Positions 1-64,000 of a DNA stretch of 64,000 nt are shown here, piece by piece. Where the stretch lies: NCBI GenBank assembly GCA_913052445.1, contig CAJXDP010000002.1:1-64000 (forward strand). The letters are read 5' to 3'. The DNA comes from an uncultured Formosa sp. Lineage in GTDB: Bacteria; Bacteroidota; Bacteroidia; Flavobacteriales; Flavobacteriaceae. The translations under genes and the position numbers were made by a program. The first letter of the stretch is position 1, and each line of letters opens with the position of its first letter. Below the pieces are notes generated by a model. That model was given only the letters and a program-made list of their open reading frames with translations. It was not told the DNA's origin and ran no database searches.

Positions 1-66
1 TTTGGTTTAGAAGTTAGTTCAAGCAATAAAGAAATTAGAGATATAATTAATAAATTCCTGAATTAG
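1..66 (+). CDS. C-terminal end of an unidentified protein (partial)
   Basis: The first frame is open from base 1 and ends at a TAG at 64-66. It encodes 21 residues ending in KEIRDIINKFLN, a charged, probably helical tail. The gene starts outside the window. The fragment is too short to identify. It points toward the sulfatase cluster that begins at 167 on the other strand, so the sulfated-xylan locus probably ends here. Confidence 0.5.
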   Translation, partial: FGLEVSSSNKEIRDIINKFLN

Positions 67-77
67 TCATTCATTAT

Positions 78-165
78 AAGCCTTTGCAAACTTTATGGAC
101 AATTTTAATATATTTTGGATTATTATTAGATTGGAAGTATTATTTAAAAACAACCGCAAAGGCTT
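78..165. repeat. Long-spaced perfect inverted repeat between convergent genes
   Basis: AAGCCTTTGC at 78-87 is the exact reverse complement of GCAAAGGCTT at 156-165, with 68 bases between. The second arm is followed by TTTTT and abuts the stop codon of the minus-strand sulfatase. This fits a shared terminator region for convergent genes, but the loop is long for a classical intrinsic terminator. Confidence 0.4.
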
Positions 166-166
166 T

Positions 167-1675
167 TTATTTAGATTTAGGAAAAAACCGTTTAGGCTCA
201 AACATAGGAATCGCATTATTAATCTGTTTACCCAGGCCAATGGGTACCATATTGGCTTCTGAAATACGAGACTCTAAAACAGTTAGAAGCGAATCTTTGA
301 TTGATTTATACTTTGGAAAATTAGCTAAATTTTCTAGCTCTGCATCATCAAATTTGTGGTCGTATAGTTCGTAACTGTAAACTCCTTTATCGTGCCATTG
401 GTTAAATCGATAACGATTAGTATTGATTCCATAACCCTGAGCTTTTCTATTTTTAATGTTTACTTGAAGTTCTGTTAAAGCACTATTTCGAATAGTCAAC
501 TTAGAATTTTTAAAATAAGGCACTAGACTTTTACCACTAACAAAAGAGGGGATTTGGAAGTTAACCACATCCATAATCGTAGGATATAAATCTATCAATT
601 CAACAGGTGATTTTACAACTTCATTCGTAGTTGTAACGCCAGGTCCAGAAATAATCAATGGAACTCTGGTCGCGTCATCAAAAAGCGTTTGCTTTTGCCA
701 ATGACCATGTTCACCAAGGTGATAACCGTGATCGGATGTAAATACTATAATGGTATTTTTATCAAGACCAGAAGCTTTCAATTTATCTAATACACGTCCA
801 ATTTGTGCATCCATAAAACTGGTAGTTGCATAGTAAGCAAGTTTAATCTCTTTGGCTAAATCAGGGTCTAAATCTACCTGTTCTTTTTTACGACGCACAG
901 ATATTGCTGCAGGTTCAGGAATTGTATTTAAGTAACCATCTATACTTTGTGGCACAGTAAAGTCAGCGCTATCATATAAATCAAAATATTTTTTTGGAGC
1001 AACAAAGGGAACGTGAGGCCTGTAAAGTCCAAATGCTAAAAAGAAATTCTCACCACTTTGAGAAAACTCATCTAAAAAGTTGATAGTTTCTGTAGCCCCA
1101 ATTCCATCTGTTTGCTCTTCGTCATTACCGTCTGCCTGCAACCAACTCAAAGTTCCTCCATCTAGTTTAGGCTTTAAGCCGATTAATTTATATTCTTCTA
1201 TTTTATCACGTCCATATGGATTTACCGTCCGATCCCAGGAATATGAATCATCATGACCGGCTGTTCCAATATCTCTAGGATTATGATAATGATAAATTTT
1301 TCCAACGCGTACTGAGTGGTAATTCTCCATTCTAAATTTTTGCCCAAGTGTGGTAACATTTGGAATGGTTTGACGCACATACAATCTTAATTTTTTTGAT
1401 TTTGTCTGGTCTGGATACAGTCCGGTCATAAAAGAAACTCTGGAGGGACCACATAGCGGGTATTGAACATGTGTATTGTCAAAAAGAAGGCCTTCTTTAG
1501 CGAGTCTGTCAATATTTGGTGTAATTGCTAATGGGTCACCGTAAGCACCAAGAGCACAGTTTAAATCATCTGCTATAATGAATAATACATTCATTTTATT
1601 AGACTGTCTATTGGGCTTTGAACCGGTAATGGATATAAATAATAGGATTAGAAAACTAAACTTTAATAACTTCAT
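167..1675 (-). CDS. Type I sulfatase, iduronate-2-sulfatase-like
   Basis: Exported sulfatase that should hydrolyse sulfate esters on imported oligosaccharides. Residues 1-18 form a hydrophobic Sec leader without a lipobox Cys. Asp36 and Asp37 are the first metal ligands, Cys75 sits in C-G-P-S-R and is the residue oxidised to formylglycine, and Asp315-His316 with His323 and Lys328 complete the metal and sulfate site. The FGLYRPHVPF stretch near 215-224 is typical of the iduronate-2-sulfatase branch (probably subfamily S1_7). At 502 residues it is full length. It is the last gene of a minus-strand series of four sulfatases, 38 bases after the previous one. The family is certain; the position of the removed sulfate is not readable. 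Confidence 0.93.
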   Translation of the reverse strand: MKLLKFSFLILLFISITGSKPNRQSNKMNVLFIIADDLNCALGAYGDPLAITPNIDRLAKEGLLFDNTHVQYPLCGPSRVSFMTGLYPDQTKSKKLRLYVRQTIPNVTTLGQKFRMENYHSVRVGKIYHYHNPRDIGTAGHDDSYSWDRTVNPYGRDKIEEYKLIGLKPKLDGGTLSWLQADGNDEEQTDGIGATETINFLDEFSQSGENFFLAFGLYRPHVPFVAPKKYFDLYDSADFTVPQSIDGYLNTIPEPAAISVRRKKEQVDLDPDLAKEIKLAYYATTSFMDAQIGRVLDKLKASGLDKNTIIVFTSDHGYHLGEHGHWQKQTLFDDATRVPLIISGPGVTTTNEVVKSPVELIDLYPTIMDVVNFQIPSFVSGKSLVPYFKNSKLTIRNSALTELQVNIKNRKAQGYGINTNRYRFNQWHDKGVYSYELYDHKFDDAELENLANFPKYKSIKDSLLTVLESRISEANMVPIGLGKQINNAIPMFEPKRFFPKSK

Positions 1676-1713
1676 ATGATGATTTTTTAATTTCAGTTTC
1701 GGAATTTTCTTTT

Positions 1714-3306
1714 TTATTGTTTTTGAATTTGTTTTTTCTTTGACTCTAAACCTCCAAAGTCAGTATCTGAAATATATCTTAACTCTTCAACAGACATATT
1801 GTTTCCATAGCTTTTCTTTAACTGATTCAACTCAGATTTTAGACGGTTAATTGTTGATGCATAACTAGGATTGTTAATTAAATTATTTATTTCAGATGGA
1901 TCATTTTGAAGGTCATAAAATTCCCATGTATCTATATTGTAATAGAAATGCATTAGTTTGTAACGCTGATTTCGAATTCCATAATGCGGTTGTACACGAT
2001 GATAATATGGATATTCATAGTAATGGTAATACATAGATTGTCGCCAATCATTAGAAGTTTCGTCTTTAAGGTTTTGAAAAAAACTATTGCCTTGTATGTT
2101 TTCTGGAATAAAAACCCCTGCCATGTCCAATAAGGTAGGTGCAAAATCTATATTTGAAATTATATCATCTACAACTGTTCCAGGTTTAATTATTCCAGGA
2201 TATCTAATAACAAAAGGCATTTTCAAAGACTCTTCATACATAAATCGTTTATCGAAAAACCCATGTTCTCCTAAGAAAAAACCTTGATCTGAACTATAAA
2301 CAACTATAGTATTTTCTTCCAACCCGTTAACTTTTAGATACTCTAAAACCCTACCTATATTATCATCAACCGATTTAATTGTTGCTAGATAATCTTTGAT
2401 GTATTTTTGATATTTCCATTTACGAACTTCTTTAGAATTTAAATTATTTGAAGGAGTAACAATTTCGCCAGGTTTAAAACCAAATTGAAGCCATTCTCTT
2501 CTTTTTTTCTTAGACAATGAGTCAGGGGGAGTCATTTTCATGTCTTGTCTGTTAAAATAGTCCATCGTCATCTCAGTATCCCCAGCAGTAAGTTCTCTAC
2601 CTTCATAATTGTCATTGAAGGTTAATGGATAAGGCATTTCTATCTCATCCCATAATTCTTCATATTTGGTATCTGGAGACCACTCTCGATGTGGTGCCTT
2701 ATATTGTAATAATAAACAAAATGGTTCATTATCGTCCCTTCCTTGAAGCCAGTCAATAGCAAAATCCGTTGTTAAATTTGTTGCATAGCCCTTTTCTTTC
2801 GTATTATTACCATTATCATTATATATAGGGTCCCAATAAAGCCCTTGTTCACCCCTGGAAATATGATATTTATAGTAATCAAAACCTACAGGTTCTGATG
2901 CTAGATGCCATTTACCAACAAGGGCTGTCTGGTATCCTGATTGCTGTAAAGCTTGTGGGTATGTCCATTGTTGGTTATCAAAAACTCCACCTTTATAATT
3001 TTTATAATAGCCATTGATGTGACTATACTTCCCAGTTAAAATCGCCGCTCTACTAGGACCACATATTGCATTTGTACACAAGACATTCTTAAGTAATGCT
3101 CCTTCATTTGCGATACGGTCTATATTAGGTGTCGGAGCCAAATCTGTAAAAAGACCGCCATAAGCTGATATAGCATTGGTTGCATGGTCATCTGAAAAAA
3201 TAAAAATAATATTGGGTGGCTTTATATTATTTGTATTGTTTTGACTGTGACTAAAGATTGGAATTAAAATTACAATCCAAAAAAGAAACTTATTAAATTG
3301 GTACAT
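1714..3306 (-). CDS. Type I sulfatase, N-acetylglucosamine-6-sulfatase-like
   Basis: Exported sulfatase with a leader at residues 1-21. Asp39-Asp40 begin the metal site and Cys82 in C-G-P-S-R is the formylglycine site. A YSSDQGFFLGEHG block in the second half supplies further metal ligands. The large insert with KAPHREWSP and the C-terminal YYHYYEYPYYHRVQPHYG stretch closely resemble the sulfatase at 40085, so the two are paralogues placed at opposite ends of the locus. The pattern matches the glucosamine-6-sulfatase-like branch (probably S1_11). Full length at 530 residues. It lies 18 bases after the preceding sulfatase gene, in one transcription direction. Confidence 0.93.
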   Translation of the reverse strand: MYQFNKFLFWIVILIPIFSHSQNNTNNIKPPNIIFIFSDDHATNAISAYGGLFTDLAPTPNIDRIANEGALLKNVLCTNAICGPSRAAILTGKYSHINGYYKNYKGGVFDNQQWTYPQALQQSGYQTALVGKWHLASEPVGFDYYKYHISRGEQGLYWDPIYNDNGNNTKEKGYATNLTTDFAIDWLQGRDDNEPFCLLLQYKAPHREWSPDTKYEELWDEIEMPYPLTFNDNYEGRELTAGDTEMTMDYFNRQDMKMTPPDSLSKKKRREWLQFGFKPGEIVTPSNNLNSKEVRKWKYQKYIKDYLATIKSVDDNIGRVLEYLKVNGLEENTIVVYSSDQGFFLGEHGFFDKRFMYEESLKMPFVIRYPGIIKPGTVVDDIISNIDFAPTLLDMAGVFIPENIQGNSFFQNLKDETSNDWRQSMYYHYYEYPYYHRVQPHYGIRNQRYKLMHFYYNIDTWEFYDLQNDPSEINNLINNPSYASTINRLKSELNQLKKSYGNNMSVEELRYISDTDFGGLESKKKQIQKQ

Positions 3307-3324
3307 TTCTGGCGTTTATATTAA

Positions 3325-4758
3325 TTAATGATAAGAATTAAATTTTCCAATAGGCTTATTTTTCCAGTTTATTCCTGGTTGCCATCTAGGTGCTTTAACT
3401 TTTTTTAAATAAGAATCTAAAGCATCTTCTAGTATCTTTAGCTTTTCAGGGAATATAATAGCTAAATTCTTATTTTCTTCCAGATCTTTTGATAAGTTAA
3501 ATAGTAAGAGCTCATTAGTGTCATGAAATTTTATCAACTTATAATCTTTAATTATAATAGCTGAATGTGCTCTTTTTAAGGCGATTCCATTTTCGTATGG
3601 CACATGAAATACAATACCTTCGAAAAAACGTTTTACAGCGCCTACTCCATTATTAGTAAGTATGTATTTAAAACTTCCTCCATCTAAATTAGTTTGCTTG
3701 AGGTTTTTATTGCCTGCTAAGTCTACTATAGTTGGTAATAAGTCTGAAAAAGTAATTGGAGTTTTGGACTCTGACCCCGGCATTATATTTGGCCCACTAA
3801 TTATAAAAGGAACTCGAATACCGCCTTCCAAGGCATCCCACTTACCTCTACTCAAAGGGAAATTTGAGCTATTTTTGTAAAAAGACTTAGGAGGCATTAT
3901 TGGGACAGCACCATTGTCTGAAGTATAAATAATATAGGTATTACTCTCTAACCCTAATTCTCTAACACGATCTAATAACAAACCGACTCCACTGTCTAGG
4001 TCCTCTGTCATAGCGGCAAATCCAAGATGTTTTTGATACACACCTTTTTCTATATGTTTGTATTTTTCTAGTGTTTCTCTTCTCATCATGATATCTGAAT
4101 GAACAGCATAATGAGAAACTTGTAAGAAAAAAGGCGTTTCAGATTTTGCTTGACTTTCAATGAAATTAATAGCACTTTGAGTGGTACTAAATATTTTTTT
4201 GGGATCATCTGAAATTGTATTTTTCCATTTTTGTTTATTTGATTTGTAATTAAAACCGCCATCTTTATTTCCTGTAACTCCGTCACTTTGGTCATAACCA
4301 AGTTCTGATGGGTCGACATCTATTCCCCATTTACCAAAATGAGCAGCAGTGTAGTTAGGGTTTATTGATTTTAATAACTTAGGGATTGTAATCTCTGTTT
4401 GATGATTAATATGACTTGTATTCATGCCAACTCTGATCATTTTAAGCCGAGCTGGAGATTGTCCAAATTGAATACTGTAGCGAGATGGTGAACAAACAGG
4501 AGCACTAGCATAAGCAGAAGAAAAGCGCATACCACTATTTGATAAAATCTCGATATTGGGAGTTTGGTGATAATCACTTTTAGAAAATATTTCATTATCC
4601 ATCATTTGAACTGAAGTACCATTCCAACCCTGATCGTCAGCTAAAATAAAAATAAAGTTAGGGGACTTTTGATTCAATTTTAAAGAAGATGATTTACAAC
4701 TATAAAATACAGATGCAAGCAATAAAGTTAAGATGGACAATCGATGGTTAGTTCTCAT
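3325..4758 (-). CDS. Type I sulfatase lipoprotein, arylsulfatase A-like
   Basis: The N-terminus has a lipoprotein leader ending in SVFYSC, so Cys21 is the likely lipidated residue and the enzyme should be membrane-anchored. Asp41-Asp42 are metal ligands and Cys89 in C-S-P-S-R is the formylglycine site. TSDNGAVP and the SRGKWDALEGGIRVPFI region near 290-320 are typical of the arylsulfatase A-like branch (S1_16 or a relative), which separates it from the other sulfatases here. Full length (477 residues). It has close spacing to both sulfatase neighbours (18 and 23 bases), consistent with one transcript. Confidence 0.92.
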   Translation of the reverse strand: MRTNHRLSILTLLLASVFYSCKSSSLKLNQKSPNFIFILADDQGWNGTSVQMMDNEIFSKSDYHQTPNIEILSNSGMRFSSAYASAPVCSPSRYSIQFGQSPARLKMIRVGMNTSHINHQTEITIPKLLKSINPNYTAAHFGKWGIDVDPSELGYDQSDGVTGNKDGGFNYKSNKQKWKNTISDDPKKIFSTTQSAINFIESQAKSETPFFLQVSHYAVHSDIMMRRETLEKYKHIEKGVYQKHLGFAAMTEDLDSGVGLLLDRVRELGLESNTYIIYTSDNGAVPIMPPKSFYKNSSNFPLSRGKWDALEGGIRVPFIISGPNIMPGSESKTPITFSDLLPTIVDLAGNKNLKQTNLDGGSFKYILTNNGVGAVKRFFEGIVFHVPYENGIALKRAHSAIIIKDYKLIKFHDTNELLLFNLSKDLEENKNLAIIFPEKLKILEDALDSYLKKVKAPRWQPGINWKNKPIGKFNSYH

Positions 4759-4781
4759 TTAAAGTTTTTAATATTAAATTG

Positions 4782-6284
4782 TTAATGTTTATTCTTTCCC
4801 TTTGATTTCATTACCTGTTTCAACCACCAATCTCTATTCGGATTGTACTTATATTGTTTTTTTAATAATGTCGCTTGAAGTCTAAGATCTTGTTCTATAA
4901 CATCATAATTAGAATTATTAATTAAATTATCCATCTCTCCAGGATCTGTTATAAGATTATATAATTCGTCAATATCATTTTTCAAAAAAGAGTCTACAAA
5001 CTTATAATTTTCCGTCCTTACTGCGATTTGATTTGGCCCTGCATAAGGCCAATAAGTGTCTAAATAATACTCGAACAAAAATGATTTTCGCCAGTTATTT
5101 TCCTTTCTACCTTTTAATAGATTAACCATAGACTCACCCTGCATGTATGAAGGTATTTTTATTCCAGCTAAATTTAAAATTGTTGGGGCTAAATCAATAT
5201 TTAAGCATTGCTCTTTTATTTCTGTATTTTTCTTTATTAATTTTGGATAACGAATAAGCATTGGAACACGCATAGAACTTTCATAAGCTAATCGCTTATC
5301 TAAAAAAGTATGTTCGCCCATAAAATAACCATTATCACTACTATAAATAATTACTGTATTATCTAGCTCTCCAATTTCTTCTAAGGTAGCTAAAACAGTT
5401 CCTAGGGATTCGTCAATAGCTGCTAAACAACGTAAAAGATCCATACTCTTATCATAGTTGATAGGCCACTCCATTTCCGGCAACTCTTTAGGGATTGGAA
5501 GGTTTTTTTTCCAATCAAACCCAAAGGTTTTTTTTCGTTGCCACCTTGGCTTCCCTTTAAATGTTTCTTTATGGGTATTATAAGGCGGAGTTGGCAATTC
5601 CTCATCATTATATAAACTGGTATGTCTTGGAGCAGGTAAATGAGGCTGATGTACAGCTTTATGCCAAAGATTTAAACTAAATGGTTTGCTTGGATCTCGT
5701 TTTTCTTTTAGCCATGAAACAGCTTTATCTGTTAAAATATCTGTCATATAACCATTTTCTAGATATTCATTTCCATTTTCATTGACATTTGGATCAAAAT
5801 ATTCCCCTTGACCAATAAAGCTAAACCAATAATCAAAACCAGGTCTTATATGATCTTCTCCCTTTAAATGTGCCATATGAATCTTACCTACATGCGCAGT
5901 TTGATACCCCGAGGCCTGCAAATGAATTGAATAAGGAGCAAATTCGTCCCATTTAGGATCTACATGGCGATTGTTCTGATTAACTCCGTGAATATGAGGA
6001 TAGGTTCCAGTTAAAAAACTAGCACGAGAAGGGGAACATATAGATTGAGTAACAAAGAAGTTTTCTACGTTAGCCCCTTCATTTTTAAGACGGTCAATAT
6101 TTGGAGTTTTTAAAAATGGATAACGTCCTGAGAAACCAACAGCATCAAAAGGTTGATCATCAACTAACACAAATAAAAAATTTGGCTGTTTTGAATTAGA
6201 AACCTTTTGTGATTTTTGTGCATTTAAAAAAGTTACAAAAAAAACAAAGTAGATTAATATGTGCATATGTTTTTTCATTGTCAA
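4782..6284 (-). CDS. Type I sulfatase, G6S/choline-sulfatase-like branch
   Basis: Sec leader at residues 3-22 (Met1 or Met3 could start it). Asp42-Asp43 are metal ligands and Cys83 in C-S-P-S-R is the formylglycine site. YSSDNGYFMGEHTFLDKR and YESSMRVPMLIRYP resemble the sulfatases at 1714 and 40085, so this is a more distant member of the same branch, but the mid-domain insert differs, suggesting another substrate position. The charged tail ends in KSKGKNKH. It is the first sulfatase after the regulatory-domain protein at 6335 and heads a four-sulfatase series. Confidence 0.92.
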   Translation of the reverse strand: MTMKKHMHILIYFVFFVTFLNAQKSQKVSNSKQPNFLFVLVDDQPFDAVGFSGRYPFLKTPNIDRLKNEGANVENFFVTQSICSPSRASFLTGTYPHIHGVNQNNRHVDPKWDEFAPYSIHLQASGYQTAHVGKIHMAHLKGEDHIRPGFDYWFSFIGQGEYFDPNVNENGNEYLENGYMTDILTDKAVSWLKEKRDPSKPFSLNLWHKAVHQPHLPAPRHTSLYNDEELPTPPYNTHKETFKGKPRWQRKKTFGFDWKKNLPIPKELPEMEWPINYDKSMDLLRCLAAIDESLGTVLATLEEIGELDNTVIIYSSDNGYFMGEHTFLDKRLAYESSMRVPMLIRYPKLIKKNTEIKEQCLNIDLAPTILNLAGIKIPSYMQGESMVNLLKGRKENNWRKSFLFEYYLDTYWPYAGPNQIAVRTENYKFVDSFLKNDIDELYNLITDPGEMDNLINNSNYDVIEQDLRLQATLLKKQYKYNPNRDWWLKQVMKSKGKNKH

Positions 6285-6334
6285 GCATTTTAAACCTAAA
6301 AGTGATTTATTATAGATTTGATTAAAATAAAAGT

Positions 6335-7555
6335 TTAATTAAAATTTGAAAACTTAAACTGTGTTTCTATTGGAACATCAAATAATCCTTCGAGCTCTTC
6401 TATATTTTTTTTATAAAATTTGGTTTCTGGCGGCAAACTTAAATTATCCCAAAAATTTTGATCATAGTCTAATTTGTATAAAGTCATATCCCTTTGATTC
6501 GATTCGTCTCCTGTAGACTTAGCACTCTTAGAGTTATTATCTAGATTCAAAACAAAAACCTCATGCCTGTAAGCAGCTGGCACATATGGTTTTGACTTTT
6601 TCCCTGTTTGTATTAAAATTCTTTTAATATGATCAGGCATTTTTACATAAAAAGAATACTCTCTTTTGTGATAACTCAGAAATAGCTTATTTTGATTGTT
6701 ATTTTTATAAACATAAATGGCATCCATAGTGGATCCATTATCATTCTTAGTAAACTTTTCTAATCTATATATTTTAAAAGTGTCGAACCCTATATATAAA
6801 GTTATAAAATCTCCATTTTTTTTGGTTCCTTTAATGACTACAACTCCTTCATTTTCGTAATTAGTATCCTTTATTTTTTTCCATTTAAAGGCGCCCAAGG
6901 ATATTCCTTTTCGCAAAGAATTAGTCCACTGCATATAGAATAATGAATGCTTTGATTGTAAATTTTTAACAAACCTATAATCAGAAGAGGTTCGGTTATG
7001 ACGTATCTTAAATCCATTTACGAAAGACGAAGGTCCCCTATCTACTACATCAATATACTGTTCAATAAAAAACCTGCAGATTTTGTCTTCCACAGACCAA
7101 CGTCGGTAAAGCATCCCAAGTGTATGTTTGGAGCTTAAAGTATTTGACTTAAGCTTTTTAAGCGCACTTTTAACAATAGTCTTTGAACTTTTAACAGACA
7201 CCTCTTTTAACTCTGTTATTTTCTCTTTTAGAATAATTTTTTTATCTGATAAATTAATAAAATCATTAATAATAATTTTGAATGTCTCATATCCTATTGA
7301 TGAAATCTCAAGCGTATCCATCAATTCATTTTTAGAAACAAAAAAACTAAAACTCCCTTCTTCAGTTGAACTAGCACCAATATTCTTTTTTATGATGCCA
7401 ATTGAACTGTAAGGAATCGGATAAGCATATTCATCATATACAAATCCAGAGATATTTATCTTAGATTGAGAAAAAATAAATGATGAACTCAATAATAGAC
7501 TCAATATTAATATTGGCTTTAATTTTTCAAATAAATTAGTTTTGTGTCTATACAT
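6335..7555 (-). CDS. Exported protein with carboxypeptidase-like regulatory domain
   Basis: Residues 1-30 are a Sec leader. Residues about 31-118 match the CarboxypepD_reg-like beta-sandwich seen at the start of SusC proteins: GFVYDEYAYPIPYSSIGI, then ISSIGYETFKI. The remaining 290 residues contain no motif I recognise and no membrane barrel long enough for a TonB receptor. It stands at the head of a four-sulfatase series, 50 bases before the first, so it may be co-expressed. It could be a periplasmic or outer-membrane accessory protein of the locus; no function is claimed. Confidence 0.75.
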   Translation of the reverse strand: MYRHKTNLFEKLKPILILSLLLSSSFIFSQSKINISGFVYDEYAYPIPYSSIGIIKKNIGASSTEEGSFSFFVSKNELMDTLEISSIGYETFKIIINDFINLSDKKIILKEKITELKEVSVKSSKTIVKSALKKLKSNTLSSKHTLGMLYRRWSVEDKICRFFIEQYIDVVDRGPSSFVNGFKIRHNRTSSDYRFVKNLQSKHSLFYMQWTNSLRKGISLGAFKWKKIKDTNYENEGVVVIKGTKKNGDFITLYIGFDTFKIYRLEKFTKNDNGSTMDAIYVYKNNNQNKLFLSYHKREYSFYVKMPDHIKRILIQTGKKSKPYVPAAYRHEVFVLNLDNNSKSAKSTGDESNQRDMTLYKLDYDQNFWDNLSLPPETKFYKKNIEELEGLFDVPIETQFKFSNFN

Positions 7556-7573
7556 AATTAAATCATTTAATTA
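7555..7573. repeat. Perfect AT-only palindrome at the start codon of the 7555 gene
   Basis: TAATTAAAT, a central C and ATTTAATTA form a perfect 9-base inverted repeat that touches the minus-strand ATG. It could be an operator or a mRNA hairpin over the start, but its pure AT composition makes chance plausible. Confidence 0.25.
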
Positions 7574-7631
7574 AAAACGTTGGAAAAAATCCCATATTTC
7601 TGGAAATAATATATTTAAGTTTAATTTTTAG

Positions 7632-7653
7632 ACAAAAAACTCATAATGAGTTT
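7632..7653 (-). terminator. Intrinsic terminator of the xylB-xylA-symporter operon
   Basis: Read on the minus strand, AAACTCAT-T-ATGAGTTT is a perfect 8-base stem (or 7 with a TTA loop) followed directly by a T run and GTC. It lies four bases after the TAG stop of the symporter gene (7657), the expected place for the end of this operon. Confidence 0.6.
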
Positions 7654-7656
7654 AAT

Positions 7657-9330
7657 CTATGTTGTAAAATAGCTTAAAATTCCAATTACTAATAACACTA
7701 GTAGAACAGAAAGAACTACATCTATTCGGTCATAACTGTTTTTATTATCAAGCTTCTGTTTTTCTGAAAGTGTTCCATAAGACAATCCAATAATTGTTTT
7801 ATAATTAGGAGCTGTAGTCAATAAACTGATTGAGATACAGAGCATAACAGAAAATACAAACATAAAGATGGCCATATGAGAGAAATTAATTGTTGCAAAT
7901 GTAAACCAAACACTATTAACCGCCTCATTAGAAATAATTTCTGACTGATAGTAAATTTCTGATCCTAAGCGCATAATCAATAAAACTAAACCTGCTAAAA
8001 GGGTAGTAATTGCTGCTTGTGAATTTACTCGTTTCCAAATAATTCCTAATAAAAACACTGCGGTAACTGGAGGTGCTATATAAGATTGGACATTTTGTAG
8101 ATATTGATACATTACACCTCCACCTATCTTTTCCATAATTGGAATCCATATAATACCCAAAACAACAATGAAAATAGTTGCTATTCTTCCTGTATTAAGT
8201 AATTCCTTATCTGATTTATTGGGTTTTAATTTTTGATAAATATCGATAGTGAATATCGTAGAGCAAGAATTAAAAACTGAAGCAAGAGAACTCATTAATG
8301 CTGCCATCAAACCTCCAGCTACTAAACCCTTTAATCCTACTGGTAATAAATATTTAACTAACATTGGAAAAGCTTTATCTGCTTTATCAATTGCAAAAAC
8401 CTCAGGATTTTGAATTGATAATGCGAAGGCAATAATACCAGGCACTAGAAAAATTAATATAGGTAACAATTTTAAATAAGCGCCGAAAATAGCTCCTCGA
8501 CGCCCTATTTTAATATTATTTGCTGCTAAAGTTCTTTGAACAATGTATTGATCTGTACACCAATACCAAATACCAACAATAGTACCTCCAAATAATAAGC
8601 CAGTCCAAGGAAAATCAGGGTCATTCATTGGACGCCACATATTAAAATGGTCAGGGCTGACAGCGATTACGGTTTCGCGCAATTGAGTCCATCCACCAAC
8701 TTCTTGGAGACCTAAATAGGTAATACAAACCGATCCTAAAATCAAAATTACAGTCTGTAAGGTCTCAGTGTAAATCACTGCTTTCATCCCTCCTATTACG
8801 GTGTATATACCAGTGAATATGACAATGCCAATAGCCCCATACCAAAATGGAATTCCAAGTAATTCTGATACCACTATACCACCAGCATAAATTGTAACAG
8901 ACACTTTAGTAAGAACATAGGCAACTAAAGAAAATAGCGACAAAAACCAGCGCGAGCGACTATCAAACCGCTTTTCTAAAAACTCGGGCATCGTGAAGGC
9001 ACCACTTCTAATATAAAAAGGCAAAAACAACCAACCCAATAATAGAACTATCCAAGCGTGTAATTCGTAGTGCGCCATTGGAGTCCCAGATTCAAATCCG
9101 GTTCCTGCTAATCCGACTACATGCTCCGACCCAATATTTGATGCAAAAATAGAAGCACCAATTACAAACCAGCCTACATTTCTTCCAGCTAGAAAATAAT
9201 CTTCAGTTGTATTATTTTTCTGTAAAACAACCCAAACAGCAACGCCTATTAACGCTAAAAAATAAATCCCAAGAACTATCCAATCTAAACTTTCTAAAAC
9301 GGACTTAATTGCTAAAAATAGTTGATTCAT
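7657..9330 (-). CDS. Sodium/solute symporter (SSS family), probable xylose uptake
   Basis: A 557-residue inner-membrane protein with about 13-14 hydrophobic spans and no cleaved leader. The SGLT-type signature is visible: GRNVGWFVIGASIFASNIGS near 49-68, and a conserved loop with EHVVGLAGTGFESG. This family couples sugar entry to sodium. It follows xylose isomerase by 18 bases and ends at a clear terminator, so D-xylose or short xylosides are the likely cargo. The substrate is inferred from context only. A second sugar importer of another family lies at 16002. Confidence 0.88.
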   Translation of the reverse strand: MNQLFLAIKSVLESLDWIVLGIYFLALIGVAVWVVLQKNNTTEDYFLAGRNVGWFVIGASIFASNIGSEHVVGLAGTGFESGTPMAHYELHAWIVLLLGWLFLPFYIRSGAFTMPEFLEKRFDSRSRWFLSLFSLVAYVLTKVSVTIYAGGIVVSELLGIPFWYGAIGIVIFTGIYTVIGGMKAVIYTETLQTVILILGSVCITYLGLQEVGGWTQLRETVIAVSPDHFNMWRPMNDPDFPWTGLLFGGTIVGIWYWCTDQYIVQRTLAANNIKIGRRGAIFGAYLKLLPILIFLVPGIIAFALSIQNPEVFAIDKADKAFPMLVKYLLPVGLKGLVAGGLMAALMSSLASVFNSCSTIFTIDIYQKLKPNKSDKELLNTGRIATIFIVVLGIIWIPIMEKIGGGVMYQYLQNVQSYIAPPVTAVFLLGIIWKRVNSQAAITTLLAGLVLLIMRLGSEIYYQSEIISNEAVNSVWFTFATINFSHMAIFMFVFSVMLCISISLLTTAPNYKTIIGLSYGTLSEKQKLDNKNSYDRIDVVLSVLLVLLVIGILSYFTT

Positions 9331-9348
9331 AATTAACTTTAAATATTA

Positions 9349-10674
9349 TTATATGTATTGATTAATTATATTTTCAAACAACTCTTGCTTTCCACTTTGA
9401 AGAGTTAATTCACCATTTTCCATGGCAATTTTATAGAGGTCATTTAAATCTAACTTTCCTGCTTCAAAATCCTTTCCTTTTCCGCTATCAAATGTACTAT
9501 ACCGCTGTTCTCTGAGAGAGTTATATGAAGAAGAAGTCATTATTTTATCTGCTGTAATTAAAGCTCTGGCAAAAGTATCAGCCCCTCCAATATGGGCATG
9601 AAATACATCATCTAAGTCGGTTGAATTTCTTCTAATTTTAGCATCAAAGTTAACTCCACCACCCTTAAGACCTCCAGCTTCAAGGAATACAAGCATTGCT
9701 TCAGTTGTTTCTTGAATATTATTAGGAAACTGATCAGTATCCCATCCGTTCTGATAATCTCCTCGATTGGCATCTATACTTCCTAACATCCCTGCTTTAG
9801 CAGCGACAGCCAGCTCATGTTGCATTGTGTGTTGGGCCAGTGTTGCATGGTTTACTTCAATATTAATTTTAAAATCATTCTCTAAGCCGTATTCTTTCAA
9901 AAAACCAATAGCTGTTGCAGAATCAAAATCATATTGATGCTTCATGGGCTCCATTGGCTTAGGCTCAATAAAGAAATTTCCTTTAAAGCCTTGTGATCTT
10001 GCATAATCTCTTGCAGTAGCTAAAAACCGTCCCATGTGGTCTAATTCTCGACCCATGTCTGTGTTTAATAATGACATGTAGCCTTCACGCCCCCCCCAAA
10101 ACACATAATTTTCTCCTTTTAAAGCGATTGTAGCATCTAATGCAAGTTTTATCTGTCCACCTGCTCTTGCCATGACATTAAAATCTGGATTCGTAGACGC
10201 ACCATTCATGTAACGAGGGTTTGAAAAACAATTTGCAGTTCCCCAGAGCAGCTTAGTTCCTGTTTCCACTTTTTTCTGCTTGATATAATCAACAATCGTA
10301 GCTAATCTTTTTTCAGACTCCGCAAATGTTGGCGCTTCTTGCACTAAATCATAATCGTGAAAACAAAAATAATCAAAGCTCATTTTTCCAATGAACTCAA
10401 AGGCAGCATCTGCTTTATCTTTAGCTGCTTGAATAGGGTCTGAAGATTGGTCCCATGCAAAACGCTGAGTTCCTGGACCAAATGGATCTGATCCTTGCCC
10501 GCAGAATGTATGCCAATAAGCGATGGCGAACTTAAAGTGTTCACGCATTGTTTTCCCGGCAACTATTTGACTTGGATTGTAATATTTAAATGCTAAAGGA
10601 TTGTCAGACTCTTTTCCTTCAAATTTAATAGGATCAATTCCTTTAAAGTATTCTTTTGATGATGATGAACTCAT
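9349..10674 (-). CDS. xylA: Xylose isomerase
   Basis: Cytoplasmic enzyme converting D-xylose to D-xylulose. The 441-residue length is that of class II isomerases. His106 and Asp109 (FCFHDYDL) are the ring-opening pair, Glu237 ([10 protein letters not shown]) and Glu273/His276 ([11 protein letters not shown]) belong to the two-metal site, and the [18 protein letters not shown] segment near 340 is highly characteristic. Its ATG overlaps the stop of xylB by four bases (10671-10674), implying translational coupling. It is one of the strongest clues that the polysaccharide is xylose-based. Confidence 0.97.
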
Positions 10675-12167
10675 AATTTATTTTTTAATAAAATTTCTAA
10701 TTCGTTTTTCCATATTTGGTATGCCTCTAAGTAGGGGACTTTATTTTCTAACGGCACGAAGGTCATTACATGATCATTATCAGTGATATTTTTTCCAAAT
10801 TTATCAAAATCTCCGTCTAAAAGACCAGCTGCTCTTGCAGCCCCGACAGCGCCTGTAGTATTATATATTTCAATTTCGTGACCAATAAGAGTAGCAAGTG
10901 TATTTGAAAATATTTCAGATCTAAATAAGTTGTCATTACCAGCTCTTATGACGTTAATTACTGCGTTGTCATTTTTCAAAATCTCCATTCCGTAAACAAA
11001 AGAAAAAGCAATCCCTTCGAGGGCCGCTCTGTATAAATGTCCTTTGCTATGTTTGTTTAAGTTAATATTACAAAATTGAGTCCCTATGTTTTTATTGTCT
11101 AACATACGTTCTGCACCATTTCCAAAAGGAATGATTGAAAGCCCGTCAGATCCAATATCAACTTTTCCGGCCTGGATGTTCATTACTTCATATGAATCGT
11201 CACCACTTTGGTTTCGAAGCCATCGGTACATAATCCCGGCACCATTAATACACAACAACTTACCAACCGAAGGCATCGCGGCATTATAGTTGACATGTGC
11301 AAAATTATTGATTCTAGAAACCTCCTTTGAGTTGGTATTATTAGTTACTGCATAAATAACTCCTGAGGTTCCGCCTGTGACTGCAACTTCTCCATTTCTT
11401 AAGATGTTTAATGATAAGGCATTATTAGGTTGATCACCAGCTCTATAAGTAATTGGTATCCCTTCAGGTAACCCTGTTTGAGAAGCAGCTGTTTTAGTAA
11501 CAGTCCCTTGTGTAGTGAAATTAGCTACAATCTCTGGTAATAAGTTCGAATCGACTCCATAGTAATCTAAAAGCCATTGAGCAATTGTATCTGTTTTATA
11601 ATCCCATAGTATGCCTTCAGACAACCCATTTTTGGTAGTATTCATTTGAGCTGTTAGCTTGTAAGCTATATAATCCCCCGGCAACATAAATTTATGAATT
11701 TTTGCATAGAGTTCAGGCTCATGTTCTTTAACCCATTTTAATTTTGAAGCAGTAAAATTACCTGGAGAGTTAAGAAGGTGCTCTACACATTTTTCAGGTC
11801 CATTAACTTCAAAAGCAGTATTTCCAATTTGTATCGCTCGACTGTCACACCAAATAATTGAATTTCTAAGTGGTGTTCCACTTTTGTCTAAAACTACTAG
11901 CCCATGCATCTGGTAAGATATTCCAACCGCATCAATTTTAGAGGCATCAATTTTAGACTCTCTAATCACTCTTTTGGTTGCAGCACAAATATAGTCCCAC
12001 CAATCATTAGGGTTTTGTTCTGCCCAATCATTCTGTTCTGAAATGATAGACATTTCGTGAGGAGGCTCATGAAGGCTTAGTACATTTTTACCAGTTTCGG
12101 CGTCAACTAAGGCCACTTTCACAGAAGAACTTCCTATATCAAATCCTATATTGTATTTAGTATGCAT
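10671..12167 (-). CDS. xylB: Xylulokinase (FGGY family)
   Basis: Cytoplasmic kinase phosphorylating D-xylulose to xylulose 5-phosphate for the pentose phosphate pathway. The N-terminal FGGY domain has the [15 protein letters not shown] phosphate-binding loop at 8-22, QMHGLVVLD near 86-94 and WCDSRA near 106-111. Asp245 in [10 protein letters not shown] is the likely catalytic base. The C-terminal domain carries [10 protein letters not shown], and [11 protein letters not shown] near the end. Full length at 498 residues. It is the first gene of the xylB-xylA-symporter operon, with a good promoter immediately upstream. Confidence 0.96.
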
Positions 12168-12187
12168 AAATCTTTATTGGCATTAAT

Positions 12188-12215
12188 CAAAAATATTTTA
12201 AATATGGCTTACAAA
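12188..12215 (-). promoter_or_regulatory. Bacteroidetes-type promoter of xylB-xylA-symporter
   Basis: On the minus strand, TTTG (12215-12212), 16 bases, then TATTTTTG (12195-12188) match the TTTG / TAnnTTTG elements; the spacer is one base shorter than the commonly quoted 17-23. The distance to the xylB ATG at 12167 is 20 bases, giving a very short leader. Confidence 0.45.
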
Positions 12216-12283
12216 GTAAAACAGATGAAGCAAACACTAAAAAAAATGAAGCTAAAATAAATTTAAAAATCAAAATCTATGAA

Positions 12284-13474
12284 TTATATAAAATCAAGAG
12301 TTTCAAAAGAGCTCCCTAACACTTTTGAGTGGCTCGCATCAAGCCATTGATCTAATAAAGTCGCATACACACTTCTAAAGTCAATAGTATACTTCAGATC
12401 TCCATTTTTATCTAAATTCATTAAATCCGGACTATCGTTATACAGCCCTGGTTTCTTAAGGTTTTTTCCAATCACAAAAAGATTATTTGCAGCGCCATGA
12501 TCTGTACCGCCAGCTGCATTTTGTTGAACACGCCTTCCAAATTCAGAAAAGGTTAGTATCAATGTATCTTTAAAGGAATCAGAAGCTTCCAAGTCTTTCA
12601 CAAAAACATCCATTGCCTCACTATACGTCTTGAGTAATCGCGATTGTCTATTGGCTTGATTTGCATGGGTATCGAATCCCCCCATAGAAACGTAATATAC
12701 TTTGGTTTCAAGCTTAGAATTAATAAATTCTGCTGTAGTTTTTAATTGTTTTGCAAACGGATTGTTCGGATAAGACTTTGTGCTATTTGATGTCTTACTA
12801 GTTTCGTAAATATACTTAGCAGAAGACTTAGCGCCAACCATTGTTTTATATAAATACCCAAGGTTGTGTTCACTTAAATGCATCTCGGTTTGGGTTTCAA
12901 GTACTTTACTAAAGAAGGGCGTTTTTGCATTGTTAAACATCTTTTTAGCATCTTTGGTTGCCACCCCATTAATAGTTCTTCCCTTAAGAATTAGTGATAA
13001 AGAGTCGTCTACTTCAATTCCAGTATAAGGTTTTTTTCCATACTGATCAATATAGCGTCCCATCCATCCAGAATCTAAATACTCTGAGGCATTACTGGCT
13101 GTATGCCATATGTCTGTAGACCTAGAATGAGATCTATTGGGGTTTGGATATCCCACGTTATTGATAATTGATAAATACCCTTTATCATACAACGCTTTTA
13201 AGGGGGATAGGTTTTCATTAAGACCTAGCTCTCCGTTCATATCAATAAGTCTGTTTTTGGGTATTGATATCCCTGGACGATTACTGTAGTACAAATCATT
13301 TCTGTAAGGAATCAATGTATTTAGACCATCATTCCCACCTGACAACTGAATAACTACCAGTTTTTTATATCCGAACAATCGAGGGTCTAAGCTTTCAAAA
13401 GCTTTCATGAAACTTGGAACGAGTACCACACTACTCGCCATCGAACTTTTAATTAAAAAATCTCTTCTTTTCAT
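12284..13474 (-). CDS. DUF1501 protein, Tat-exported, alkaline-phosphatase-like fold
   Basis: Residues 1-25 form a twin-arginine leader (MKRRDFLIKSSMASS). LVVIQLSGGNDGLNTLIPY near 34-52 and YVSMGGFDTHANQ near 260-272 are hallmarks of DUF1501, a family placed with the alkaline phosphatase/sulfatase superfamily. FSEFGRRVQQNAAGGTDHGAAN near 310-331 would supply metal ligands. There is no C-x-P-S-R motif, so it is not a formylglycine sulfatase. It lies 11 bases after a DUF1800 gene, its usual partner. Biochemical role unknown; position between xylose genes suggests a part in the locus. Confidence 0.85.
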   Translation of the reverse strand: MKRRDFLIKSSMASSVVLVPSFMKAFESLDPRLFGYKKLVVIQLSGGNDGLNTLIPYRNDLYYSNRPGISIPKNRLIDMNGELGLNENLSPLKALYDKGYLSIINNVGYPNPNRSHSRSTDIWHTASNASEYLDSGWMGRYIDQYGKKPYTGIEVDDSLSLILKGRTINGVATKDAKKMFNNAKTPFFSKVLETQTEMHLSEHNLGYLYKTMVGAKSSAKYIYETSKTSNSTKSYPNNPFAKQLKTTAEFINSKLETKVYYVSMGGFDTHANQANRQSRLLKTYSEAMDVFVKDLEASDSFKDTLILTFSEFGRRVQQNAAGGTDHGAANNLFVIGKNLKKPGLYNDSPDLMNLDKNGDLKYTIDFRSVYATLLDQWLDASHSKVLGSSFETLDFI

Positions 13475-13485
13475 AATCTATTGAA

Positions 13486-14871
13486 TTAACACAATTGGTA
13501 TTCAGGAATGGACATTAGTTGAATACAATATTGAAATGAATTTTGAGACTGGTAAGCTTTTAACATTTTACTAGTATCCACATCAATTCGAGGGACAACT
13601 AATATTTCACTTAATTCATTAAAAGACCATTTAGAATAATGCGTTTCAAAATATGCACGCTCATTGTCATCCACTGAAAACCGTTGCTTTTTATTCTTGT
13701 AAAATTCTTTGAAGGTATCTTCAAACTCTCCCTTGGACATCAAACTAATTTGACCATTACTAAATACTAAAGCAGGTAGTTTTAAACGGAACATTAATGA
13801 GTTCGAATCAATCCAATAGCGATCTCCTTTCCAACCGGCTACATTAACAGGATACAAAAGTATTTGACCCATCATTTTTTGAAGGTATATGACCTGATTT
13901 TGTTTCTTAAACAAAGAAGGAACCACTTTTTGCATTCCAACCATTAGCTCAATAGGAGATTTGATTTTCACCCCAATATTTTTATCATCATAGAACCAGT
14001 CAGTCATAAACAAATAACGCATTAATTTTTCTATGTTGTAATCTTTATAAAACACAGTTGTTAGTTCTTCAATATGATCGATGTCTTCAATAGGATTAAC
14101 AAAATAGCGATATACTTTAGAGCATATAAACTTTGCGCAAGCCCGTTGTTTTGTAATAATATCTATAATTTCATCGCCTCCAAAATTCCCGTTTTCTGCT
14201 AAAAAAGTTTTAGAATCCGTGTCATGTTTGGAAACTCTTAATACATAGTCGCCATTTGGTTTGAAACTCCAGCCAGTGAATGCTCTTGCCGCTTCTTTAA
14301 TATCAGACTCAGTATAATTCCCAATACCTAGAGTAAATAGCTCCATGAGTTCACGAGCAAAATTCTCATTTGGTTTTTTCTTAAAATTTCGGTTATTGTT
14401 AAGGTATTTGAGCATCGAAGCAGACCTAGAGATTGCTTTGACAAAATCCACAAAATTCCCTAAAGCATACGTGCGTAGTGTGTTATTAAATTTTAGAACA
14501 TGAAGGATGTGAGTATCCTTACAAACAAATATATTAGCCCAAAATAAAGTCATTTTTTCTCTAAGAACCTGCTCAGAGCTTGCCATTTTATTAAGCCATA
14601 TAAAGTTTAATTCTCTAACTTTTTTTTGACTTTTCTGTCTTAATTTTCGAGATTCTGCATCTCCTAAATTTTTCCTTAGCTTATTGTATGGAGTATTAAA
14701 GTAATCTCCAAAATCAGATAAATCTAATTTAATTGTTTCTGTTTTTTTGGAAGTATAAAATAATCCGTTAACGGTATTTATCTTGCTTAGCTTTTTAGAA
14801 TCAGCAATCAGTGAAGGTTTAGCTCCAAATCCAGCGCGCCAATATAGATGTACAAGATCTGTTTGATTCAT
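13486..14871 (-). CDS. DUF1800 family protein
   Basis: Recognised by HLYWRAGFGAKPSL at the N-terminus and the central ENFARELMELFTLGIGNY block followed by ARAFTGWSF, both characteristic of DUF1800. KVYRYFVNP and the late NVAGWKGDRYWIDSNSLMFR also fit. It is 461 residues long and lacks an obvious signal peptide, so how it reaches its DUF1501 partner (Tat-exported, next gene) is unclear. The family has no established reaction. The pair stands between the GH43 gene and xylB in the same direction. Confidence 0.85.
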   Translation of the reverse strand: MNQTDLVHLYWRAGFGAKPSLIADSKKLSKINTVNGLFYTSKKTETIKLDLSDFGDYFNTPYNKLRKNLGDAESRKLRQKSQKKVRELNFIWLNKMASSEQVLREKMTLFWANIFVCKDTHILHVLKFNNTLRTYALGNFVDFVKAISRSASMLKYLNNNRNFKKKPNENFARELMELFTLGIGNYTESDIKEAARAFTGWSFKPNGDYVLRVSKHDTDSKTFLAENGNFGGDEIIDIITKQRACAKFICSKVYRYFVNPIEDIDHIEELTTVFYKDYNIEKLMRYLFMTDWFYDDKNIGVKIKSPIELMVGMQKVVPSLFKKQNQVIYLQKMMGQILLYPVNVAGWKGDRYWIDSNSLMFRLKLPALVFSNGQISLMSKGEFEDTFKEFYKNKKQRFSVDDNERAYFETHYSKWSFNELSEILVVPRIDVDTSKMLKAYQSQNSFQYCIQLMSIPEYQLC

Positions 14872-14959
14872 TGCTTAGTTATATAAATTAGGACTCCTAA
14901 AAGTATTACAAGTTTAAATATAGGTTTAAATTTCACTAAATAAAAATTTAAAAACATGA

Positions 14960-15991
14960 TTAATAGGGGTTTAAAGTAACTATAGAACCGTCTGATCTGT
15001 ATGATATCTTAGCAACCTTTACAGATCGTAAATGAGTTACGCCTTTTGAAAGAGACGAGTCATGGTAAAATAAATAGGTTTTTCCATCTACATCACAAAC
15101 AGAATGGTGAGAAGTCCAACCGACAACAGGATTTAAAATACGTCCCATATAAGTAAATGGTCCATAAGGGTTATCCCCTATCGCGTAACAAATAAAATGT
15201 GTGTCTCCTGTTGAATACGAGAAATAATACTTGCCTTTGTGTTTATGCATCCAGGCGGCTTCAAAAAATCGTCGGTCTGTATCTCCAGACTTTAATAGTT
15301 GTCCATTCTCGTCTAGAATTTGAAGTTCCTTTGGCTCTTCAGTAAATTCCAACAAATTGTCTGACATCTTAGCTACAAATGGTAACAAGGCAGGGTCATT
15401 AGCATCGGGAATAAATGCTGTAGGACTGTCCGGTTGAGATGCATTAAACACACCTGTCCTCCAACGCTGTAATTGACCACCCCAAAGCCCACCAAAATAC
15501 ATGTAATAGTCCTCATTATCGTCTTTAAAAACCGCTGGATCTATAGAAAAACTTCCTTTAATAGCCTCTAACTGAGCCTTAAATGGACCTGTTGGAGAAT
15601 TGCTGATGGCTACACCTATTCGAAAAACTCCTTCATAATCCTTGGCTGGAAAAAACAAGTAATAATTCCCGTTTTTCTCATTAGCATCTGGAGCCCACAT
15701 TTGCTGTTTTGCCCATAGAACATCTTTGACATGTAAAGCTACTCCATTATCTACAGCATCACTTTCAATAGAATCCATGGATAATACATGGTAATCCTCC
15801 ATAGCAAAATGACTTCCTAAATCATCAAAAGCCTCACCTGCATCAATATCATGTGATGGGTAAATATAAATTTTACCATCAAAAACATGAGCAGAAGGAT
15901 CTGCAGTATAAATATGACTGACAAGTGGCTTTGATAGCGCTTTATTATTTAAATCCTCAAAATTAATATGATCAATTGATTCTTCTGGCAT
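14960..15991 (-). CDS. Cytoplasmic GH43 beta-xylosidase
   Basis: Five-bladed beta-propeller glycosidase expected to release xylose from short xylo-oligosaccharides. The three acidic catalytic residues are visible: Asp31 (YTADPSAHVF, general base), Asp151 (SIDPAVF, pKa modulator) and Glu244 (RFFEAAWMHK, general acid). At 343 residues it contains only the catalytic domain. No leader is present, so it should act in the cytoplasm, just downstream of the GPH importer gene (10 bases away). The absence of a desulfating partner in the cytoplasm implies that desulfation is finished before import. It is most like GH43 subfamily 1; arabinosidase activity cannot be excluded. Confidence 0.9.
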   Translation of the reverse strand: MPEESIDHINFEDLNNKALSKPLVSHIYTADPSAHVFDGKIYIYPSHDIDAGEAFDDLGSHFAMEDYHVLSMDSIESDAVDNGVALHVKDVLWAKQQMWAPDANEKNGNYYLFFPAKDYEGVFRIGVAISNSPTGPFKAQLEAIKGSFSIDPAVFKDDNEDYYMYFGGLWGGQLQRWRTGVFNASQPDSPTAFIPDANDPALLPFVAKMSDNLLEFTEEPKELQILDENGQLLKSGDTDRRFFEAAWMHKHKGKYYFSYSTGDTHFICYAIGDNPYGPFTYMGRILNPVVGWTSHHSVCDVDGKTYLFYHDSSLSKGVTHLRSVKVAKISYRSDGSIVTLNPY

Positions 15992-16001
15992 GTTTGGTTA
16001 T

Positions 16002-17441
16002 CTAATTCGTTCTTCGTTGTTTTAAATCTGTTTCAATTTGTGATTCCATATCTTTATTAATTTCATAGAAGAATAACAATACGACTCCAATTAAAAATGG
16101 AATAGATGGATAAATACTAACTAACATTTTTATTCCATGTATAGCTAATTCTGTTTGCCCATTTTCAATTCCGGGAAGGTATCCATAGGATCCTAATATT
16201 TTTGCAACCAAAGCACCACCGATAGCGAGACCCAATTTCAAACCAACCATCATTGCTGAAAAAATAATAGCAGTGGCTCTACGATTATTTTTCCATTCTG
16301 AGTAATCTGCAACATCAGCAATCATAGCCCACAATAAAGGGATGGTAATTCCATAAAATAACCCATGTAAAACTTGCGCTCCAAACATAAGTTCAACAGA
16401 TGATTTATCGAAAAAATAAAATAAAATTATAAATAACGTAGATACAAATAAAAAGAAGCCAAAAACATTTCTTTTGCCGTATACATCAGCCAGTGATTTG
16501 GACAATCCAATTCCTATAATCATAAATATTATACCTCCTGCATTAAACAGTCCAAAGCCTGCTGAAACCGGATCATTCCCAAAGAAATTAACCCCAACGG
16601 ATGATAAAAAATCTAAAATGGGGCTTATAAAATTCGTCAAACGAGTATTATCTACATAGTTCTCAAAATAATAGACATAAGCTCCCCCCTTCATCGCTAA
16701 GGATATAAAAGTTAATGTCGTTAAAACAAGCATGATTAGCCATGGTCTGTTTTCTATTAAATCTAGTATATCTTCAACAAAAGTAGATTTTTGTTCGGCT
16801 GTTGGAACAATCCTCTCCTTAGTGGTGACAAAAGTAATTAACAGCATTACCGTTCCTATTACTGCTAACCAAGTCATGACAAGCTCCATCCCTACTGCTT
16901 TATCTCCTTCTCCAGCATAAATAATAATAGGCAGCATAAACACCTGGACAAAAAACTGTGCAAACATAACGGCAACAAATCGATAGGAAGAAATGCTATT
17001 TCTCTCTTTCATGTCTCCCGTGATAACGCCACTTAATGCGGAATATGGCAGGTTGCTAGCCGCGTAAAGCAAGAGCAGTAAAGTGTAGGTTATAACTGCA
17101 TACGTCACTTTTCCTTGATAATCAAAGTCAGGGGTGCTAAAGGCCAATACAGACACAACACCTAAAGGAACTGCCGTCCATAAAATCCAAGGTCTAAACT
17201 TACCCCATTTAGAATGAGTACGATCGGCTATAGCCCCCACTATAGGGTTAAATCCTAACGCAGCAATAAATCCTACCCAAAATATAATTGCCGTAGCAGT
17301 ATTTGCTTCTAGACCATAGATATCGGTATAAAAGTAGGCCAGATAAGTGATTAGAGTTTGAAAAACTAAGTTAGCAGCAAGGTCACCTAAACTATAACCT
17401 ATTTTTTCCCTAACCGATAATTTTTCTGAAATTGAACTCAT
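16002..17441 (-). CDS. GPH-family sugar:cation symporter (MFS), xyloside importer
   Basis: A 479-residue integral membrane protein with about 12 hydrophobic spans. SVREKIGYSLGDLAANLVFQ at the start and the GAIADRTHSKWGKFRPWIL loop near 65-85 are diagnostic for the glycoside-pentoside-hexuronide family (XynP/MelB-like). It sits between lipoprotein GH10 and cytoplasmic GH43, so it probably moves xylo-oligosaccharides from periplasm to cytoplasm. Cargo is inferred from neighbours. Confidence 0.92.
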   Translation of the reverse strand: MSSISEKLSVREKIGYSLGDLAANLVFQTLITYLAYFYTDIYGLEANTATAIIFWVGFIAALGFNPIVGAIADRTHSKWGKFRPWILWTAVPLGVVSVLAFSTPDFDYQGKVTYAVITYTLLLLLYAASNLPYSALSGVITGDMKERNSISSYRFVAVMFAQFFVQVFMLPIIIYAGEGDKAVGMELVMTWLAVIGTVMLLITFVTTKERIVPTAEQKSTFVEDILDLIENRPWLIMLVLTTLTFISLAMKGGAYVYYFENYVDNTRLTNFISPILDFLSSVGVNFFGNDPVSAGFGLFNAGGIIFMIIGIGLSKSLADVYGKRNVFGFFLFVSTLFIILFYFFDKSSVELMFGAQVLHGLFYGITIPLLWAMIADVADYSEWKNNRRATAIIFSAMMVGLKLGLAIGGALVAKILGSYGYLPGIENGQTELAIHGIKMLVSIYPSIPFLIGVVLLFFYEINKDMESQIETDLKQRRTN

Positions 17442-17462
17442 ATTTTTTCTTTAAATTAGTAA

Positions 17463-18605
17463 TTAATTATCTACAAGGTTAGACAACATTTTGAAGGCTG
17501 ATTTTGGTTGGTAATTCCGATCGAATAATAGAGGATAATTAGTGCGTCCTTTTATTGGCCAATCATTGAGCCAAGAGTGCCTATCCATTACACCCCAAAA
17601 TGTAACTCTACTAATTTTGTCTTGATGTTTAATAAATAGCTTAAAAATATCTTGATAACGCTTTGCTAATTGAGCTTCGATCTCATCTGGAAGACCATTT
17701 GGATAAGGGTCCATTTTTGGATCCCCCTCAAATTTATCAAAATTTTGAGTTACTTCTGCTCCAACTAATTCCCAAGGATTTGGCAATACTGTGATATCTA
17801 TTTCTGTAAACATGACATCAATATCTAAATCAGAAATATCTAGTATAATTTGTTCAATTTCATTTAAACTAGGAAATTTCAAACTCCAATGGGCTTGAAC
17901 TCCAACTGCACTGATCTTGGTCCCATTGTTTTGAAGTTTTTTTACCATTCTTAGAACTCCAGCTCGTTTAGCAGGTTTATATAGATTATAGTCATTATAA
18001 ATCAAATCGGCGTTAGGATCTGCTTTTTTAGCTAATTTAAAAACGTCTTCAATATAATTGTCACCCATCTGCTTTTTAAAAATAGACTCTCTAAGCGACC
18101 CATCTTCATTAAAAGCCTCATTGACAACGTCCCATGCGTCAATCCTCTCTTTGTACCTAGAAACAACTCTGTCAATGTGAGTTTCTACATGTTTATTGAA
18201 TTCATCAGGACTGATCTTATTCTTCATGAAATCCGCAAGCTGGTTATGCCAAACTAAGGCATGACCGACAATATACATGTTGTTTTTTGTGCCTAATTCA
18301 ACATACCTATCCGCAGCAACAAAATTGAACTTGTTGGGAGATGGCTGAACATACATCCATTTTAAAGAATTCTCAGGAGTGACAGAGTTAAATTCAGATG
18401 TTACTATATTTTCGGACTGTAAGTCTCTGCCCATGATAATGTCTTCATTGATGGCTGCTCCAATGTAAAACAGGTCTTTATATTTATCACTCAAAGAGAA
18501 TTTTATGTCAATATTTGATTTATATAATCCATTAGCACAACTTAAAAAAGACACAATTATCAATACAATAATCGTAACGGTAAATTTGGTTATATTTATT
18601 TTCAT
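17463..18605 (-). CDS. GH10 endo-beta-1,4-xylanase, lipoprotein
   Basis: Retaining xylanase. Residues 1-22 are a lipoprotein leader with Cys23 as the likely lipidation site, so the enzyme should be anchored to the outer membrane or periplasmic face. The canonical GH10 cleft is complete: FNSVTPENSLKW (72-83), GHALVWHNQL (114-123), acid/base Glu163 in DVVNEAF, VGVQAHW (234-240), nucleophile Glu268 in FTEIDI, and FWGVMDRHSWLNDWP near the end. It is a single 380-residue domain. It follows the beta-helix protein by 20 bases. It is a useful in-window reference for the divergent GH10 in the fusion at 45426. Confidence 0.96.
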   Translation of the reverse strand: MKINITKFTVTIIVLIIVSFLSCANGLYKSNIDIKFSLSDKYKDLFYIGAAINEDIIMGRDLQSENIVTSEFNSVTPENSLKWMYVQPSPNKFNFVAADRYVELGTKNNMYIVGHALVWHNQLADFMKNKISPDEFNKHVETHIDRVVSRYKERIDAWDVVNEAFNEDGSLRESIFKKQMGDNYIEDVFKLAKKADPNADLIYNDYNLYKPAKRAGVLRMVKKLQNNGTKISAVGVQAHWSLKFPSLNEIEQIILDISDLDIDVMFTEIDITVLPNPWELVGAEVTQNFDKFEGDPKMDPYPNGLPDEIEAQLAKRYQDIFKLFIKHQDKISRVTFWGVMDRHSWLNDWPIKGRTNYPLLFDRNYQPKSAFKMLSNLVDN

Positions 18606-18625
18606 TTTATTAATTTATTTGAACA

Positions 18626-20884
18626 CTACTGTTTTAATAGCTTAAATGTTCTTGATTTGTTATCACTTTCAACTATAATAAAATAAAGCCCTGATTTTAG
18701 ACTACTAACATCAATAGAGACTGAATTTAACTCCATTTGAATTATTTTCGTTAAGTTATATTTTTTACTGAGTAGATCAACGATAAGAATAGTAGTTTTA
18801 GAATTTATTCCTGAAATGGTAACTTTATTTATTGCTGGATTTGGATAGATAAAACTCTCTTGCAAATTTAAACTAAGAGAATTAATTGTTAAGGATGGAT
18901 CTATATATTCATAAGCTCCAATATCTACTATGTTCTCAGAATTTGAAAAATCTACAGGAGCTGATCCTTGTGTAACAAGAGAAAAATCATCAATAAAAAA
19001 ACTGCCTGTAATTCCATCTTCCAAACTAGGGCCTTTAACATAAATCCAAAAGCTATCTGGTTCAGAAGAATGGGTGTAATCTCCACTAAGGACTGTCCAG
19101 TACTCGTCTGAAACTGGAATTGAATTTGAATAAAAACTAGTGTAAACAGGATCGGAACCATCAACATTAGTTCTCAAAGTCAAATTAGCAGTTCCCGATA
19201 CCCCAGGTGACAATTTAACTGAAACATAAAAAGTATATGTTTCTCCTTCAACTAATAAGTTATCTAAAAAAAGTCTTGGACTGTGCCAATTTGCTGATCT
19301 TTCAGAAACAAAGAGACTACTAATTCCTGATTGTGAGGTCTCAGAACTAATATAAACTGTTGCACCCCAAGGTACCCATCCATCTGTAGAGTTTTCAAAG
19401 CTAGTTGACGATACAGCATCATTGTCACTTTCAGTTCGAGGGTTTCCGTTAATATCATTGAGCGGAGAAAAATTTGGATTACCTGAATCAATTGCTGGTG
19501 AGTCAGCAGAAAGTTCAAAGTTTGTTAGTGAAATATCTATCGCTCCATTAACTTCTATTGGAACAGATGTAAATAGCGGATCAACATCTATCATATTACA
19601 ACAAGAAACATAATTATATGGAATGCCATTATCGTCGGAAGGGAGTTTACCATTTAGAAAAATATTATTACTTACATTTCTTGATCCGCTAATATTCTGA
19701 AGCTCTAAAGCTGAGAATAAATTATCTCTTGTAACCACTATGTTATTTACTACCGTAGCATTTACTACTCTATTTGCTTTAATCCCTCCTACTTTTTGCC
19801 CACGATGACTAGGATTTCCATCGTCAACTGATAAATCTTGGATTATTTCATGTACACCATTATAGTACAAAGTATTATTTTGAAAAATAGCTGAGGCTCC
19901 TAACGAATTATCGAAATTAATACCGTTTTTGCCATTGTTAACACAAAGATTATTTTCAAATAAAAATGTACCAACATAATCATCATCACTTCGAGTAACA
20001 TAAAGTCCCTGACCATCCAAAATACTATTATAATCAGCTGTTCCATAATTTGGATTTGTATTTCCTGAATTATCTGGAAGTTGAGTAACAAAAAAAGGAA
20101 TTCGATTCCAATTGTTGTAAACGACATTCCCTCGCATGATCATTTTAATAGCTGTTGAATTATCGCCATCTGTAGCAATTGTTTCAGCATAAACAATAGC
20201 ACTAGAGGCTGATGAAGTCCACCATGTAGCGTTGTAAACTTCATTATATTCAATAGTAATGTGGTCTGAATCGTTAAACCGAATTGCTGAACCTGGAGTA
20301 TCGTGAACGGAATTATTTCTAATAATAATGTGATGATGAGCGCCGTAGCCTCCCCAAATACCCTTCCCTGAAAAATAACTATGGTTATAAGTTATGGCGT
20401 CATTTTCATTTGAAGCTGCTAAAACTTTAAACTCTCTATCAGCAAATGCTACATCATATGAAATTGAAGCCGAAGGTCCTTCAACTTCAAAACCTTCAAT
20501 TACTATATAATTCATATTATTAGAAATTACAATACCTCCACGGCCATCAAACTGAATTTTGGGAGAATGCCCTTGGTAATTTTTCAATGTAATGTAAGCT
20601 CCTTCAGTTCCTGATTTATTAATCGTAACTACATGAGGATTATTCATATTAGCACTTGTAGAAACATTTACAGAGCCATAACCTGAATTTCGGTAAGTTC
20701 CGTTCATTACATAAACCGTTCCGCCTGCTTCAACTTCTAAAATTGCTTTATTAATCGTTTTAAAAGGGGATAATTCAGAGCCATCGTTGGCATCTGAGCC
20801 TGTTCCATCAGAAACATAAAAGTTTTGAGAAGTTAACCCGAAAGAGATTAAATAAAATACTATTAAAATACAGCTTCTAATCAT
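18626..20884 (-). CDS. T9SS-secreted parallel beta-helix protein with inserted CBM22-like module
   Basis: Residues 1-19 are a Sec leader. Residues 20-485 form a right-handed parallel beta-helix: FYVSDGTGSDANDGSELSPF followed by many N-x-[ILV]-x-[NH] turns such as IIIRNNSVHDTPGSAIRF. A carbohydrate-binding module resembling CBM22/CBM4_9 occupies about 490-645 (FENSTDGWVPWG, then SLFVSERSANWHSP). The usual C-terminal cap motif of such helices is split around it (DINGNPR at 477-483, VDIGAYEY at 653-660). Residues 670-752 are a T9SS type A sorting domain (YPNPAINKVTI). It is probably a secreted xylan-active enzyme or binding protein. The fold is shared by lyases and by GH120 xylosidases, and I cannot decide between them. 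Confidence 0.82.
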   Translation of the reverse strand: MIRSCILIVFYLISFGLTSQNFYVSDGTGSDANDGSELSPFKTINKAILEVEAGGTVYVMNGTYRNSGYGSVNVSTSANMNNPHVVTINKSGTEGAYITLKNYQGHSPKIQFDGRGGIVISNNMNYIVIEGFEVEGPSASISYDVAFADREFKVLAASNENDAITYNHSYFSGKGIWGGYGAHHHIIIRNNSVHDTPGSAIRFNDSDHITIEYNEVYNATWWTSSASSAIVYAETIATDGDNSTAIKMIMRGNVVYNNWNRIPFFVTQLPDNSGNTNPNYGTADYNSILDGQGLYVTRSDDDYVGTFLFENNLCVNNGKNGINFDNSLGASAIFQNNTLYYNGVHEIIQDLSVDDGNPSHRGQKVGGIKANRVVNATVVNNIVVTRDNLFSALELQNISGSRNVSNNIFLNGKLPSDDNGIPYNYVSCCNMIDVDPLFTSVPIEVNGAIDISLTNFELSADSPAIDSGNPNFSPLNDINGNPRTESDNDAVSSTSFENSTDGWVPWGATVYISSETSQSGISSLFVSERSANWHSPRLFLDNLLVEGETYTFYVSVKLSPGVSGTANLTLRTNVDGSDPVYTSFYSNSIPVSDEYWTVLSGDYTHSSEPDSFWIYVKGPSLEDGITGSFFIDDFSLVTQGSAPVDFSNSENIVDIGAYEYIDPSLTINSLSLNLQESFIYPNPAINKVTISGINSKTTILIVDLLSKKYNLTKIIQMELNSVSIDVSSLKSGLYFIIVESDNKSRTFKLLKQ

Positions 20885-21061
20885 AATTAGACATTTAACA
20901 TTTTTATTGTCAATTATATTACAGTCTCAAAACAAGAACACTCGCATACTATTTATAAAACTATGGAGTTAAAAGTATGAATTTTGAGGAAATAGATCTA
21001 ATTGATAACTCGTCAATCAGAACTTACATAATTTTAAGTTTTAAATAAACATAATTTAATA

Positions 21062-22501
21062 TTAATTTATAGGGTCTTTATCTACAAAATTGCGCATCAC
21101 TTTTAATTTTTGGCTATACATTTTTACAAGTTTTGCATTGGCTGGAATTTTTGAGATGTCTATATTTTGTTTCAAATCAGTTTTCATATCATACATCATA
21201 TTACCCACATAGGTTTTACCACGATAAAATTCTGTATAAGAATAATTTGCATCAATAACGGCCTCTCCTTGCTTGTAACGGGTATATATTTCATCTTTCA
21301 ATTGTATTGAAGGATTTTTCAAAACGGGGGTTAAACTTTTTCCATGAATGTAATCAGGAGGTGTGATATTAGCAAGCTCACAGAGCGTTGGATACACATC
21401 TACAAGTTCTGTAAAAGAGTCAGTGATTTGATTCTTAGCATAGCCAGGAGATGACATGATAAATGGAATTTTAACCGCTTCATGAAAGGTACTATGCTTG
21501 CACCAAAAACCATGTTCTCCTAAAAAATAGCCGTGGTCACTCCATAGTATAATGGTTGTATTGTCTCTTAACCCTAAATCATCTAACTCTTTAATAAGTT
21601 CCCCTATAAGGGCATCCATGTAGCTAACACTTGCATAATAACCGTGAATAAGATTTCGTGCCAAATCATCATCTAATTTTCCTTGTGCTGGAATGTCTAA
21701 ATAATTTTTTCTAAGCTCTGCTGAATTATGCTGAGCCTCAATGGCAATAAACGGAGAATTCTCTGGTTGGTAGCTGTTATCAGCTAGTTGTATAGAATCA
21801 TGGTCGTACATGTCCCAGTATTTTTTGGGTTGTATAAAAGGTAAATGTGGAGATACATATCCTACAGCCATAAAAAATGGTTGATCATCTTTTTTCAATT
21901 CTTTTAATTTATAGATGGCATTTTGTGTTATTTTGCCATCATTGTATGCATAATCATCTACATCCGGATATTCATATGTGAGATTCTTATTGCCATACTC
22001 TCCTTTTTCTGCGTTATTTACTCTTACTATTGATTTAGGATCCTGAAAGTCAGATTGAATTTGTCCCTTATCTTTTTCTGACCAATGCTGTTGAAAATCA
22101 TCTGAGTGGTGATAAATCTTTCCATAGGAAATTGTTTCATAGCCATTATCCATAAATAGTTGATTTAAAGAAATGGCCTGAGGAGTATCAACCTGTGCTC
22201 TACTAGAAAAATCATTAAACCTATTTAGGCTTGGGCGAATTCCAGTCATCAAACTTGCTCGACTTGCACCACATACAGCTATATTAGTATATGCATTATT
22301 GAACTGGAGACCTTCAGAAGCTAATTTATCAATATTAGGAGTAATCATTTTTGTTTCACCATATGAACTGATCTTAGGTCTAAAGTCATCAATAGAAATG
22401 AAAAGAATATTTTGTTTTTCGGATTGTTCCTGACTTATAATAGTCTGAGGTAATGAGACAATTCCTATGAGTAAGATACTTACTTTGTAAATTAAATTCA
22501 T
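21062..22501 (-). CDS. Type I sulfatase, iduronate-2-sulfatase-like (C-G-A-S-R)
   Basis: Sec leader at residues 1-24. Asp38-Asp39 begin the metal site and Cys77 lies in C-G-A-S-R, the Ala variant of the formylglycine motif, which FGE enzymes accept. WSDHGYFLGEHGFWCKH near 320-336 holds further metal and sulfate ligands, and VGYVSPHLPFIQPKKYWDMYD is typical of the iduronate-2-sulfatase branch (probably S1_7). It resembles the sulfatases at 27834 and 41707, which carry the same Ala variant. It is 479 residues long. It is last in the GH30-sulfatase series; 177 bases separate it from the beta-helix gene. Confidence 0.93.
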   Translation of the reverse strand: MNLIYKVSILLIGIVSLPQTIISQEQSEKQNILFISIDDFRPKISSYGETKMITPNIDKLASEGLQFNNAYTNIAVCGASRASLMTGIRPSLNRFNDFSSRAQVDTPQAISLNQLFMDNGYETISYGKIYHHSDDFQQHWSEKDKGQIQSDFQDPKSIVRVNNAEKGEYGNKNLTYEYPDVDDYAYNDGKITQNAIYKLKELKKDDQPFFMAVGYVSPHLPFIQPKKYWDMYDHDSIQLADNSYQPENSPFIAIEAQHNSAELRKNYLDIPAQGKLDDDLARNLIHGYYASVSYMDALIGELIKELDDLGLRDNTTIILWSDHGYFLGEHGFWCKHSTFHEAVKIPFIMSSPGYAKNQITDSFTELVDVYPTLCELANITPPDYIHGKSLTPVLKNPSIQLKDEIYTRYKQGEAVIDANYSYTEFYRGKTYVGNMMYDMKTDLKQNIDISKIPANAKLVKMYSQKLKVMRNFVDKDPIN

Positions 22502-22509
22502 AATAAAAT

Positions 22510-24171
22510 TTAGTTTGATGTAATATTTGATGCTTTATATCCAATTCGTATGGCTCTAGCCATTAGCTTTTGAGTGAAAGTAATATTAATTGGTTCTGTG
22601 TATAACAACCAACGGTCATCGCCTATCATAGCTTCTGTTTGATAGCCAATTGAAGCACCATTAGTGTCGCAAGACATTTGAACAAGACCATCTGAGTTAA
22701 TCTTGATCATTACATCTGATGTTACTGGCTGAATCATATTAGGCCAAAACCCTTTAATAATTTCACTTTCTGGTTTAAACCCTTGATCGTCGATGTCTGT
22801 TTGCCATTTGGAAAGGGCCGTTCTTAATTCCATAAGTTTCGATTCATAAGCTGGGTTAAAGGCTAAATTATGAACTTCATGGGGATCTGTACGTAAATCA
22901 TAAAGCTCCTCAACAGGTTTTGTTTTCATAAAAATATAAGCTGCATCTCCACTCAATTCTCCGTTAATGTCCATATCAATTAGTTTCTTATTCATGGGAA
23001 CTTTCTCTCGGTATTTATTTCTAAAAATTAGAGGTAGTTCTGTCATGAAGTTTTTAATATAAACAAATCGTCCATCTAAAACTGAACGCTGCATATCTGT
23101 AGATTCATCAAATCTATCGGCAGAACCAAAAATATAATCTCTGGATTCTTTTTTATATCGACCCGCAAATGCCTGACCGTCTGTATGGTCAGGGGGCTCA
23201 ATATCTAATAATGACATGACAGTAGGTCCTAAATCCATTAATGAGACTAATGCATCCTCAACGTCTCCAGCTTTATACATATTTGGGTATCTAATGATTA
23301 AAGGGACGTGAAGCCCACTGTTTCCTACAGCACGCTTTTGTCTCAAAAGGTTTCCACCGTGATCACTCCAGAAAAAGATTATTGTATTCTTAAGTAAGTC
23401 TTTAGCTTCTAAATCTTTTAATAATTGACCAACTTCTTTATCAAGTGCCTCAATATTGGAATATTTAATGGCTAAATCATTTCTAACTTCGGGGATGTCA
23501 GGATAATAATCAGGAACTATAACCTCATTAGGAAATACAGTTAGTGGTTTATCTTTTCGCAACCAAATCCTTGACTCATGAGTAGTATATGAGTTTTTTA
23601 CATAAAAAAAAGGCTGATTTTCTGGTATTTTATCAAATAAGTTTGATCCTAAAGTGTGGTCCCAAGCAGTGAATGGGGCATTAAACTGATAATCACATTT
23701 ATTATCATTAATACAATAATACCCTTCGGCTCTTAGATACTGAGTAAAAGGTTTTACGATTTCGGGTGTTACGACCTCATACTCTGGAATAGGGTTTCCG
23801 GCTTTATCAACTCTATTGGTTATTGTTTTTAAAGTTAAATTTTCTGGAGTCTTATAATTGTTCAAGTCACCTGTGCGCATGTTGTGTGCTCCTAAACGCG
23901 CTGGATACATGCTTGTAATAATCGAGAAACGACTAGGTGCACACACACCAACTGTAGAATATGCATTGGAGTATCTAACTCCTTCAGCTGCTAGTTTATC
24001 AATATTTGGTGTCTTAATTTGATCGACTCCATAAGCGCCCATAATAGGACCTACATCTTCACAACTGATCCAAACTACATTGAGTGGTTCTTTTGTAGCC
24101 TCTTGAGCAGTCACACTAATTGACTTAACACAAAAAAGGATTAAAAAAAATGAATAAATATTAGATTTCAT
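22510..24171 (-). CDS. Type I sulfatase, heparan-sulfatase-like branch
   Basis: Sec leader at 1-22. Glu38-Asp39 replace the usual Asp-Asp pair at the first metal position (ISCEDVGPIMGAYG), common in the heparan N-sulfatase-like branch (probably S1_8). Cys77 in C-A-P-S-R is the formylglycine site. FFWSDHGGNLLRQKRAVGNSGLHVPLIIRYP near 275-305 supplies the second part of the active site. An additional C-terminal domain of about 90 residues (from about 465) ends in KASNITSN and does not resemble the other sulfatases of the locus. Length 553. Spacing is 8-9 bases to both sulfatase neighbours. Confidence 0.92.
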   Translation of the reverse strand: MKSNIYSFFLILFCVKSISVTAQEATKEPLNVVWISCEDVGPIMGAYGVDQIKTPNIDKLAAEGVRYSNAYSTVGVCAPSRFSIITSMYPARLGAHNMRTGDLNNYKTPENLTLKTITNRVDKAGNPIPEYEVVTPEIVKPFTQYLRAEGYYCINDNKCDYQFNAPFTAWDHTLGSNLFDKIPENQPFFYVKNSYTTHESRIWLRKDKPLTVFPNEVIVPDYYPDIPEVRNDLAIKYSNIEALDKEVGQLLKDLEAKDLLKNTIIFFWSDHGGNLLRQKRAVGNSGLHVPLIIRYPNMYKAGDVEDALVSLMDLGPTVMSLLDIEPPDHTDGQAFAGRYKKESRDYIFGSADRFDESTDMQRSVLDGRFVYIKNFMTELPLIFRNKYREKVPMNKKLIDMDINGELSGDAAYIFMKTKPVEELYDLRTDPHEVHNLAFNPAYESKLMELRTALSKWQTDIDDQGFKPESEIIKGFWPNMIQPVTSDVMIKINSDGLVQMSCDTNGASIGYQTEAMIGDDRWLLYTEPINITFTQKLMARAIRIGYKASNITSN

Positions 24172-24180
24172 AGTTTGTCT

Positions 24181-25584
24181 TTAATAATGTGATTTCATGT
24201 AATCATTTGACTTTAATCCCTTTAAATTTTCTTTAGACACTTTATTCCATTTAGAGTTCCTATCCAAAGGATGAAGCGTTGGCTTAATTAGTGGCATCTT
24301 ATTTGAAATTAGAAAATCGTCTTGAGACACCATCCAAGCACGTAAAACCTGAGAAAGCTGACTCTTAACAATGTCAAATTTAGAGTTTTTAATTAGGTTA
24401 TTTTTTTGAAAAGGGTCAGTTTGAAGATCATATAATTCTTCGTAAGGCACATTAGGAAAAGATTCTGCGCCTATTTTAATGAAAGAATTTACAACTATAT
24501 TATTCCCTAAATTAGATTCATAAACTTCAAACGAGTTGTAATTTCTAATAAACTTATATCGCATTCCTCTCACAGCGCGAGAAGGAAATATTTTACAAGA
24601 TTGTATGTTTTGTCTAGTTGCTAATGAAAAAACATAGTCATTAACTTTAGATTCATCTCCTTTAAGAGTTTTGTAAAAACTTTTTCCGTCAATTTCTTTA
24701 GGGATTTCAGCCGATATAATATCTAGAAATGTAGGTAAAATATCAACAAGACTAAGTAATGTTTGTGACGTTGATCCTGGTTCAACAACTCCCGGCCACC
24801 TCACAACAAAAGGAATTCTGAGTCCTTGCTCTGAAACTCCCCATTTTCCTGAAATACCATGATCAGAAGCATATACAAATACAGAGTTCTTTTTTAAGCC
24901 ATATGAATTAACCATTTCTAATACTGCTTCTAACTGAGTGTTATCACTTTTAATATTTTGATAATATCCTGGTTTATAATTAGGTACATTACTTCCACTG
25001 TAGGGCAGAGAGTAGATATCGTTTTTTGTGTAATTGCTATCCTTGGGGTAAGGACCATGGGGATAGTCTGAAGTAACAAATAAACAGAAAGGTTTATTTA
25101 CAGTAGATAAGTAAGTATCAATAGCGTCTAAAGGCAAATAACGATGGTTTACAGAACCAAAATATTGAGTCCATTTAAAAACTGAATTTGGTTTAACATG
25201 ACTCTTTCCTGCCAAAACAACCTCATATCCCTCTACACTTAAATAGTCTATAACTGTTTTTAAATCTTTTTTAACAGGAAGATGATTTGCCATACATCCA
25301 TTTTTTACAGGATACATACCAGTAAATATTTGTGAACGGCTGGGAGCACAGATTGATTGGGATGTATAAAAGTTATTAAATCTCATCCCATCCATCGCGA
25401 GTTGATCTAAAGCTGGTGTATGAACTTTTGGGTTACCGTAGGCACCGTAATCTAACTGATCTTGATCATCAGCTAAATAAAAAATAAAATTAGGCCTATT
25501 TGATTTTTCCTGTGCTGCAGAATGAAAGCACAAGGAAATAAACAAAAGACTAAATAGTCGAATTAGAAATACATTTGTTTTCAT
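24181..25584 (-). CDS. Type I sulfatase, heparan-sulfatase-like branch, coupled to GH30
   Basis: Leader at 1-24. Asp39-Asp40 are metal ligands and Cys79 in C-A-P-S-R is the formylglycine site. The middle of the protein is short compared with the other sulfatases (467 residues in total). YASDHGISGKWGVSEQGLRIPFVVRWPG near 237-264 resembles the heparan N-sulfatase branch. Its ATG overlaps the stop codon of the GH30 gene by four bases (25581-25584), so the two are probably translated together, tying this sulfatase to GH30 products. Sulfate position unknown. Confidence 0.92.
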   Translation of the reverse strand: MKTNVFLIRLFSLLFISLCFHSAAQEKSNRPNFIFYLADDQDQLDYGAYGNPKVHTPALDQLAMDGMRFNNFYTSQSICAPSRSQIFTGMYPVKNGCMANHLPVKKDLKTVIDYLSVEGYEVVLAGKSHVKPNSVFKWTQYFGSVNHRYLPLDAIDTYLSTVNKPFCLFVTSDYPHGPYPKDSNYTKNDIYSLPYSGSNVPNYKPGYYQNIKSDNTQLEAVLEMVNSYGLKKNSVFVYASDHGISGKWGVSEQGLRIPFVVRWPGVVEPGSTSQTLLSLVDILPTFLDIISAEIPKEIDGKSFYKTLKGDESKVNDYVFSLATRQNIQSCKIFPSRAVRGMRYKFIRNYNSFEVYESNLGNNIVVNSFIKIGAESFPNVPYEELYDLQTDPFQKNNLIKNSKFDIVKSQLSQVLRAWMVSQDDFLISNKMPLIKPTLHPLDRNSKWNKVSKENLKGLKSNDYMKSHY

Positions 25585-27770
25585 TGGTTTACTATTACAA
25601 ATTTGATAACCTCTTGGCTGCCTTGGGTAGTTGATTTTAAAATATACAAACCAGATGACAAAAAATCTACGTCTATGTCTATACTTTTCATGGGTGTAAA
25701 ATTTTTGTTATAAACTTCAGTACCGTTAGCTTGGAATATACTAATTTCTCTTGGATAGGAATTTTCAAAACATAATTCAATTTTGGATTGAGCAGGATTT
25801 GGAAATAACTTCAATTTCATTTCATTTTCAAATGGAGAGTCTAAAATAGTACTTAAACTGGTATCTATAGTAAAGACCAAACTTTGCATTGTCATAGGCT
25901 CGACTGACATAGTTATATGATTTGCTTGAAGATCTATATGATCTGTTGACTGACTACTAAAATTGTGAATACTATTATCTGAAGTGATGAAATGTTCTAC
26001 ATCAGTGGTTCCAAAAGGAATTTCTAAATCAAAATTATTTTGAATGTCTTCTGCAAAAAGTTGAATAATAATTTTAGATCCATCAGGAGACCTAAAAGCT
26101 AAAGATTTCAGGGAATTTCCAAAAGAATTTAAATGAATTCTTTGGTAATCTTTCTTTACTAGGTTTGTAAAATGCTTAAACACATAATAGCGCTTTGGCA
26201 ATATAATATTCATGTTAGAATCCCAAAGAACCAATGCAGAAGAACCATAATTGTCTCCTTGATTGACCTCGTTTTGATATTCGTGCTGTTCGTAGAATAA
26301 ATGAAACATGTAAGCGGTTAAGCCTCCATAATTAAAACCATCTATAATGCGATCTATATGGTATGATGCATCTGCCATATCAAAATTGGGACTGTGTAGG
26401 TTTCCTGCCTCGGTTACCCATATTGGTTTATCTAAACTTACAGTCTTAAGTCCTGTCCATTCACTATTATTTATAGTATCTTGATAAGTATGTGTAGCCA
26501 CAATATCAACAGATGAAATTACATCAGGATTTAAAAACATTTGATTGACATAGTTAGTTGTTGATTTGTTAGGATCACTAGAAGATACCCTAAATCCTTC
26601 TGGTGAAAGTATATTGACATTATTTAATAACTCGTTATCTAAACGTTCATTAATATTAATCAAAATAGAACTTAACTCAGAGGGAGTTGTATTCATAGAT
26701 TCGTAAGTCACATTATAATCAGGCTCGTTAGTAGGTGATATAGCCGTAACATTAATTCCGTAATTAGATTCCATTCCATTAACAAAGGCTACTAAAAACT
26801 CACTAAATTCATCCTCTCCTCCAGAAATTAAGGTACCACCATTATTATGTGAATTATTAGTTTTTAACCAAGCAGGGGCACTATTACAATTTCCGATAAT
26901 GTGGTCAAACCCATAGGGACTCAAATCAAAAGCATTATTAAGGGCTTGTGCTATATATCGAGTGGTATTAAAGTCTGGATTACTATTATAGCGGGTCCAA
27001 TTTAAAGCCGAAGTGTTAAGATAAAAAGGATCATCGTTGTCATTTGGGTCTTCTAAATCATGATATACAAAAAAACGAATCATATTTGCTTCAAGTTCCT
27101 CAAAGGCATAGGACTCAATTTGTTGGCGCACCTCATCTTCGAGGGTGTATAAATGCTCTGTCCTTCGTTTAATTCCAGCACCAAAACCATCTACGGTTTG
27201 ATACGTTATAGCATCATTGAATGAAATAGAATTGCCAGCCACTACCTCCACTTCATCTAAAAAGTAAGTAACATCAGAATCCATATACCAAAAATTTAAT
27301 TTATTTTCATCAGCATCTTGTATGACTGTAAAGGTATGAGTGTATTGTTGCCAGTCTTGTGAAATTTCAATGTCATTTCCTTGATAGCTTCCTGGAACAT
27401 TTGGAGCTTGAAATACTACTTTTATTGTTGCGGAATTTGAATTTTCGACTTTAGCCCAAAAACGAACAGTATAACTTTGCTCAGCTTCTACTTCAAACAA
27501 ATAATCACTTTGCGTTTTAACATGCCATCCGTTAGTCCCAAGCGATATAATCTCACTTTTTTGAGCTTTACTACTTCCAGGAATTAAATTTTCAGTTGAA
27601 ATGGAGTAAATTGCTTGACCTCCATCGATTTGAATGTTTGACCAATAATTAAAATTACCTGTCTCTTCGTCTAGTGCTTCAAAATTTCCATTCATTAAGG
27701 GAAGCTGGTTCTGAGATACACAAGCAGTTGAAATAAAGATTAATAAAAATTTGATAAAAGTTTTAAACAC
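25581..27770 (-). CDS. GH30 endo-xylanase-like enzyme, T9SS-secreted, with CBM
   Basis: Leader at 1-19. Residues 24-180 are a beta-sandwich carbohydrate-binding module (LMNGNFEALDEETGNFNYW, ending LDEVEVVAG). Residues 183-640 are a GH30 barrel with its side beta-domain: QTVDGFGAGI (191-200), acid/base Glu349 in SPTNEPDYN and nucleophile Glu454 in WVTEAGNLHS. Residues 655-729 are a T9SS sorting domain (LFPNPAQSKIEL). It should act outside the cell, probably on the polymer backbone. GH30 includes xylanases and glucuronoxylanases as well as other activities; xylan is inferred from the locus. The gene overlaps the downstream sulfatase by four bases. Confidence 0.92.
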   Translation of the reverse strand: MFKTFIKFLLIFISTACVSQNQLPLMNGNFEALDEETGNFNYWSNIQIDGGQAIYSISTENLIPGSSKAQKSEIISLGTNGWHVKTQSDYLFEVEAEQSYTVRFWAKVENSNSATIKVVFQAPNVPGSYQGNDIEISQDWQQYTHTFTVIQDADENKLNFWYMDSDVTYFLDEVEVVAGNSISFNDAITYQTVDGFGAGIKRRTEHLYTLEDEVRQQIESYAFEELEANMIRFFVYHDLEDPNDNDDPFYLNTSALNWTRYNSNPDFNTTRYIAQALNNAFDLSPYGFDHIIGNCNSAPAWLKTNNSHNNGGTLISGGEDEFSEFLVAFVNGMESNYGINVTAISPTNEPDYNVTYESMNTTPSELSSILININERLDNELLNNVNILSPEGFRVSSSDPNKSTTNYVNQMFLNPDVISSVDIVATHTYQDTINNSEWTGLKTVSLDKPIWVTEAGNLHSPNFDMADASYHIDRIIDGFNYGGLTAYMFHLFYEQHEYQNEVNQGDNYGSSALVLWDSNMNIILPKRYYVFKHFTNLVKKDYQRIHLNSFGNSLKSLAFRSPDGSKIIIQLFAEDIQNNFDLEIPFGTTDVEHFITSDNSIHNFSSQSTDHIDLQANHITMSVEPMTMQSLVFTIDTSLSTILDSPFENEMKLKLFPNPAQSKIELCFENSYPREISIFQANGTEVYNKNFTPMKSIDIDVDFLSSGLYILKSTTQGSQEVIKFVIVNQ

Positions 27771-27833
27771 TAAATTTTGATTTAATAAAATATATTTAAT
27801 TCTACGATCGAAATAAAATATGAAAAAATAGTT

Positions 27834-29282
27834 TTATAGTCCATGTATATTAAATTGGTAACTGTTATGTAATAAATTACTTAAAGAATCGACAATAAAT
27901 TTATATTTAATTTCATTGGATATGTTGACCGTTTCATTTATATCGTTATTATGATCAAATAACATGTTATCAATAAATTGACAATTGTCTTTAAGGTTAA
28001 GATATTCAGTGTAACTGTAGTTAGCGGTTTTAATTGTATATCCTTCTGAGTTTTTCATAAAAACATGACTTTTATTTTTATGATATGGGTTTCTTAAAAT
28101 ATTTACAAGACTTTTTCCATCCAGTTTATGTTTTGGTTTATCTAAACCCAAAAGCTCTAACAATGTTGGATATATATCAACCAATTCAACAAGCGAGTTA
28201 GAATTAATTTTTGAGGGATTTCTAGGATCATATATTATTAGAGGAACTTTTCCCGAAGTTCTATGACTTGTATACTTTCCCCATTGAGAGTGTTCTTTAA
28301 GATTAAATCCATGATCGGAGACTAATACAATTATAGTATTATTTGCCATCCCCTCTTCATCTAATGTATTGATTATTTTTCCAATTAGATGATCAACGTA
28401 AGATACGGTTGCATAATAACCATGCGTTAATTTTTTAGATAAACCATCAGGTAAATCCCCTTTCTTAGGAATGCCTAGGTATCCATATATTAATTCTGCA
28501 TTATAACTTATGGATATATTAGGAGCATTAGCAGGAGGACTATCATTTAAAGGGAGCTTGATAGAATCATAGTCATAAATATCCCAGAACCTCTTTGGGG
28601 CTATAAATGGTAAGTGATTTGAAATGAAACCGGCCGTTAAAAAAAATGGTGATGATTCATTTTTTAATCTTTTAATATCTCTTATGACTTTATTTGTCAA
28701 AAGACCGTCAATCAAAACACTATCCTTAACATTGGCAATTTCGAAAGCAGGGCCTTTTCCTGTAATTTTTTCTAATTTTTTATTTTCTATTGTTTGGTAA
28801 TCTTTCCATAAAGATTGCCACCAATCGATAGGCTCAATCCCTTCGGGATTATCAAAAGCATATGGCCTCCAAACTTCATCCCAATCGTCCCATTTATCAT
28901 CCAAAAAATGATAAATTTTTCCATTTGAGATAGTTGTATACCCATTATTTTTTAAAAGTTTTGGAATGGTAACAATATCATTTTTTTCGATATCAACTCT
29001 GGTTTTGTAATCGATAAAATAATCTTTTCCAGGATATATACCAGTAAGCATACTAGCTCGTGAAGCGCCGCATACGGCTACATTTGCATAAGCTTCGTTA
29101 AACTGAACACCTTTTTCGGCTAACCTATCAATATTAGGGCTATATATGTGTTTTGAGCCATAAGAGTTTAACTCAGGCCTTAAATCATCCATATATAATA
29201 ATAAAATATTTGGTTTTTTATTAACTTGTGAGTAGGACAGTGTTAATATAAAAAATAATAATATTGAAAAATTTAAACGCAT
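27834..29282 (-). CDS. Type I sulfatase, iduronate-2-sulfatase-like (C-G-A-S-R)
   Basis: Leader at 1-18. Asp32-Asp33 (YMDDLRPELNSYG) begin the metal site, Cys71 is in C-G-A-S-R, and VSDHGFNLKEHSQWGKY near 328-344 holds the remaining ligands. Note K-E-H where relatives have G-E-H or S-D-H. It shares the DDLRPEL start with the sulfatase at 41707, its closest relative in the window. The C-terminal region has YSYTEYLNL, then DNMLFDHNNDINE, typical of this branch. Length 482. It is the first gene downstream of SusD, after a 234-base gap, and 63 bases before GH30. Confidence 0.93.
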   Translation of the reverse strand: MRLNFSILLFFILTLSYSQVNKKPNILLLYMDDLRPELNSYGSKHIYSPNIDRLAEKGVQFNEAYANVAVCGASRASMLTGIYPGKDYFIDYKTRVDIEKNDIVTIPKLLKNNGYTTISNGKIYHFLDDKWDDWDEVWRPYAFDNPEGIEPIDWWQSLWKDYQTIENKKLEKITGKGPAFEIANVKDSVLIDGLLTNKVIRDIKRLKNESSPFFLTAGFISNHLPFIAPKRFWDIYDYDSIKLPLNDSPPANAPNISISYNAELIYGYLGIPKKGDLPDGLSKKLTHGYYATVSYVDHLIGKIINTLDEEGMANNTIIVLVSDHGFNLKEHSQWGKYTSHRTSGKVPLIIYDPRNPSKINSNSLVELVDIYPTLLELLGLDKPKHKLDGKSLVNILRNPYHKNKSHVFMKNSEGYTIKTANYSYTEYLNLKDNCQFIDNMLFDHNNDINETVNISNEIKYKFIVDSLSNLLHNSYQFNIHGL

Positions 29283-29516
29283 CTATTTTGTTAATACTTT
29301 ATCAAACTAAGCTTTAATTAGAAAAGAATTATATTAAATAATTAGACAAGAATATTATACCTATATACTAAATTATTGTCCTACATAACAAAGCTACATA
29401 GCTCATCCTAAAGTCACCTACCATTAAAATCAAATAAATGATTTTCAATGAAAAAAAATTTATCCCGCACTATAGCTTTGAATAATTTATATTTTATCAA
29501 ACTTAGATATAAACTA
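29283..29516. other. AT-rich spacer between SusD and the sulfatase-GH30 series
   Basis: No open frame worth reporting. TAGCTTTG on the minus strand (29396-29389) and TAAGTTTG (29505-29498) match the TAnnTTTG element, but neither has a -33 partner at the right distance. CAAAGCTA at 29389-29396 and TAGCTTTG at 29473-29480 form an 8-base inverted repeat with a 76-base loop. The space may hold a weak internal promoter for the sulfatase-GH30 genes. Confidence 0.3.
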
Positions 29517-31034
29517 CTAGTCTATTAAGTCGTTCGAATTAATTTCAGAAAGCGGAATTGGTAGTTGCATTACTTGAGCTGGGTCGGTGCTTAATTGTAT
29601 ATCTACATTAGCAGAGAAAATTGGATTATTGTTATGTTTATTTATTGTATGAGTTAAAAAATAATCAAATCCTCGTCTTCTATTATTGTGTGCGTCTTCA
29701 CCCTCTCCTAAAACTTCAAATCGATATTCATTCATAATAGCATCTCTAAATGTAGCTTGATCTCCAAGATATGCGTCATTTGACATTCCTACACGATCTA
29801 ACACTTCAGTAATAAATCCTAATTGTTGTCCATTTTGGAGTTCATTAGAAATCTCAGCCAGCATAATAAGAAGCTCAGCATAACGATAAATAATTACATT
29901 TTGATCTCCAAATTGATTGTTATGAGTTGGATCTTTTTCAGTAAACTTAAATAAAAATGGATGAGCCTTAGGAAAAGTAGCTCTATTTGCAAAAGCAGGG
30001 TATACTTTAACTGGACCTCCAGTATCCGCTCTTACATAATCATAAAGGTATGTTCCTATAAGTCTAGGGTCATCTGGATAGGTTGATTGATGGTCTAGGA
30101 ATACATCTGCACTCACTCGTAACCAACCAAAATGATTACCTAATTTATACTTCCATGGAGTATAATTCCTACCCATTTGAGAATTTGCAGCTTGTTGACT
30201 AACTTGTAGTTCGAAAATTGATTCAGAAGAGTTCTCAAATTCATCAGTAAACAAAGAACTATAATCTGATACTAAACTATATTGACCGTAGGCAATATTA
30301 GCTTGGTCATAGGCCATCTGCCAGTAATCGCTTTCAGTCATACCATCCGCTTGTAAATCAGGATTTGTAGCTAGTGTCATATAGACTTTAGCTAACAACA
30401 TATTAGAAGCAAACTTTTTCGGATAACCCGCGCCAAAAGACCCATTCATAAGGCTTGTAGCTGTTTGCGCATCCTCTATGATTTGTGCGTAAACTTCTTT
30501 TGCACTTGATTTGGCTTTACTTAAGTTATCACTATCTGGAAGCGTTAACCATAATGGAATATCTCCCCAAAGACGAACCAAAGAAAAATAAGACCAAGCC
30601 CTTACAAAATAGGATTGCCCGGAAATATCATTAAAACGTAATTCTGTATCGCTAGTCGTTGACTCAAAAGTTGTTATATTATTGATAGCTCCGTTACACC
30701 TCCCAATTACAGAATAGATCCCTCGCCACGTATTTTCTGAATCTCTGTCATAAGCTGGCTTTAAAGAGAATAAATTCTGATTGTTTACATTGTTGATATT
30801 ATTTCCTTGCTTTCCTGTAGTAAAGAATCCTGAAAAACCATTAATTGCGAAAATACGTTGCTCCATTGAGTTATAAGTTGTCAATCCTTGATAAATTCCA
30901 TCTAAAGCCCCAGAAGCAATTGATATATCGCTATAGGTAGCGGAAGGATCAAGAAATATTGGGTCTTCATCAATGTCACAAGAATAAACTAATGTCGCTA
31001 TAATTGTTAATAATATAATTTTAAAATTTTTCAT
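29517..31034 (-). CDS. susD-like: SusD-like surface glycan-binding lipoprotein
   Basis: Residues 1-18 are a leader ending VYSC, so Cys19 is lipidated and the protein should face outward on the outer membrane. The RagB/SusD fold is recognisable: YSDISIASGALDGIYQGL near 34-51, GQSYFVRAWSYFSLVRLWGDIPLWL near 139-163, YRYAELLIMLAEISNEL near 385-401 and EYRFEVLGEGEDAHNNRRRG near 430-449. Length 505. It follows the SusC gene by 54 bases. It should deliver xylan fragments to SusC. It is the only SusD in the window, so this pair serves the whole locus. Confidence 0.96.
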   Translation of the reverse strand: MKNFKIILLTIIATLVYSCDIDEDPIFLDPSATYSDISIASGALDGIYQGLTTYNSMEQRIFAINGFSGFFTTGKQGNNINNVNNQNLFSLKPAYDRDSENTWRGIYSVIGRCNGAINNITTFESTTSDTELRFNDISGQSYFVRAWSYFSLVRLWGDIPLWLTLPDSDNLSKAKSSAKEVYAQIIEDAQTATSLMNGSFGAGYPKKFASNMLLAKVYMTLATNPDLQADGMTESDYWQMAYDQANIAYGQYSLVSDYSSLFTDEFENSSESIFELQVSQQAANSQMGRNYTPWKYKLGNHFGWLRVSADVFLDHQSTYPDDPRLIGTYLYDYVRADTGGPVKVYPAFANRATFPKAHPFLFKFTEKDPTHNNQFGDQNVIIYRYAELLIMLAEISNELQNGQQLGFITEVLDRVGMSNDAYLGDQATFRDAIMNEYRFEVLGEGEDAHNNRRRGFDYFLTHTINKHNNNPIFSANVDIQLSTDPAQVMQLPIPLSEINSNDLID

Positions 31035-31088
31035 AATTTATAAATTTAATAATATATAATTGTTTTTAATACTTCTGATGTTTGTAAT

Positions 31089-34000
31089 TTAAAAGCTCAT
31101 GTTTACTCCTAGTAAAAAATTTCGAGCGTTAGGGGCGCCATTAAAATCAACTCCATTTATAAGACCTGTGAAATTAAAAGTTGATAATTCAGGGTCATAC
31201 CCACTGTAATTTGTCCATGTGAATAAGTTTTGACCCGTTATAAAAATTTTTAAACTATTAAACAAACTAGAATCTTTAACAGGAATATCATAGCGAATAG
31301 TTAAGTTTCTTAGCCTTAAATAGCTACCATCTTCAATGATACGGTCTGTAATGGCAAGATCATTAATTGTATTATATCCAATTCTTGGATGAGTGTTTGA
31401 TTGATTATCTGGCCTCCATGCATTGTTATAGGCTCTTGGTAAAACATTTCGAAATGCTAGTCCTTCAGCATTATCTAATTGCAATAAGTTTCCATTTGCA
31501 ATCTCATTTCCGTAAACTCCATTAAATAGAGCTCTAACTGTAAATCTTTTGTATTTAAAATTAATATTAAAACCATACACAAAATCTGGATTCGGGTTGC
31601 CAATAAAGGTTCTATCCTTTAAATCGATCACACCATCGCCAGAGTCTAAAATACCATCGCCATCAGTATCTTCAGTTAATTGGTCTGTAATTCTAACGTC
31701 ACCAGGCACAGCTCCTTGAACTAAATCAGTATCCTCTGTTTGATAGATACCGTCTGTTTGATAACCATAAAAGAGACTCGATTCTTCCCCTTCAACAAAT
31801 ACATTTGCTATGGATTTAAAATATTGACCTCGACTAATTACATTACCAAAATAAAACCTTCTATCTGTTACAGTGCCATTTTCATAGAATCCTTGTAGTG
31901 GCTGGGGGGTTAAGTCTAAAATCTCTGTTTTATTGAACGAAATATTACCTCCAAAACTTAATTCCATATCATCTGTTGAAATCGGCATGAAGTTTAAAGC
32001 AACTTCAACTCCTTTATTGGAAATAGATCCTTTGTTTACTAAGATATTTAAAAACCCAGATGATGGAGGGATATTGGAGTTTTGAAGTAAATCTTTAGTT
32101 GTTTTGTTGTATACATCAATAGTCCCTGATAAAACATCGTTTGAAGTGCTAAAATCAACACCAAAATTTAATTGCTCAGTTGTTTCCCATGTTAAATCAG
32201 GATTAGAAAGACCTAATAGAGCGACTGGAATATTAGTCCCACCATCAGCATTTCCATACAAGCTAGTTAGTACCCCATAGTTAGAAATTGTTCCGTAAGG
32301 ACCAATACCATGGTTACCTATTTGACCCCATCCCCCTCTAAATTTTAAACTTTCAAATAAATCTAGGTTTTGAACAAAACTTTCATTTCCAGCATTCCAA
32401 GCTAAAGCAAATGATGGAAAAACACCATATTTGTTACCATCTGAAAACTTTGAAACACCATCACGTCTAATCGTACCTGTTAAAATATATTTATTATCAT
32501 AAGTATAGTTTAATCGTCCTAAAATTGAAAATATTTGTTGATCAGATTTAAATAGTGTTAATGGTCTTCTAATTACCTGACCAAAAGCAGGTTGTTCAAT
32601 AGAAAATTGAGTTGTGATAAAATCTTCAACTCCATAGGTGCTAGTTGCTACTTTTCTTGCGTCATAAGTAATTCCGAAAAGCGCGTTAATTCTATGTTTT
32701 CTATTAAATCTTCTGTTATATCTTATTAAGTTATTAAACTGATATGATTTTGAGTTTAACGTTGATTTTGTAAGTTGTCCACCCGTATCATTTCCTACAA
32801 AAGTCGTAAGTCCAAACCAACGTCTTCTATCCTTACTTCTGATATTACCTCCAAATTTAGATTCATATGACAAGCCTTTAATTGGAAGCTTGTAAGTAAG
32901 ACTTAAAGAACCAATATAACGAGATGCTTTAGAAAAATCTGAGAAATCATTAGTCCAAGCGTATGGGTTTGTCTGAAATTGTTCTTCAGGGATATCGTCA
33001 TTTGCTAATAGAGGTCTGAATGCTACGGCTTGATTTACGAAACTTCGATTAGAATTTCCTATTCGATCTCCGCCTTGAACAAAATCATTGGTACTTAAAA
33101 ACCCACTCATGCGCGCTTTCAATTGTAGGTTGTCATTTAGCTTTTGATTTAAATTGATTCGAATATCACTACTTTTAAAACTAGAATTTTTAACAACTCC
33201 TTCTTGGTCATCAAATCCTGCAGAAATATAATAGTTACCGTTATCACTACCGCCTGAAGCCGAAGCGCCAAATTTTTGACTAACCCCATTTACATAAACC
33301 TCATCTTGCCAGTTAAAAATTTCAACAGGATCAGTAGATTGAACACCATTTGCTAATGAGTAAATAGTAGGTCCATCGACTAAATAACGAGGGTTTGCAA
33401 ATCCATTATTTTCTCTAATTTCATTAACGTAGTTAGCATAACCAAATCCATCTAATACATTATATTTATTGTTAATAGATCTTACAGAACTTGTAAGAAA
33501 TGCACTTACTTTAACCTTACCATTTTTACCTTTTTTTGTAGTTATCATTACAACTCCATTAGCCCCTCTCGAACCATAAATAGCAGTTGCAGAAGCATCT
33601 TTTAGAACCTGAATACTCTCAATATCTCGTGGATTAATTCCATTTAATCCATTTTGAGTTTCTTGACCACCGTTACCTAATCCAATAGACAAAACATCTT
33701 CACCTGCAGAAGATATAATCACTCCGTCTATAACATAAAGAGGTTCATTATTTCCTCTTAAACTGTTAGTTCCTCTAATTTTTACACTAATTCCAGAACC
33801 TGGAGAACCAGCATTTTGTATCACTTGCACACCAGCGGCACGTCCTTGTAAAAGCTGATCTATTGTACTAGACTGGATAGCTACTTCATCTTCAACAATA
33901 ACTGTTGATAAAGATCCTGATATATCTTTTTTAAGGACTGTTCCATAACCAATAACAACTACTTCATCCAATTGATCCGTATCCACTTGTAAATTCACTA

Positions 34001-34277
34001 AAACTGTTGTATTTATTGAAACATTTACTTCTTCAGTTAAATAACCAACATAAGAAAGCACTATAATTTGTTTAGCTTCAGAAGGAATTGAAATTTTAAA
34101 AACTCCGTCAAAGTTAGTAACAGCGCCTAGATTGTTGGTATCCTTTACTTGAATCGTAACCCCAGGAAGCGGCAAACCTAACTCATCATTAACAGTACCG
34201 CTAACTGTTTTTGATTGTGAAAACGCGATTAAAGGAGTTAAAACCGAAAAAATAATTAATCGAAGAATGATTTTCAT
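31089..34277 (-). CDS. susC-like: SusC-like TonB-dependent oligosaccharide importer
   Basis: An outer-membrane receptor of 1062 residues. Leader at 1-20, a CarboxypepD_reg-like domain at about 23-108 (VSGTVNDELGLPLPGVTIQV), then the SusC signature LDEVVVIGYGTVLKKDISGS and a plug domain with IRGTNSLRGNNEPLYVIDGV and SATAIYGSRGANGVVMITTK. The remainder is the beta-barrel, ending in an aromatic residue (GVNMSF) as outer-membrane proteins do. No STN domain is present, so it does not look like a sigma-factor transducer. It is divergent from the hybrid regulator at 34576, which probably controls it. Confidence 0.97.
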   Translation of the reverse strand: MKIILRLIIFSVLTPLIAFSQSKTVSGTVNDELGLPLPGVTIQVKDTNNLGAVTNFDGVFKISIPSEAKQIIVLSYVGYLTEEVNVSINTTVLVNLQVDTDQLDEVVVIGYGTVLKKDISGSLSTVIVEDEVAIQSSTIDQLLQGRAAGVQVIQNAGSPGSGISVKIRGTNSLRGNNEPLYVIDGVIISSAGEDVLSIGLGNGGQETQNGLNGINPRDIESIQVLKDASATAIYGSRGANGVVMITTKKGKNGKVKVSAFLTSSVRSINNKYNVLDGFGYANYVNEIRENNGFANPRYLVDGPTIYSLANGVQSTDPVEIFNWQDEVYVNGVSQKFGASASGGSDNGNYYISAGFDDQEGVVKNSSFKSSDIRINLNQKLNDNLQLKARMSGFLSTNDFVQGGDRIGNSNRSFVNQAVAFRPLLANDDIPEEQFQTNPYAWTNDFSDFSKASRYIGSLSLTYKLPIKGLSYESKFGGNIRSKDRRRWFGLTTFVGNDTGGQLTKSTLNSKSYQFNNLIRYNRRFNRKHRINALFGITYDARKVATSTYGVEDFITTQFSIEQPAFGQVIRRPLTLFKSDQQIFSILGRLNYTYDNKYILTGTIRRDGVSKFSDGNKYGVFPSFALAWNAGNESFVQNLDLFESLKFRGGWGQIGNHGIGPYGTISNYGVLTSLYGNADGGTNIPVALLGLSNPDLTWETTEQLNFGVDFSTSNDVLSGTIDVYNKTTKDLLQNSNIPPSSGFLNILVNKGSISNKGVEVALNFMPISTDDMELSFGGNISFNKTEILDLTPQPLQGFYENGTVTDRRFYFGNVISRGQYFKSIANVFVEGEESSLFYGYQTDGIYQTEDTDLVQGAVPGDVRITDQLTEDTDGDGILDSGDGVIDLKDRTFIGNPNPDFVYGFNINFKYKRFTVRALFNGVYGNEIANGNLLQLDNAEGLAFRNVLPRAYNNAWRPDNQSNTHPRIGYNTINDLAITDRIIEDGSYLRLRNLTIRYDIPVKDSSLFNSLKIFITGQNLFTWTNYSGYDPELSTFNFTGLINGVDFNGAPNARNFLLGVNMSF

Positions 34278-34575
34278 TGTTTGTATGTTTAGTTAATTAG
34301 TTTGTTAATTAATATAAAATTCAATCAAAAATATAATTTTAAAGAATTATAATTGAGAAATTATTAATTTAATATGACTAATTTTATATATATAACAAAC
34401 ATACTCACACTTCATAGTAAATTTTATTAAATTTGAGGAAATGTGTGTAAAATTTGAAGCAAGCTGCCTTATTTATATGAGATTCAAAATTTATATTAAT
34501 TAATATAATTAATATTGGCTAGCCCCTTTTTTTGTAATGAAAAATTAGACACGATACCGATTTAAATTTAATAAG
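34278..34575. promoter_or_regulatory. Divergent control region between SusC and the hybrid regulator
   Basis: This 298-base AT-rich gap holds both start regions. TAnnTTTG-like elements are present: TATTTTTG (34333-34326) and TATGTTTG (34403-34396) facing SusC, and TAAATTTG (34428-34435) facing the regulator; none has a clear -33 partner. A perfect 18-base palindrome TTATATTAATTAATATAA lies at 34491-34508. Its last 13 bases (TTAATTAATATAA, 34496-34508) recur exactly at 34305-34317, just upstream of the SusC start. These are candidate binding sites for the regulator, with low certainty because of base composition. Confidence 0.45.
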
Positions 34576-37500
34576 ATGACCTTTCAAAGCCTTTACAAGA
34601 CCATACCAATTACGATCATTTTTATTTCAAATATGATTTTTGGGCAAAGTTATACTGATAACTTAAAATTTAAACCCATCGCTGAAAACGTGAGCCAAAG
34701 GGCGATTACATCTATTGTGAAGGATAAACAAGGGATAGTATGGATTGGAACAAAAGGTGATGGTATATACTCATTTAATGGGCTTGATTTAAAAAACTAT
34801 AGACACGAGTGGGGCAATAAAAAAACTCTGAATAATTCTAGTGTGAATACTGTTTATTTAGATTCAAAGAACAACCTTTGGGTTGGTACAGATGAAGGTC
34901 TAAATTTATACCTTAGAGAGTTAGATCAATTTAGTCCCATTAAACTTGACGATTTAAATTCCAAACATCTAGTTCAAGCTGTTGGAGAAAGTGAAGAGAA
35001 AACACTACTAATAGGAACCCATGGATCTGGCGTATTTGAGTTAAATACTAGCAGTCAAAAAGCTGAAGCTGTAAAAATAACAGCCTATAATAATATAAAT
35101 AAACTTCAAATAAACGATATAAAAACAACGCCTAGAGGGGCTATTTTGTTTGGATCAAACATTGGTTTATTAAAGTATAATTCTTCAAATCACGAATTAG
35201 ACTATGCGAAATTCACAACTTTAAATCAGTCTAGAACAATTAAAACTCCTATAGAATCCATACTAACTAAATTGGATGGAAGTATTTGGCTTGGAACTAC
35301 TGATGAAGGCTTAATTCAGGTATCAACAAGTCCAATTAACTATTTTGAATTTAAAATCTTTAACATAACAGACAAACGAATATTATCCTTAGAAACAGAC
35401 AGAGATGGGTCAATTTTTTGTGGAACAGAAAACGATGGACTCATAATAATAGATAATAAAGGAAAAGTCAAATCGTTTGAGTTTAATAAGTCAAATATCA
35501 ATGGAATAAAATCCAACTCAATATGGTCCATCTTTGTTGACGATGAAAGCAGAATTTGGGTGGGCTATTTTAACCAAGGTGTAGATATTTATGATAAGGA
35601 GGATGAACGATTTAAATCTATTGAAAGTATTCCAAATAAAGATCAATCCTTATTCTCTAAATCTGTAACAAGTATTACTCAGGATAAAAAAGGACGATTC
35701 TGGATCGGAATTTCTGATGGTGGAGTTGATGTATACGATCCTATAAAGGAAACTTTTACTCATTTATTAGATCAAAATAATAAAATAGCCAAAGGACTTA
35801 CAAGTAGTGATGTAGTGAGCGTATTCATTGATAGCTACCAAAATACATGGGTAGGAACATGGAATTCTGGGCTGTTTTTACTTAAAAATGGGTCTAATGA
35901 ATTTGAGAACATCCAGGTTAAAAATAGTAATAATATTCTCAAATCTAATCGTATAATGAGTTTTTCAGAAGATTCTAAAGGATATATTTGGATTGGTAGT
36001 TTTTTAACAGGATTGTACTCTTATGATCTAAAGTCTGGAATTTTAAAACACTATCAGTCTAAAGCCTATGAATCGTTGTTCTTAAACTCTAAAAATATTA
36101 GAAAAGTTATTGTAGACCGCCAAGATAATCTTTGGATAGGGACTAGAAGCGGGTTGTATAAAATTGAAAAACCTGATTCAGAGACTCCAAAAATAACACC
36201 CTATAGTTCGATCATAAACAACACAAAAGAAAGTAGAATTAGAGGTGATTTATCAACCACAATTACTGAAGACAATCAAAATAACATCTGGATTGGTACA
36301 GATGGGGATGGCTTATGTAAATTAAATCCCATAAACCAAGAATTTAAATGGTTCGATACTTCAGAAAATTTTATCCATCAATCGGTAAAGTCCATTATTC
36401 AAACAGAAGAAGGTGAAATATGGGTTGCAGGAAATAATGGAATTTCAAAGTTTAATTCAGATGAGAATAAATTTATTAATTATAATACCCAAGATGGATT
36501 GATTACAAATAATTTCAATAAAAACTCTAGCTATCTTTCAGAAGATGGAATCTTGTATTTTGGATGTTACAAGGGGATAAATTATTTTGATCCTAAAGCA
36601 ATTACTACAGATCCCACACCACCAATTGTATATTTAACAGATTTTAAAATTTCAAATCAAAGCATCATTCCTTCTGAAGTTGATTCACCACTAAAAAAAG
36701 TTATTAATGAAACTACAATAATTGAACTAGATCATAACCAAAACATGTTTACAATTGACTATTTTGGATTGGGATATACTCGTTCAAAAAATATTGAATA
36801 TGCTTACTTTTTAGAAGGGTTTGAAACAGACTGGAATTATGTAAAAAAAACAAGGAAAGCAACATATACAAACATCCCTGCTGGAAACTATAATTTCAAG
36901 GTTAAAGCTGTAAATTCAGATGGGATTTGGAATGAAACACCAACAGTGCTAAAAATAAAAGTACTCGTTCCTTGGTGGAAGACTAACATAGCAATATTTA
37001 TATTTTTGGTAATCATACTAAGTATTACAATGATAGTTTATAGGTTCCTAAATGTCCGAATTATGGAACGCCTGCAAATAAAAAACGAACGTGAGGAACG
37101 AGCTCAAGATGAGGCCCTAAATGCGAAAAAAATTCAATTTTTCACTAATATTTCTCATGAGTTTAGAACGCCTTTAACCCTTATCCTAAACCCTCTTGAG
37201 GCCATCATAGAAGACAAATCAATAAAGCTGCCTAATGATGTCGCAGAGAAGCATGAAACTATTTATAAAAACTCGAAGAGACTTTCACGGTTAATCGACG
37301 AATTAATGGATTTTAGAAAACTTCAATTTAACAAAATGGCTATTAATGCTTCAAGATTTGAAATCGTAGCGTTTGTAAAGGAGGTGGCAAGTCATTTTGA
37401 AGAAGAAGCCGTTCAACGAGATATAATACTTTCGGTTGAAAGCAATGAAGAAAATATATCCATATGGGCAGACCCATCTATGCTTGAAAAGATAATATTT

Positions 37501-38712
37501 AATCTATTGTCCAATGCATTTAAAGCGACTAAAGACAATGGTATAGTTTCTATTAAAATTCAGATTCCTTTACAACCGATTAATTTTCCATTGTTAAGTG
37601 ATGATGAAGATCAATATGGAATCGAAATTAGTATACTTGATAGTGGAATAGGGATTGACAAAAAAGATTTAGAACATATTTTCACTAGATTTTATCAATC
37701 AAACGAAATGGACAAGCAATATTATGGAGGAACTGGAATCGGCCTGGAAGTGGTTAAAAGTTTCATTGACCTTCATAAAGGAACCATTCGAGTTAGTAGT
37801 GAACAAAAAAAGGGAACTGAATTTAAGATACTACTTCCTTTGGGAAGTAATCACCTAAATATATCAAAGAACAATTCTGACTCTAAAACAAATTATGACA
37901 TCTACGAACAGATCATGAGCTCTGAAGTTGATTTGGAAATTAAAAATGAAAAATCAAATAAGAAAACTATACTAATTGTAGAAGATAATTCTGAGTTACG
38001 TAACTATTTAAAAAATGAACTCAAAGAGAATTATAAAATAAAAACAGCTATTAATGGAAAAGAAGGGCTTCAAATGGCAATTAAATTCATACCTGACTTA
38101 GTCATATCTGACGTTATGATGCCAATAATGGATGGATTTGAAATGTGTAGCAACATAAAAAAAGACTTAAGAATAAGCCACATCCCACTACTAATGCTCA
38201 CAGCTAAAGGAATGCAAATAGATCGAGTTAAAGGAATTGATTCTGGAGCAGATGTATATTTAAACAAACCCTTTAACATGAATGTTCTTAAATCTCACTT
38301 AAGTCAACTTATTAATAGTCGTCAAATACTGTTTAATAAATATTATAATGGAGTTAGTCATAAAGAATTAATGAATACAACATCACTTGATAAGCAGTTT
38401 ATAACAAATATTCTAAAATACATTCATGAAAACATAAGTAATCCCATATTGAATGTAGAAAACCTCGCCGATGAATTACTAATAAGCAGAAGTAAGCTTT
38501 ACAGGAAAATTAAAGCTCTTACTGGAAACACTGCTAATGAATTTATTAAAAAAATAAGACTCGAAAAAGCAAAACAGTTTTTAGAAAATAGTGATTATTC
38601 TATAAGTGAGATAAGTTTCAAAGTTGGCTTTTCATCCCCTTCATACTTTACAAAGTGTTATAAAATATATTTTGGAAACTTACCTACAGAAATAAGGTTA
38701 AAAGACAACTAA
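34576..38712 (+). CDS. Hybrid two-component system regulator (HTCS)
   Basis: One-protein signalling system of 1378 residues. Residues 1-23 are a leader or first membrane segment. About 40-715 are two-component-regulator propeller repeats (many [IV]W[IV]G[TS] strands), about 725-795 a Y_Y_Y domain, and about 804-826 a membrane span. The histidine kinase has phospho-acceptor His861 (NISHEFRTPL) and the ATP lid GGTGIGL from 1051. A receiver domain has Asp1179 (ISDVMMP), and an AraC-type helix-turn-helix fills about 1275-1375. It should bind a xylan fragment in the periplasm and activate the locus. It is the only regulator inside the locus and is divergent from SusC. Confidence 0.97.
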   Translation: MTFQSLYKTIPITIIFISNMIFGQSYTDNLKFKPIAENVSQRAITSIVKDKQGIVWIGTKGDGIYSFNGLDLKNYRHEWGNKKTLNNSSVNTVYLDSKNNLWVGTDEGLNLYLRELDQFSPIKLDDLNSKHLVQAVGESEEKTLLIGTHGSGVFELNTSSQKAEAVKITAYNNINKLQINDIKTTPRGAILFGSNIGLLKYNSSNHELDYAKFTTLNQSRTIKTPIESILTKLDGSIWLGTTDEGLIQVSTSPINYFEFKIFNITDKRILSLETDRDGSIFCGTENDGLIIIDNKGKVKSFEFNKSNINGIKSNSIWSIFVDDESRIWVGYFNQGVDIYDKEDERFKSIESIPNKDQSLFSKSVTSITQDKKGRFWIGISDGGVDVYDPIKETFTHLLDQNNKIAKGLTSSDVVSVFIDSYQNTWVGTWNSGLFLLKNGSNEFENIQVKNSNNILKSNRIMSFSEDSKGYIWIGSFLTGLYSYDLKSGILKHYQSKAYESLFLNSKNIRKVIVDRQDNLWIGTRSGLYKIEKPDSETPKITPYSSIINNTKESRIRGDLSTTITEDNQNNIWIGTDGDGLCKLNPINQEFKWFDTSENFIHQSVKSIIQTEEGEIWVAGNNGISKFNSDENKFINYNTQDGLITNNFNKNSSYLSEDGILYFGCYKGINYFDPKAITTDPTPPIVYLTDFKISNQSIIPSEVDSPLKKVINETTIIELDHNQNMFTIDYFGLGYTRSKNIEYAYFLEGFETDWNYVKKTRKATYTNIPAGNYNFKVKAVNSDGIWNETPTVLKIKVLVPWWKTNIAIFIFLVIILSITMIVYRFLNVRIMERLQIKNEREERAQDEALNAKKIQFFTNISHEFRTPLTLILNPLEAIIEDKSIKLPNDVAEKHETIYKNSKRLSRLIDELMDFRKLQFNKMAINASRFEIVAFVKEVASHFEEEAVQRDIILSVESNEENISIWADPSMLEKIIFNLLSNAFKATKDNGIVSIKIQIPLQPINFPLLSDDEDQYGIEISILDSGIGIDKKDLEHIFTRFYQSNEMDKQYYGGTGIGLEVVKSFIDLHKGTIRVSSEQKKGTEFKILLPLGSNHLNISKNNSDSKTNYDIYEQIMSSEVDLEIKNEKSNKKTILIVEDNSELRNYLKNELKENYKIKTAINGKEGLQMAIKFIPDLVISDVMMPIMDGFEMCSNIKKDLRISHIPLLMLTAKGMQIDRVKGIDSGADVYLNKPFNMNVLKSHLSQLINSRQILFNKYYNGVSHKELMNTTSLDKQFITNILKYIHENISNPILNVENLADELLISRSKLYRKIKALTGNTANEFIKKIRLEKAKQFLENSDYSISEISFKVGFSSPSYFTKCYKIYFGNLPTEIRLKDN

Positions 38713-38724
38713 ATCTATTATAGA

Positions 38725-38760
38725 TAAAAGAGGCTGAAAATAAATTTTTAGCCTCTTTTA
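38725..38760. terminator. Bidirectional intrinsic terminator
   Basis: TAAAAGAGGCT (38725-38735) and AGCCTCTTTTA (38750-38760) form a perfect 11-base stem with a 14-base loop. The stem has A-rich and T-rich flanks on the appropriate sides for both strands. It lies 13 bases after the regulator stop and 18 bases after the stop of the convergent small gene at 38779. Confidence 0.75.
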
Positions 38761-38778
38761 CTAGTTGATGTTTTACTT

Positions 38779-39114
38779 TTATTGATTACTTTGACGTTCT
38801 AACCTAATAATAAACTTGACCTCATCTTCGGAGAACTGTTCACGTAAAACTTTTCTAGTTGAAACAAAAGCTTTCTTATATATTTCTTTTTTTTCTTCTT
38901 GAGAAAGGTCTTTCCCTTTAATTTTCAGACCATTTTCTGCATATTTAGTGTATAATGTTTTCTCTAAAAACTGAGTTTGTTCATCTGATAATTCCATTTC
39001 GGATGAAATTAAAGCAACAGCGTTAGAAGCTTTTTTTACTGCGTATCTGTTTTTTTGTGCATTTACATAAGAAAAAGTAAGTAAAAATGTAAAAATAATT
39101 AGTGATTTTTTCAT
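38779..39114 (-). CDS. Small exported helical protein of unknown function
   Basis: A 111-residue protein with a Sec leader at 1-19 (MKKSLIIFTFLLTFSYVNAQ). The mature part is charged and helical, with SSEMELSDEQTQFLEKTLYTKY and LREQFSEDEVKFIIRLERQ. This layout faintly recalls small periplasmic stress proteins of the CpxP/Spy type, but no LTxxQ motif proves it. It lies 19 bases downstream of the esterase gene in the same direction and ends at the bidirectional terminator, so it is probably the last gene of the GH5-to-esterase series. Confidence 0.7.
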   Translation of the reverse strand: MKKSLIIFTFLLTFSYVNAQKNRYAVKKASNAVALISSEMELSDEQTQFLEKTLYTKYAENGLKIKGKDLSQEEKKEIYKKAFVSTRKVLREQFSEDEVKFIIRLERQSNQ

Positions 39115-39133
39115 AGTTGTTTGATTTTAGTTA

Positions 39134-39988
39134 TTAATATTGATTGTTGATTGTTGATTTTCCCTTCAGAAAGTTTAAAGAAACTAGAAATTTATCAATT
39201 TCATCGGTTGTTTCTATGAAATATTTAATTGGTTTCTTAGCAAAAAATGCATGGGCTTGGTCTTTATAAAGTACAAGGTCGCATCGACTTCCTACAGCCT
39301 CCATTTTTTGTTTGAAGGATTGTACCATTTCTACAGTCACAATACGGTCTTTAGTACCTACCAATATAATTGATGGTGGTGCTCCTGCTACAATATTATC
39401 CGTAGGAGATAAGTCTATATAACGGCCTCCAAAACGTTTATGTGCATAAGCACCCGGACCTAAGTCAATAACAGGGTTTAATAATATTAGAGCATTAGGG
39501 ATTGAGCTTATATTTAAGTCCTCTTCTATATTATCAAATTTAGGTAATAAGGCACAAGAGGCAGCTAAATGGCCGCCTGCGGAACCACCGCCAGCAGTAA
39601 TTGTATTAGGATCTATATTTAGTTCGTTTGCGTGTTGCCTTACAAATCGGATAGCCGACTTAGCATCTTCAGTGGCTTGAAATGGGGTTGTTCCATGGGT
39701 GTTTTTTAATCGATATTCTACTGAAATGGCAATCATACCTCTAGAAGCAAAATACATGGACTGTCTTCTAAAAGCTCTTGGACTGCCATTATTCCAACCT
39801 CCTCCGTGAAAAAACACTACACAATTATAGACTTTAGAGGGTTTGAAGTCTAGAGGTTTATAAATGTGTAAATTAAGAACTGTAGTATCTATTGTTTTAT
39901 AAACCTGAAATTCAGGCTCAATAATAATAGGCGTTTGAGAATACCCATTAAGCCATATCAGTAAAAATAAGAATAATGCTGTTCTCAT
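39134..39988 (-). CDS. Exported alpha/beta-hydrolase esterase (HSL-like)
   Basis: Leader at 1-17. The oxyanion-hole motif HGGGW is at 61-65, nucleophile Ser136 is in GGGSAGG, and the triad is completed by Asp214 (GTKDRIV) and His246 (DQAHAFF). At 284 residues it is a single domain of the hormone-sensitive-lipase-like type found in many polysaccharide loci, where relatives remove acetyl or other acyl groups. In this setting deacetylation of xylose units is plausible. It lies 96 bases after the sulfatase at 40085. A TAAATTTG element on the minus strand (40000-39993) may give it an extra promoter. Confidence 0.88.
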   Translation of the reverse strand: MRTALFLFLLIWLNGYSQTPIIIEPEFQVYKTIDTTVLNLHIYKPLDFKPSKVYNCVVFFHGGGWNNGSPRAFRRQSMYFASRGMIAISVEYRLKNTHGTTPFQATEDAKSAIRFVRQHANELNIDPNTITAGGGSAGGHLAASCALLPKFDNIEEDLNISSIPNALILLNPVIDLGPGAYAHKRFGGRYIDLSPTDNIVAGAPPSIILVGTKDRIVTVEMVQSFKQKMEAVGSRCDLVLYKDQAHAFFAKKPIKYFIETTDEIDKFLVSLNFLKGKSTINNQY

Positions 39989-40084
39989 AATTCAAATTTA
40001 AATATTTCTGATCCATTTGAGTAGTGAAATTGAAGCAAAATATATGATTAATCAATCACCCTAACGCTCATCAAACTAAATCTA

Positions 40085-41698
40085 TTATCGTTTGTTAATA
40101 TTCTCTTCATTATAAACTCGTTCAATTACAATATCTGTCATTGCACGCATTTCTTCAAGAGTCATGTCATCTTTATACTCAACTTGTAATTCCTTAATTT
40201 TATTTTTTAATTTTTGAGTTAATTTTTTAGTTCCTGATGTACCGTATAGGTTCTCCATTTCGTTTGGATCCTTTTTTAAATCAAACAACTCCCATTCGTC
40301 CATGTTATAATAGTAATGAATCAACTTATAACGATCGGTTCTAACACCATAGTGTGGCTGAACATTATGCCATTTTGGGAATTCATAATAATGATAATAA
40401 ACCGCATCTCGAGTAGTTACTTTTTTATTAGATTCTAATAAGGGTTTAAAGCTTGTTCCCTGCATTTCATCAGGAACATCAATGCCAGCTAAGTCAAGTA
40501 AAGTCGGTGCGAAATCAATATTTAGTAATAAATCTGAATTCACAGATTTCGGCTTTATGAGTTCAGGATAGCGAATCATGAACGGCATTTTAAACGATTC
40601 TTCATACATCCATCGTTTGTCAAACCAACCATGTTCACCCAAGTAAAATCCTTGATCAGAAGTGTATATAATGACTGTATTATCAAGTAAATCATTAGCT
40701 TTAAGATAATCTAACATCTGCCCTACCGCTTTATCAACTCCTGCAACACATCGTAAATAATCCTTGATATAAGCTTGATACTTCCAGTTTTTCAAATCAG
40801 CTCCTTTAAGCGTATCGTTAGGAGTCCAAAAATCTCCTTTATTTCCATAAGAGTAGTACCCCTTAAGCTCTTTTTTTGAGAGCCCTTTTGGCGGAGCCAC
40901 TTTTAAATCTCTTCGATTCATATGGTTTTCTATTTCCATCCATTGCTCACTCGCAGCTTTACGGCCTTTGTAGTCGTCATTAAAGTTTGCAGGGTGTGGA
41001 AGGTCTCCATCAGAGAATAAATCTTTAAATTCCTCTGCTGGTTCCCATGGTCGGTGGGGTGCTTTAAATTGATACATCAACATAAACGGTTTGTCTTTAT
41101 CTCGCCCCTCGCCTATCCACTTCATGGCATCATGTGCAACTTGGGCGGTTGAATGTCGTTTTTTTTCTACAATGGTATCCCGACCATTTTCTAAAAATAC
41201 GGGGTTGAAATAAGTTCCTTGCCCTCCCCAATTTATCATTACTTTAGAATAATCAAATCCTGTAGGACTGGTTCCTAAATGCCATTTCCCAACAACGGCT
41301 GTCTGGTAACCAGATTTTTGAAATAATTTTGGAAATGTCATTTGACTCCCATCAAAATCGCCACCTTTTTCATTTTTAAAAAAGCCACTTACATGACTGT
41401 ATTTTCCAGTTAAAATCGCCGCACGGCTTGGTCCACATATAGAATTGGTATTAAACATTCTTGTCATTAACATCCCTTCGTTAGCAATCCGATCGATATT
41501 TGGAGTGGGTGCAATTTCTGCTAACCAGTCCCGATAAGCACTAATTGCACTAACAGCATGATCATCCGCCATAATAAAAACAATATTAGGTTGCTTTGGA
41601 TTCGTATTAACAACCACAGATGGTTTAGAAGTTTTACAAGCTAATGTTGTAATAGCTAAGAGTGATAGGCCAAAAAAGAGGTTTTTTGTGATAGTCAT
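40085..41698 (-). CDS. Type I sulfatase lipoprotein, N-acetylglucosamine-6-sulfatase-like
   Basis: Leader ending AITTLAC, with Cys21 the likely lipidation site. Asp45-Asp46 are metal ligands and Cys88 in C-G-P-S-R is the formylglycine site. YTSDQGFYLGEHGWFDKRWMYEES near 345-368 continues the active site. It is a clear paralogue of the sulfatase at 1714, sharing AISAY, APTPNIDRIANEG, CGPSRAAILTGKYSH and the YYHYYEFPKWHNVQPHYGVR tail. The 1714 copy has a plain leader, so the two probably sit in different places. Length 537. Genes on either side follow in one direction (8 bases upstream). Confidence 0.94.
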   Translation of the reverse strand: MTITKNLFFGLSLLAITTLACKTSKPSVVVNTNPKQPNIVFIMADDHAVSAISAYRDWLAEIAPTPNIDRIANEGMLMTRMFNTNSICGPSRAAILTGKYSHVSGFFKNEKGGDFDGSQMTFPKLFQKSGYQTAVVGKWHLGTSPTGFDYSKVMINWGGQGTYFNPVFLENGRDTIVEKKRHSTAQVAHDAMKWIGEGRDKDKPFMLMYQFKAPHRPWEPAEEFKDLFSDGDLPHPANFNDDYKGRKAASEQWMEIENHMNRRDLKVAPPKGLSKKELKGYYSYGNKGDFWTPNDTLKGADLKNWKYQAYIKDYLRCVAGVDKAVGQMLDYLKANDLLDNTVIIYTSDQGFYLGEHGWFDKRWMYEESFKMPFMIRYPELIKPKSVNSDLLLNIDFAPTLLDLAGIDVPDEMQGTSFKPLLESNKKVTTRDAVYYHYYEFPKWHNVQPHYGVRTDRYKLIHYYYNMDEWELFDLKKDPNEMENLYGTSGTKKLTQKLKNKIKELQVEYKDDMTLEEMRAMTDIVIERVYNEENINKR

Positions 41699-41706
41699 AA
41701 TTTAAA

Positions 41707-43086
41707 TTAATTAAATGTCGTTTTGAATTGTTCTAATTGTTGACTTAATGCTTTTACAATAGATAAATGCGCAGGGTCATTTGCCAAATTAATAGTTTCG
41801 TTAGGATCCGTTTCGTGGTTGTATAGCATTTTGGAGATAACCTTACCCTTTCTTAGCCACTCGGTATAAAACAAGTGATCAACGATGAGCGTTTCTCCTT
41901 TCTGGTAACGAGCTAACGCTCTATTTTTAAATATTTCATCAGGAGATTCTAGAGCTGAAACTAAAGAACTACCTTGTAAATGAGTAGGCGATTCTCCCGC
42001 TGTAAGTTCACATAGGGTTGGATAAATGTCTACCAACTCGGCAATAGAATTCGTACGAGCTGCTTTCGGTAATCCAGAATAACTTATAATTAAAGGAACT
42101 TGAAGGGCCACTTCAAAGTTGCTGTGTTTCGCCCAAAGACCATGATCGGACAAGCTCCAACCGTGATCTCCTACCAAAACAATGACGGTGTTTTCACGCA
42201 AACCTAGTTCTGTTAAACCTTTTATTAAAACACCGATCTGAGCATCAACATAACTCACACTGGCATAATAACCATGAATTAATTTTTTAGCTATAGGGTC
42301 GGGAACGGGACCATTTTTTGGTATGTTTATATATGCCCGTAATTCACCCCATTTATGATTTGCTCTTTGTGGTGCGGATTTTGGAAACGTAGCGTTTTCA
42401 GGAAGGTTAATCGAGTTTGGGTCGTATAAATCCCAATACTTTTTAGGTGCATTAAAAGGAAGGTGAGGTTTAACAAACCCAACTGCTAAAAAAAATGGTT
42501 TCCCCTTCGCTTTAAACTGTTTTAAATCTTCTATGGATTTAAGCGCTGTTTGTCCATCTATGTAGGCCGCGTCCGGGACGTCTATATTTTCATAAGCATA
42601 GCCAGCTTTATTGGATGCTTCAAGAATTAAATTTTCTTTTGAAAGATAATTACGCCATGTTTTTACTTTAGGATACCATTCATCATCCCAAGCATCAATA
42701 TCATTTTTAATGTGAGTTATTTTGTTGTTACTAACTGTAGAATAACCACGATCTTTAAAGTATTGAGCCATATTAACAACTTCTGGCATATCTTCTTTGA
42801 TACGGCTATGATAAGTTAAAAAACGATTTGCTGTAGGACGAACTCCCGTTAAAAGACTTGCTCTAGAAGCCCCACAAACAGGCACGTTGCAATAGGCGCG
42901 ATTAAAAGTTACTCCAGAAGCACCTAGTGAATCAATATTGGGGCTTAAGATTTGATTTTGGCCATATAAACTGAGTTCGGGACGTAAATCATCTACCATG
43001 ATGAATAAAACGTTTTTAGGCTGAGTTTGATTTTGTGAACTTACTGTAAAAGAAAGAAGTACAAAAAATATTATAAATTGTTTCAT
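41707..43086 (-). CDS. Type I sulfatase, iduronate-2-sulfatase-like (C-G-A-S-R)
   Basis: Leader at 1-18. Asp32-Asp33 (MVDDLRPELSLYG) begin the metal site, Cys71 is in C-G-A-S-R, and VGDHGWSLSDHGLWAKHSNFE near 312-332 completes it. VGFVKPHLPFNAPKKYWDLYD near 207-227 is typical of the branch. It is close in sequence to the sulfatases at 21062 and 27834. It starts directly after the GH3 stop (no intervening base), so expression with GH3 is very likely. Length 459. Confidence 0.94.
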   Translation of the reverse strand: MKQFIIFFVLLSFTVSSQNQTQPKNVLFIMVDDLRPELSLYGQNQILSPNIDSLGASGVTFNRAYCNVPVCGASRASLLTGVRPTANRFLTYHSRIKEDMPEVVNMAQYFKDRGYSTVSNNKITHIKNDIDAWDDEWYPKVKTWRNYLSKENLILEASNKAGYAYENIDVPDAAYIDGQTALKSIEDLKQFKAKGKPFFLAVGFVKPHLPFNAPKKYWDLYDPNSINLPENATFPKSAPQRANHKWGELRAYINIPKNGPVPDPIAKKLIHGYYASVSYVDAQIGVLIKGLTELGLRENTVIVLVGDHGWSLSDHGLWAKHSNFEVALQVPLIISYSGLPKAARTNSIAELVDIYPTLCELTAGESPTHLQGSSLVSALESPDEIFKNRALARYQKGETLIVDHLFYTEWLRKGKVISKMLYNHETDPNETINLANDPAHLSIVKALSQQLEQFKTTFN

Positions 43087-45423
43087 TTATTCTTCGATTT
43101 TTATTCGATTATTAACAGTTAACTCTATTGATTTTAGATCTCTATCTGCTGATGATTTTCCAACCATAATTGAAAAAGTTCCTGGCTCTACACAATAATC
43201 CATATTGATGTCATAAAACGCCAACATTCGTTCATCAATTTCAAACGATACTATTTTGGAAGATCCCTTAGTCAGAAATACTCTCTCATAGCCTTTTAAT
43301 TCTTTCACAGGACGCGTTGCACTGCTTACTTTATCCCTGATGTAAAGCTGCACGATTTCTTCTCCGTCCATCTCTCCAGTGTTCTCAAGCTCGAAACTAA
43401 GAGTAACTGATTTCCCTTTCTCGAGCTCGTTGCTTGAAAGACTTGGGTTAGAATACTTATACTTGGTATAACTTAAGCCAAAGCCAAATGGATATAAAGG
43501 CTTCTTTTTTTCTAAGGCATACTTATGAAAATACGCGGATGGCTTATGGTTGTAAATCATGCGTAATTGTCCAACACTACGGGCCACTGTAAGTGGTAAT
43601 TTACCACTAGGATTCACATCTCCAAAAAGAACATCGGCAACCGCTTCTCCTCCAAACAATCCTGGTTCCCAGGACTCAATAATCGCTGGAACGTTTTTTT
43701 GTAACCATGGTTCTGAGATTGGTCGACCGTTAACCAATACAATAATAACAGGCGTACCTGTATTTTCAATCGCTTGAACTAATTCCAGCTGTTTTCCTGG
43801 AAGATCCAAAGCTGAACGAGCCATATTTTCTCCTGCTGTTTTATCTTTCCATCGATAACGCATTGAATTATCCCCTACCACTACTACGACATAATCCACA
43901 TCGTTAGCTAAAAGTGCAGCTGCTTTAATTTTAGCATCTTTAATTTTCCGAATATTTTCGCCTGAATCAAAAAAGCTAACCTCATAGCCTTTTTCAGACC
44001 CTAAATCTTGTATACCTTCAAATATTGTAATGACATTTTCATCGGGTTGTTTAGCATGCCAATCGCCTAATATTGTTTGGTTATTTGCATTGGGGCCTGT
44101 AACTAAAATTCGCTTATTATTTGATGTATTAGCTAACGGAAGTATTCCATTATTTTTTAAAAGAACAATTCCCTTTTGGGCACTTTCTAAAGCTGTTTTT
44201 TTGTGTGCATCTATTAATACATGATTTTTAATAGACTCTAGTTTGACAGTTCGATTTTCAAATAAGCCTAGCTTAAACTTGGCCATTAATATTTTAGAAC
44301 AAGCATCGTTAATACGGTCTACAGAAAGTGTTCCCTCATTAACAAGTTCTACAACTGCTTCTGGAAATTTTACGCCGTGCATATGCATATCCATTCCTGC
44401 ATTTACAGATAAGTAAGATGCTTCTTTTAAATCATTTGCAACATGGTGAAGGGTTTCGATTCGTTCAATATCCATCCAATCACTCACATAAAACCCTTTA
44501 AATCCCCATTGGTTTCTGAATAAATCAGTCATTAACCAAGAATTCATATGGCAAGGTACGCCGTTAAGTTCATTATGAGCCGCCATTATTGAATAGACTC
44601 CAGCATCAATAGCTTTCTGATACGGTTTAAGATGCACTTCCTTTAAAGTACGCAGCGATACATCCATTGGTGCAGCGTTAAGACCATTTACTGGCTCACC
44701 TCCAGCAATCATGTGCTTTGCACAAGCAATAACTTTTTCTGGTCCTGAAAAATCACCTTGTTGGAAGCCATTAATCATCGCAGCCCCCATATTTCCGACC
44801 ATATAGGGATCTTCACCAAACGTCTCTCCCACGCGACCCCATCTAGGATCACGAAGCACATCAATATTAGGAGTAAATGCCCAATGCGATCCAGTAGCTC
44901 TCATTTCTTTAGCAGATTGTTTTCCAACATCATATAAAAATGAATCTGACCAAGTAGAGGCTAATGTTATTGGAGAAGGGTACACTGTTGTTCCTGAAAC
45001 CAGAGCATTTCCATGAATTGCATCTATACCAATTAAAATTGGTATCTTAAGTGGTGACTGAAGAGCAAGTTCCTGTAAAAGGTTAGCCTCTTCTGTCGTT
45101 AATACATGAAGAAAAGAACCGATTTTACCCTCTTTAGTCATTTGAGCAACATCGTCACTGAACAATCCTTTATAGAAACCCTGAGCATCGTTAGAATGCA
45201 ATTCCTCTTCTGTTAGATTTTTTTCAGCTTGACGCATGTGATCTAGACCTACAAACTGATTCATCTGATAAACCTTTTCCTCTAGAGTCATTCGACTCAT
45301 AAGGTCGTCTAGACGTACTTCATAAGTTAGATTGGCATCAAGGTATATAGGGGTATTGGATTGAGAAAACCCAACACTTGTCATAAGAATTGTCGAAAAA
45401 GATAGTAAATTTAATAACTTCAT
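43087..45423 (-). CDS. GH3 beta-xylosidase/beta-glucosidase
   Basis: A retaining exo-glycosidase of 778 residues with leader 1-20. The N-terminal barrel has IGIDAIHGNALV near 131-142, DPRWGRVGETFGEDP near 192-206 and nucleophile Asp315 in FYVSDWMDIE. The second domain follows from about 400 (SAQKGIVLLKNNGILPL), and a fibronectin-III-like domain closes the protein (about 680-770, PFGFGLSYTKY before it). It should remove xylose (or glucose) from non-reducing ends in the periplasm. It starts two bases after the sulfatase-GH10 fusion gene. Xylose specificity is inferred from the locus. Confidence 0.94.
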   Translation of the reverse strand: MKLLNLLSFSTILMTSVGFSQSNTPIYLDANLTYEVRLDDLMSRMTLEEKVYQMNQFVGLDHMRQAEKNLTEEELHSNDAQGFYKGLFSDDVAQMTKEGKIGSFLHVLTTEEANLLQELALQSPLKIPILIGIDAIHGNALVSGTTVYPSPITLASTWSDSFLYDVGKQSAKEMRATGSHWAFTPNIDVLRDPRWGRVGETFGEDPYMVGNMGAAMINGFQQGDFSGPEKVIACAKHMIAGGEPVNGLNAAPMDVSLRTLKEVHLKPYQKAIDAGVYSIMAAHNELNGVPCHMNSWLMTDLFRNQWGFKGFYVSDWMDIERIETLHHVANDLKEASYLSVNAGMDMHMHGVKFPEAVVELVNEGTLSVDRINDACSKILMAKFKLGLFENRTVKLESIKNHVLIDAHKKTALESAQKGIVLLKNNGILPLANTSNNKRILVTGPNANNQTILGDWHAKQPDENVITIFEGIQDLGSEKGYEVSFFDSGENIRKIKDAKIKAAALLANDVDYVVVVVGDNSMRYRWKDKTAGENMARSALDLPGKQLELVQAIENTGTPVIIVLVNGRPISEPWLQKNVPAIIESWEPGLFGGEAVADVLFGDVNPSGKLPLTVARSVGQLRMIYNHKPSAYFHKYALEKKKPLYPFGFGLSYTKYKYSNPSLSSNELEKGKSVTLSFELENTGEMDGEEIVQLYIRDKVSSATRPVKELKGYERVFLTKGSSKIVSFEIDERMLAFYDINMDYCVEPGTFSIMVGKSSADRDLKSIELTVNNRIKIEE

Positions 45424-45425
45424 TT

Positions 45426-48002
45426 TTAATTTTTTAATGCGTTTTTAATAATTCGATAAGCTGGTGTTGGATTTAAATCAGCGTCATAAATAGATTGGAA
45501 ATAACCTCTGTTCTTTTTAAAGCGCTCTCCCATGTCCCATAGATTTAATGCTACAACTCCAGTTGCTGTCTTTGATTCTAGAAGAGAAACTATTTTTGAA
45601 TACAACACTGCCTGTAATTGGTGTTGTTTCATAATGTCTGATTTATCTTTTATCATATAGTCTAGTTCTGTGATATGGAATTCTAAATCATTAGTATGAG
45701 CCCAGTCTACCAATTCTGAAAGTTTTTTTAGAGTGTTATCTGTATCTTCAATAAAATCTTTAGTGGAACTACTTAAATTAATATGTCCTTGCCAACCAAT
45801 TGCGTCGACACGAAGTCCTTTAGAGCGTATGTATAAAATAGTTTCCTTGACCTTGTCCCACATGATTGGCTGCATTCCTGCATTATGATTGTATACAAGT
45901 TTAATATTAGTTGCATGCTTGGTAGCAATTTCAAATGACTTTAAAATATAATTTGGGAATCCATTAGGGTCTAAGCCCATTTTAAGCCACGGGTTTTCCC
46001 ACAAAGAAGTTCCTTTTTTGGGCCCAAACCACTTTCCATTTGGTAAAACGGTTTCATTAACAACATCCATCCATTTAATATTTGGGATAGTATTAAAACG
46101 TTTGGCAGTAGCAGTCATAAAATCAACCATTACTGTTTGAAGTTCTTCAGCAGTTCTATTGTCTTCTTTAGCCCATTTTGAAGCTTGAGGACTCGATGGA
46201 CCATGTATTCTGACAATCAAATTATTAGATTTAGAAAAGGCAATGAAATCGTCAATTCTTGTCCAATCCCAAACATTAGGTTTTGGGTGGATTATTGTTT
46301 GCTTAGCAGCGTTGGCAGGCGTTAGATAGTTGAAATCTTTAAGGAATAAGGCCCCTTTTTTAGAGTCCATTTCGTGGTGATTTAAAGTAGCTCCAATAAT
46401 TAATTTAGAAGTATTTAGCGGGACCTTTTCTGTTTTAATGGTTTCTATTAATTGATTCTTAAAATATCTTGCTGCTAACTTTTGAAATCGAGTTTTATAG
46501 ATCGCATAGTTTTCATCGTCAATTCTATTGTAGGTTTCATCAGGATCAAATTTATAATCGTATAGCTCTTCAGCATAAATATCTTTTTGAAAAATTGGAT
46601 CTGTACTTTTTTTGTTAGTAACCCAAACTGTATATCGGTATTGTTCCGTCCGAAAACTATAACCTGTTTTATTACCACTTTGCCACTGACTTACTGCGTA
46701 CGATTTTGGGGAAATAGCATCGCCTTCCACCAAAGAGTTTAAACTAGTTCCATCAAGGTTCGAGGGAATATTCAAGTTAGCAGCCTCACAAAGTGTAGGG
46801 AAAATATCTACAAATTCAGTTGGAGAAGTGACCTTAACACCCTTTTTTACTTTTGGATTGTATATTATTAATGGAGAACGCGTAGCTTGTTCAAAATTTG
46901 AATGCTTATTCCATAAACTGTGATCTCCTAAGTGCCAGCCATGATCGCCCCATATCACGACAATCGTGTTTTTATCAAACCCAGTTGATTTGAGTGTTTG
47001 TAGTATTTTTCCAATTTGAGCATCGATAAAACTGGTACAGGCATAATACCCGTGAATCAAATCCTTTTGGTGAGATTCCTCTAAATCTAAAAGGTTTTCT
47101 TCATTGATCACATAGTTTATTTCAGGATACTTATAAGAGCGCATTTCACCTGAACTGTGATAGGCTAAATCAGGACCATTAATAGACTTTGTTTGATAAG
47201 AAGCTAACTCAATTTCATTTTTATTATAGAGGTCCCAATATTTTTGAGGAGCTGTAAAAGGAAGATGAGGCCGCTTAAAGCCGACTGCTAAGAAAAAAGG
47301 AGCTGATTGATTTTGACTTAAATTTTGTAACATTAAATTGGCACGAGCAGCGATAGCACCGTCTGTATATGCTTCATCGGGCACATTGGCACTTCCAAAC
47401 GGAGGTTTATAGTTGTCTCTCACATATTTGTTAAGATTTTTAACACCCTTAGAAGTAGCTTCGGCCCTTAGCTGTCTTAACTTATTTTTAATGTCTTTAT
47501 TTTGATAATACCCCAATGCTGGCGGACCATAATCTGAAGAATAGCCGAGTTGGTTTTCTTTTATAAAAGGAACTGACCAAGAAGGTAGATCTCTTTTATT
47601 ATCGACACAGCGGGGATCAAATATTTTTCCAACTCCTAATGTTTGATATCCATTATTCTTAAAGTGTTCTGGAATGGTGAGAATATCTGGATTGATATCT
47701 CGCATTTTAGTTTTAAGATCTCTTACCTTGGTATAATCTGGTCGTTTACCTGTCATTAAACTGGCTCTAGACGGACCGCAGACGGCCTGCTGCGTATGAT
47801 TATTTAAAAAAATAGTTGCTTCTTTAGATAAGTCATCCATTATTGGAGTTTGCGCAAATGCATCCCCAAAACTACCAATGGTAGGCTTTAGGTCATCAAT
47901 TGCTATGAACAAAATGTTAGGATTTTTAGTTTCTGGTTGTGCGAGTAGTGCAAAAGAGAAAAATAGTGCTAAAAAACAAAAAAATAATTTTTTTACTTTC
48001 AT
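45426..48002 (-). CDS. Bifunctional sulfatase-GH10 xylanase fusion
   Basis: An 858-residue exported protein with leader 1-21. Residues 27-515 are a complete sulfatase of the iduronate-2-sulfatase-like branch: Asp36-Asp37, Cys75 in C-G-P-S-R, FKRPHLPFTAPQKYWDLY, Asp353-His354 and Lys366-His367. After a short linker, residues 530-858 are a GH10 barrel with acid/base Glu650 (MDVVNETV), Gln738/His740 (GWQGH) and nucleophile Glu779 (FHITELDYM). The GH10 cleft is altered: the usual TPENxxKW reads TPANAAKQ (561-568) and the WHxQ segment is gone (RIHGPSSPQASKW, 598-610). No second leader or start lies between the domains. It probably desulfates and cuts the same xylan fragment. Confidence 0.93.
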   Translation of the reverse strand: MKVKKLFFCFLALFFSFALLAQPETKNPNILFIAIDDLKPTIGSFGDAFAQTPIMDDLSKEATIFLNNHTQQAVCGPSRASLMTGKRPDYTKVRDLKTKMRDINPDILTIPEHFKNNGYQTLGVGKIFDPRCVDNKRDLPSWSVPFIKENQLGYSSDYGPPALGYYQNKDIKNKLRQLRAEATSKGVKNLNKYVRDNYKPPFGSANVPDEAYTDGAIAARANLMLQNLSQNQSAPFFLAVGFKRPHLPFTAPQKYWDLYNKNEIELASYQTKSINGPDLAYHSSGEMRSYKYPEINYVINEENLLDLEESHQKDLIHGYYACTSFIDAQIGKILQTLKSTGFDKNTIVVIWGDHGWHLGDHSLWNKHSNFEQATRSPLIIYNPKVKKGVKVTSPTEFVDIFPTLCEAANLNIPSNLDGTSLNSLVEGDAISPKSYAVSQWQSGNKTGYSFRTEQYRYTVWVTNKKSTDPIFQKDIYAEELYDYKFDPDETYNRIDDENYAIYKTRFQKLAARYFKNQLIETIKTEKVPLNTSKLIIGATLNHHEMDSKKGALFLKDFNYLTPANAAKQTIIHPKPNVWDWTRIDDFIAFSKSNNLIVRIHGPSSPQASKWAKEDNRTAEELQTVMVDFMTATAKRFNTIPNIKWMDVVNETVLPNGKWFGPKKGTSLWENPWLKMGLDPNGFPNYILKSFEIATKHATNIKLVYNHNAGMQPIMWDKVKETILYIRSKGLRVDAIGWQGHINLSSSTKDFIEDTDNTLKKLSELVDWAHTNDLEFHITELDYMIKDKSDIMKQHQLQAVLYSKIVSLLESKTATGVVALNLWDMGERFKKNRGYFQSIYDADLNPTPAYRIIKNALKN

Positions 48003-48030
48003 CTAAATACTGATTTATTATTACAATTTA

Positions 48031-49980
48031 TTATTTGATAAGTAACTTTTTATAATACGATATACCAAACTTGGTTTCAATTTTTAAAACATAACTTCCA
48101 GCAGCAAATAACTTTACATCTATACGATCATTGTTCATTTGTTCGTGTACCAACTGGCCTAAACTACTAACTATTTTCAAGGAACTTACATTTAAATCTG
48201 TTGAAATAATTACAAAGTTATCTGAAGGGTTTGGAAATAATGTGATTTTGGGTTCAGATTCAAACGAATCAATATCCAAGCTAGAATCTTCAACAGACAC
48301 TGAAAAATCATCAATCAGATACGTACCCTCATTCTCTCCAAACATTAATTGTACCTGTAGCGAGGTAGTGAAATCTGGAACCTCATATGAAAATTCGACT
48401 TGCTCGTAGTTGGCCTCTTCTAAGCTTCCATCATAAAGATATATCACATCAGACGGAGAATAAGTTGTAGTGCCAGAAATATTTGATTTTATTCTTATTT
48501 TGATAGATTGATTTGGACCCAGTGTTTTTACAAAGCCTTGAATGGTAATTGTTTTGCCTGTTAAATCTCCTGTATATATGTTGTTACTTAGCAGGACTTT
48601 ATTATATGTATGAGAGGAAGTAACTTCTACTTTACCACCAGCATTTCCTTCAAATGAATCACTTGAAGCATCAGAATAGTTCGCAGCTGCTAAAGATCCC
48701 TGGACAGAGAAAATCCATTGGTCAGAATATCCACACTCGAAATCAGGATTTAATAATACAGCATCAATATTTGGACCATAACAAAGTGGCCAATTTCCTG
48801 ATTCCAACAGAGCATCTTTAACGTCTGTAACCCAAACTCCTGAAACAGAATTTGAAGTTGAAGGGTTATCCGTCCTTAAATGGATAGTTTTATTGGATTT
48901 ATTACCTGCGCACCAAGCAGAGAATGAAAAACCTCTGTTTATAGCCTGTTCAGCGAGAAATCTATGGTATTCAACACGATCGAGGTTTTCTGGCCCTCCA
49001 TCATCTCCGTCGAGTCCAGTAGAATAATTTATACCATTTGTATTATCAGCACCAAACTCACCTAATGTAACTGGAATATTATTAGCATCAGACCAAGATT
49101 TGACAACATCAAAATGACTAAAAACTGTTGCTTTTTCAGATGTTGACCCCCAATTAAAAACATTATTATTAGACGTAGATGAACTCGTAAAGTTAAATGG
49201 CTGGTAGTAATGAAAAGAAGCTATCAAATACTCATCACTTTGTATAACATCTGAACCAATGGTTGTAGGAGCTTGGTAAGAGTTGAGCGTTCCGCCAGTG
49301 ATAATAATACTTCGCGTACTATTATTACCACCTGTAGATCGTATAGTTGAAATAATGAGTGAGTTTAAAGCATCCATTTCTTCGGCACTTAATTCAAAAT
49401 AAGGCTCGTTTATAACTTCAAAAATCACATACTCTGAATAATCGAGAAATTGGTTTGCTATAGCAGACCAAATCGATTTAAACTTCATTATATCAGCAGC
49501 ACGTTTTTCTGAACTTGGAGCACTATAATTAGACTCACTGCTATTAAAAGTTGTTAGGAACTCAGATTTTAGCTGAGCGCCATGAAAATCTATAACTGTG
49601 TACAAGTCTTGATTAATGGACCAATCTACAATGGTCTTTAACCTGTCAAGATAAGTTTGACTAACTATAAAATCTGAAATAGATCCGTTGTAATTATTGG
49701 CAGTACCTGCTTCAATTGAAAAACTAGTAGTACTACCCGAAGTTCGATTACCAAAAAAATCTACAGGGATTCTAACATTTGAAAAACCTTCGTTTTTAAC
49801 ATCAATAAAAAACTGTTCATAAACTATAGGAGCCCAATTTCCTTCAACAGGTGCGCTCAAAACATTCCCTAAATTTATCCCTCTTCCCATTTCCTCAACT
49901 AACTCATAAGAGCTAACTTGAGACATCATTTTTAATGAAAAAAATAAAAAAAAATAAAAAAAAGCAATTAATCGGTTCAT
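48031..49980 (-). CDS. GH5 endo-glycanase, T9SS-secreted, with CBM-like module
   Basis: I chose the ATG at 49980 because it begins a good leader (MNRLIAFFYFFLFFSLKMMSQ). An upstream in-frame ATG at 50013 would add 11 residues that spoil it. Numbered from 50013, the GH5 barrel covers about 40-375: GRGINLGNVLSAP, acid/base Glu203 in FEVINEPYF and nucleophile Glu319 in VTLGEFGAD. A beta-sandwich at about 395-575 ends YLIDDFSVSV, as CBM4_9-like modules do, and 585-660 is a T9SS sorting domain (LFPNPSDNFVII). It should act outside the cell. GH5 spans cellulases, mannanases and xylanases, so specificity is open. It is the first gene of the series running to 38779. Confidence 0.9.
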   Translation of the reverse strand: MNRLIAFFYFFLFFSLKMMSQVSSYELVEEMGRGINLGNVLSAPVEGNWAPIVYEQFFIDVKNEGFSNVRIPVDFFGNRTSGSTTSFSIEAGTANNYNGSISDFIVSQTYLDRLKTIVDWSINQDLYTVIDFHGAQLKSEFLTTFNSSESNYSAPSSEKRAADIMKFKSIWSAIANQFLDYSEYVIFEVINEPYFELSAEEMDALNSLIISTIRSTGGNNSTRSIIITGGTLNSYQAPTTIGSDVIQSDEYLIASFHYYQPFNFTSSSTSNNNVFNWGSTSEKATVFSHFDVVKSWSDANNIPVTLGEFGADNTNGINYSTGLDGDDGGPENLDRVEYHRFLAEQAINRGFSFSAWCAGNKSNKTIHLRTDNPSTSNSVSGVWVTDVKDALLESGNWPLCYGPNIDAVLLNPDFECGYSDQWIFSVQGSLAAANYSDASSDSFEGNAGGKVEVTSSHTYNKVLLSNNIYTGDLTGKTITIQGFVKTLGPNQSIKIRIKSNISGTTTYSPSDVIYLYDGSLEEANYEQVEFSYEVPDFTTSLQVQLMFGENEGTYLIDDFSVSVEDSSLDIDSFESEPKITLFPNPSDNFVIISTDLNVSSLKIVSSLGQLVHEQMNNDRIDVKLFAAGSYVLKIETKFGISYYKKLLIK

Positions 49981-50090
49981 GATCGTAAAAATATTTAAAA
50001 TACTAGTATGCACAATAACAATTTTGGGTTATTATTCGATACTAATGAAGCACTCAAATGAATAATATGCAATTTAAAAATCAGTATTAT

Positions 50091-50118
50091 ATTACAATAA
50101 AACATAGTTTATTGTAAT
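50091..50118. repeat. Perfect 11-base inverted repeat in the GH5/FGE divergent gap
   Basis: ATTACAATAAA (50091-50101) and TTTATTGTAAT (50108-50118) are exact reverse complements around a 6-base centre. It lies midway between two divergent genes, a position suited to an operator acting on either promoter. No regulator in the window is known to bind it. Confidence 0.4.
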
Positions 50119-50211
50119 TCTTAATTAACTTTAAGAGAAGAGAAAAAAAATGGACACTATTAATAATGAGCCAAACTATGTAAAAATTGAAGACATTAAG
50201 AATAAATAAAT

Positions 50212-50239
50212 AAATTTAGATTTAAATTATCTAAATTTG
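50212..50239 (+). promoter_or_regulatory. Candidate FGE promoter with overlapping inverted repeat
   Basis: TAAATTTG at 50232-50239 matches the TAnnTTTG element and lies 20 bases before the ATG at 50260. No -33 element is evident. AAATTTAGAT (50212-50221) and ATCTAAATTT (50229-50238) form a perfect 10-base inverted repeat that overlaps it, so a bound protein here would block transcription. Confidence 0.35.
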
Positions 50240-50259
50240 GTGCTAGGAATTGTAAAAAA

Positions 50260-51324
50260 ATGAGTAAAATTTACCAGAGAATATTGTGCGTTGCTACAGT
50301 TTGTTTATTGTTTAGTTGTAATAATAGAGAGCCAAAAGAGGAGAAAAACAAACTTACAATAGAAGGAATGGTATGGATTCCGGGTGGGGTCTATGAACAA
50401 GGAGCTTCTAAAAACGATAAATTGGCCATACCCCATGAAAAGCCAAAGCATAGTGTTAAGGTTGATGGTTTTTATATGGACATCACAGAAGTCACTAATG
50501 ATCAGTTCTCAAAATTTATTGATGCTACAAATTATATTACTACAGCCGAACAGCCAATAGACTGGGCTCTGATAGCATCTCAATTACCTGCAGGAACTCC
50601 AAAACCGCACGATTCTATACTTCAACCTGGATCTTTATTATTTAAAAAAACAAAAACTAGTGTACCGAATTTATATGATTTTTCGCAGTGGTGGAAATGG
50701 AGTATTGGAGCTAACTGGAAACAACCAAATGGCATAGGTAGTTCAATTATAGGAAAAGAAGATCATCCGGTAGTTCATGTATCATTTCAAGATGCAAAGG
50801 AGTATTGTAAATGGGCTGGACGACGTCTTCCTACAGAAGCAGAATGGGAGTATGCTGCTAGAGGTGGGAAAAAAGATATGATATACTTTTGGGGCAATCT
50901 AGTTGACAACCTCTCATCCAAAGTAAATAGTTGGGAAGGAGAATTTCCTGTTATTAATTCCAAAGCAGATGGTTTTGAAAAAAGTGCACCAGTTAAATCA
51001 TTTCCTCCAAATGATTTTGGTCTTTATGAAGTTTCTGGAAATGTTTGGGAATGGACTAGTGATTGGTACAATATCAATTACTACTCAATTTTAGCATCAC
51101 AGCAGGACATTTCTATCAATCCAAATGGCGCGGAAATTGCTTATAATCCTAACAACCCACTACTTAGCGAAAAAATTATCAAAGGTGGCTCATTTTTATG
51201 TAATTCATCATACTGCGCGAGCTACAGAGTTTCTGCTCGAATGGCTACTGATCCTAACTCGTCACTGGAACATTTAGGTTTTAGAACGGTTTTATCTACA
51301 GATATGATTATTTCAAAGAATTAA
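50260..51324 (+). CDS. Formylglycine-generating enzyme (FGE), lipoprotein
   Basis: Oxidises the active-site Cys of sulfatases to formylglycine, the step each of the eleven sulfatases here requires. Leader 1-19 ends LLFSC, so Cys20 is the likely lipidation site and the enzyme acts after export. MVWIPGGVYEQG near 37-48, WAGRRLPTEAEWEYAARGG near 185-203, SGNVWEWTSDWY near 259-270 and KGGSFLCNSSYC near 308-319 follow the FGE fold. Cys314 and Cys319 keep the spacing of the two catalytic cysteines of true FGEs, which many FGE-domain proteins lack. Length 354. It is transcribed away from the GH5 gene, with its own promoter region, at the edge of the sulfatase locus. Confidence 0.92.
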   Translation: MSKIYQRILCVATVCLLFSCNNREPKEEKNKLTIEGMVWIPGGVYEQGASKNDKLAIPHEKPKHSVKVDGFYMDITEVTNDQFSKFIDATNYITTAEQPIDWALIASQLPAGTPKPHDSILQPGSLLFKKTKTSVPNLYDFSQWWKWSIGANWKQPNGIGSSIIGKEDHPVVHVSFQDAKEYCKWAGRRLPTEAEWEYAARGGKKDMIYFWGNLVDNLSSKVNSWEGEFPVINSKADGFEKSAPVKSFPPNDFGLYEVSGNVWEWTSDWYNINYYSILASQQDISINPNGAEIAYNPNNPLLSEKIIKGGSFLCNSSYCASYRVSARMATDPNSSLEHLGFRTVLSTDMIISKN

Positions 51325-51368
51325 TAAAAATTTCGGTTAGAGACGTAAATATTTTATAAATTAATTAT

Positions 51369-51389
51369 ATAATTTTAGTTTAAAATTAT
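51369..51389. terminator. Possible shared terminator between FGE and the T9SS esterase
   Basis: ATAATTTTA (51369-51377), GTT and TAAAATTAT (51381-51389) form a perfect but AT-only 9-base hairpin, followed by CTTTT on the plus strand. It lies between convergent genes and overlaps the esterase stop codon (51386-51388). The stem would be weak. Confidence 0.3.
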
Positions 51390-52534
51390 CTTTTAATAAT
51401 TCTAAACGTCTTAGAATATATTTGATTACTAAACTTTAAGATATAAATACCACTACTTAAATAATTTAAGAAAAGACTTTTTTGATTTGATTTAATATTA
51501 TTAATAGCACTTATAGTTTGTCCTAAAAGATTAAAAACCTCTATTTTAGAGAAATTTGCATCGTTGTTGTTGAAGAATATTTCGTTTTTGACAGGGTTAG
51601 GGCTAATAATAAAATTTATAAAATTATCATTTTCTAATCCTAATCCTGAAGATAAAATATGAGGTAATGCATCATTTGCCATTTGTTGTGCGTTATGACC
51701 CACATTAGGAACTGTATCTATTTCCCAATTAAATGCTACGTCAACATCCTCTGCTTCTGCTTCGCTAGTATTAAAGAAATAATTACCCCTTACAAATCTG
51801 TTAAGGCCTTGTTGATTATCAACAACAGTATTATGTCTTAAACCGGATGAATTCTGATTCGTATCAGATTCTCCTAAATGAACAATCAATTTAGTTGCAA
51901 ATGCATGAATTATATTAGACTCTGGTAATTCACTATTATCTATACCATAGGGGAAACTAACCCCTACTTCTGGAACTGTATACCAACCAGCATTAGAACA
52001 AACAGCTACTTCTAGACGACTATCAGGTTTAAAGAATAAAAACCGGTGTAAGAATTGAGAGCCCCCTGAATGACCCCACGCTTTATAAGATGTCTGTGTA
52101 CTCGATATATCATCTAATATAGTATCAAACAAGGGTTCAATAACAGAAAATGTCCATTCATTTTCAGGGTTTCTTGACCCTGGCGTTGGGTTATCACCAT
52201 CGTCAAAAACATTTCCCATTAGATAATTATCTCCTAGTCCTGGGTAGTTATTACTTGAAAATTCTGGGGCGATAACCATAAAACCATTATCATTAGCCAT
52301 ATCAATCCAAAAATCCCTATGAGTATCGCCATCCCTTCCTGATCCATGGAACGAAAATACAATAGGCATATTCGTTATATCTCCAGAGGGAATATGATAA
52401 TAGACCTCTACAGGCTGATCGCTTAAAGGACCACTAGGAATATAAGTGAACGACCCAGTTGAATCAGAATTTAAATTTTGTGCTGTTGAAAAAGCTGTAA
52501 TAAATACTAATAGTACACTAATTTTTTTAAACAT
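51386..52534 (-). CDS. T9SS-secreted alpha/beta-hydrolase (esterase)
   Basis: Leader 1-18, an alpha/beta-hydrolase domain at about 25-300 and a T9SS sorting domain at about 305-382 (ISPNPVKNEIFF). SFHGSGRDGD near 61-70 is the oxyanion region, Ser156 in WGHSGGSQ is the nucleophile, and a His in NVGHNAQQ near 280 probably completes the triad. The segment LMGNVFDDGDNPTPGSRNPENEWTFSV is also found, slightly changed, in the lipoprotein at 61891, so the two are paralogues. Fold relatives include feruloyl and polyester esterases; the substrate is unknown. It starts immediately after the porin gene at 52535. Confidence 0.83.
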   Translation of the reverse strand: MFKKISVLLVFITAFSTAQNLNSDSTGSFTYIPSGPLSDQPVEVYYHIPSGDITNMPIVFSFHGSGRDGDTHRDFWIDMANDNGFMVIAPEFSSNNYPGLGDNYLMGNVFDDGDNPTPGSRNPENEWTFSVIEPLFDTILDDISSTQTSYKAWGHSGGSQFLHRFLFFKPDSRLEVAVCSNAGWYTVPEVGVSFPYGIDNSELPESNIIHAFATKLIVHLGESDTNQNSSGLRHNTVVDNQQGLNRFVRGNYFFNTSEAEAEDVDVAFNWEIDTVPNVGHNAQQMANDALPHILSSGLGLENDNFINFIISPNPVKNEIFFNNNDANFSKIEVFNLLGQTISAINNIKSNQKSLFLNYLSSGIYILKFSNQIYSKTFRIIKR

Positions 52535-53746
52535 TTAAAATCCGATTTGAAATAATAATTGAAACATTGACCCTTGTAAATCAGAGTCCGTAGAAACATT
52601 TGTATAAGCAGCTTGTAGTTTTAAGTTGTTCCCTTTAAAATATTTAGACAAACCAAAAGTATAGCTATCCATATCGTCCAAAATAGACTCTGACATCATA
52701 GTAAACTCTGGACTTGAAGACTCAAATCGTGCATCAAAACCATAACCGTTTTTAGTAACATAACCTGTTTGAATGTTATAACTATCTCCCAAAACCAAAA
52801 AGGTACTTATTTGACCAGGTATTAGAATGTCTTGACCAGCTTGGTCTGTATAATTTTCATCAAGTCCATTAGCACTTGCATTAGCATATTCAGCTAAAAG
52901 TGAAAAACCTTTGTATTTAACTAATAAATCTATGAAAACTTGAGAATAACTTGGTAATTCATTAAGTCCATTAGCATCATAAAATATAAAATCGCCATGT
53001 CCTTCTCCTACTGAATTTGAAGTACCTTCGTTCTGACTCGCTGCAAAACCCACTACAAATTTTAATGACTGTTCACGAGAAATATCAGCACTCATATGCG
53101 CCGTACCATCTTTAAAATATCCTAGTGGGTAAAAATCTAAACGCCCTCCTATTTTTAATCCACCTAAATCAGAGTCTCTAGAGTCTGATCCAAATGAATT
53201 CCTGCCATCACCAGATGTTAATGCCAACATAGGGACTATACCAAAGTTAGTTCCAAATTTGGATTCTATAAATAATCCAAATTCTCTACCCGTATTATTA
53301 AATGAATGACTTAAATCACTTCGATCCGTAAACTGTAATCGATCTTCTCTGAAGGTCATTTCTCTATTATTTACAAATGTCTGCTTTTGTCCAAATGATA
53401 TAGTCGTTGAAGGTAAAGGATGGTAAGCAATCCATGCATCAAATAAGGGCTCCGAAGAACTATAGTTCATTTGAATTAAAAAGCTAACTTTTTCTTTTAA
53501 TGCCTTACCACCTATAGTTAAAAAGGCATTTTTAGCGTTATAGCTTCTAGAAACATCTTCAAAATCAGAATTGGTAAAGTTCGGCTGGATAAATCCACCA
53601 ATATTAAATTGATAATCTCCTTCATTGAAAGAGAATTTAAGACCATTATCTAAATCAAAGCTAGCGGTATTTTTTTGTTCAGTCTCTTGTGCATTTACCG
53701 ATAAGGAAAGACTTAGAAGTAAAGAAAATAGAATTATTTTTTTCAT
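52535..53746 (-). CDS. OprO/OprP-like outer-membrane porin
   Basis: Leader 1-19, then a beta-barrel rich in alternating aromatic strands. FDLDNGLKFSFNEGDYQFNIGGFIQPNF near 30-57 is typical of the phosphate-selective porin O/P family, and the protein ends QLLFQIGF with a terminal aromatic residue. Length 403. It is a relative of the porin at 55317 and the two bracket an M14 carboxypeptidase gene. The name of the family does not prove phosphate transport; here peptides or organic acids are equally plausible cargo. Confidence 0.85.
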   Translation of the reverse strand: MKKIILFSLLLSLSLSVNAQETEQKNTASFDLDNGLKFSFNEGDYQFNIGGFIQPNFTNSDFEDVSRSYNAKNAFLTIGGKALKEKVSFLIQMNYSSSEPLFDAWIAYHPLPSTTISFGQKQTFVNNREMTFREDRLQFTDRSDLSHSFNNTGREFGLFIESKFGTNFGIVPMLALTSGDGRNSFGSDSRDSDLGGLKIGGRLDFYPLGYFKDGTAHMSADISREQSLKFVVGFAASQNEGTSNSVGEGHGDFIFYDANGLNELPSYSQVFIDLLVKYKGFSLLAEYANASANGLDENYTDQAGQDILIPGQISTFLVLGDSYNIQTGYVTKNGYGFDARFESSSPEFTMMSESILDDMDSYTFGLSKYFKGNNLKLQAAYTNVSTDSDLQGSMFQLLFQIGF

Positions 53747-53766
53747 CGTATTAATATATTTATGCG

Positions 53767-55311
53767 TTAATTTATTTGTTTGTTTATGACTCTATATATT
53801 GGCAATGTATCATCTAAATTTGTTTTTAAAACTCCAAAACTCACAAAACTATTTGGCGCTTCGGGCTCTAAAACTTCAGGAAGTAAATTAGAACGCTGTT
53901 GTTGCATTGAAATTAACAAAGTTCCTTTGGGGAACTCTTTTTGAACAGTAGTAACTTCTGTTTTGATATTTTGTAGTTTCATTTTCTCATAAACCTTAGA
54001 AGCTTGATTATATGAACTGACCCTATAAACTTCCACAGTAAACTCCTGAGGAGCTGTCAAAGAACTCATTTCAATTCCCAAGTTTTGTAGTTTATTGACT
54101 ATATCTTTTTGAGAAGCCTCAATTAAATAGGCATAAGGTTTTTCACGTTGTAAAATTGGAGAGGACTTAAGAGCATCTCTCAAAGTAACTTCTAAATCAA
54201 TTAAAGATTCAGAATCTAAATCTATCGCCTTAATCGTGTCTTTGTAGACTTTTCTTTTACTTGTGACTACAACAGGCTTTGAATCTGCAATTGCTTTTTG
54301 AATTTCGTTCTTAACTGCTTTAGTATTCTCTACAGCTGTTTGTGTATAAGACAAGGCTAGTTGAATAGTAATCTCAATACGGCGTTTGAAAGAAGTTTTT
54401 CCTAAGCCTACCCCCCTTACTTCAAATAAAGTTGAAATCATATTATTTAACGCATAGTTCGTGGCACTTGAGCGTGCATTTGATGATCCTTGTGTGAAAT
54501 GAATTTCACCAGCGTATTTTCCTGTAGAAGCATATTCTCGATGTCTAAAATTTTTTATATCCATTACATCACGGGCGTTCTGAACAAATACATCGTTTGT
54601 ATAGTTTCGGATATTTTCAGGAACATTTAAGTTTCCAGAGTATAAAAACATCATATCATAGGCTGAAGTAATTCCAAAATCACTAAGTTGAGCAAAGTCT
54701 TTTCTATAGGGGCGGTATTCATGAAAGTCCAATCCAACATGGGCATTAAACTCACTAAATACTTTCTTAATTAAACGGGTTTCAGGCGCCATTAATTTTG
54801 TTTGATCTCGATTCAAATCTAGACCATTTGCTGCATAGCGGTTATCTTTAAGGTACCCATCGATATTGGCCATTGGCAAAACTAACAAGTCTACCCCATC
54901 AAGAAGCTTAGTATAATTGTTATCATTAAGTATTAAATGCAAATAATACAATAAACCCTCTGTTCCTGCAGGTTCATTTCCATGCAGACCAGCTTGCATC
55001 CAAATTTTAATTTTTTCAGAATCACTACTTGTTTTGATGTGAACCACAGGGATTTTATAACCTTTTTGACTTTCTCCAATATATTCAATTGAAACTACAG
55101 ATGGATGAGATTCTTTTAATTTATTAATAAAATTGATTAGCTCTTTGTAATTAGTATATCCTCTTTTCTTTTTGAGTGCAGGCGTGATCGGTTGTAAAAA
55201 CTCAGAGTCTGGAAAAAACTTCTTAGTGATTTTTTTCGATTGTGGGTTGGGCTGTGCTTGTAATCCAAAGACTACAAAAATACAGATGACTAAAATTATA
55301 CTTTTTCTCAT
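53767..55311 (-). CDS. Exported M14 zinc carboxypeptidase
   Basis: Leader 1-20. The zinc site HxxE is His110 and Glu113 in QAGLHGNEPAGTEG, with a third ligand probably the His of DFHEYRP near 197, and a catalytic Glu in STLFEVRGVG near 299. RGYTNYKELINFI near 50-62 is the usual start of the domain. About 150 residues after the peptidase domain form a mixed alpha/beta extension of unknown role. Length 514. It should trim residues from peptides in the periplasm or outside. Its neighbours, two porins and isoaspartyl dipeptidase, support peptide use. Confidence 0.88.
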   Translation of the reverse strand: MRKSIILVICIFVVFGLQAQPNPQSKKITKKFFPDSEFLQPITPALKKKRGYTNYKELINFINKLKESHPSVVSIEYIGESQKGYKIPVVHIKTSSDSEKIKIWMQAGLHGNEPAGTEGLLYYLHLILNDNNYTKLLDGVDLLVLPMANIDGYLKDNRYAANGLDLNRDQTKLMAPETRLIKKVFSEFNAHVGLDFHEYRPYRKDFAQLSDFGITSAYDMMFLYSGNLNVPENIRNYTNDVFVQNARDVMDIKNFRHREYASTGKYAGEIHFTQGSSNARSSATNYALNNMISTLFEVRGVGLGKTSFKRRIEITIQLALSYTQTAVENTKAVKNEIQKAIADSKPVVVTSKRKVYKDTIKAIDLDSESLIDLEVTLRDALKSSPILQREKPYAYLIEASQKDIVNKLQNLGIEMSSLTAPQEFTVEVYRVSSYNQASKVYEKMKLQNIKTEVTTVQKEFPKGTLLISMQQQRSNLLPEVLEPEAPNSFVSFGVLKTNLDDTLPIYRVINKQIN

Positions 55312-55316
55312 CTATT

Positions 55317-56627
55317 TTATAATGAAAATGTTACCATTAAACGTGCAATCCACTCATCACCAGCAATCAAATTTCCATTCAAATCATTGATCCCTGGATT
55401 TGCTTTAACATAGGTGTAGGAAGCTTGAATTTTTGCACCGTAGTTTCTAGCTAAATATTTACCAATACCTATTGTGTAATATTCTGGTCGGTTATAAAAA
55501 GTGCCGTTATTAAGAAATGAATTGTCATCAGCTTCTAGGTTAGTATAACGACCATCAACAGAAAAACCGTTTTTGAATAAATAGCCTAGTTGAATATTAT
55601 AAGCAGTTCCTAACATCATGCGTCCTTTAACATAATTCTCTACATCCTGGCTTCCATTTACATCAAAAGTTGTAGAAGTAGATCCATTGTTTCTAACACG
55701 TTGTGTGATATCTGTCGGAACATCAGCCTCTGTTTTGATGTATTCGCCTAACATTGAAAATCCCTTATATTTAATCATGAAATCTGCTCCATATTTGGTG
55801 TAATCAGGTAATGATTCTTCATTGGCATCATTTAAATATAAAATAGCACCACTTTCACGACCTCTACGGCTACTCATTCCATTATTTTTACTGTAATTAA
55901 CTCCGACAACAATTTTAGGAATCAGTTCTCGCATCACATCTGCTTGTCTAAATTGTCCTAAATTAGTGAACAGTCCAAAAGGCAGAAAGTCTATACGACC
56001 TCCTATTTTTAAGCCGCCGTGGTCTTTATCAAAAGCATTACTACCATCTCCATTTGTTAAAACAAAATATGGTTTTAGGTAAGAACCGCCTCCAGTTCTA
56101 AAGTTCCCTTGTGCAAAAAAACCGAATTCCCTAATAGATGAAAAAGCTGATGTTAGCCTACTTCTTTCTACTAATTGTAAGGTTCTAGAGCTCATAAATA
56201 ATTCTCTGTTGTCTGTATATGTAGAACGCTGACCAAAACTAAGCTTAATTCTATTTGTAATATTATAAGATACATAAGCATCCAATAAATAGTTATTACT
56301 ACTTTGGGTATCCCCTACTTCTGAGGCCCCACTCAAGTCGACTTGAAAACGATACGTAAATCGTTCATCAGGAAGCACGCCATCCATTCGAAGACGTAAA
56401 CGTCTCATCCGGAAACGATTCATAGACTCGTCAGCATTTGCTTCTGTATATTGTTTAGATTCCGTATACGGCTGAACATACCCACTAATTCTAATTTTAT
56501 GACCTTCGTCAGCTGTAAACCTCAAACCCTCACCAAATTTGTAGCTATCTAATTCTACATCTTGTGAATTAACTAGGCCTCCAGATAAACAGAGGACAAA
56601 AACACTAATAATTTTAAAAATCTTCAT
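55317..56627 (-). CDS. OprO/OprP-like outer-membrane porin
   Basis: Leader 1-21, then a beta-barrel of the same family as the product of 52535. SYKFGEGLRFTADEGHKIRISGYVQPY near 28-54 corresponds to the opening segment of that paralogue, and GGLKIGGRIDFLPFGLF near 203-219 to its GGLKIGGRLDFYPLGYF. The last residue block is LMVTFSL. Length 436. It is 5 bases from the M14 gene and 12 from iadA, so it is almost certainly in the same transcript. Confidence 0.85.
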   Translation of the reverse strand: MKIFKIISVFVLCLSGGLVNSQDVELDSYKFGEGLRFTADEGHKIRISGYVQPYTESKQYTEANADESMNRFRMRRLRLRMDGVLPDERFTYRFQVDLSGASEVGDTQSSNNYLLDAYVSYNITNRIKLSFGQRSTYTDNRELFMSSRTLQLVERSRLTSAFSSIREFGFFAQGNFRTGGGSYLKPYFVLTNGDGSNAFDKDHGGLKIGGRIDFLPFGLFTNLGQFRQADVMRELIPKIVVGVNYSKNNGMSSRRGRESGAILYLNDANEESLPDYTKYGADFMIKYKGFSMLGEYIKTEADVPTDITQRVRNNGSTSTTFDVNGSQDVENYVKGRMMLGTAYNIQLGYLFKNGFSVDGRYTNLEADDNSFLNNGTFYNRPEYYTIGIGKYLARNYGAKIQASYTYVKANPGINDLNGNLIAGDEWIARLMVTFSL

Positions 56628-56639
56628 TGAGATATATAT

Positions 56640-57782
56640 TTAAGATTCAAATACTTTTTTTATAATTAGTTTACGGTCAGCCATCAGTTGTTGACCTAAT
56701 GCAAATACATCTGTTAAATTATAATCGTTATCAAAACAACACAAATCAGCATCATAACCAACTGCAATTTGTCCTTTATTTTTAAGCCCTAGATTAGAGG
56801 CTGGATTGGTAGTGATTAATTTAAGTGCCTCTTCCATTGGAAAACCTGTTTTAACTAAATTGACTACTTCTTCTAAGTTTTTATCTACTTGTGCTATTTT
56901 AGCACCAACTGGTTGGCCATCTTCATCAAACTTTGTAAGACCAGCATGACCATCAGTGCTAAATGTTATTTTATCAATAGAGAGTCCTTGTTCCAAAGCG
57001 TAAAGTACTGCCAAATGAGGTTCTGTATATTTAGAAGCTCCAGTAGTAATATCTATCATACCTCCTAATTTACCAAACTCAATTGCTTGATCAAACAAAG
57101 CTTTAGTACGTGCGACATGAGTTGGAGAAATATGTTCTATAGGAAACTCATACTTTTCCACTAGTTCAAATAGTACATCTAATTTTGTATCTAAATTTCC
57201 AAGGTGCACATGAAGAATTCCTTTTTTATTTGCCAAACCTCCAGCAACACGGACGTCTCTTAACTTTCGCAACAGCTCAAGTGCTGTTGGGTATGAAGAT
57301 CGGATATCACTAATTGCAATTTTACATCCCAAAACAGCGTCAATAAAAATCATATCTGATTGAATGTCTTCCATCAAGGTTGGAGAATCTACTCCGTAAT
57401 AGCCACAAAGCATGTAAGCAGAAATACCTTGTTGTTTTAGTGCATTAACTTTACTAAATAAAGATTTTAAGGATCTTAAAGTACCATCTGTTCCAAGTAA
57501 TCCCATTACGGTAGTAGAACCACAAGAAATTAATTGTTCTAAATCAACATCGGGTGTTCTTGATAAAAAACCATCTTTACCACCTGCACCAGAAATATGA
57601 ATATGCTGATCAATAAATCCAGGTGTCACCATTTTTCCTTGTGCATCCCAAATTTCAGCATCCTGACTAAATTGATCTAGATTATTATCAATAGCAATAA
57701 TTTTAGCTCCGGCTATAAGCACATCTTTCTCACCCAAAAACTTTGGTGTATATAATTTAGCGTTTTTTATAAGTTTTAACAT
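56640..57782 (-). CDS. iadA: Isoaspartyl dipeptidase (beta-aspartyl peptidase)
   Basis: A zinc amidohydrolase that cleaves beta-aspartyl dipeptides, releasing aspartate. TPGFIDQHIHISGAGG (53-68) contains metal ligands His60 and His62. GSTTVMGLLGTDG near 92-104 and YMLCGYYGVDSPT near 124-136 are characteristic of this family and separate it from dihydroorotases. ISPTHVARTKALF and FSTDGHAG near 272-279 supply later metal ligands. No leader, so cytoplasmic. Length 380. It starts one base after the transporter gene at 57784, which may import its substrate or exchange dicarboxylates. Confidence 0.9.
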   Translation of the reverse strand: MLKLIKNAKLYTPKFLGEKDVLIAGAKIIAIDNNLDQFSQDAEIWDAQGKMVTPGFIDQHIHISGAGGKDGFLSRTPDVDLEQLISCGSTTVMGLLGTDGTLRSLKSLFSKVNALKQQGISAYMLCGYYGVDSPTLMEDIQSDMIFIDAVLGCKIAISDIRSSYPTALELLRKLRDVRVAGGLANKKGILHVHLGNLDTKLDVLFELVEKYEFPIEHISPTHVARTKALFDQAIEFGKLGGMIDITTGASKYTEPHLAVLYALEQGLSIDKITFSTDGHAGLTKFDEDGQPVGAKIAQVDKNLEEVVNLVKTGFPMEEALKLITTNPASNLGLKNKGQIAVGYDADLCCFDNDYNLTDVFALGQQLMADRKLIIKKVFES

Positions 57783-57783
57783 A

Positions 57784-59136
57784 TTATATAAAGTGATAAA
57801 ATAGCATTATTGCTAATGCGACCCCTAAGGGAATTAAGTTTCTTTTAACTATTGCAAAAGTTGAAACCTTAGCTATTTCTGCAGTGGCTATAATAACACC
57901 TGCTACAGGTGAAACTGTGCGTCCCATAGAAGCTGAAAGCTGCATAGGAAGTATCAAGGTGGTTGTCTCTGCTCCTAATGATTTTGTAATTTTGGGAACT
58001 AAAGGACCAAAAGCGAAAAAGGAAGCATTACCACTACCCATAAGCATAGAAGCTAAAAATATCATTATTGTCATTATCACGCCAATCCCAACTATACCAA
58101 ATCCTAAGCTTTGAGAGGTACTTATGAGTCCATCAATAAAACCTAAACTAATCAAGCCTTTAGCGAAGATGTCAGCTGTGATAATAAGAGTTACAACTGT
58201 TTTGAAAATATTTCCCATACCATTCCAAAAGGTATTTAAAGAGCTTAAAACAGCTTTTATATTTCTAGTACGCAAAAGTTCAAATAAAAGCCCAATAAAT
58301 AAGCTAATAAACATGGCGGTTGTTGTGTCCAAGGTAATAGGCGGATCAAAAGCATTAAATATTTTTGAAAATACGAGCAACAAAATAATAGGCAATAATG
58401 GAATGACCGCATAAATCAAAGGCACGTTTAACTTCGTATCTTCATTGACTATGTCCTCAGGATTTATAACTTGGTTTTTATCAAAATAACGGTTTACAAA
58501 ATAATAGGTAACCATCATAGATATACTCAACGGAATGACCATTGGAATTTGATTTTTTATAAAAAACACAATGGTATCAACGTCTGCTATTTGGGTCGCG
58601 CTAGCTGTAATAGCCGATGCGGGACCAATACCAAAAGCAGTGGTCGCAGTAATGACAGATACCGCAGATAAGCGACTAACACCCAACCTAACAAGAATTG
58701 GGAATAATGAGGCCATCAGCAATAAACTTAAACCTGCTGCAGAAGGAATAGCAACAAACAAAACTTGACCTAGAGGGATTACTAAAGATGCTGCTATATA
58801 TGGTTTGTTTTTAAATAATTTTAGGGGACGCATTGCTAAATGAACTAATGCATTGGAGGCTCCTATTTTATCAATATAGGCTACAAATCCACCAATAGCC
58901 ATGATCATAAGACCAACACCTGCGTTGGTTTTACTAAAGGATTCTTTTATGAATCGAAATAAATCAAAGCCTGAAAAACCAGTTGGATTTTTAAGTTCTG
59001 GTAAATTATAATTTAAAAATGTTGAAAGGGTAAGCATCAAAAGCCCGGACAATAGTAACACAGCATGCGGGTTGTATTTTTTCAATAACAACCAGCCGGT
59101 GATGATAATAAAAACAACAGCAATTATAGCCCCCAT
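57784..59136 (-). CDS. DcuC-like dicarboxylate/amino-acid transporter
   Basis: A 450-residue inner-membrane protein with about 12 spans and no cleaved leader. GVGLMIMAIGGFVAYIDKIGASNALV near 73-98 and SAAGLSLLLMASLFPILVRLGVSRLSA near 132-158 resemble the DcuC family of C4-dicarboxylate carriers. Next to iadA, aspartate, a related dicarboxylate or an aspartyl dipeptide is the likely cargo. The family is fairly sure, the cargo is inferred. Confidence 0.8.
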   Translation of the reverse strand: MGAIIAVVFIIITGWLLLKKYNPHAVLLLSGLLMLTLSTFLNYNLPELKNPTGFSGFDLFRFIKESFSKTNAGVGLMIMAIGGFVAYIDKIGASNALVHLAMRPLKLFKNKPYIAASLVIPLGQVLFVAIPSAAGLSLLLMASLFPILVRLGVSRLSAVSVITATTAFGIGPASAITASATQIADVDTIVFFIKNQIPMVIPLSISMMVTYYFVNRYFDKNQVINPEDIVNEDTKLNVPLIYAVIPLLPIILLLVFSKIFNAFDPPITLDTTTAMFISLFIGLLFELLRTRNIKAVLSSLNTFWNGMGNIFKTVVTLIITADIFAKGLISLGFIDGLISTSQSLGFGIVGIGVIMTIMIFLASMLMGSGNASFFAFGPLVPKITKSLGAETTTLILPMQLSASMGRTVSPVAGVIIATAEIAKVSTFAIVKRNLIPLGVALAIMLFYHFI

Positions 59137-59158
59137 TTAATGTAGTTAAACTCGTTTA

Positions 59159-60151
59159 TTAAAAAGAAGAACCGTCCAACATTGTCCCTGGAGAATAAAG
59201 CGCGCCATTTGCCGCTTCAATTCCTGAATGTTGTACAAATTCACCTGTTAAATCTGGATTTCTTGTATAAGATTCATTTGGATTATTTGATAGTGGCTCG
59301 ACATCAAATGTAAGTACTGTATTTCCGTTCGAATCGGCAAAGGTCAAAAAATCTCCGGCATTATTCATATTAATTAAACCTTCTGAAGCGATTTGCACTA
59401 TAGATCCTCCAAAATTTCCTGTTGGATTTCCACTTCCAAAAAGGACCAATGCACTATTAGATGGAACTAAAGTCCCTTCGGGAAAAACATGTCTTAACTC
59501 TGAGGCATCAGAAATTGTAAAGCCTGAAATATCTACAGTTTGTGAACCTATATTGTAAAATTCAATAAATTCGTCTCCATTAGCATCTCTTGTTCCGTCT
59601 CCATTCGCATCTCCCGCATCTCCTGCTGCTGGATCATATAACACTTCGTTAATGATAATTCTAGGATATAAACAACCGTCGTACTCAGCAAAGCCAGATT
59701 GTTCTGGACAAGCATCTAATGTGTCTAAAATACCGTCACTATCTGAATCAGAGTCATCATCTAACAACCCTATTTCTATTAGAGAATTTGATAGCACAAG
59801 GACTCTACTACCGGAATCTAAACTTACTGTAATTGTTTCTACACCTTCTATTTCAACATCTTGAATAGCAGAAATTTTGACAGTACCAGAACTTGTTCCA
59901 GAATCAATGGTTATTGCAGAAGAAGTTGCGCTATAATCTTGATTTTCTGAGGCCGTACCTCCAAAAATAAGTTCTAATGATATTGATTCTGTAGCAGCAG
60001 AATTTAGAGTTGCGGTGAGGGTTAGTTCTCCACCCGCTTCACTTAGAGTTGTGGCATCAAGTCCAAGCTCAACAGCTGGCAATATATCTTCCGTTGTACA
60101 TGAAAGACTCAAAAGATATAGTAAGCTGATAAATAAAAAATTTAGTTTCAT
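59159..60151 (-). CDS. Lipoprotein with Calx-beta, TSP3-like and lamin-tail domains
   Basis: Leader ending LSLSC, Cys18 lipidated. Residues about 26-135 are a Calx-beta-like domain (GTASENQDYSATSSAITIDSG). An Asp-rich calcium-binding linker of thrombospondin type 3 kind follows (DSDSDGILDTLDACPEQ), and about 165-320 is a lamin-tail domain (IIINEVLYDP, DEFIEFYNIG). It has no catalytic motif and is probably a calcium-stabilised surface binding protein. Length 330. It is first in the minus-strand series leading to the transporter, iadA, porins and esterase, with a clear promoter. Confidence 0.8.
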   Translation of the reverse strand: MKLNFLFISLLYLLSLSCTTEDILPAVELGLDATTLSEAGGELTLTATLNSAATESISLELIFGGTASENQDYSATSSAITIDSGTSSGTVKISAIQDVEIEGVETITVSLDSGSRVLVLSNSLIEIGLLDDDSDSDSDGILDTLDACPEQSGFAEYDGCLYPRIIINEVLYDPAAGDAGDANGDGTRDANGDEFIEFYNIGSQTVDISGFTISDASELRHVFPEGTLVPSNSALVLFGSGNPTGNFGGSIVQIASEGLINMNNAGDFLTFADSNGNTVLTFDVEPLSNNPNESYTRNPDLTGEFVQHSGIEAANGALYSPGTMLDGSSF

Positions 60152-60221
60152 TTTGGTTTATTTTAATCCTTAAAAAAGAAAGTTGTTTTTAACTTTAAAA
60201 TATTTTAGAGTGAGGTTTATT

Positions 60222-60250
60222 CAAATTTAGTATAAAATCAGCTAATCAAA
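60222..60250 (-). promoter_or_regulatory. Bacteroidetes-type promoter for the peptide-use series
   Basis: On the minus strand TTTG (60250-60247), 17 bases, then TAAATTTG (60229-60222) match the TTTG / TAnnTTTG consensus and spacing exactly. The leader to the ATG at 60151 would be about 65 bases. ATACCAATT at 60253-60261, just upstream, also occurs in reverse orientation before the MocR gene and may be an activator site. Confidence 0.5.
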
Positions 60251-60306
60251 AGATACCAATTATTCAATTTTTATAACACCAATAAATAAAACTAAAAAAT
60301 TCGTAA

Positions 60307-61806
60307 TTAAATAAATTTAGACATTAATTTGAGTTTATTTCTCATTAAACTAATTTGCACAGACGAATAGCCAAGAATAAGACCTTTTTGTGAAGAGGTC
60401 CCTATATAGCATTTACTTAATGGCAAAGTCGTAATCCCGATTGAATTAAGATGATCAATAAGTTTTTTTTCGTCTTCTAAATTTACTTCTGTTTTAAAAA
60501 GCGCTAACACATGAAAACTTGAAAATGGTTTTTCTTGTATATACATTTTTTTACTTACCTCATTAAACTCTTTTACAAACACACTGTGACGATTTTTAGC
60601 TGTCATTATAACATTTTTAATGTGTTGATATAAATGATTTTTTTCAATAAATTGATTCATTACAACCTGAATAGATGGAGAAACGAAACGATGAGAATGA
60701 TCTTGAAGAGCTTCCAAAGCGGAAGTTAGATAACTAGGTACGACCATATACCCTAAACGAATTGAAGGATGTAACAATCGGTTAAAGGTTCCCATATAAA
60801 TAGTGCGATCTTCATTATCTAAACTGTATAAAGTGGGAGTTTTGGTGAAATGATTTGCGATTTCATTTTCATAATCATTTTCTATTATTAATGCTTTGTG
60901 ACTAGAAGCCCATTTCAAAATATCCTGCCGCCTTTTAAGGCTCATATGCATACCTAAGGGGTATTGGTTAGATGGCGTAACATGCACCAACTTAGGTGAA
61001 TTATTTGATTCTGATATAAAAGACTTGATATCTATGCCTTCTTTATCTAATTTTAAGGGATATAAGTTAGCTTCAGAGCTTTTAAAAACAGAATGTACAT
61101 TAGGAAACACCGGGTTTTCTAAAACAACACCATCACCCTTATTTATAAGTGTGTTGGATATCAAATACAAAGACTGTAGAGAGCCTGAAACAATTACAAT
61201 TTTGTCGGGATCACATTTAATGTTTCGGCTAATGTTTAAATAGTTAGAAATACTAATTTTAAGCTCTTTTAGTCCAGTAGATTTAGAGTAAGATAATCCA
61301 GAGGATTTAACATGGCGCCAGTAGATATTAAGTAACTTTTTCCATTGATTTACAGGGAAAACATCAATAGGAGGCAAACCAGGCCTAAATGCTAAATTAT
61401 TATTAGAGAGTCTATTTAATAATGTTCTATTCTTAAGAAATGATTTGCTCTTATCGGATATTTGAGGATACAGATCTGAATCTTTTTGAATTCGACTAGC
61501 AGATCGAATTTCTCTTTTGTTTGTGTTTGAATAATTAATTCGATTACCTGAGCCTGGTCTTGATAAAATAATTTTTTCTAATAGCAATAACTCATAAGCT
61601 TTTATTACTGTAGTTCTTGAAAGTCCCAATGCTTCACACAAAACTCGTGTTGATGGAAGTAACCAATCATGTGGCAATTCATACTTAAGGATGCAGTTTT
61701 TTATAGCCCAATACAAGTCAACATACTTATTGGAGGTCTCTTTTTTAGATAAAATTGTATATTGAGTCCGTATTCTATCAATAGCAAAAAAGTGATTGGT
61801 ATTCAT
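60307..61806 (-). CDS. MocR/PdxR-type GntR regulator lacking the PLP lysine
   Basis: A cytoplasmic regulator of 499 residues. About 20-90 is a GntR winged helix (YELPHDWLLPSTRVLCEALGLSRTTVIKAYELL), followed by an aminotransferase-fold domain with VTPSNQYPLGMHMSLKRR and ALIIENDYENEI. In MocR proteins the Schiff-base lysine lies in a G-[ST]-F-S-K-x-L-x-P motif. Here the same place reads GTFNRLLHPSIRLGY, with Arg343 (codon CGA, 60780-60778) where Lys is expected. It may therefore not hold PLP covalently. It is divergent from the esterase at 61891 and lies 155 bases before the lipoprotein at 59159, so it could regulate either side. Confidence 0.88.
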   Translation of the reverse strand: MNTNHFFAIDRIRTQYTILSKKETSNKYVDLYWAIKNCILKYELPHDWLLPSTRVLCEALGLSRTTVIKAYELLLLEKIILSRPGSGNRINYSNTNKREIRSASRIQKDSDLYPQISDKSKSFLKNRTLLNRLSNNNLAFRPGLPPIDVFPVNQWKKLLNIYWRHVKSSGLSYSKSTGLKELKISISNYLNISRNIKCDPDKIVIVSGSLQSLYLISNTLINKGDGVVLENPVFPNVHSVFKSSEANLYPLKLDKEGIDIKSFISESNNSPKLVHVTPSNQYPLGMHMSLKRRQDILKWASSHKALIIENDYENEIANHFTKTPTLYSLDNEDRTIYMGTFNRLLHPSIRLGYMVVPSYLTSALEALQDHSHRFVSPSIQVVMNQFIEKNHLYQHIKNVIMTAKNRHSVFVKEFNEVSKKMYIQEKPFSSFHVLALFKTEVNLEDEKKLIDHLNSIGITTLPLSKCYIGTSSQKGLILGYSSVQISLMRNKLKLMSKFI

Positions 61807-61816
61807 TTTTTGTAAA

Positions 61817-61840
61817 AATTGGTATTGTAAATATACAATG
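61817..61840. promoter_or_regulatory. Candidate MocR operator in the divergent gap
   Basis: The 84-base gap between the MocR gene and the esterase holds AATTGGTAT (61817-61825), the exact reverse complement of the 9-base motif at 60253-60261. It is followed by ATTGTA-AATA-TACAAT (61824-61839), a perfect 6-base inverted repeat. Both lie close to the MocR start, a usual place for autoregulation. Confidence 0.35.
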
Positions 61841-61890
61841 TTTTCAATTTAATTTACCTTAAAACTTAAATCCCCTACTAATAAACTTTT

Positions 61891-62814
61891 ATGAAGTCAA
61901 GATACTTTCTAATTTTAATAACTACAATGTTTTTCACGTGCAGCTCAAAAAATGATGGATTGATTGATTCAAGTGAATATACAGAGTTAGACTCCCAAAG
62001 TGAAGGAAGTGGAACTTTTACATTTGTGTATAATTCAAATGAAAACAAAATACTTAATGTCTATTCTCACATTCCACCAAATAGCAATTCTAATACCCCC
62101 ATTATTTTTTTATTTCATGGGAATAATAGAAATGCAAATGACTATCGAAATTCATTGGTAGAGAAAGCAAATTCCTATGGATTTATTCTCCTTGTTCCAG
62201 AATTTACAACCACGCAATTCCCTGGAGGAGATGGCTATAACCTTGGAAATGTGTTTACAGATGGTGACAACCCTAGTGCATCCTCATTAAATAGTGAATC
62301 TGAATGGGCTTTTTCTATTATTGAGCCTCTTTTTACTTACACAAAAGAAAAACTAAACAATCAAATACCAAAATACCATATAATAGGACATTCAGCAGGA
62401 GCTCAATTTGCACATCGATTCCTGTTTTTTAAACCTGAAGCTAAACTTGATAAAATGGTGGCTTCAGCAGCAGGTTGGTACACGACCTTAGATTTAGAAT
62501 TAAACTTCCCATATGGACTAAATGCCAGCCCATTAGAAAATATTGACTTTAACCTATTATTTTCGAAACAACTCACCATACTAGTTGGATCCAATGATAA
62601 TGATCCAAATTCTTCAGCACTAAGACACAATAGTATTGTAGACCTACAGGGACTACACCGTTTAGATCGTGCTACCAACTTTTACAATTATGCACAGTCA
62701 AAAGCGGCCGATCTTAGCGTTAATTTTGAATGGGACTTTGTTATAAATCCAAATGGAGATCACAATTATTTAATCGCAGTTTCTAAAGCGACTGATCTAA
62801 TTTTTAATCTATAA
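61891..62814 (+). CDS. Alpha/beta-hydrolase (esterase) lipoprotein
   Basis: Leader ending MFFTC, with Cys17 the probable lipidation site. FLFHGNNRNAND near 73-84 is the oxyanion region and Ser168 in IGHSAGAQ the nucleophile; HNYL near the C-terminus may hold the catalytic His. The segment NLGNVFTDGDNPSASSLNSESEWAFS closely resembles the T9SS esterase at 51386, but this version lacks the sorting domain and is membrane-anchored. Length 307. Only three bases separate its stop from the DASS transporter gene, so the two are co-transcribed; the esterase may release the organic acid that is imported. Confidence 0.83.
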   Translation: MKSRYFLILITTMFFTCSSKNDGLIDSSEYTELDSQSEGSGTFTFVYNSNENKILNVYSHIPPNSNSNTPIIFLFHGNNRNANDYRNSLVEKANSYGFILLVPEFTTTQFPGGDGYNLGNVFTDGDNPSASSLNSESEWAFSIIEPLFTYTKEKLNNQIPKYHIIGHSAGAQFAHRFLFFKPEAKLDKMVASAAGWYTTLDLELNFPYGLNASPLENIDFNLLFSKQLTILVGSNDNDPNSSALRHNSIVDLQGLHRLDRATNFYNYAQSKAADLSVNFEWDFVINPNGDHNYLIAVSKATDLIFNL

Positions 62815-62817
62815 ACT

Positions 62818-64000
62818 ATGGAAATCACTAAAAAGACTATAGGACTTATATCAGGACCACTTTCATTTTTGTTTTTTTTATTTCTATACCGTCCTGAAGG
62901 ACTTTCTACTGAAGGCTGTGCCGTTTTAGCCTCTACAAGTTGGATTGCTATTTGGTGGATCACAGAAGCTTTACCCATTGCAGTTACTGCACTTTTACCT
63001 ATTGTACTATTTCCACTTAGTGGTGGGCTAGCTTTATCAAAAACAACTGCAGCATATGGACATAAATTTATCTTTTTATTTATTGGAGGATTTATACTTG
63101 CGATTGCCATACAAAAATGGAACCTTCACAAACGTATTGCATTAACAATTATTAAAATTGTTGGCACTAAAGTGACTAATATTATTTTGGGGTTTATGAT
63201 TGCTACGGCAATCTTATCTATGTTTATCTCAAATACAGCCACTGCTGTTATGATTCTTCCAATTGGGATGGCCATAGTTGCTCAGCTCAAAAACAACCCA
63301 AATACAATTGAAAAAGAAAATTTAATTTTCGGTAAAGCATTAATGTTAGCCATAGCATACAGCGCATCTATTGGAGGTATGGCAACAATTATAGGAACCC
63401 CCCCAAACTTATTTTTTGTAGGAATAATAAAAGAATCTTATGGAATTAACATTAGTTTTTCACAATGGTTTAAATTCGGTTTGCCGCTAAGCCTTTTACT
63501 ACTTAGTATTTGCTGGATTTATTTAACTAAGTTCGCCTTTAAGTTTGAACAAAAAACATTTCCAGGTGGTAGTAAACTAATAAATGATCAACTCAAAGCT
63601 CTTGGGAAAATATCTTATGAAGAAAAGATGATTTTATCAGTATTTATTTTAACTGCACTGGCATGGATATGTAGATCTTTAATAAATAAATTTATTCCAG
63701 CAATTGACGACACTATTATTGCCATCACTTCAGGCATTATTTTATTTATACTTCCTGCAAAAGATAGAAAAAAAAGGTTATTAATTTGGGAGGATTCCGT
63801 AAAATTACCCTGGGGGATATTACTACTTTTTGGAGGCGGCATGGCGCTTGCTATTGGTTTTGAATCGAGTGGCTTGGCAATTTGGATTGGATCCCAATTA
63901 ACATTATTAGAAAATATACCTTTAATTGTATTGTTACTTATTTTAATTGCTAGTGTAAATTTCCTGACAGAAATCACCTCAAATCTAGCAACAACTGCTG
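62818..64000 (+). CDS. DASS (SLC13) family anion:sodium symporter, partial
   Basis: An open frame from ATG 62818 to the window end, about 394 codons with no stop. It begins MEITKKTIGLISGPLSFLFF and has several membrane spans. IAIWWITEALPIAVTALLPIVLFPL near 45-69, SNTATAVMILPIGMA near 140-154 and ASIGGMATIIGTPPNLFFVGI near 184-204 are the SNT motif and helix signatures of divalent anion/sodium symporters. It should import dicarboxylates or related anions (sulfate is also transported by some members). It follows the esterase by three bases. Confidence 0.88.
   Translation, partial: MEITKKTIGLISGPLSFLFFLFLYRPEGLSTEGCAVLASTSWIAIWWITEALPIAVTALLPIVLFPLSGGLALSKTTAAYGHKFIFLFIGGFILAIAIQKWNLHKRIALTIIKIVGTKVTNIILGFMIATAILSMFISNTATAVMILPIGMAIVAQLKNNPNTIEKENLIFGKALMLAIAYSASIGGMATIIGTPPNLFFVGIIKESYGINISFSQWFKFGLPLSLLLLSICWIYLTKFAFKFEQKTFPGGSKLINDQLKALGKISYEEKMILSVFILTALAWICRSLINKFIPAIDDTIIAITSGIILFILPAKDRKKRLLIWEDSVKLPWGILLLFGGGMALAIGFESSGLAIWIGSQLTLLENIPLIVLLLILIASVNFLTEITSNLATTA

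Follow-up and report, generated by a model that had tools for sequence, protein, structure and literature searches.

The locus analysed here raises the question of why a marine flavobacterium joins a sulfatase and a family GH10 glycoside hydrolase in a single protein, and what such a protein acts on. The window, i.e., the whole stretch of 64,000 nucleotides from contig CAJXDP010000002.1 of an uncultured Formosa sp., contains the respective fusion gene at 45426..48002 on the minus strand (stop included). An earlier note, made from the sequence letters, had described it as an uninterrupted frame of 858 codons with one leader, and this was borne out: the frame starts with ATG and contains no internal stops, and the probability that a frame of such length arises by chance is about 5e-29 when the bases are modelled as iid. 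The only leader peptide of the whole protein, as judged by eye, comprises residues ~1–22 (47937..48002, ending in FALLAQ) and lacks a lipobox cysteine. It is followed by a sulfatase domain (PF00884, residues 28–409, 46776..47921, 135 bits) with an SGSH_C domain as the C-terminal part of the sulfatase (PF16347, residues 359–505, 46488..46928), by an interdomain linker recognised from the AlphaFold model and homologue comparison (residues 513–530, 46413..46466), and by the GH10 catalytic domain (PF00331, residues 535–854, 45441..46400), which scored 127 bits against a cut-off of 22.1 and covered positions 12–310 of the 311 in the profile. The AlphaFold model was built on 56 homologues and reached a mean pLDDT of 90, with values below 50 for linker residues 520–527; its pTM of 0.64 leaves the arrangement of the two domains uncertain. 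Model residues 26–519 match S1 sulfatases (6hhm, Z 46, 440 residues, rmsd 2.0), and residues 527–858 match GH10 enzymes (Z ~34, ~300 residues). Both halves are complete by profile and by fold, in agreement with the claim of a complete sulfatase fused to a complete GH10 barrel.

The sulfatase half contains Cys75, the formylglycine precursor (47778..47780, minus strand), within the motif C-G-P-S-R (Cys75 to Arg79), as well as Asp36, Asp37, Asp353 and His354, which places it among the S1 formylglycine sulfatases. All catalytic residues named beforehand, including Glu650 and Glu779 of the GH10 half, were found at their positions by alignment. The fused homologues covering the respective sites all keep D36, D37, C75, R79, K126, H246, D353, H354 and K366. 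Among solved structures, the closest is P18_S1_7 of Formosa agariphila, an S1_7 enzyme (6hhm; 34% identity over 440 residues), which is listed as a 2-sulfo-D-xylose sulfatase in ulvan breakdown (PMC9096561), while reviews are at odds on its endo- or exo-action (PMC9096561 vs. PMC8360166). By homology to P18_S1_7, the N-terminal half is a putative xylose-2-sulfate sulfatase. However, the solved chain of P18_S1_7 lacks a GH10 domain, derives from an ulvan locus and carries a His at the position of Asp129. Because Asp129, which is kept in every fused homologue covering the site, replaces a His present in both 6hhm and human iduronate-2-sulfatase, the target of the sulfatase half could differ from that of P18. 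The characterised protein P36 of F. agariphila likewise joins an S1 sulfatase to the following glycosidase of its pathway, but consists of an S1_25 sulfatase and a GH78 rhamnosidase and therefore differs in sulfatase subfamily, glycosidase and sugar, i.e., rhamnose (PMC8511951).

The GH10 half was compared with Cex, whose reference sequence was verified against 1exp. Its membership in GH10 is evident from the PF00331 match over the curated cut-off, the barrel fold and the two catalytic glutamates, Glu650 as acid/base (46053..46055, minus strand; Cex Glu127) and Glu779 as nucleophile (45666..45668, minus strand; Cex Glu233). Both glutamates were kept in all of the 55 fused and separate relatives examined, as were most residues of the −1 subsite. 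The barrel, the glutamates and most −1 residues are also common to the canonical endo-xylanases Cex (2exo), Thermotoga XynB (1vbr) and 3niy, to which the GH10 half shows 19–26% identity. It differs from these enzymes on the glycone side. The Cex positions Glu43, Trp84, His85 and Trp281 determine the form of the glycone subsites −2 and −1 in GH10 enzymes. Trp84 and Trp281 are missing from the fusion and from 55 of 55 relatives, Ser or Gly occupies the position of His85, and Glu43 is replaced by Ala in the fusion (Ala563) and in 47 of the 55 relatives. In contrast, all four residues were kept in 29 of 29 high-scoring GH10 proteins from 196 genomes of the order Flavobacteriales, a set of best-scoring sequences in which low-scoring divergent GH10s are under-represented. 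In addition, an insertion of about 13 residues is present behind the acid/base, with a conserved W-F-G-P-K-x-G-T-x-x-W-E-N-P-W stretch. The position of Cex His80 was read as His in one alignment and as Pro in another. The fusion lacks the Glu43, Trp84 and Trp281 set of canonical GH10 endo-xylanases, and its Pfam score of 127 bits compares with 328 bits for a canonical GH10 protein encoded in the same locus.

The earlier designation as a GH10 xylanase is thus supported for the family, but not for the activity it implies: because Trp84, Trp281 and mostly Glu43 are lost, while 29 of 29 comparison proteins keep them, xylanase activity of the GH10 half cannot be assumed, and activity as a plain xylanase is doubtful. 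From the remodelled glycone-side residues, we infer that the substrate of this half is a decorated sugar or contains a different linkage. The altered glycone side suggests that a xylan chain accepted by this half would be decorated, not plain; given the missing Trp84 and Trp281 and the mostly replaced Glu43, the bond that would be cut need not be located in a xylan chain. In a more far-reaching and tentative reading, which we regard as possible but distinctly short of probable, the GH10 half would be the founder of a GH10 lineage, as yet uncharacterised, whose recognition is directed at the sugar in its sulfated (or otherwise decorated) form. Trp84, Trp281 and Glu43 would have been given up and the Trp-rich insertion acquired to fit the charge, yielding a "sulfoxylanase" physically joined to the sulfatase by which its product is cleared.

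The gene encoding the fusion is followed on the minus strand by genes for a GH3 exo-glycosidase (43087..45423), two sulfatases (41707..43086 and 40085..41698) and a BD-FAE type esterase (39134..39988), as identified by Pfam and synteny. This order is kept in the relatives with contigs long enough (L003, L004 and L012), and recurs without a recognised esterase in three others (L009, L010 and L013), which fits a cascade. On the other side, we found genes for a GH5 protein with a type IX (T9SS) sorting tail (48031..50013, minus strand) and for a member of the formylglycine-generating enzyme family involved in sulfatase maturation, with a lipobox-like leader (50260..51324, plus strand). A SusD and SusC glycan importer pair (29517..34277, minus strand) and a hybrid two-component system regulator (34576..38712, plus strand) are also encoded in the window.

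As described by Krueger et al. 2019 (PMC6794258), putative sulfated-xylan polysaccharide utilisation loci (PULs) show two patterns that are sometimes combined, as is the case here. The first consists of a "sulfatase domain-containing GH10", a GH3 and two sulfatases, and is present at 40085–48002. The second consists of a GH30, three sulfatases, a PL9 with CBM22, a GH10 and a GH43_1, and is mostly present at 14960..27770 (minus strand), where profile matches revealed a GH43, a GPH-type symporter, the canonical GH10 (17463–18605, 328 bits), a beta-helix Pel9A-like protein with a CBM_4_9 module and a T9SS tail (18626–20884) and three sulfatases (21062–25584); the GH30 is represented only by weak GH59/XynC matches of a CBM-containing protein with a T9SS tail (25581–27770). 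The sulfatase-GH10 architecture is therefore not new, having been published as an annotation in 2019, although searches of open-access papers yielded no characterised sulfatase-GH10 protein or biochemical study of the fusion. The 2019 paper names the pattern from annotation only, and its passages on the pattern do not mention the changes on the binding side of the GH10, the link to a xylose isomerase or the history of splitting. A PUL for sulfated beta-xylan was also predicted in Formosa sp. Hel3_A1_48 by Kappelmann et al., who found related SusC/SusD proteins in bloom metaproteomes (PMC6298971), and a xylan PUL was reported for the Aurantivirga MAG AB_MB169 (PMC10108472), the source of one of our fused loci (L042).

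The sugar metabolism genes of the window point to xylose. We found a xylose isomerase gene (9349–10674, minus strand; 661 bits vs. a curated cut-off of 533) and a gene for a xylulokinase-like kinase that scored below its curated cut-off (10671–12167, minus strand). These adjoin a gene for an SSF symporter (7657–12167 in total), which ties the locus to xylose metabolism. A rhamnose pathway, as suggested for 9349–12167 by the kinase family, was ruled out by the identity of the isomerase, and xylose pathway genes were the only monosaccharide pathway genes recognised in the window. Eleven sulfatase genes are located between 167 and 48002, out of 15 PF00884 matches (one being a weak fragment) in the 1.73 Mb genome bin. 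The locus also contains a DUF1501/DUF1800 pair (12284–14871), and the same pair occurs near the fusion in L026, L027 and L042. Behind the locus, at 53767–59136, genes for an M14 peptidase, a phosphate-selective-porin-like protein, an amidohydrolase and a DcuC-type carrier appear unrelated to sugars.

Because the leader lacks a lipobox cysteine and Pfam detected no Por_Secre_tail (type IX sorting domain) in the fusion, unlike in the beta-helix (18626–20884), XynC-like (25581–27770) and GH5 (48031–50013) proteins, the fusion is probably periplasmic and would act on imported oligosaccharides. A sulfated, xylose-containing substrate is likely and represents our best guess, based on the xylose isomerase and kinase in the locus, the set of GH43, canonical GH10 and XynC-like proteins, and P18_S1_7 as the nearest solved sulfatase. 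Taken together, we consider it rather probable, though by no means certain, that the protein belongs to a marine flavobacterial PUL and, as an enzyme of two domains located in the periplasm, processes sulfated xylose-containing oligosaccharides in two steps. According to this proposal, the surface enzymes with type IX tails would cut a sulfated, xylose-containing algal polysaccharide, and the SusC/SusD pair would import the resulting pieces. The N-terminal S1 sulfatase, matured by the formylglycine-generating enzyme, would then cleave off a sulfate ester, for which C2 of xylose is the most likely position. The GH10 domain would presumably act second, using Glu650 and Glu779 in a double-displacement mechanism to hydrolyse a beta-xylosidic bond of this oligosaccharide. 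The GH3, the two sulfatases and the esterase encoded by the next genes may complete the breakdown, and the xylose released would enter metabolism via the isomerase and the xylulokinase-like kinase. The earlier proposal of a sulfated-xylan processing enzyme is retained as far as the sulfated, xylose-containing substrate is concerned, which the xylose isomerase and the homology to P18 make the best guess, but its xylanase part is weakened by the doubtful activity on plain xylan. The same note had taken the fusion to argue directly for sulfate on the xylan itself; this goes too far, because the joining of two domains indicates that their activities come together, but says nothing about the position of the sulfate.

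The strongest competing explanation, which we nevertheless consider unlikely, is that the GH10 half cuts a different beta-linkage, e.g., one between xylose and a different sugar, as would occur in mixed sulfated heteropolysaccharides like glucuronoxylorhamnan or xylomannan. This would agree with the remodelled glycone side and the conserved insertion after the acid/base, and the pectate-lyase-like beta-helix protein, the GH5, the esterase and the 11 sulfatases seem to exceed the requirements of a plain sulfated xylan; moreover, the best-known occurrence of xylose-2-sulfate is in ulvan, beside rhamnose (PMC8511951). However, the recognised monosaccharide pathway of the window is confined to xylose, and neither a rhamnosidase (GH78) nor an unsaturated glucuronyl hydrolase (GH88/GH105) was matched by Pfam in the window. 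Somewhat less plausible still is that the fusion combines a sulfatase with an ordinarily specific endo-xylanase and is secreted to cut sulfated beta-1,4-xylan directly. Although the GH10 score over the cut-off and the two catalytic glutamates agree with such an enzyme, and PMC6794258 presents such loci as "sulfated xylan", the replaced or deleted residues Glu43, Trp84, His85 and Trp281, kept throughout the 29 high-scoring GH10s of the order, argue against it, as do the canonical GH10 already encoded at 17463–18605 and the lack of a sorting tail by which the fusion would reach the polymer.

"Sulfated xylan" is named in PMC6794258 among the main predicted substrates of marine Bacteroidetes in algal blooms, and this prediction leans on GH10 genes. 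Should the GH10 half of the fusion differ from ordinary xylanases, both this label and the carbon-flow picture derived from it need testing. The fusion offers a compact, expressible probe both for the true target polymer of such loci and for whether joining the two enzymes speeds up the cascade.

To find the same two-domain order elsewhere, as the earlier note had proposed, we scanned ~85,000 species genomes as well as 299 from the family Flavobacteriaceae, which yielded 28 further loci with both halves in a single frame, at 52–95% identity where complete. In six of these (L015, L016, L021, L022, L025 and L028), the fusion is cut by a contig end or a break in the frame. L004 and L016 derive from the same genome, where L016 (9998–12388) represents a second copy of the fusion; its frame is interrupted close to the GH10 C-terminus, either in reality or by a sequencing error. 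Compared with the three nearest homologues, dN/dS values were 0.08–0.10 for the sulfatase and 0.09–0.11 for the GH10 half and looser for the linker, which differs among homologues in length and sequence; both halves are under purifying selection. Although the halves are separate genes lying a few bases apart in two Polaribacter genomes (L023 and L024), an assembly or annotation artefact of two adjoining genes deserves practically no credence, being refuted by independent assemblies, in which 28 further loci show a single open frame, and by the purifying selection on both halves.

In the two Polaribacter genomes, the GH10 gene has its own leader and begins directly behind the sulfatase stop, and in single-cell genomes of one clade the GH10 is found on another contig than the sulfatase (L038/L047 and L041/L048), which there (L038 and L041) bears an extension of ~110 residues. 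Such a post-sulfatase extension bridges the sulfatase to the GH10 in some genomes (fused in L026, L027 and L042) and terminates the sulfatase gene in others (separate genes in L023, L024, L030, L032–L036, L038, L040 and L041). It appears helical by eye and gave no Pfam matches in L026 and L030. Other Flavobacteriaceae contain a lone GH10 of the fusion type near a paralogous sulfatase. The sulfatase beside the separate GH10 is a paralogue of 43–47% identity, not a clear orthologue, and falls into a sister paralogue clade in the tree; a strict Rosetta-stone argument from the genomes with separate genes is weakened accordingly. Mapping the fused or separate state onto the trees required at least six changes for the GH10 half, four of them forced by starred branches, and at least five for the sulfatase half, three of them forced. 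The multiple changes on both trees speak against a fusion that arose once and then stayed unaltered, and an old fusion with later splits fits them, with quick trees of this kind not settling the matter. GH10 domains of the fusion type are rare: at E <1e-25, they were matched in four of 395 genomes from across the phylum, and the two of these from outside the family are short, separate frames. In the cultured relative Lutibacter agarilyticus DSM 29150 (L017, 9980–14869), the fusion is followed by two tandem GH10 genes of the same type, one of them long-branched.
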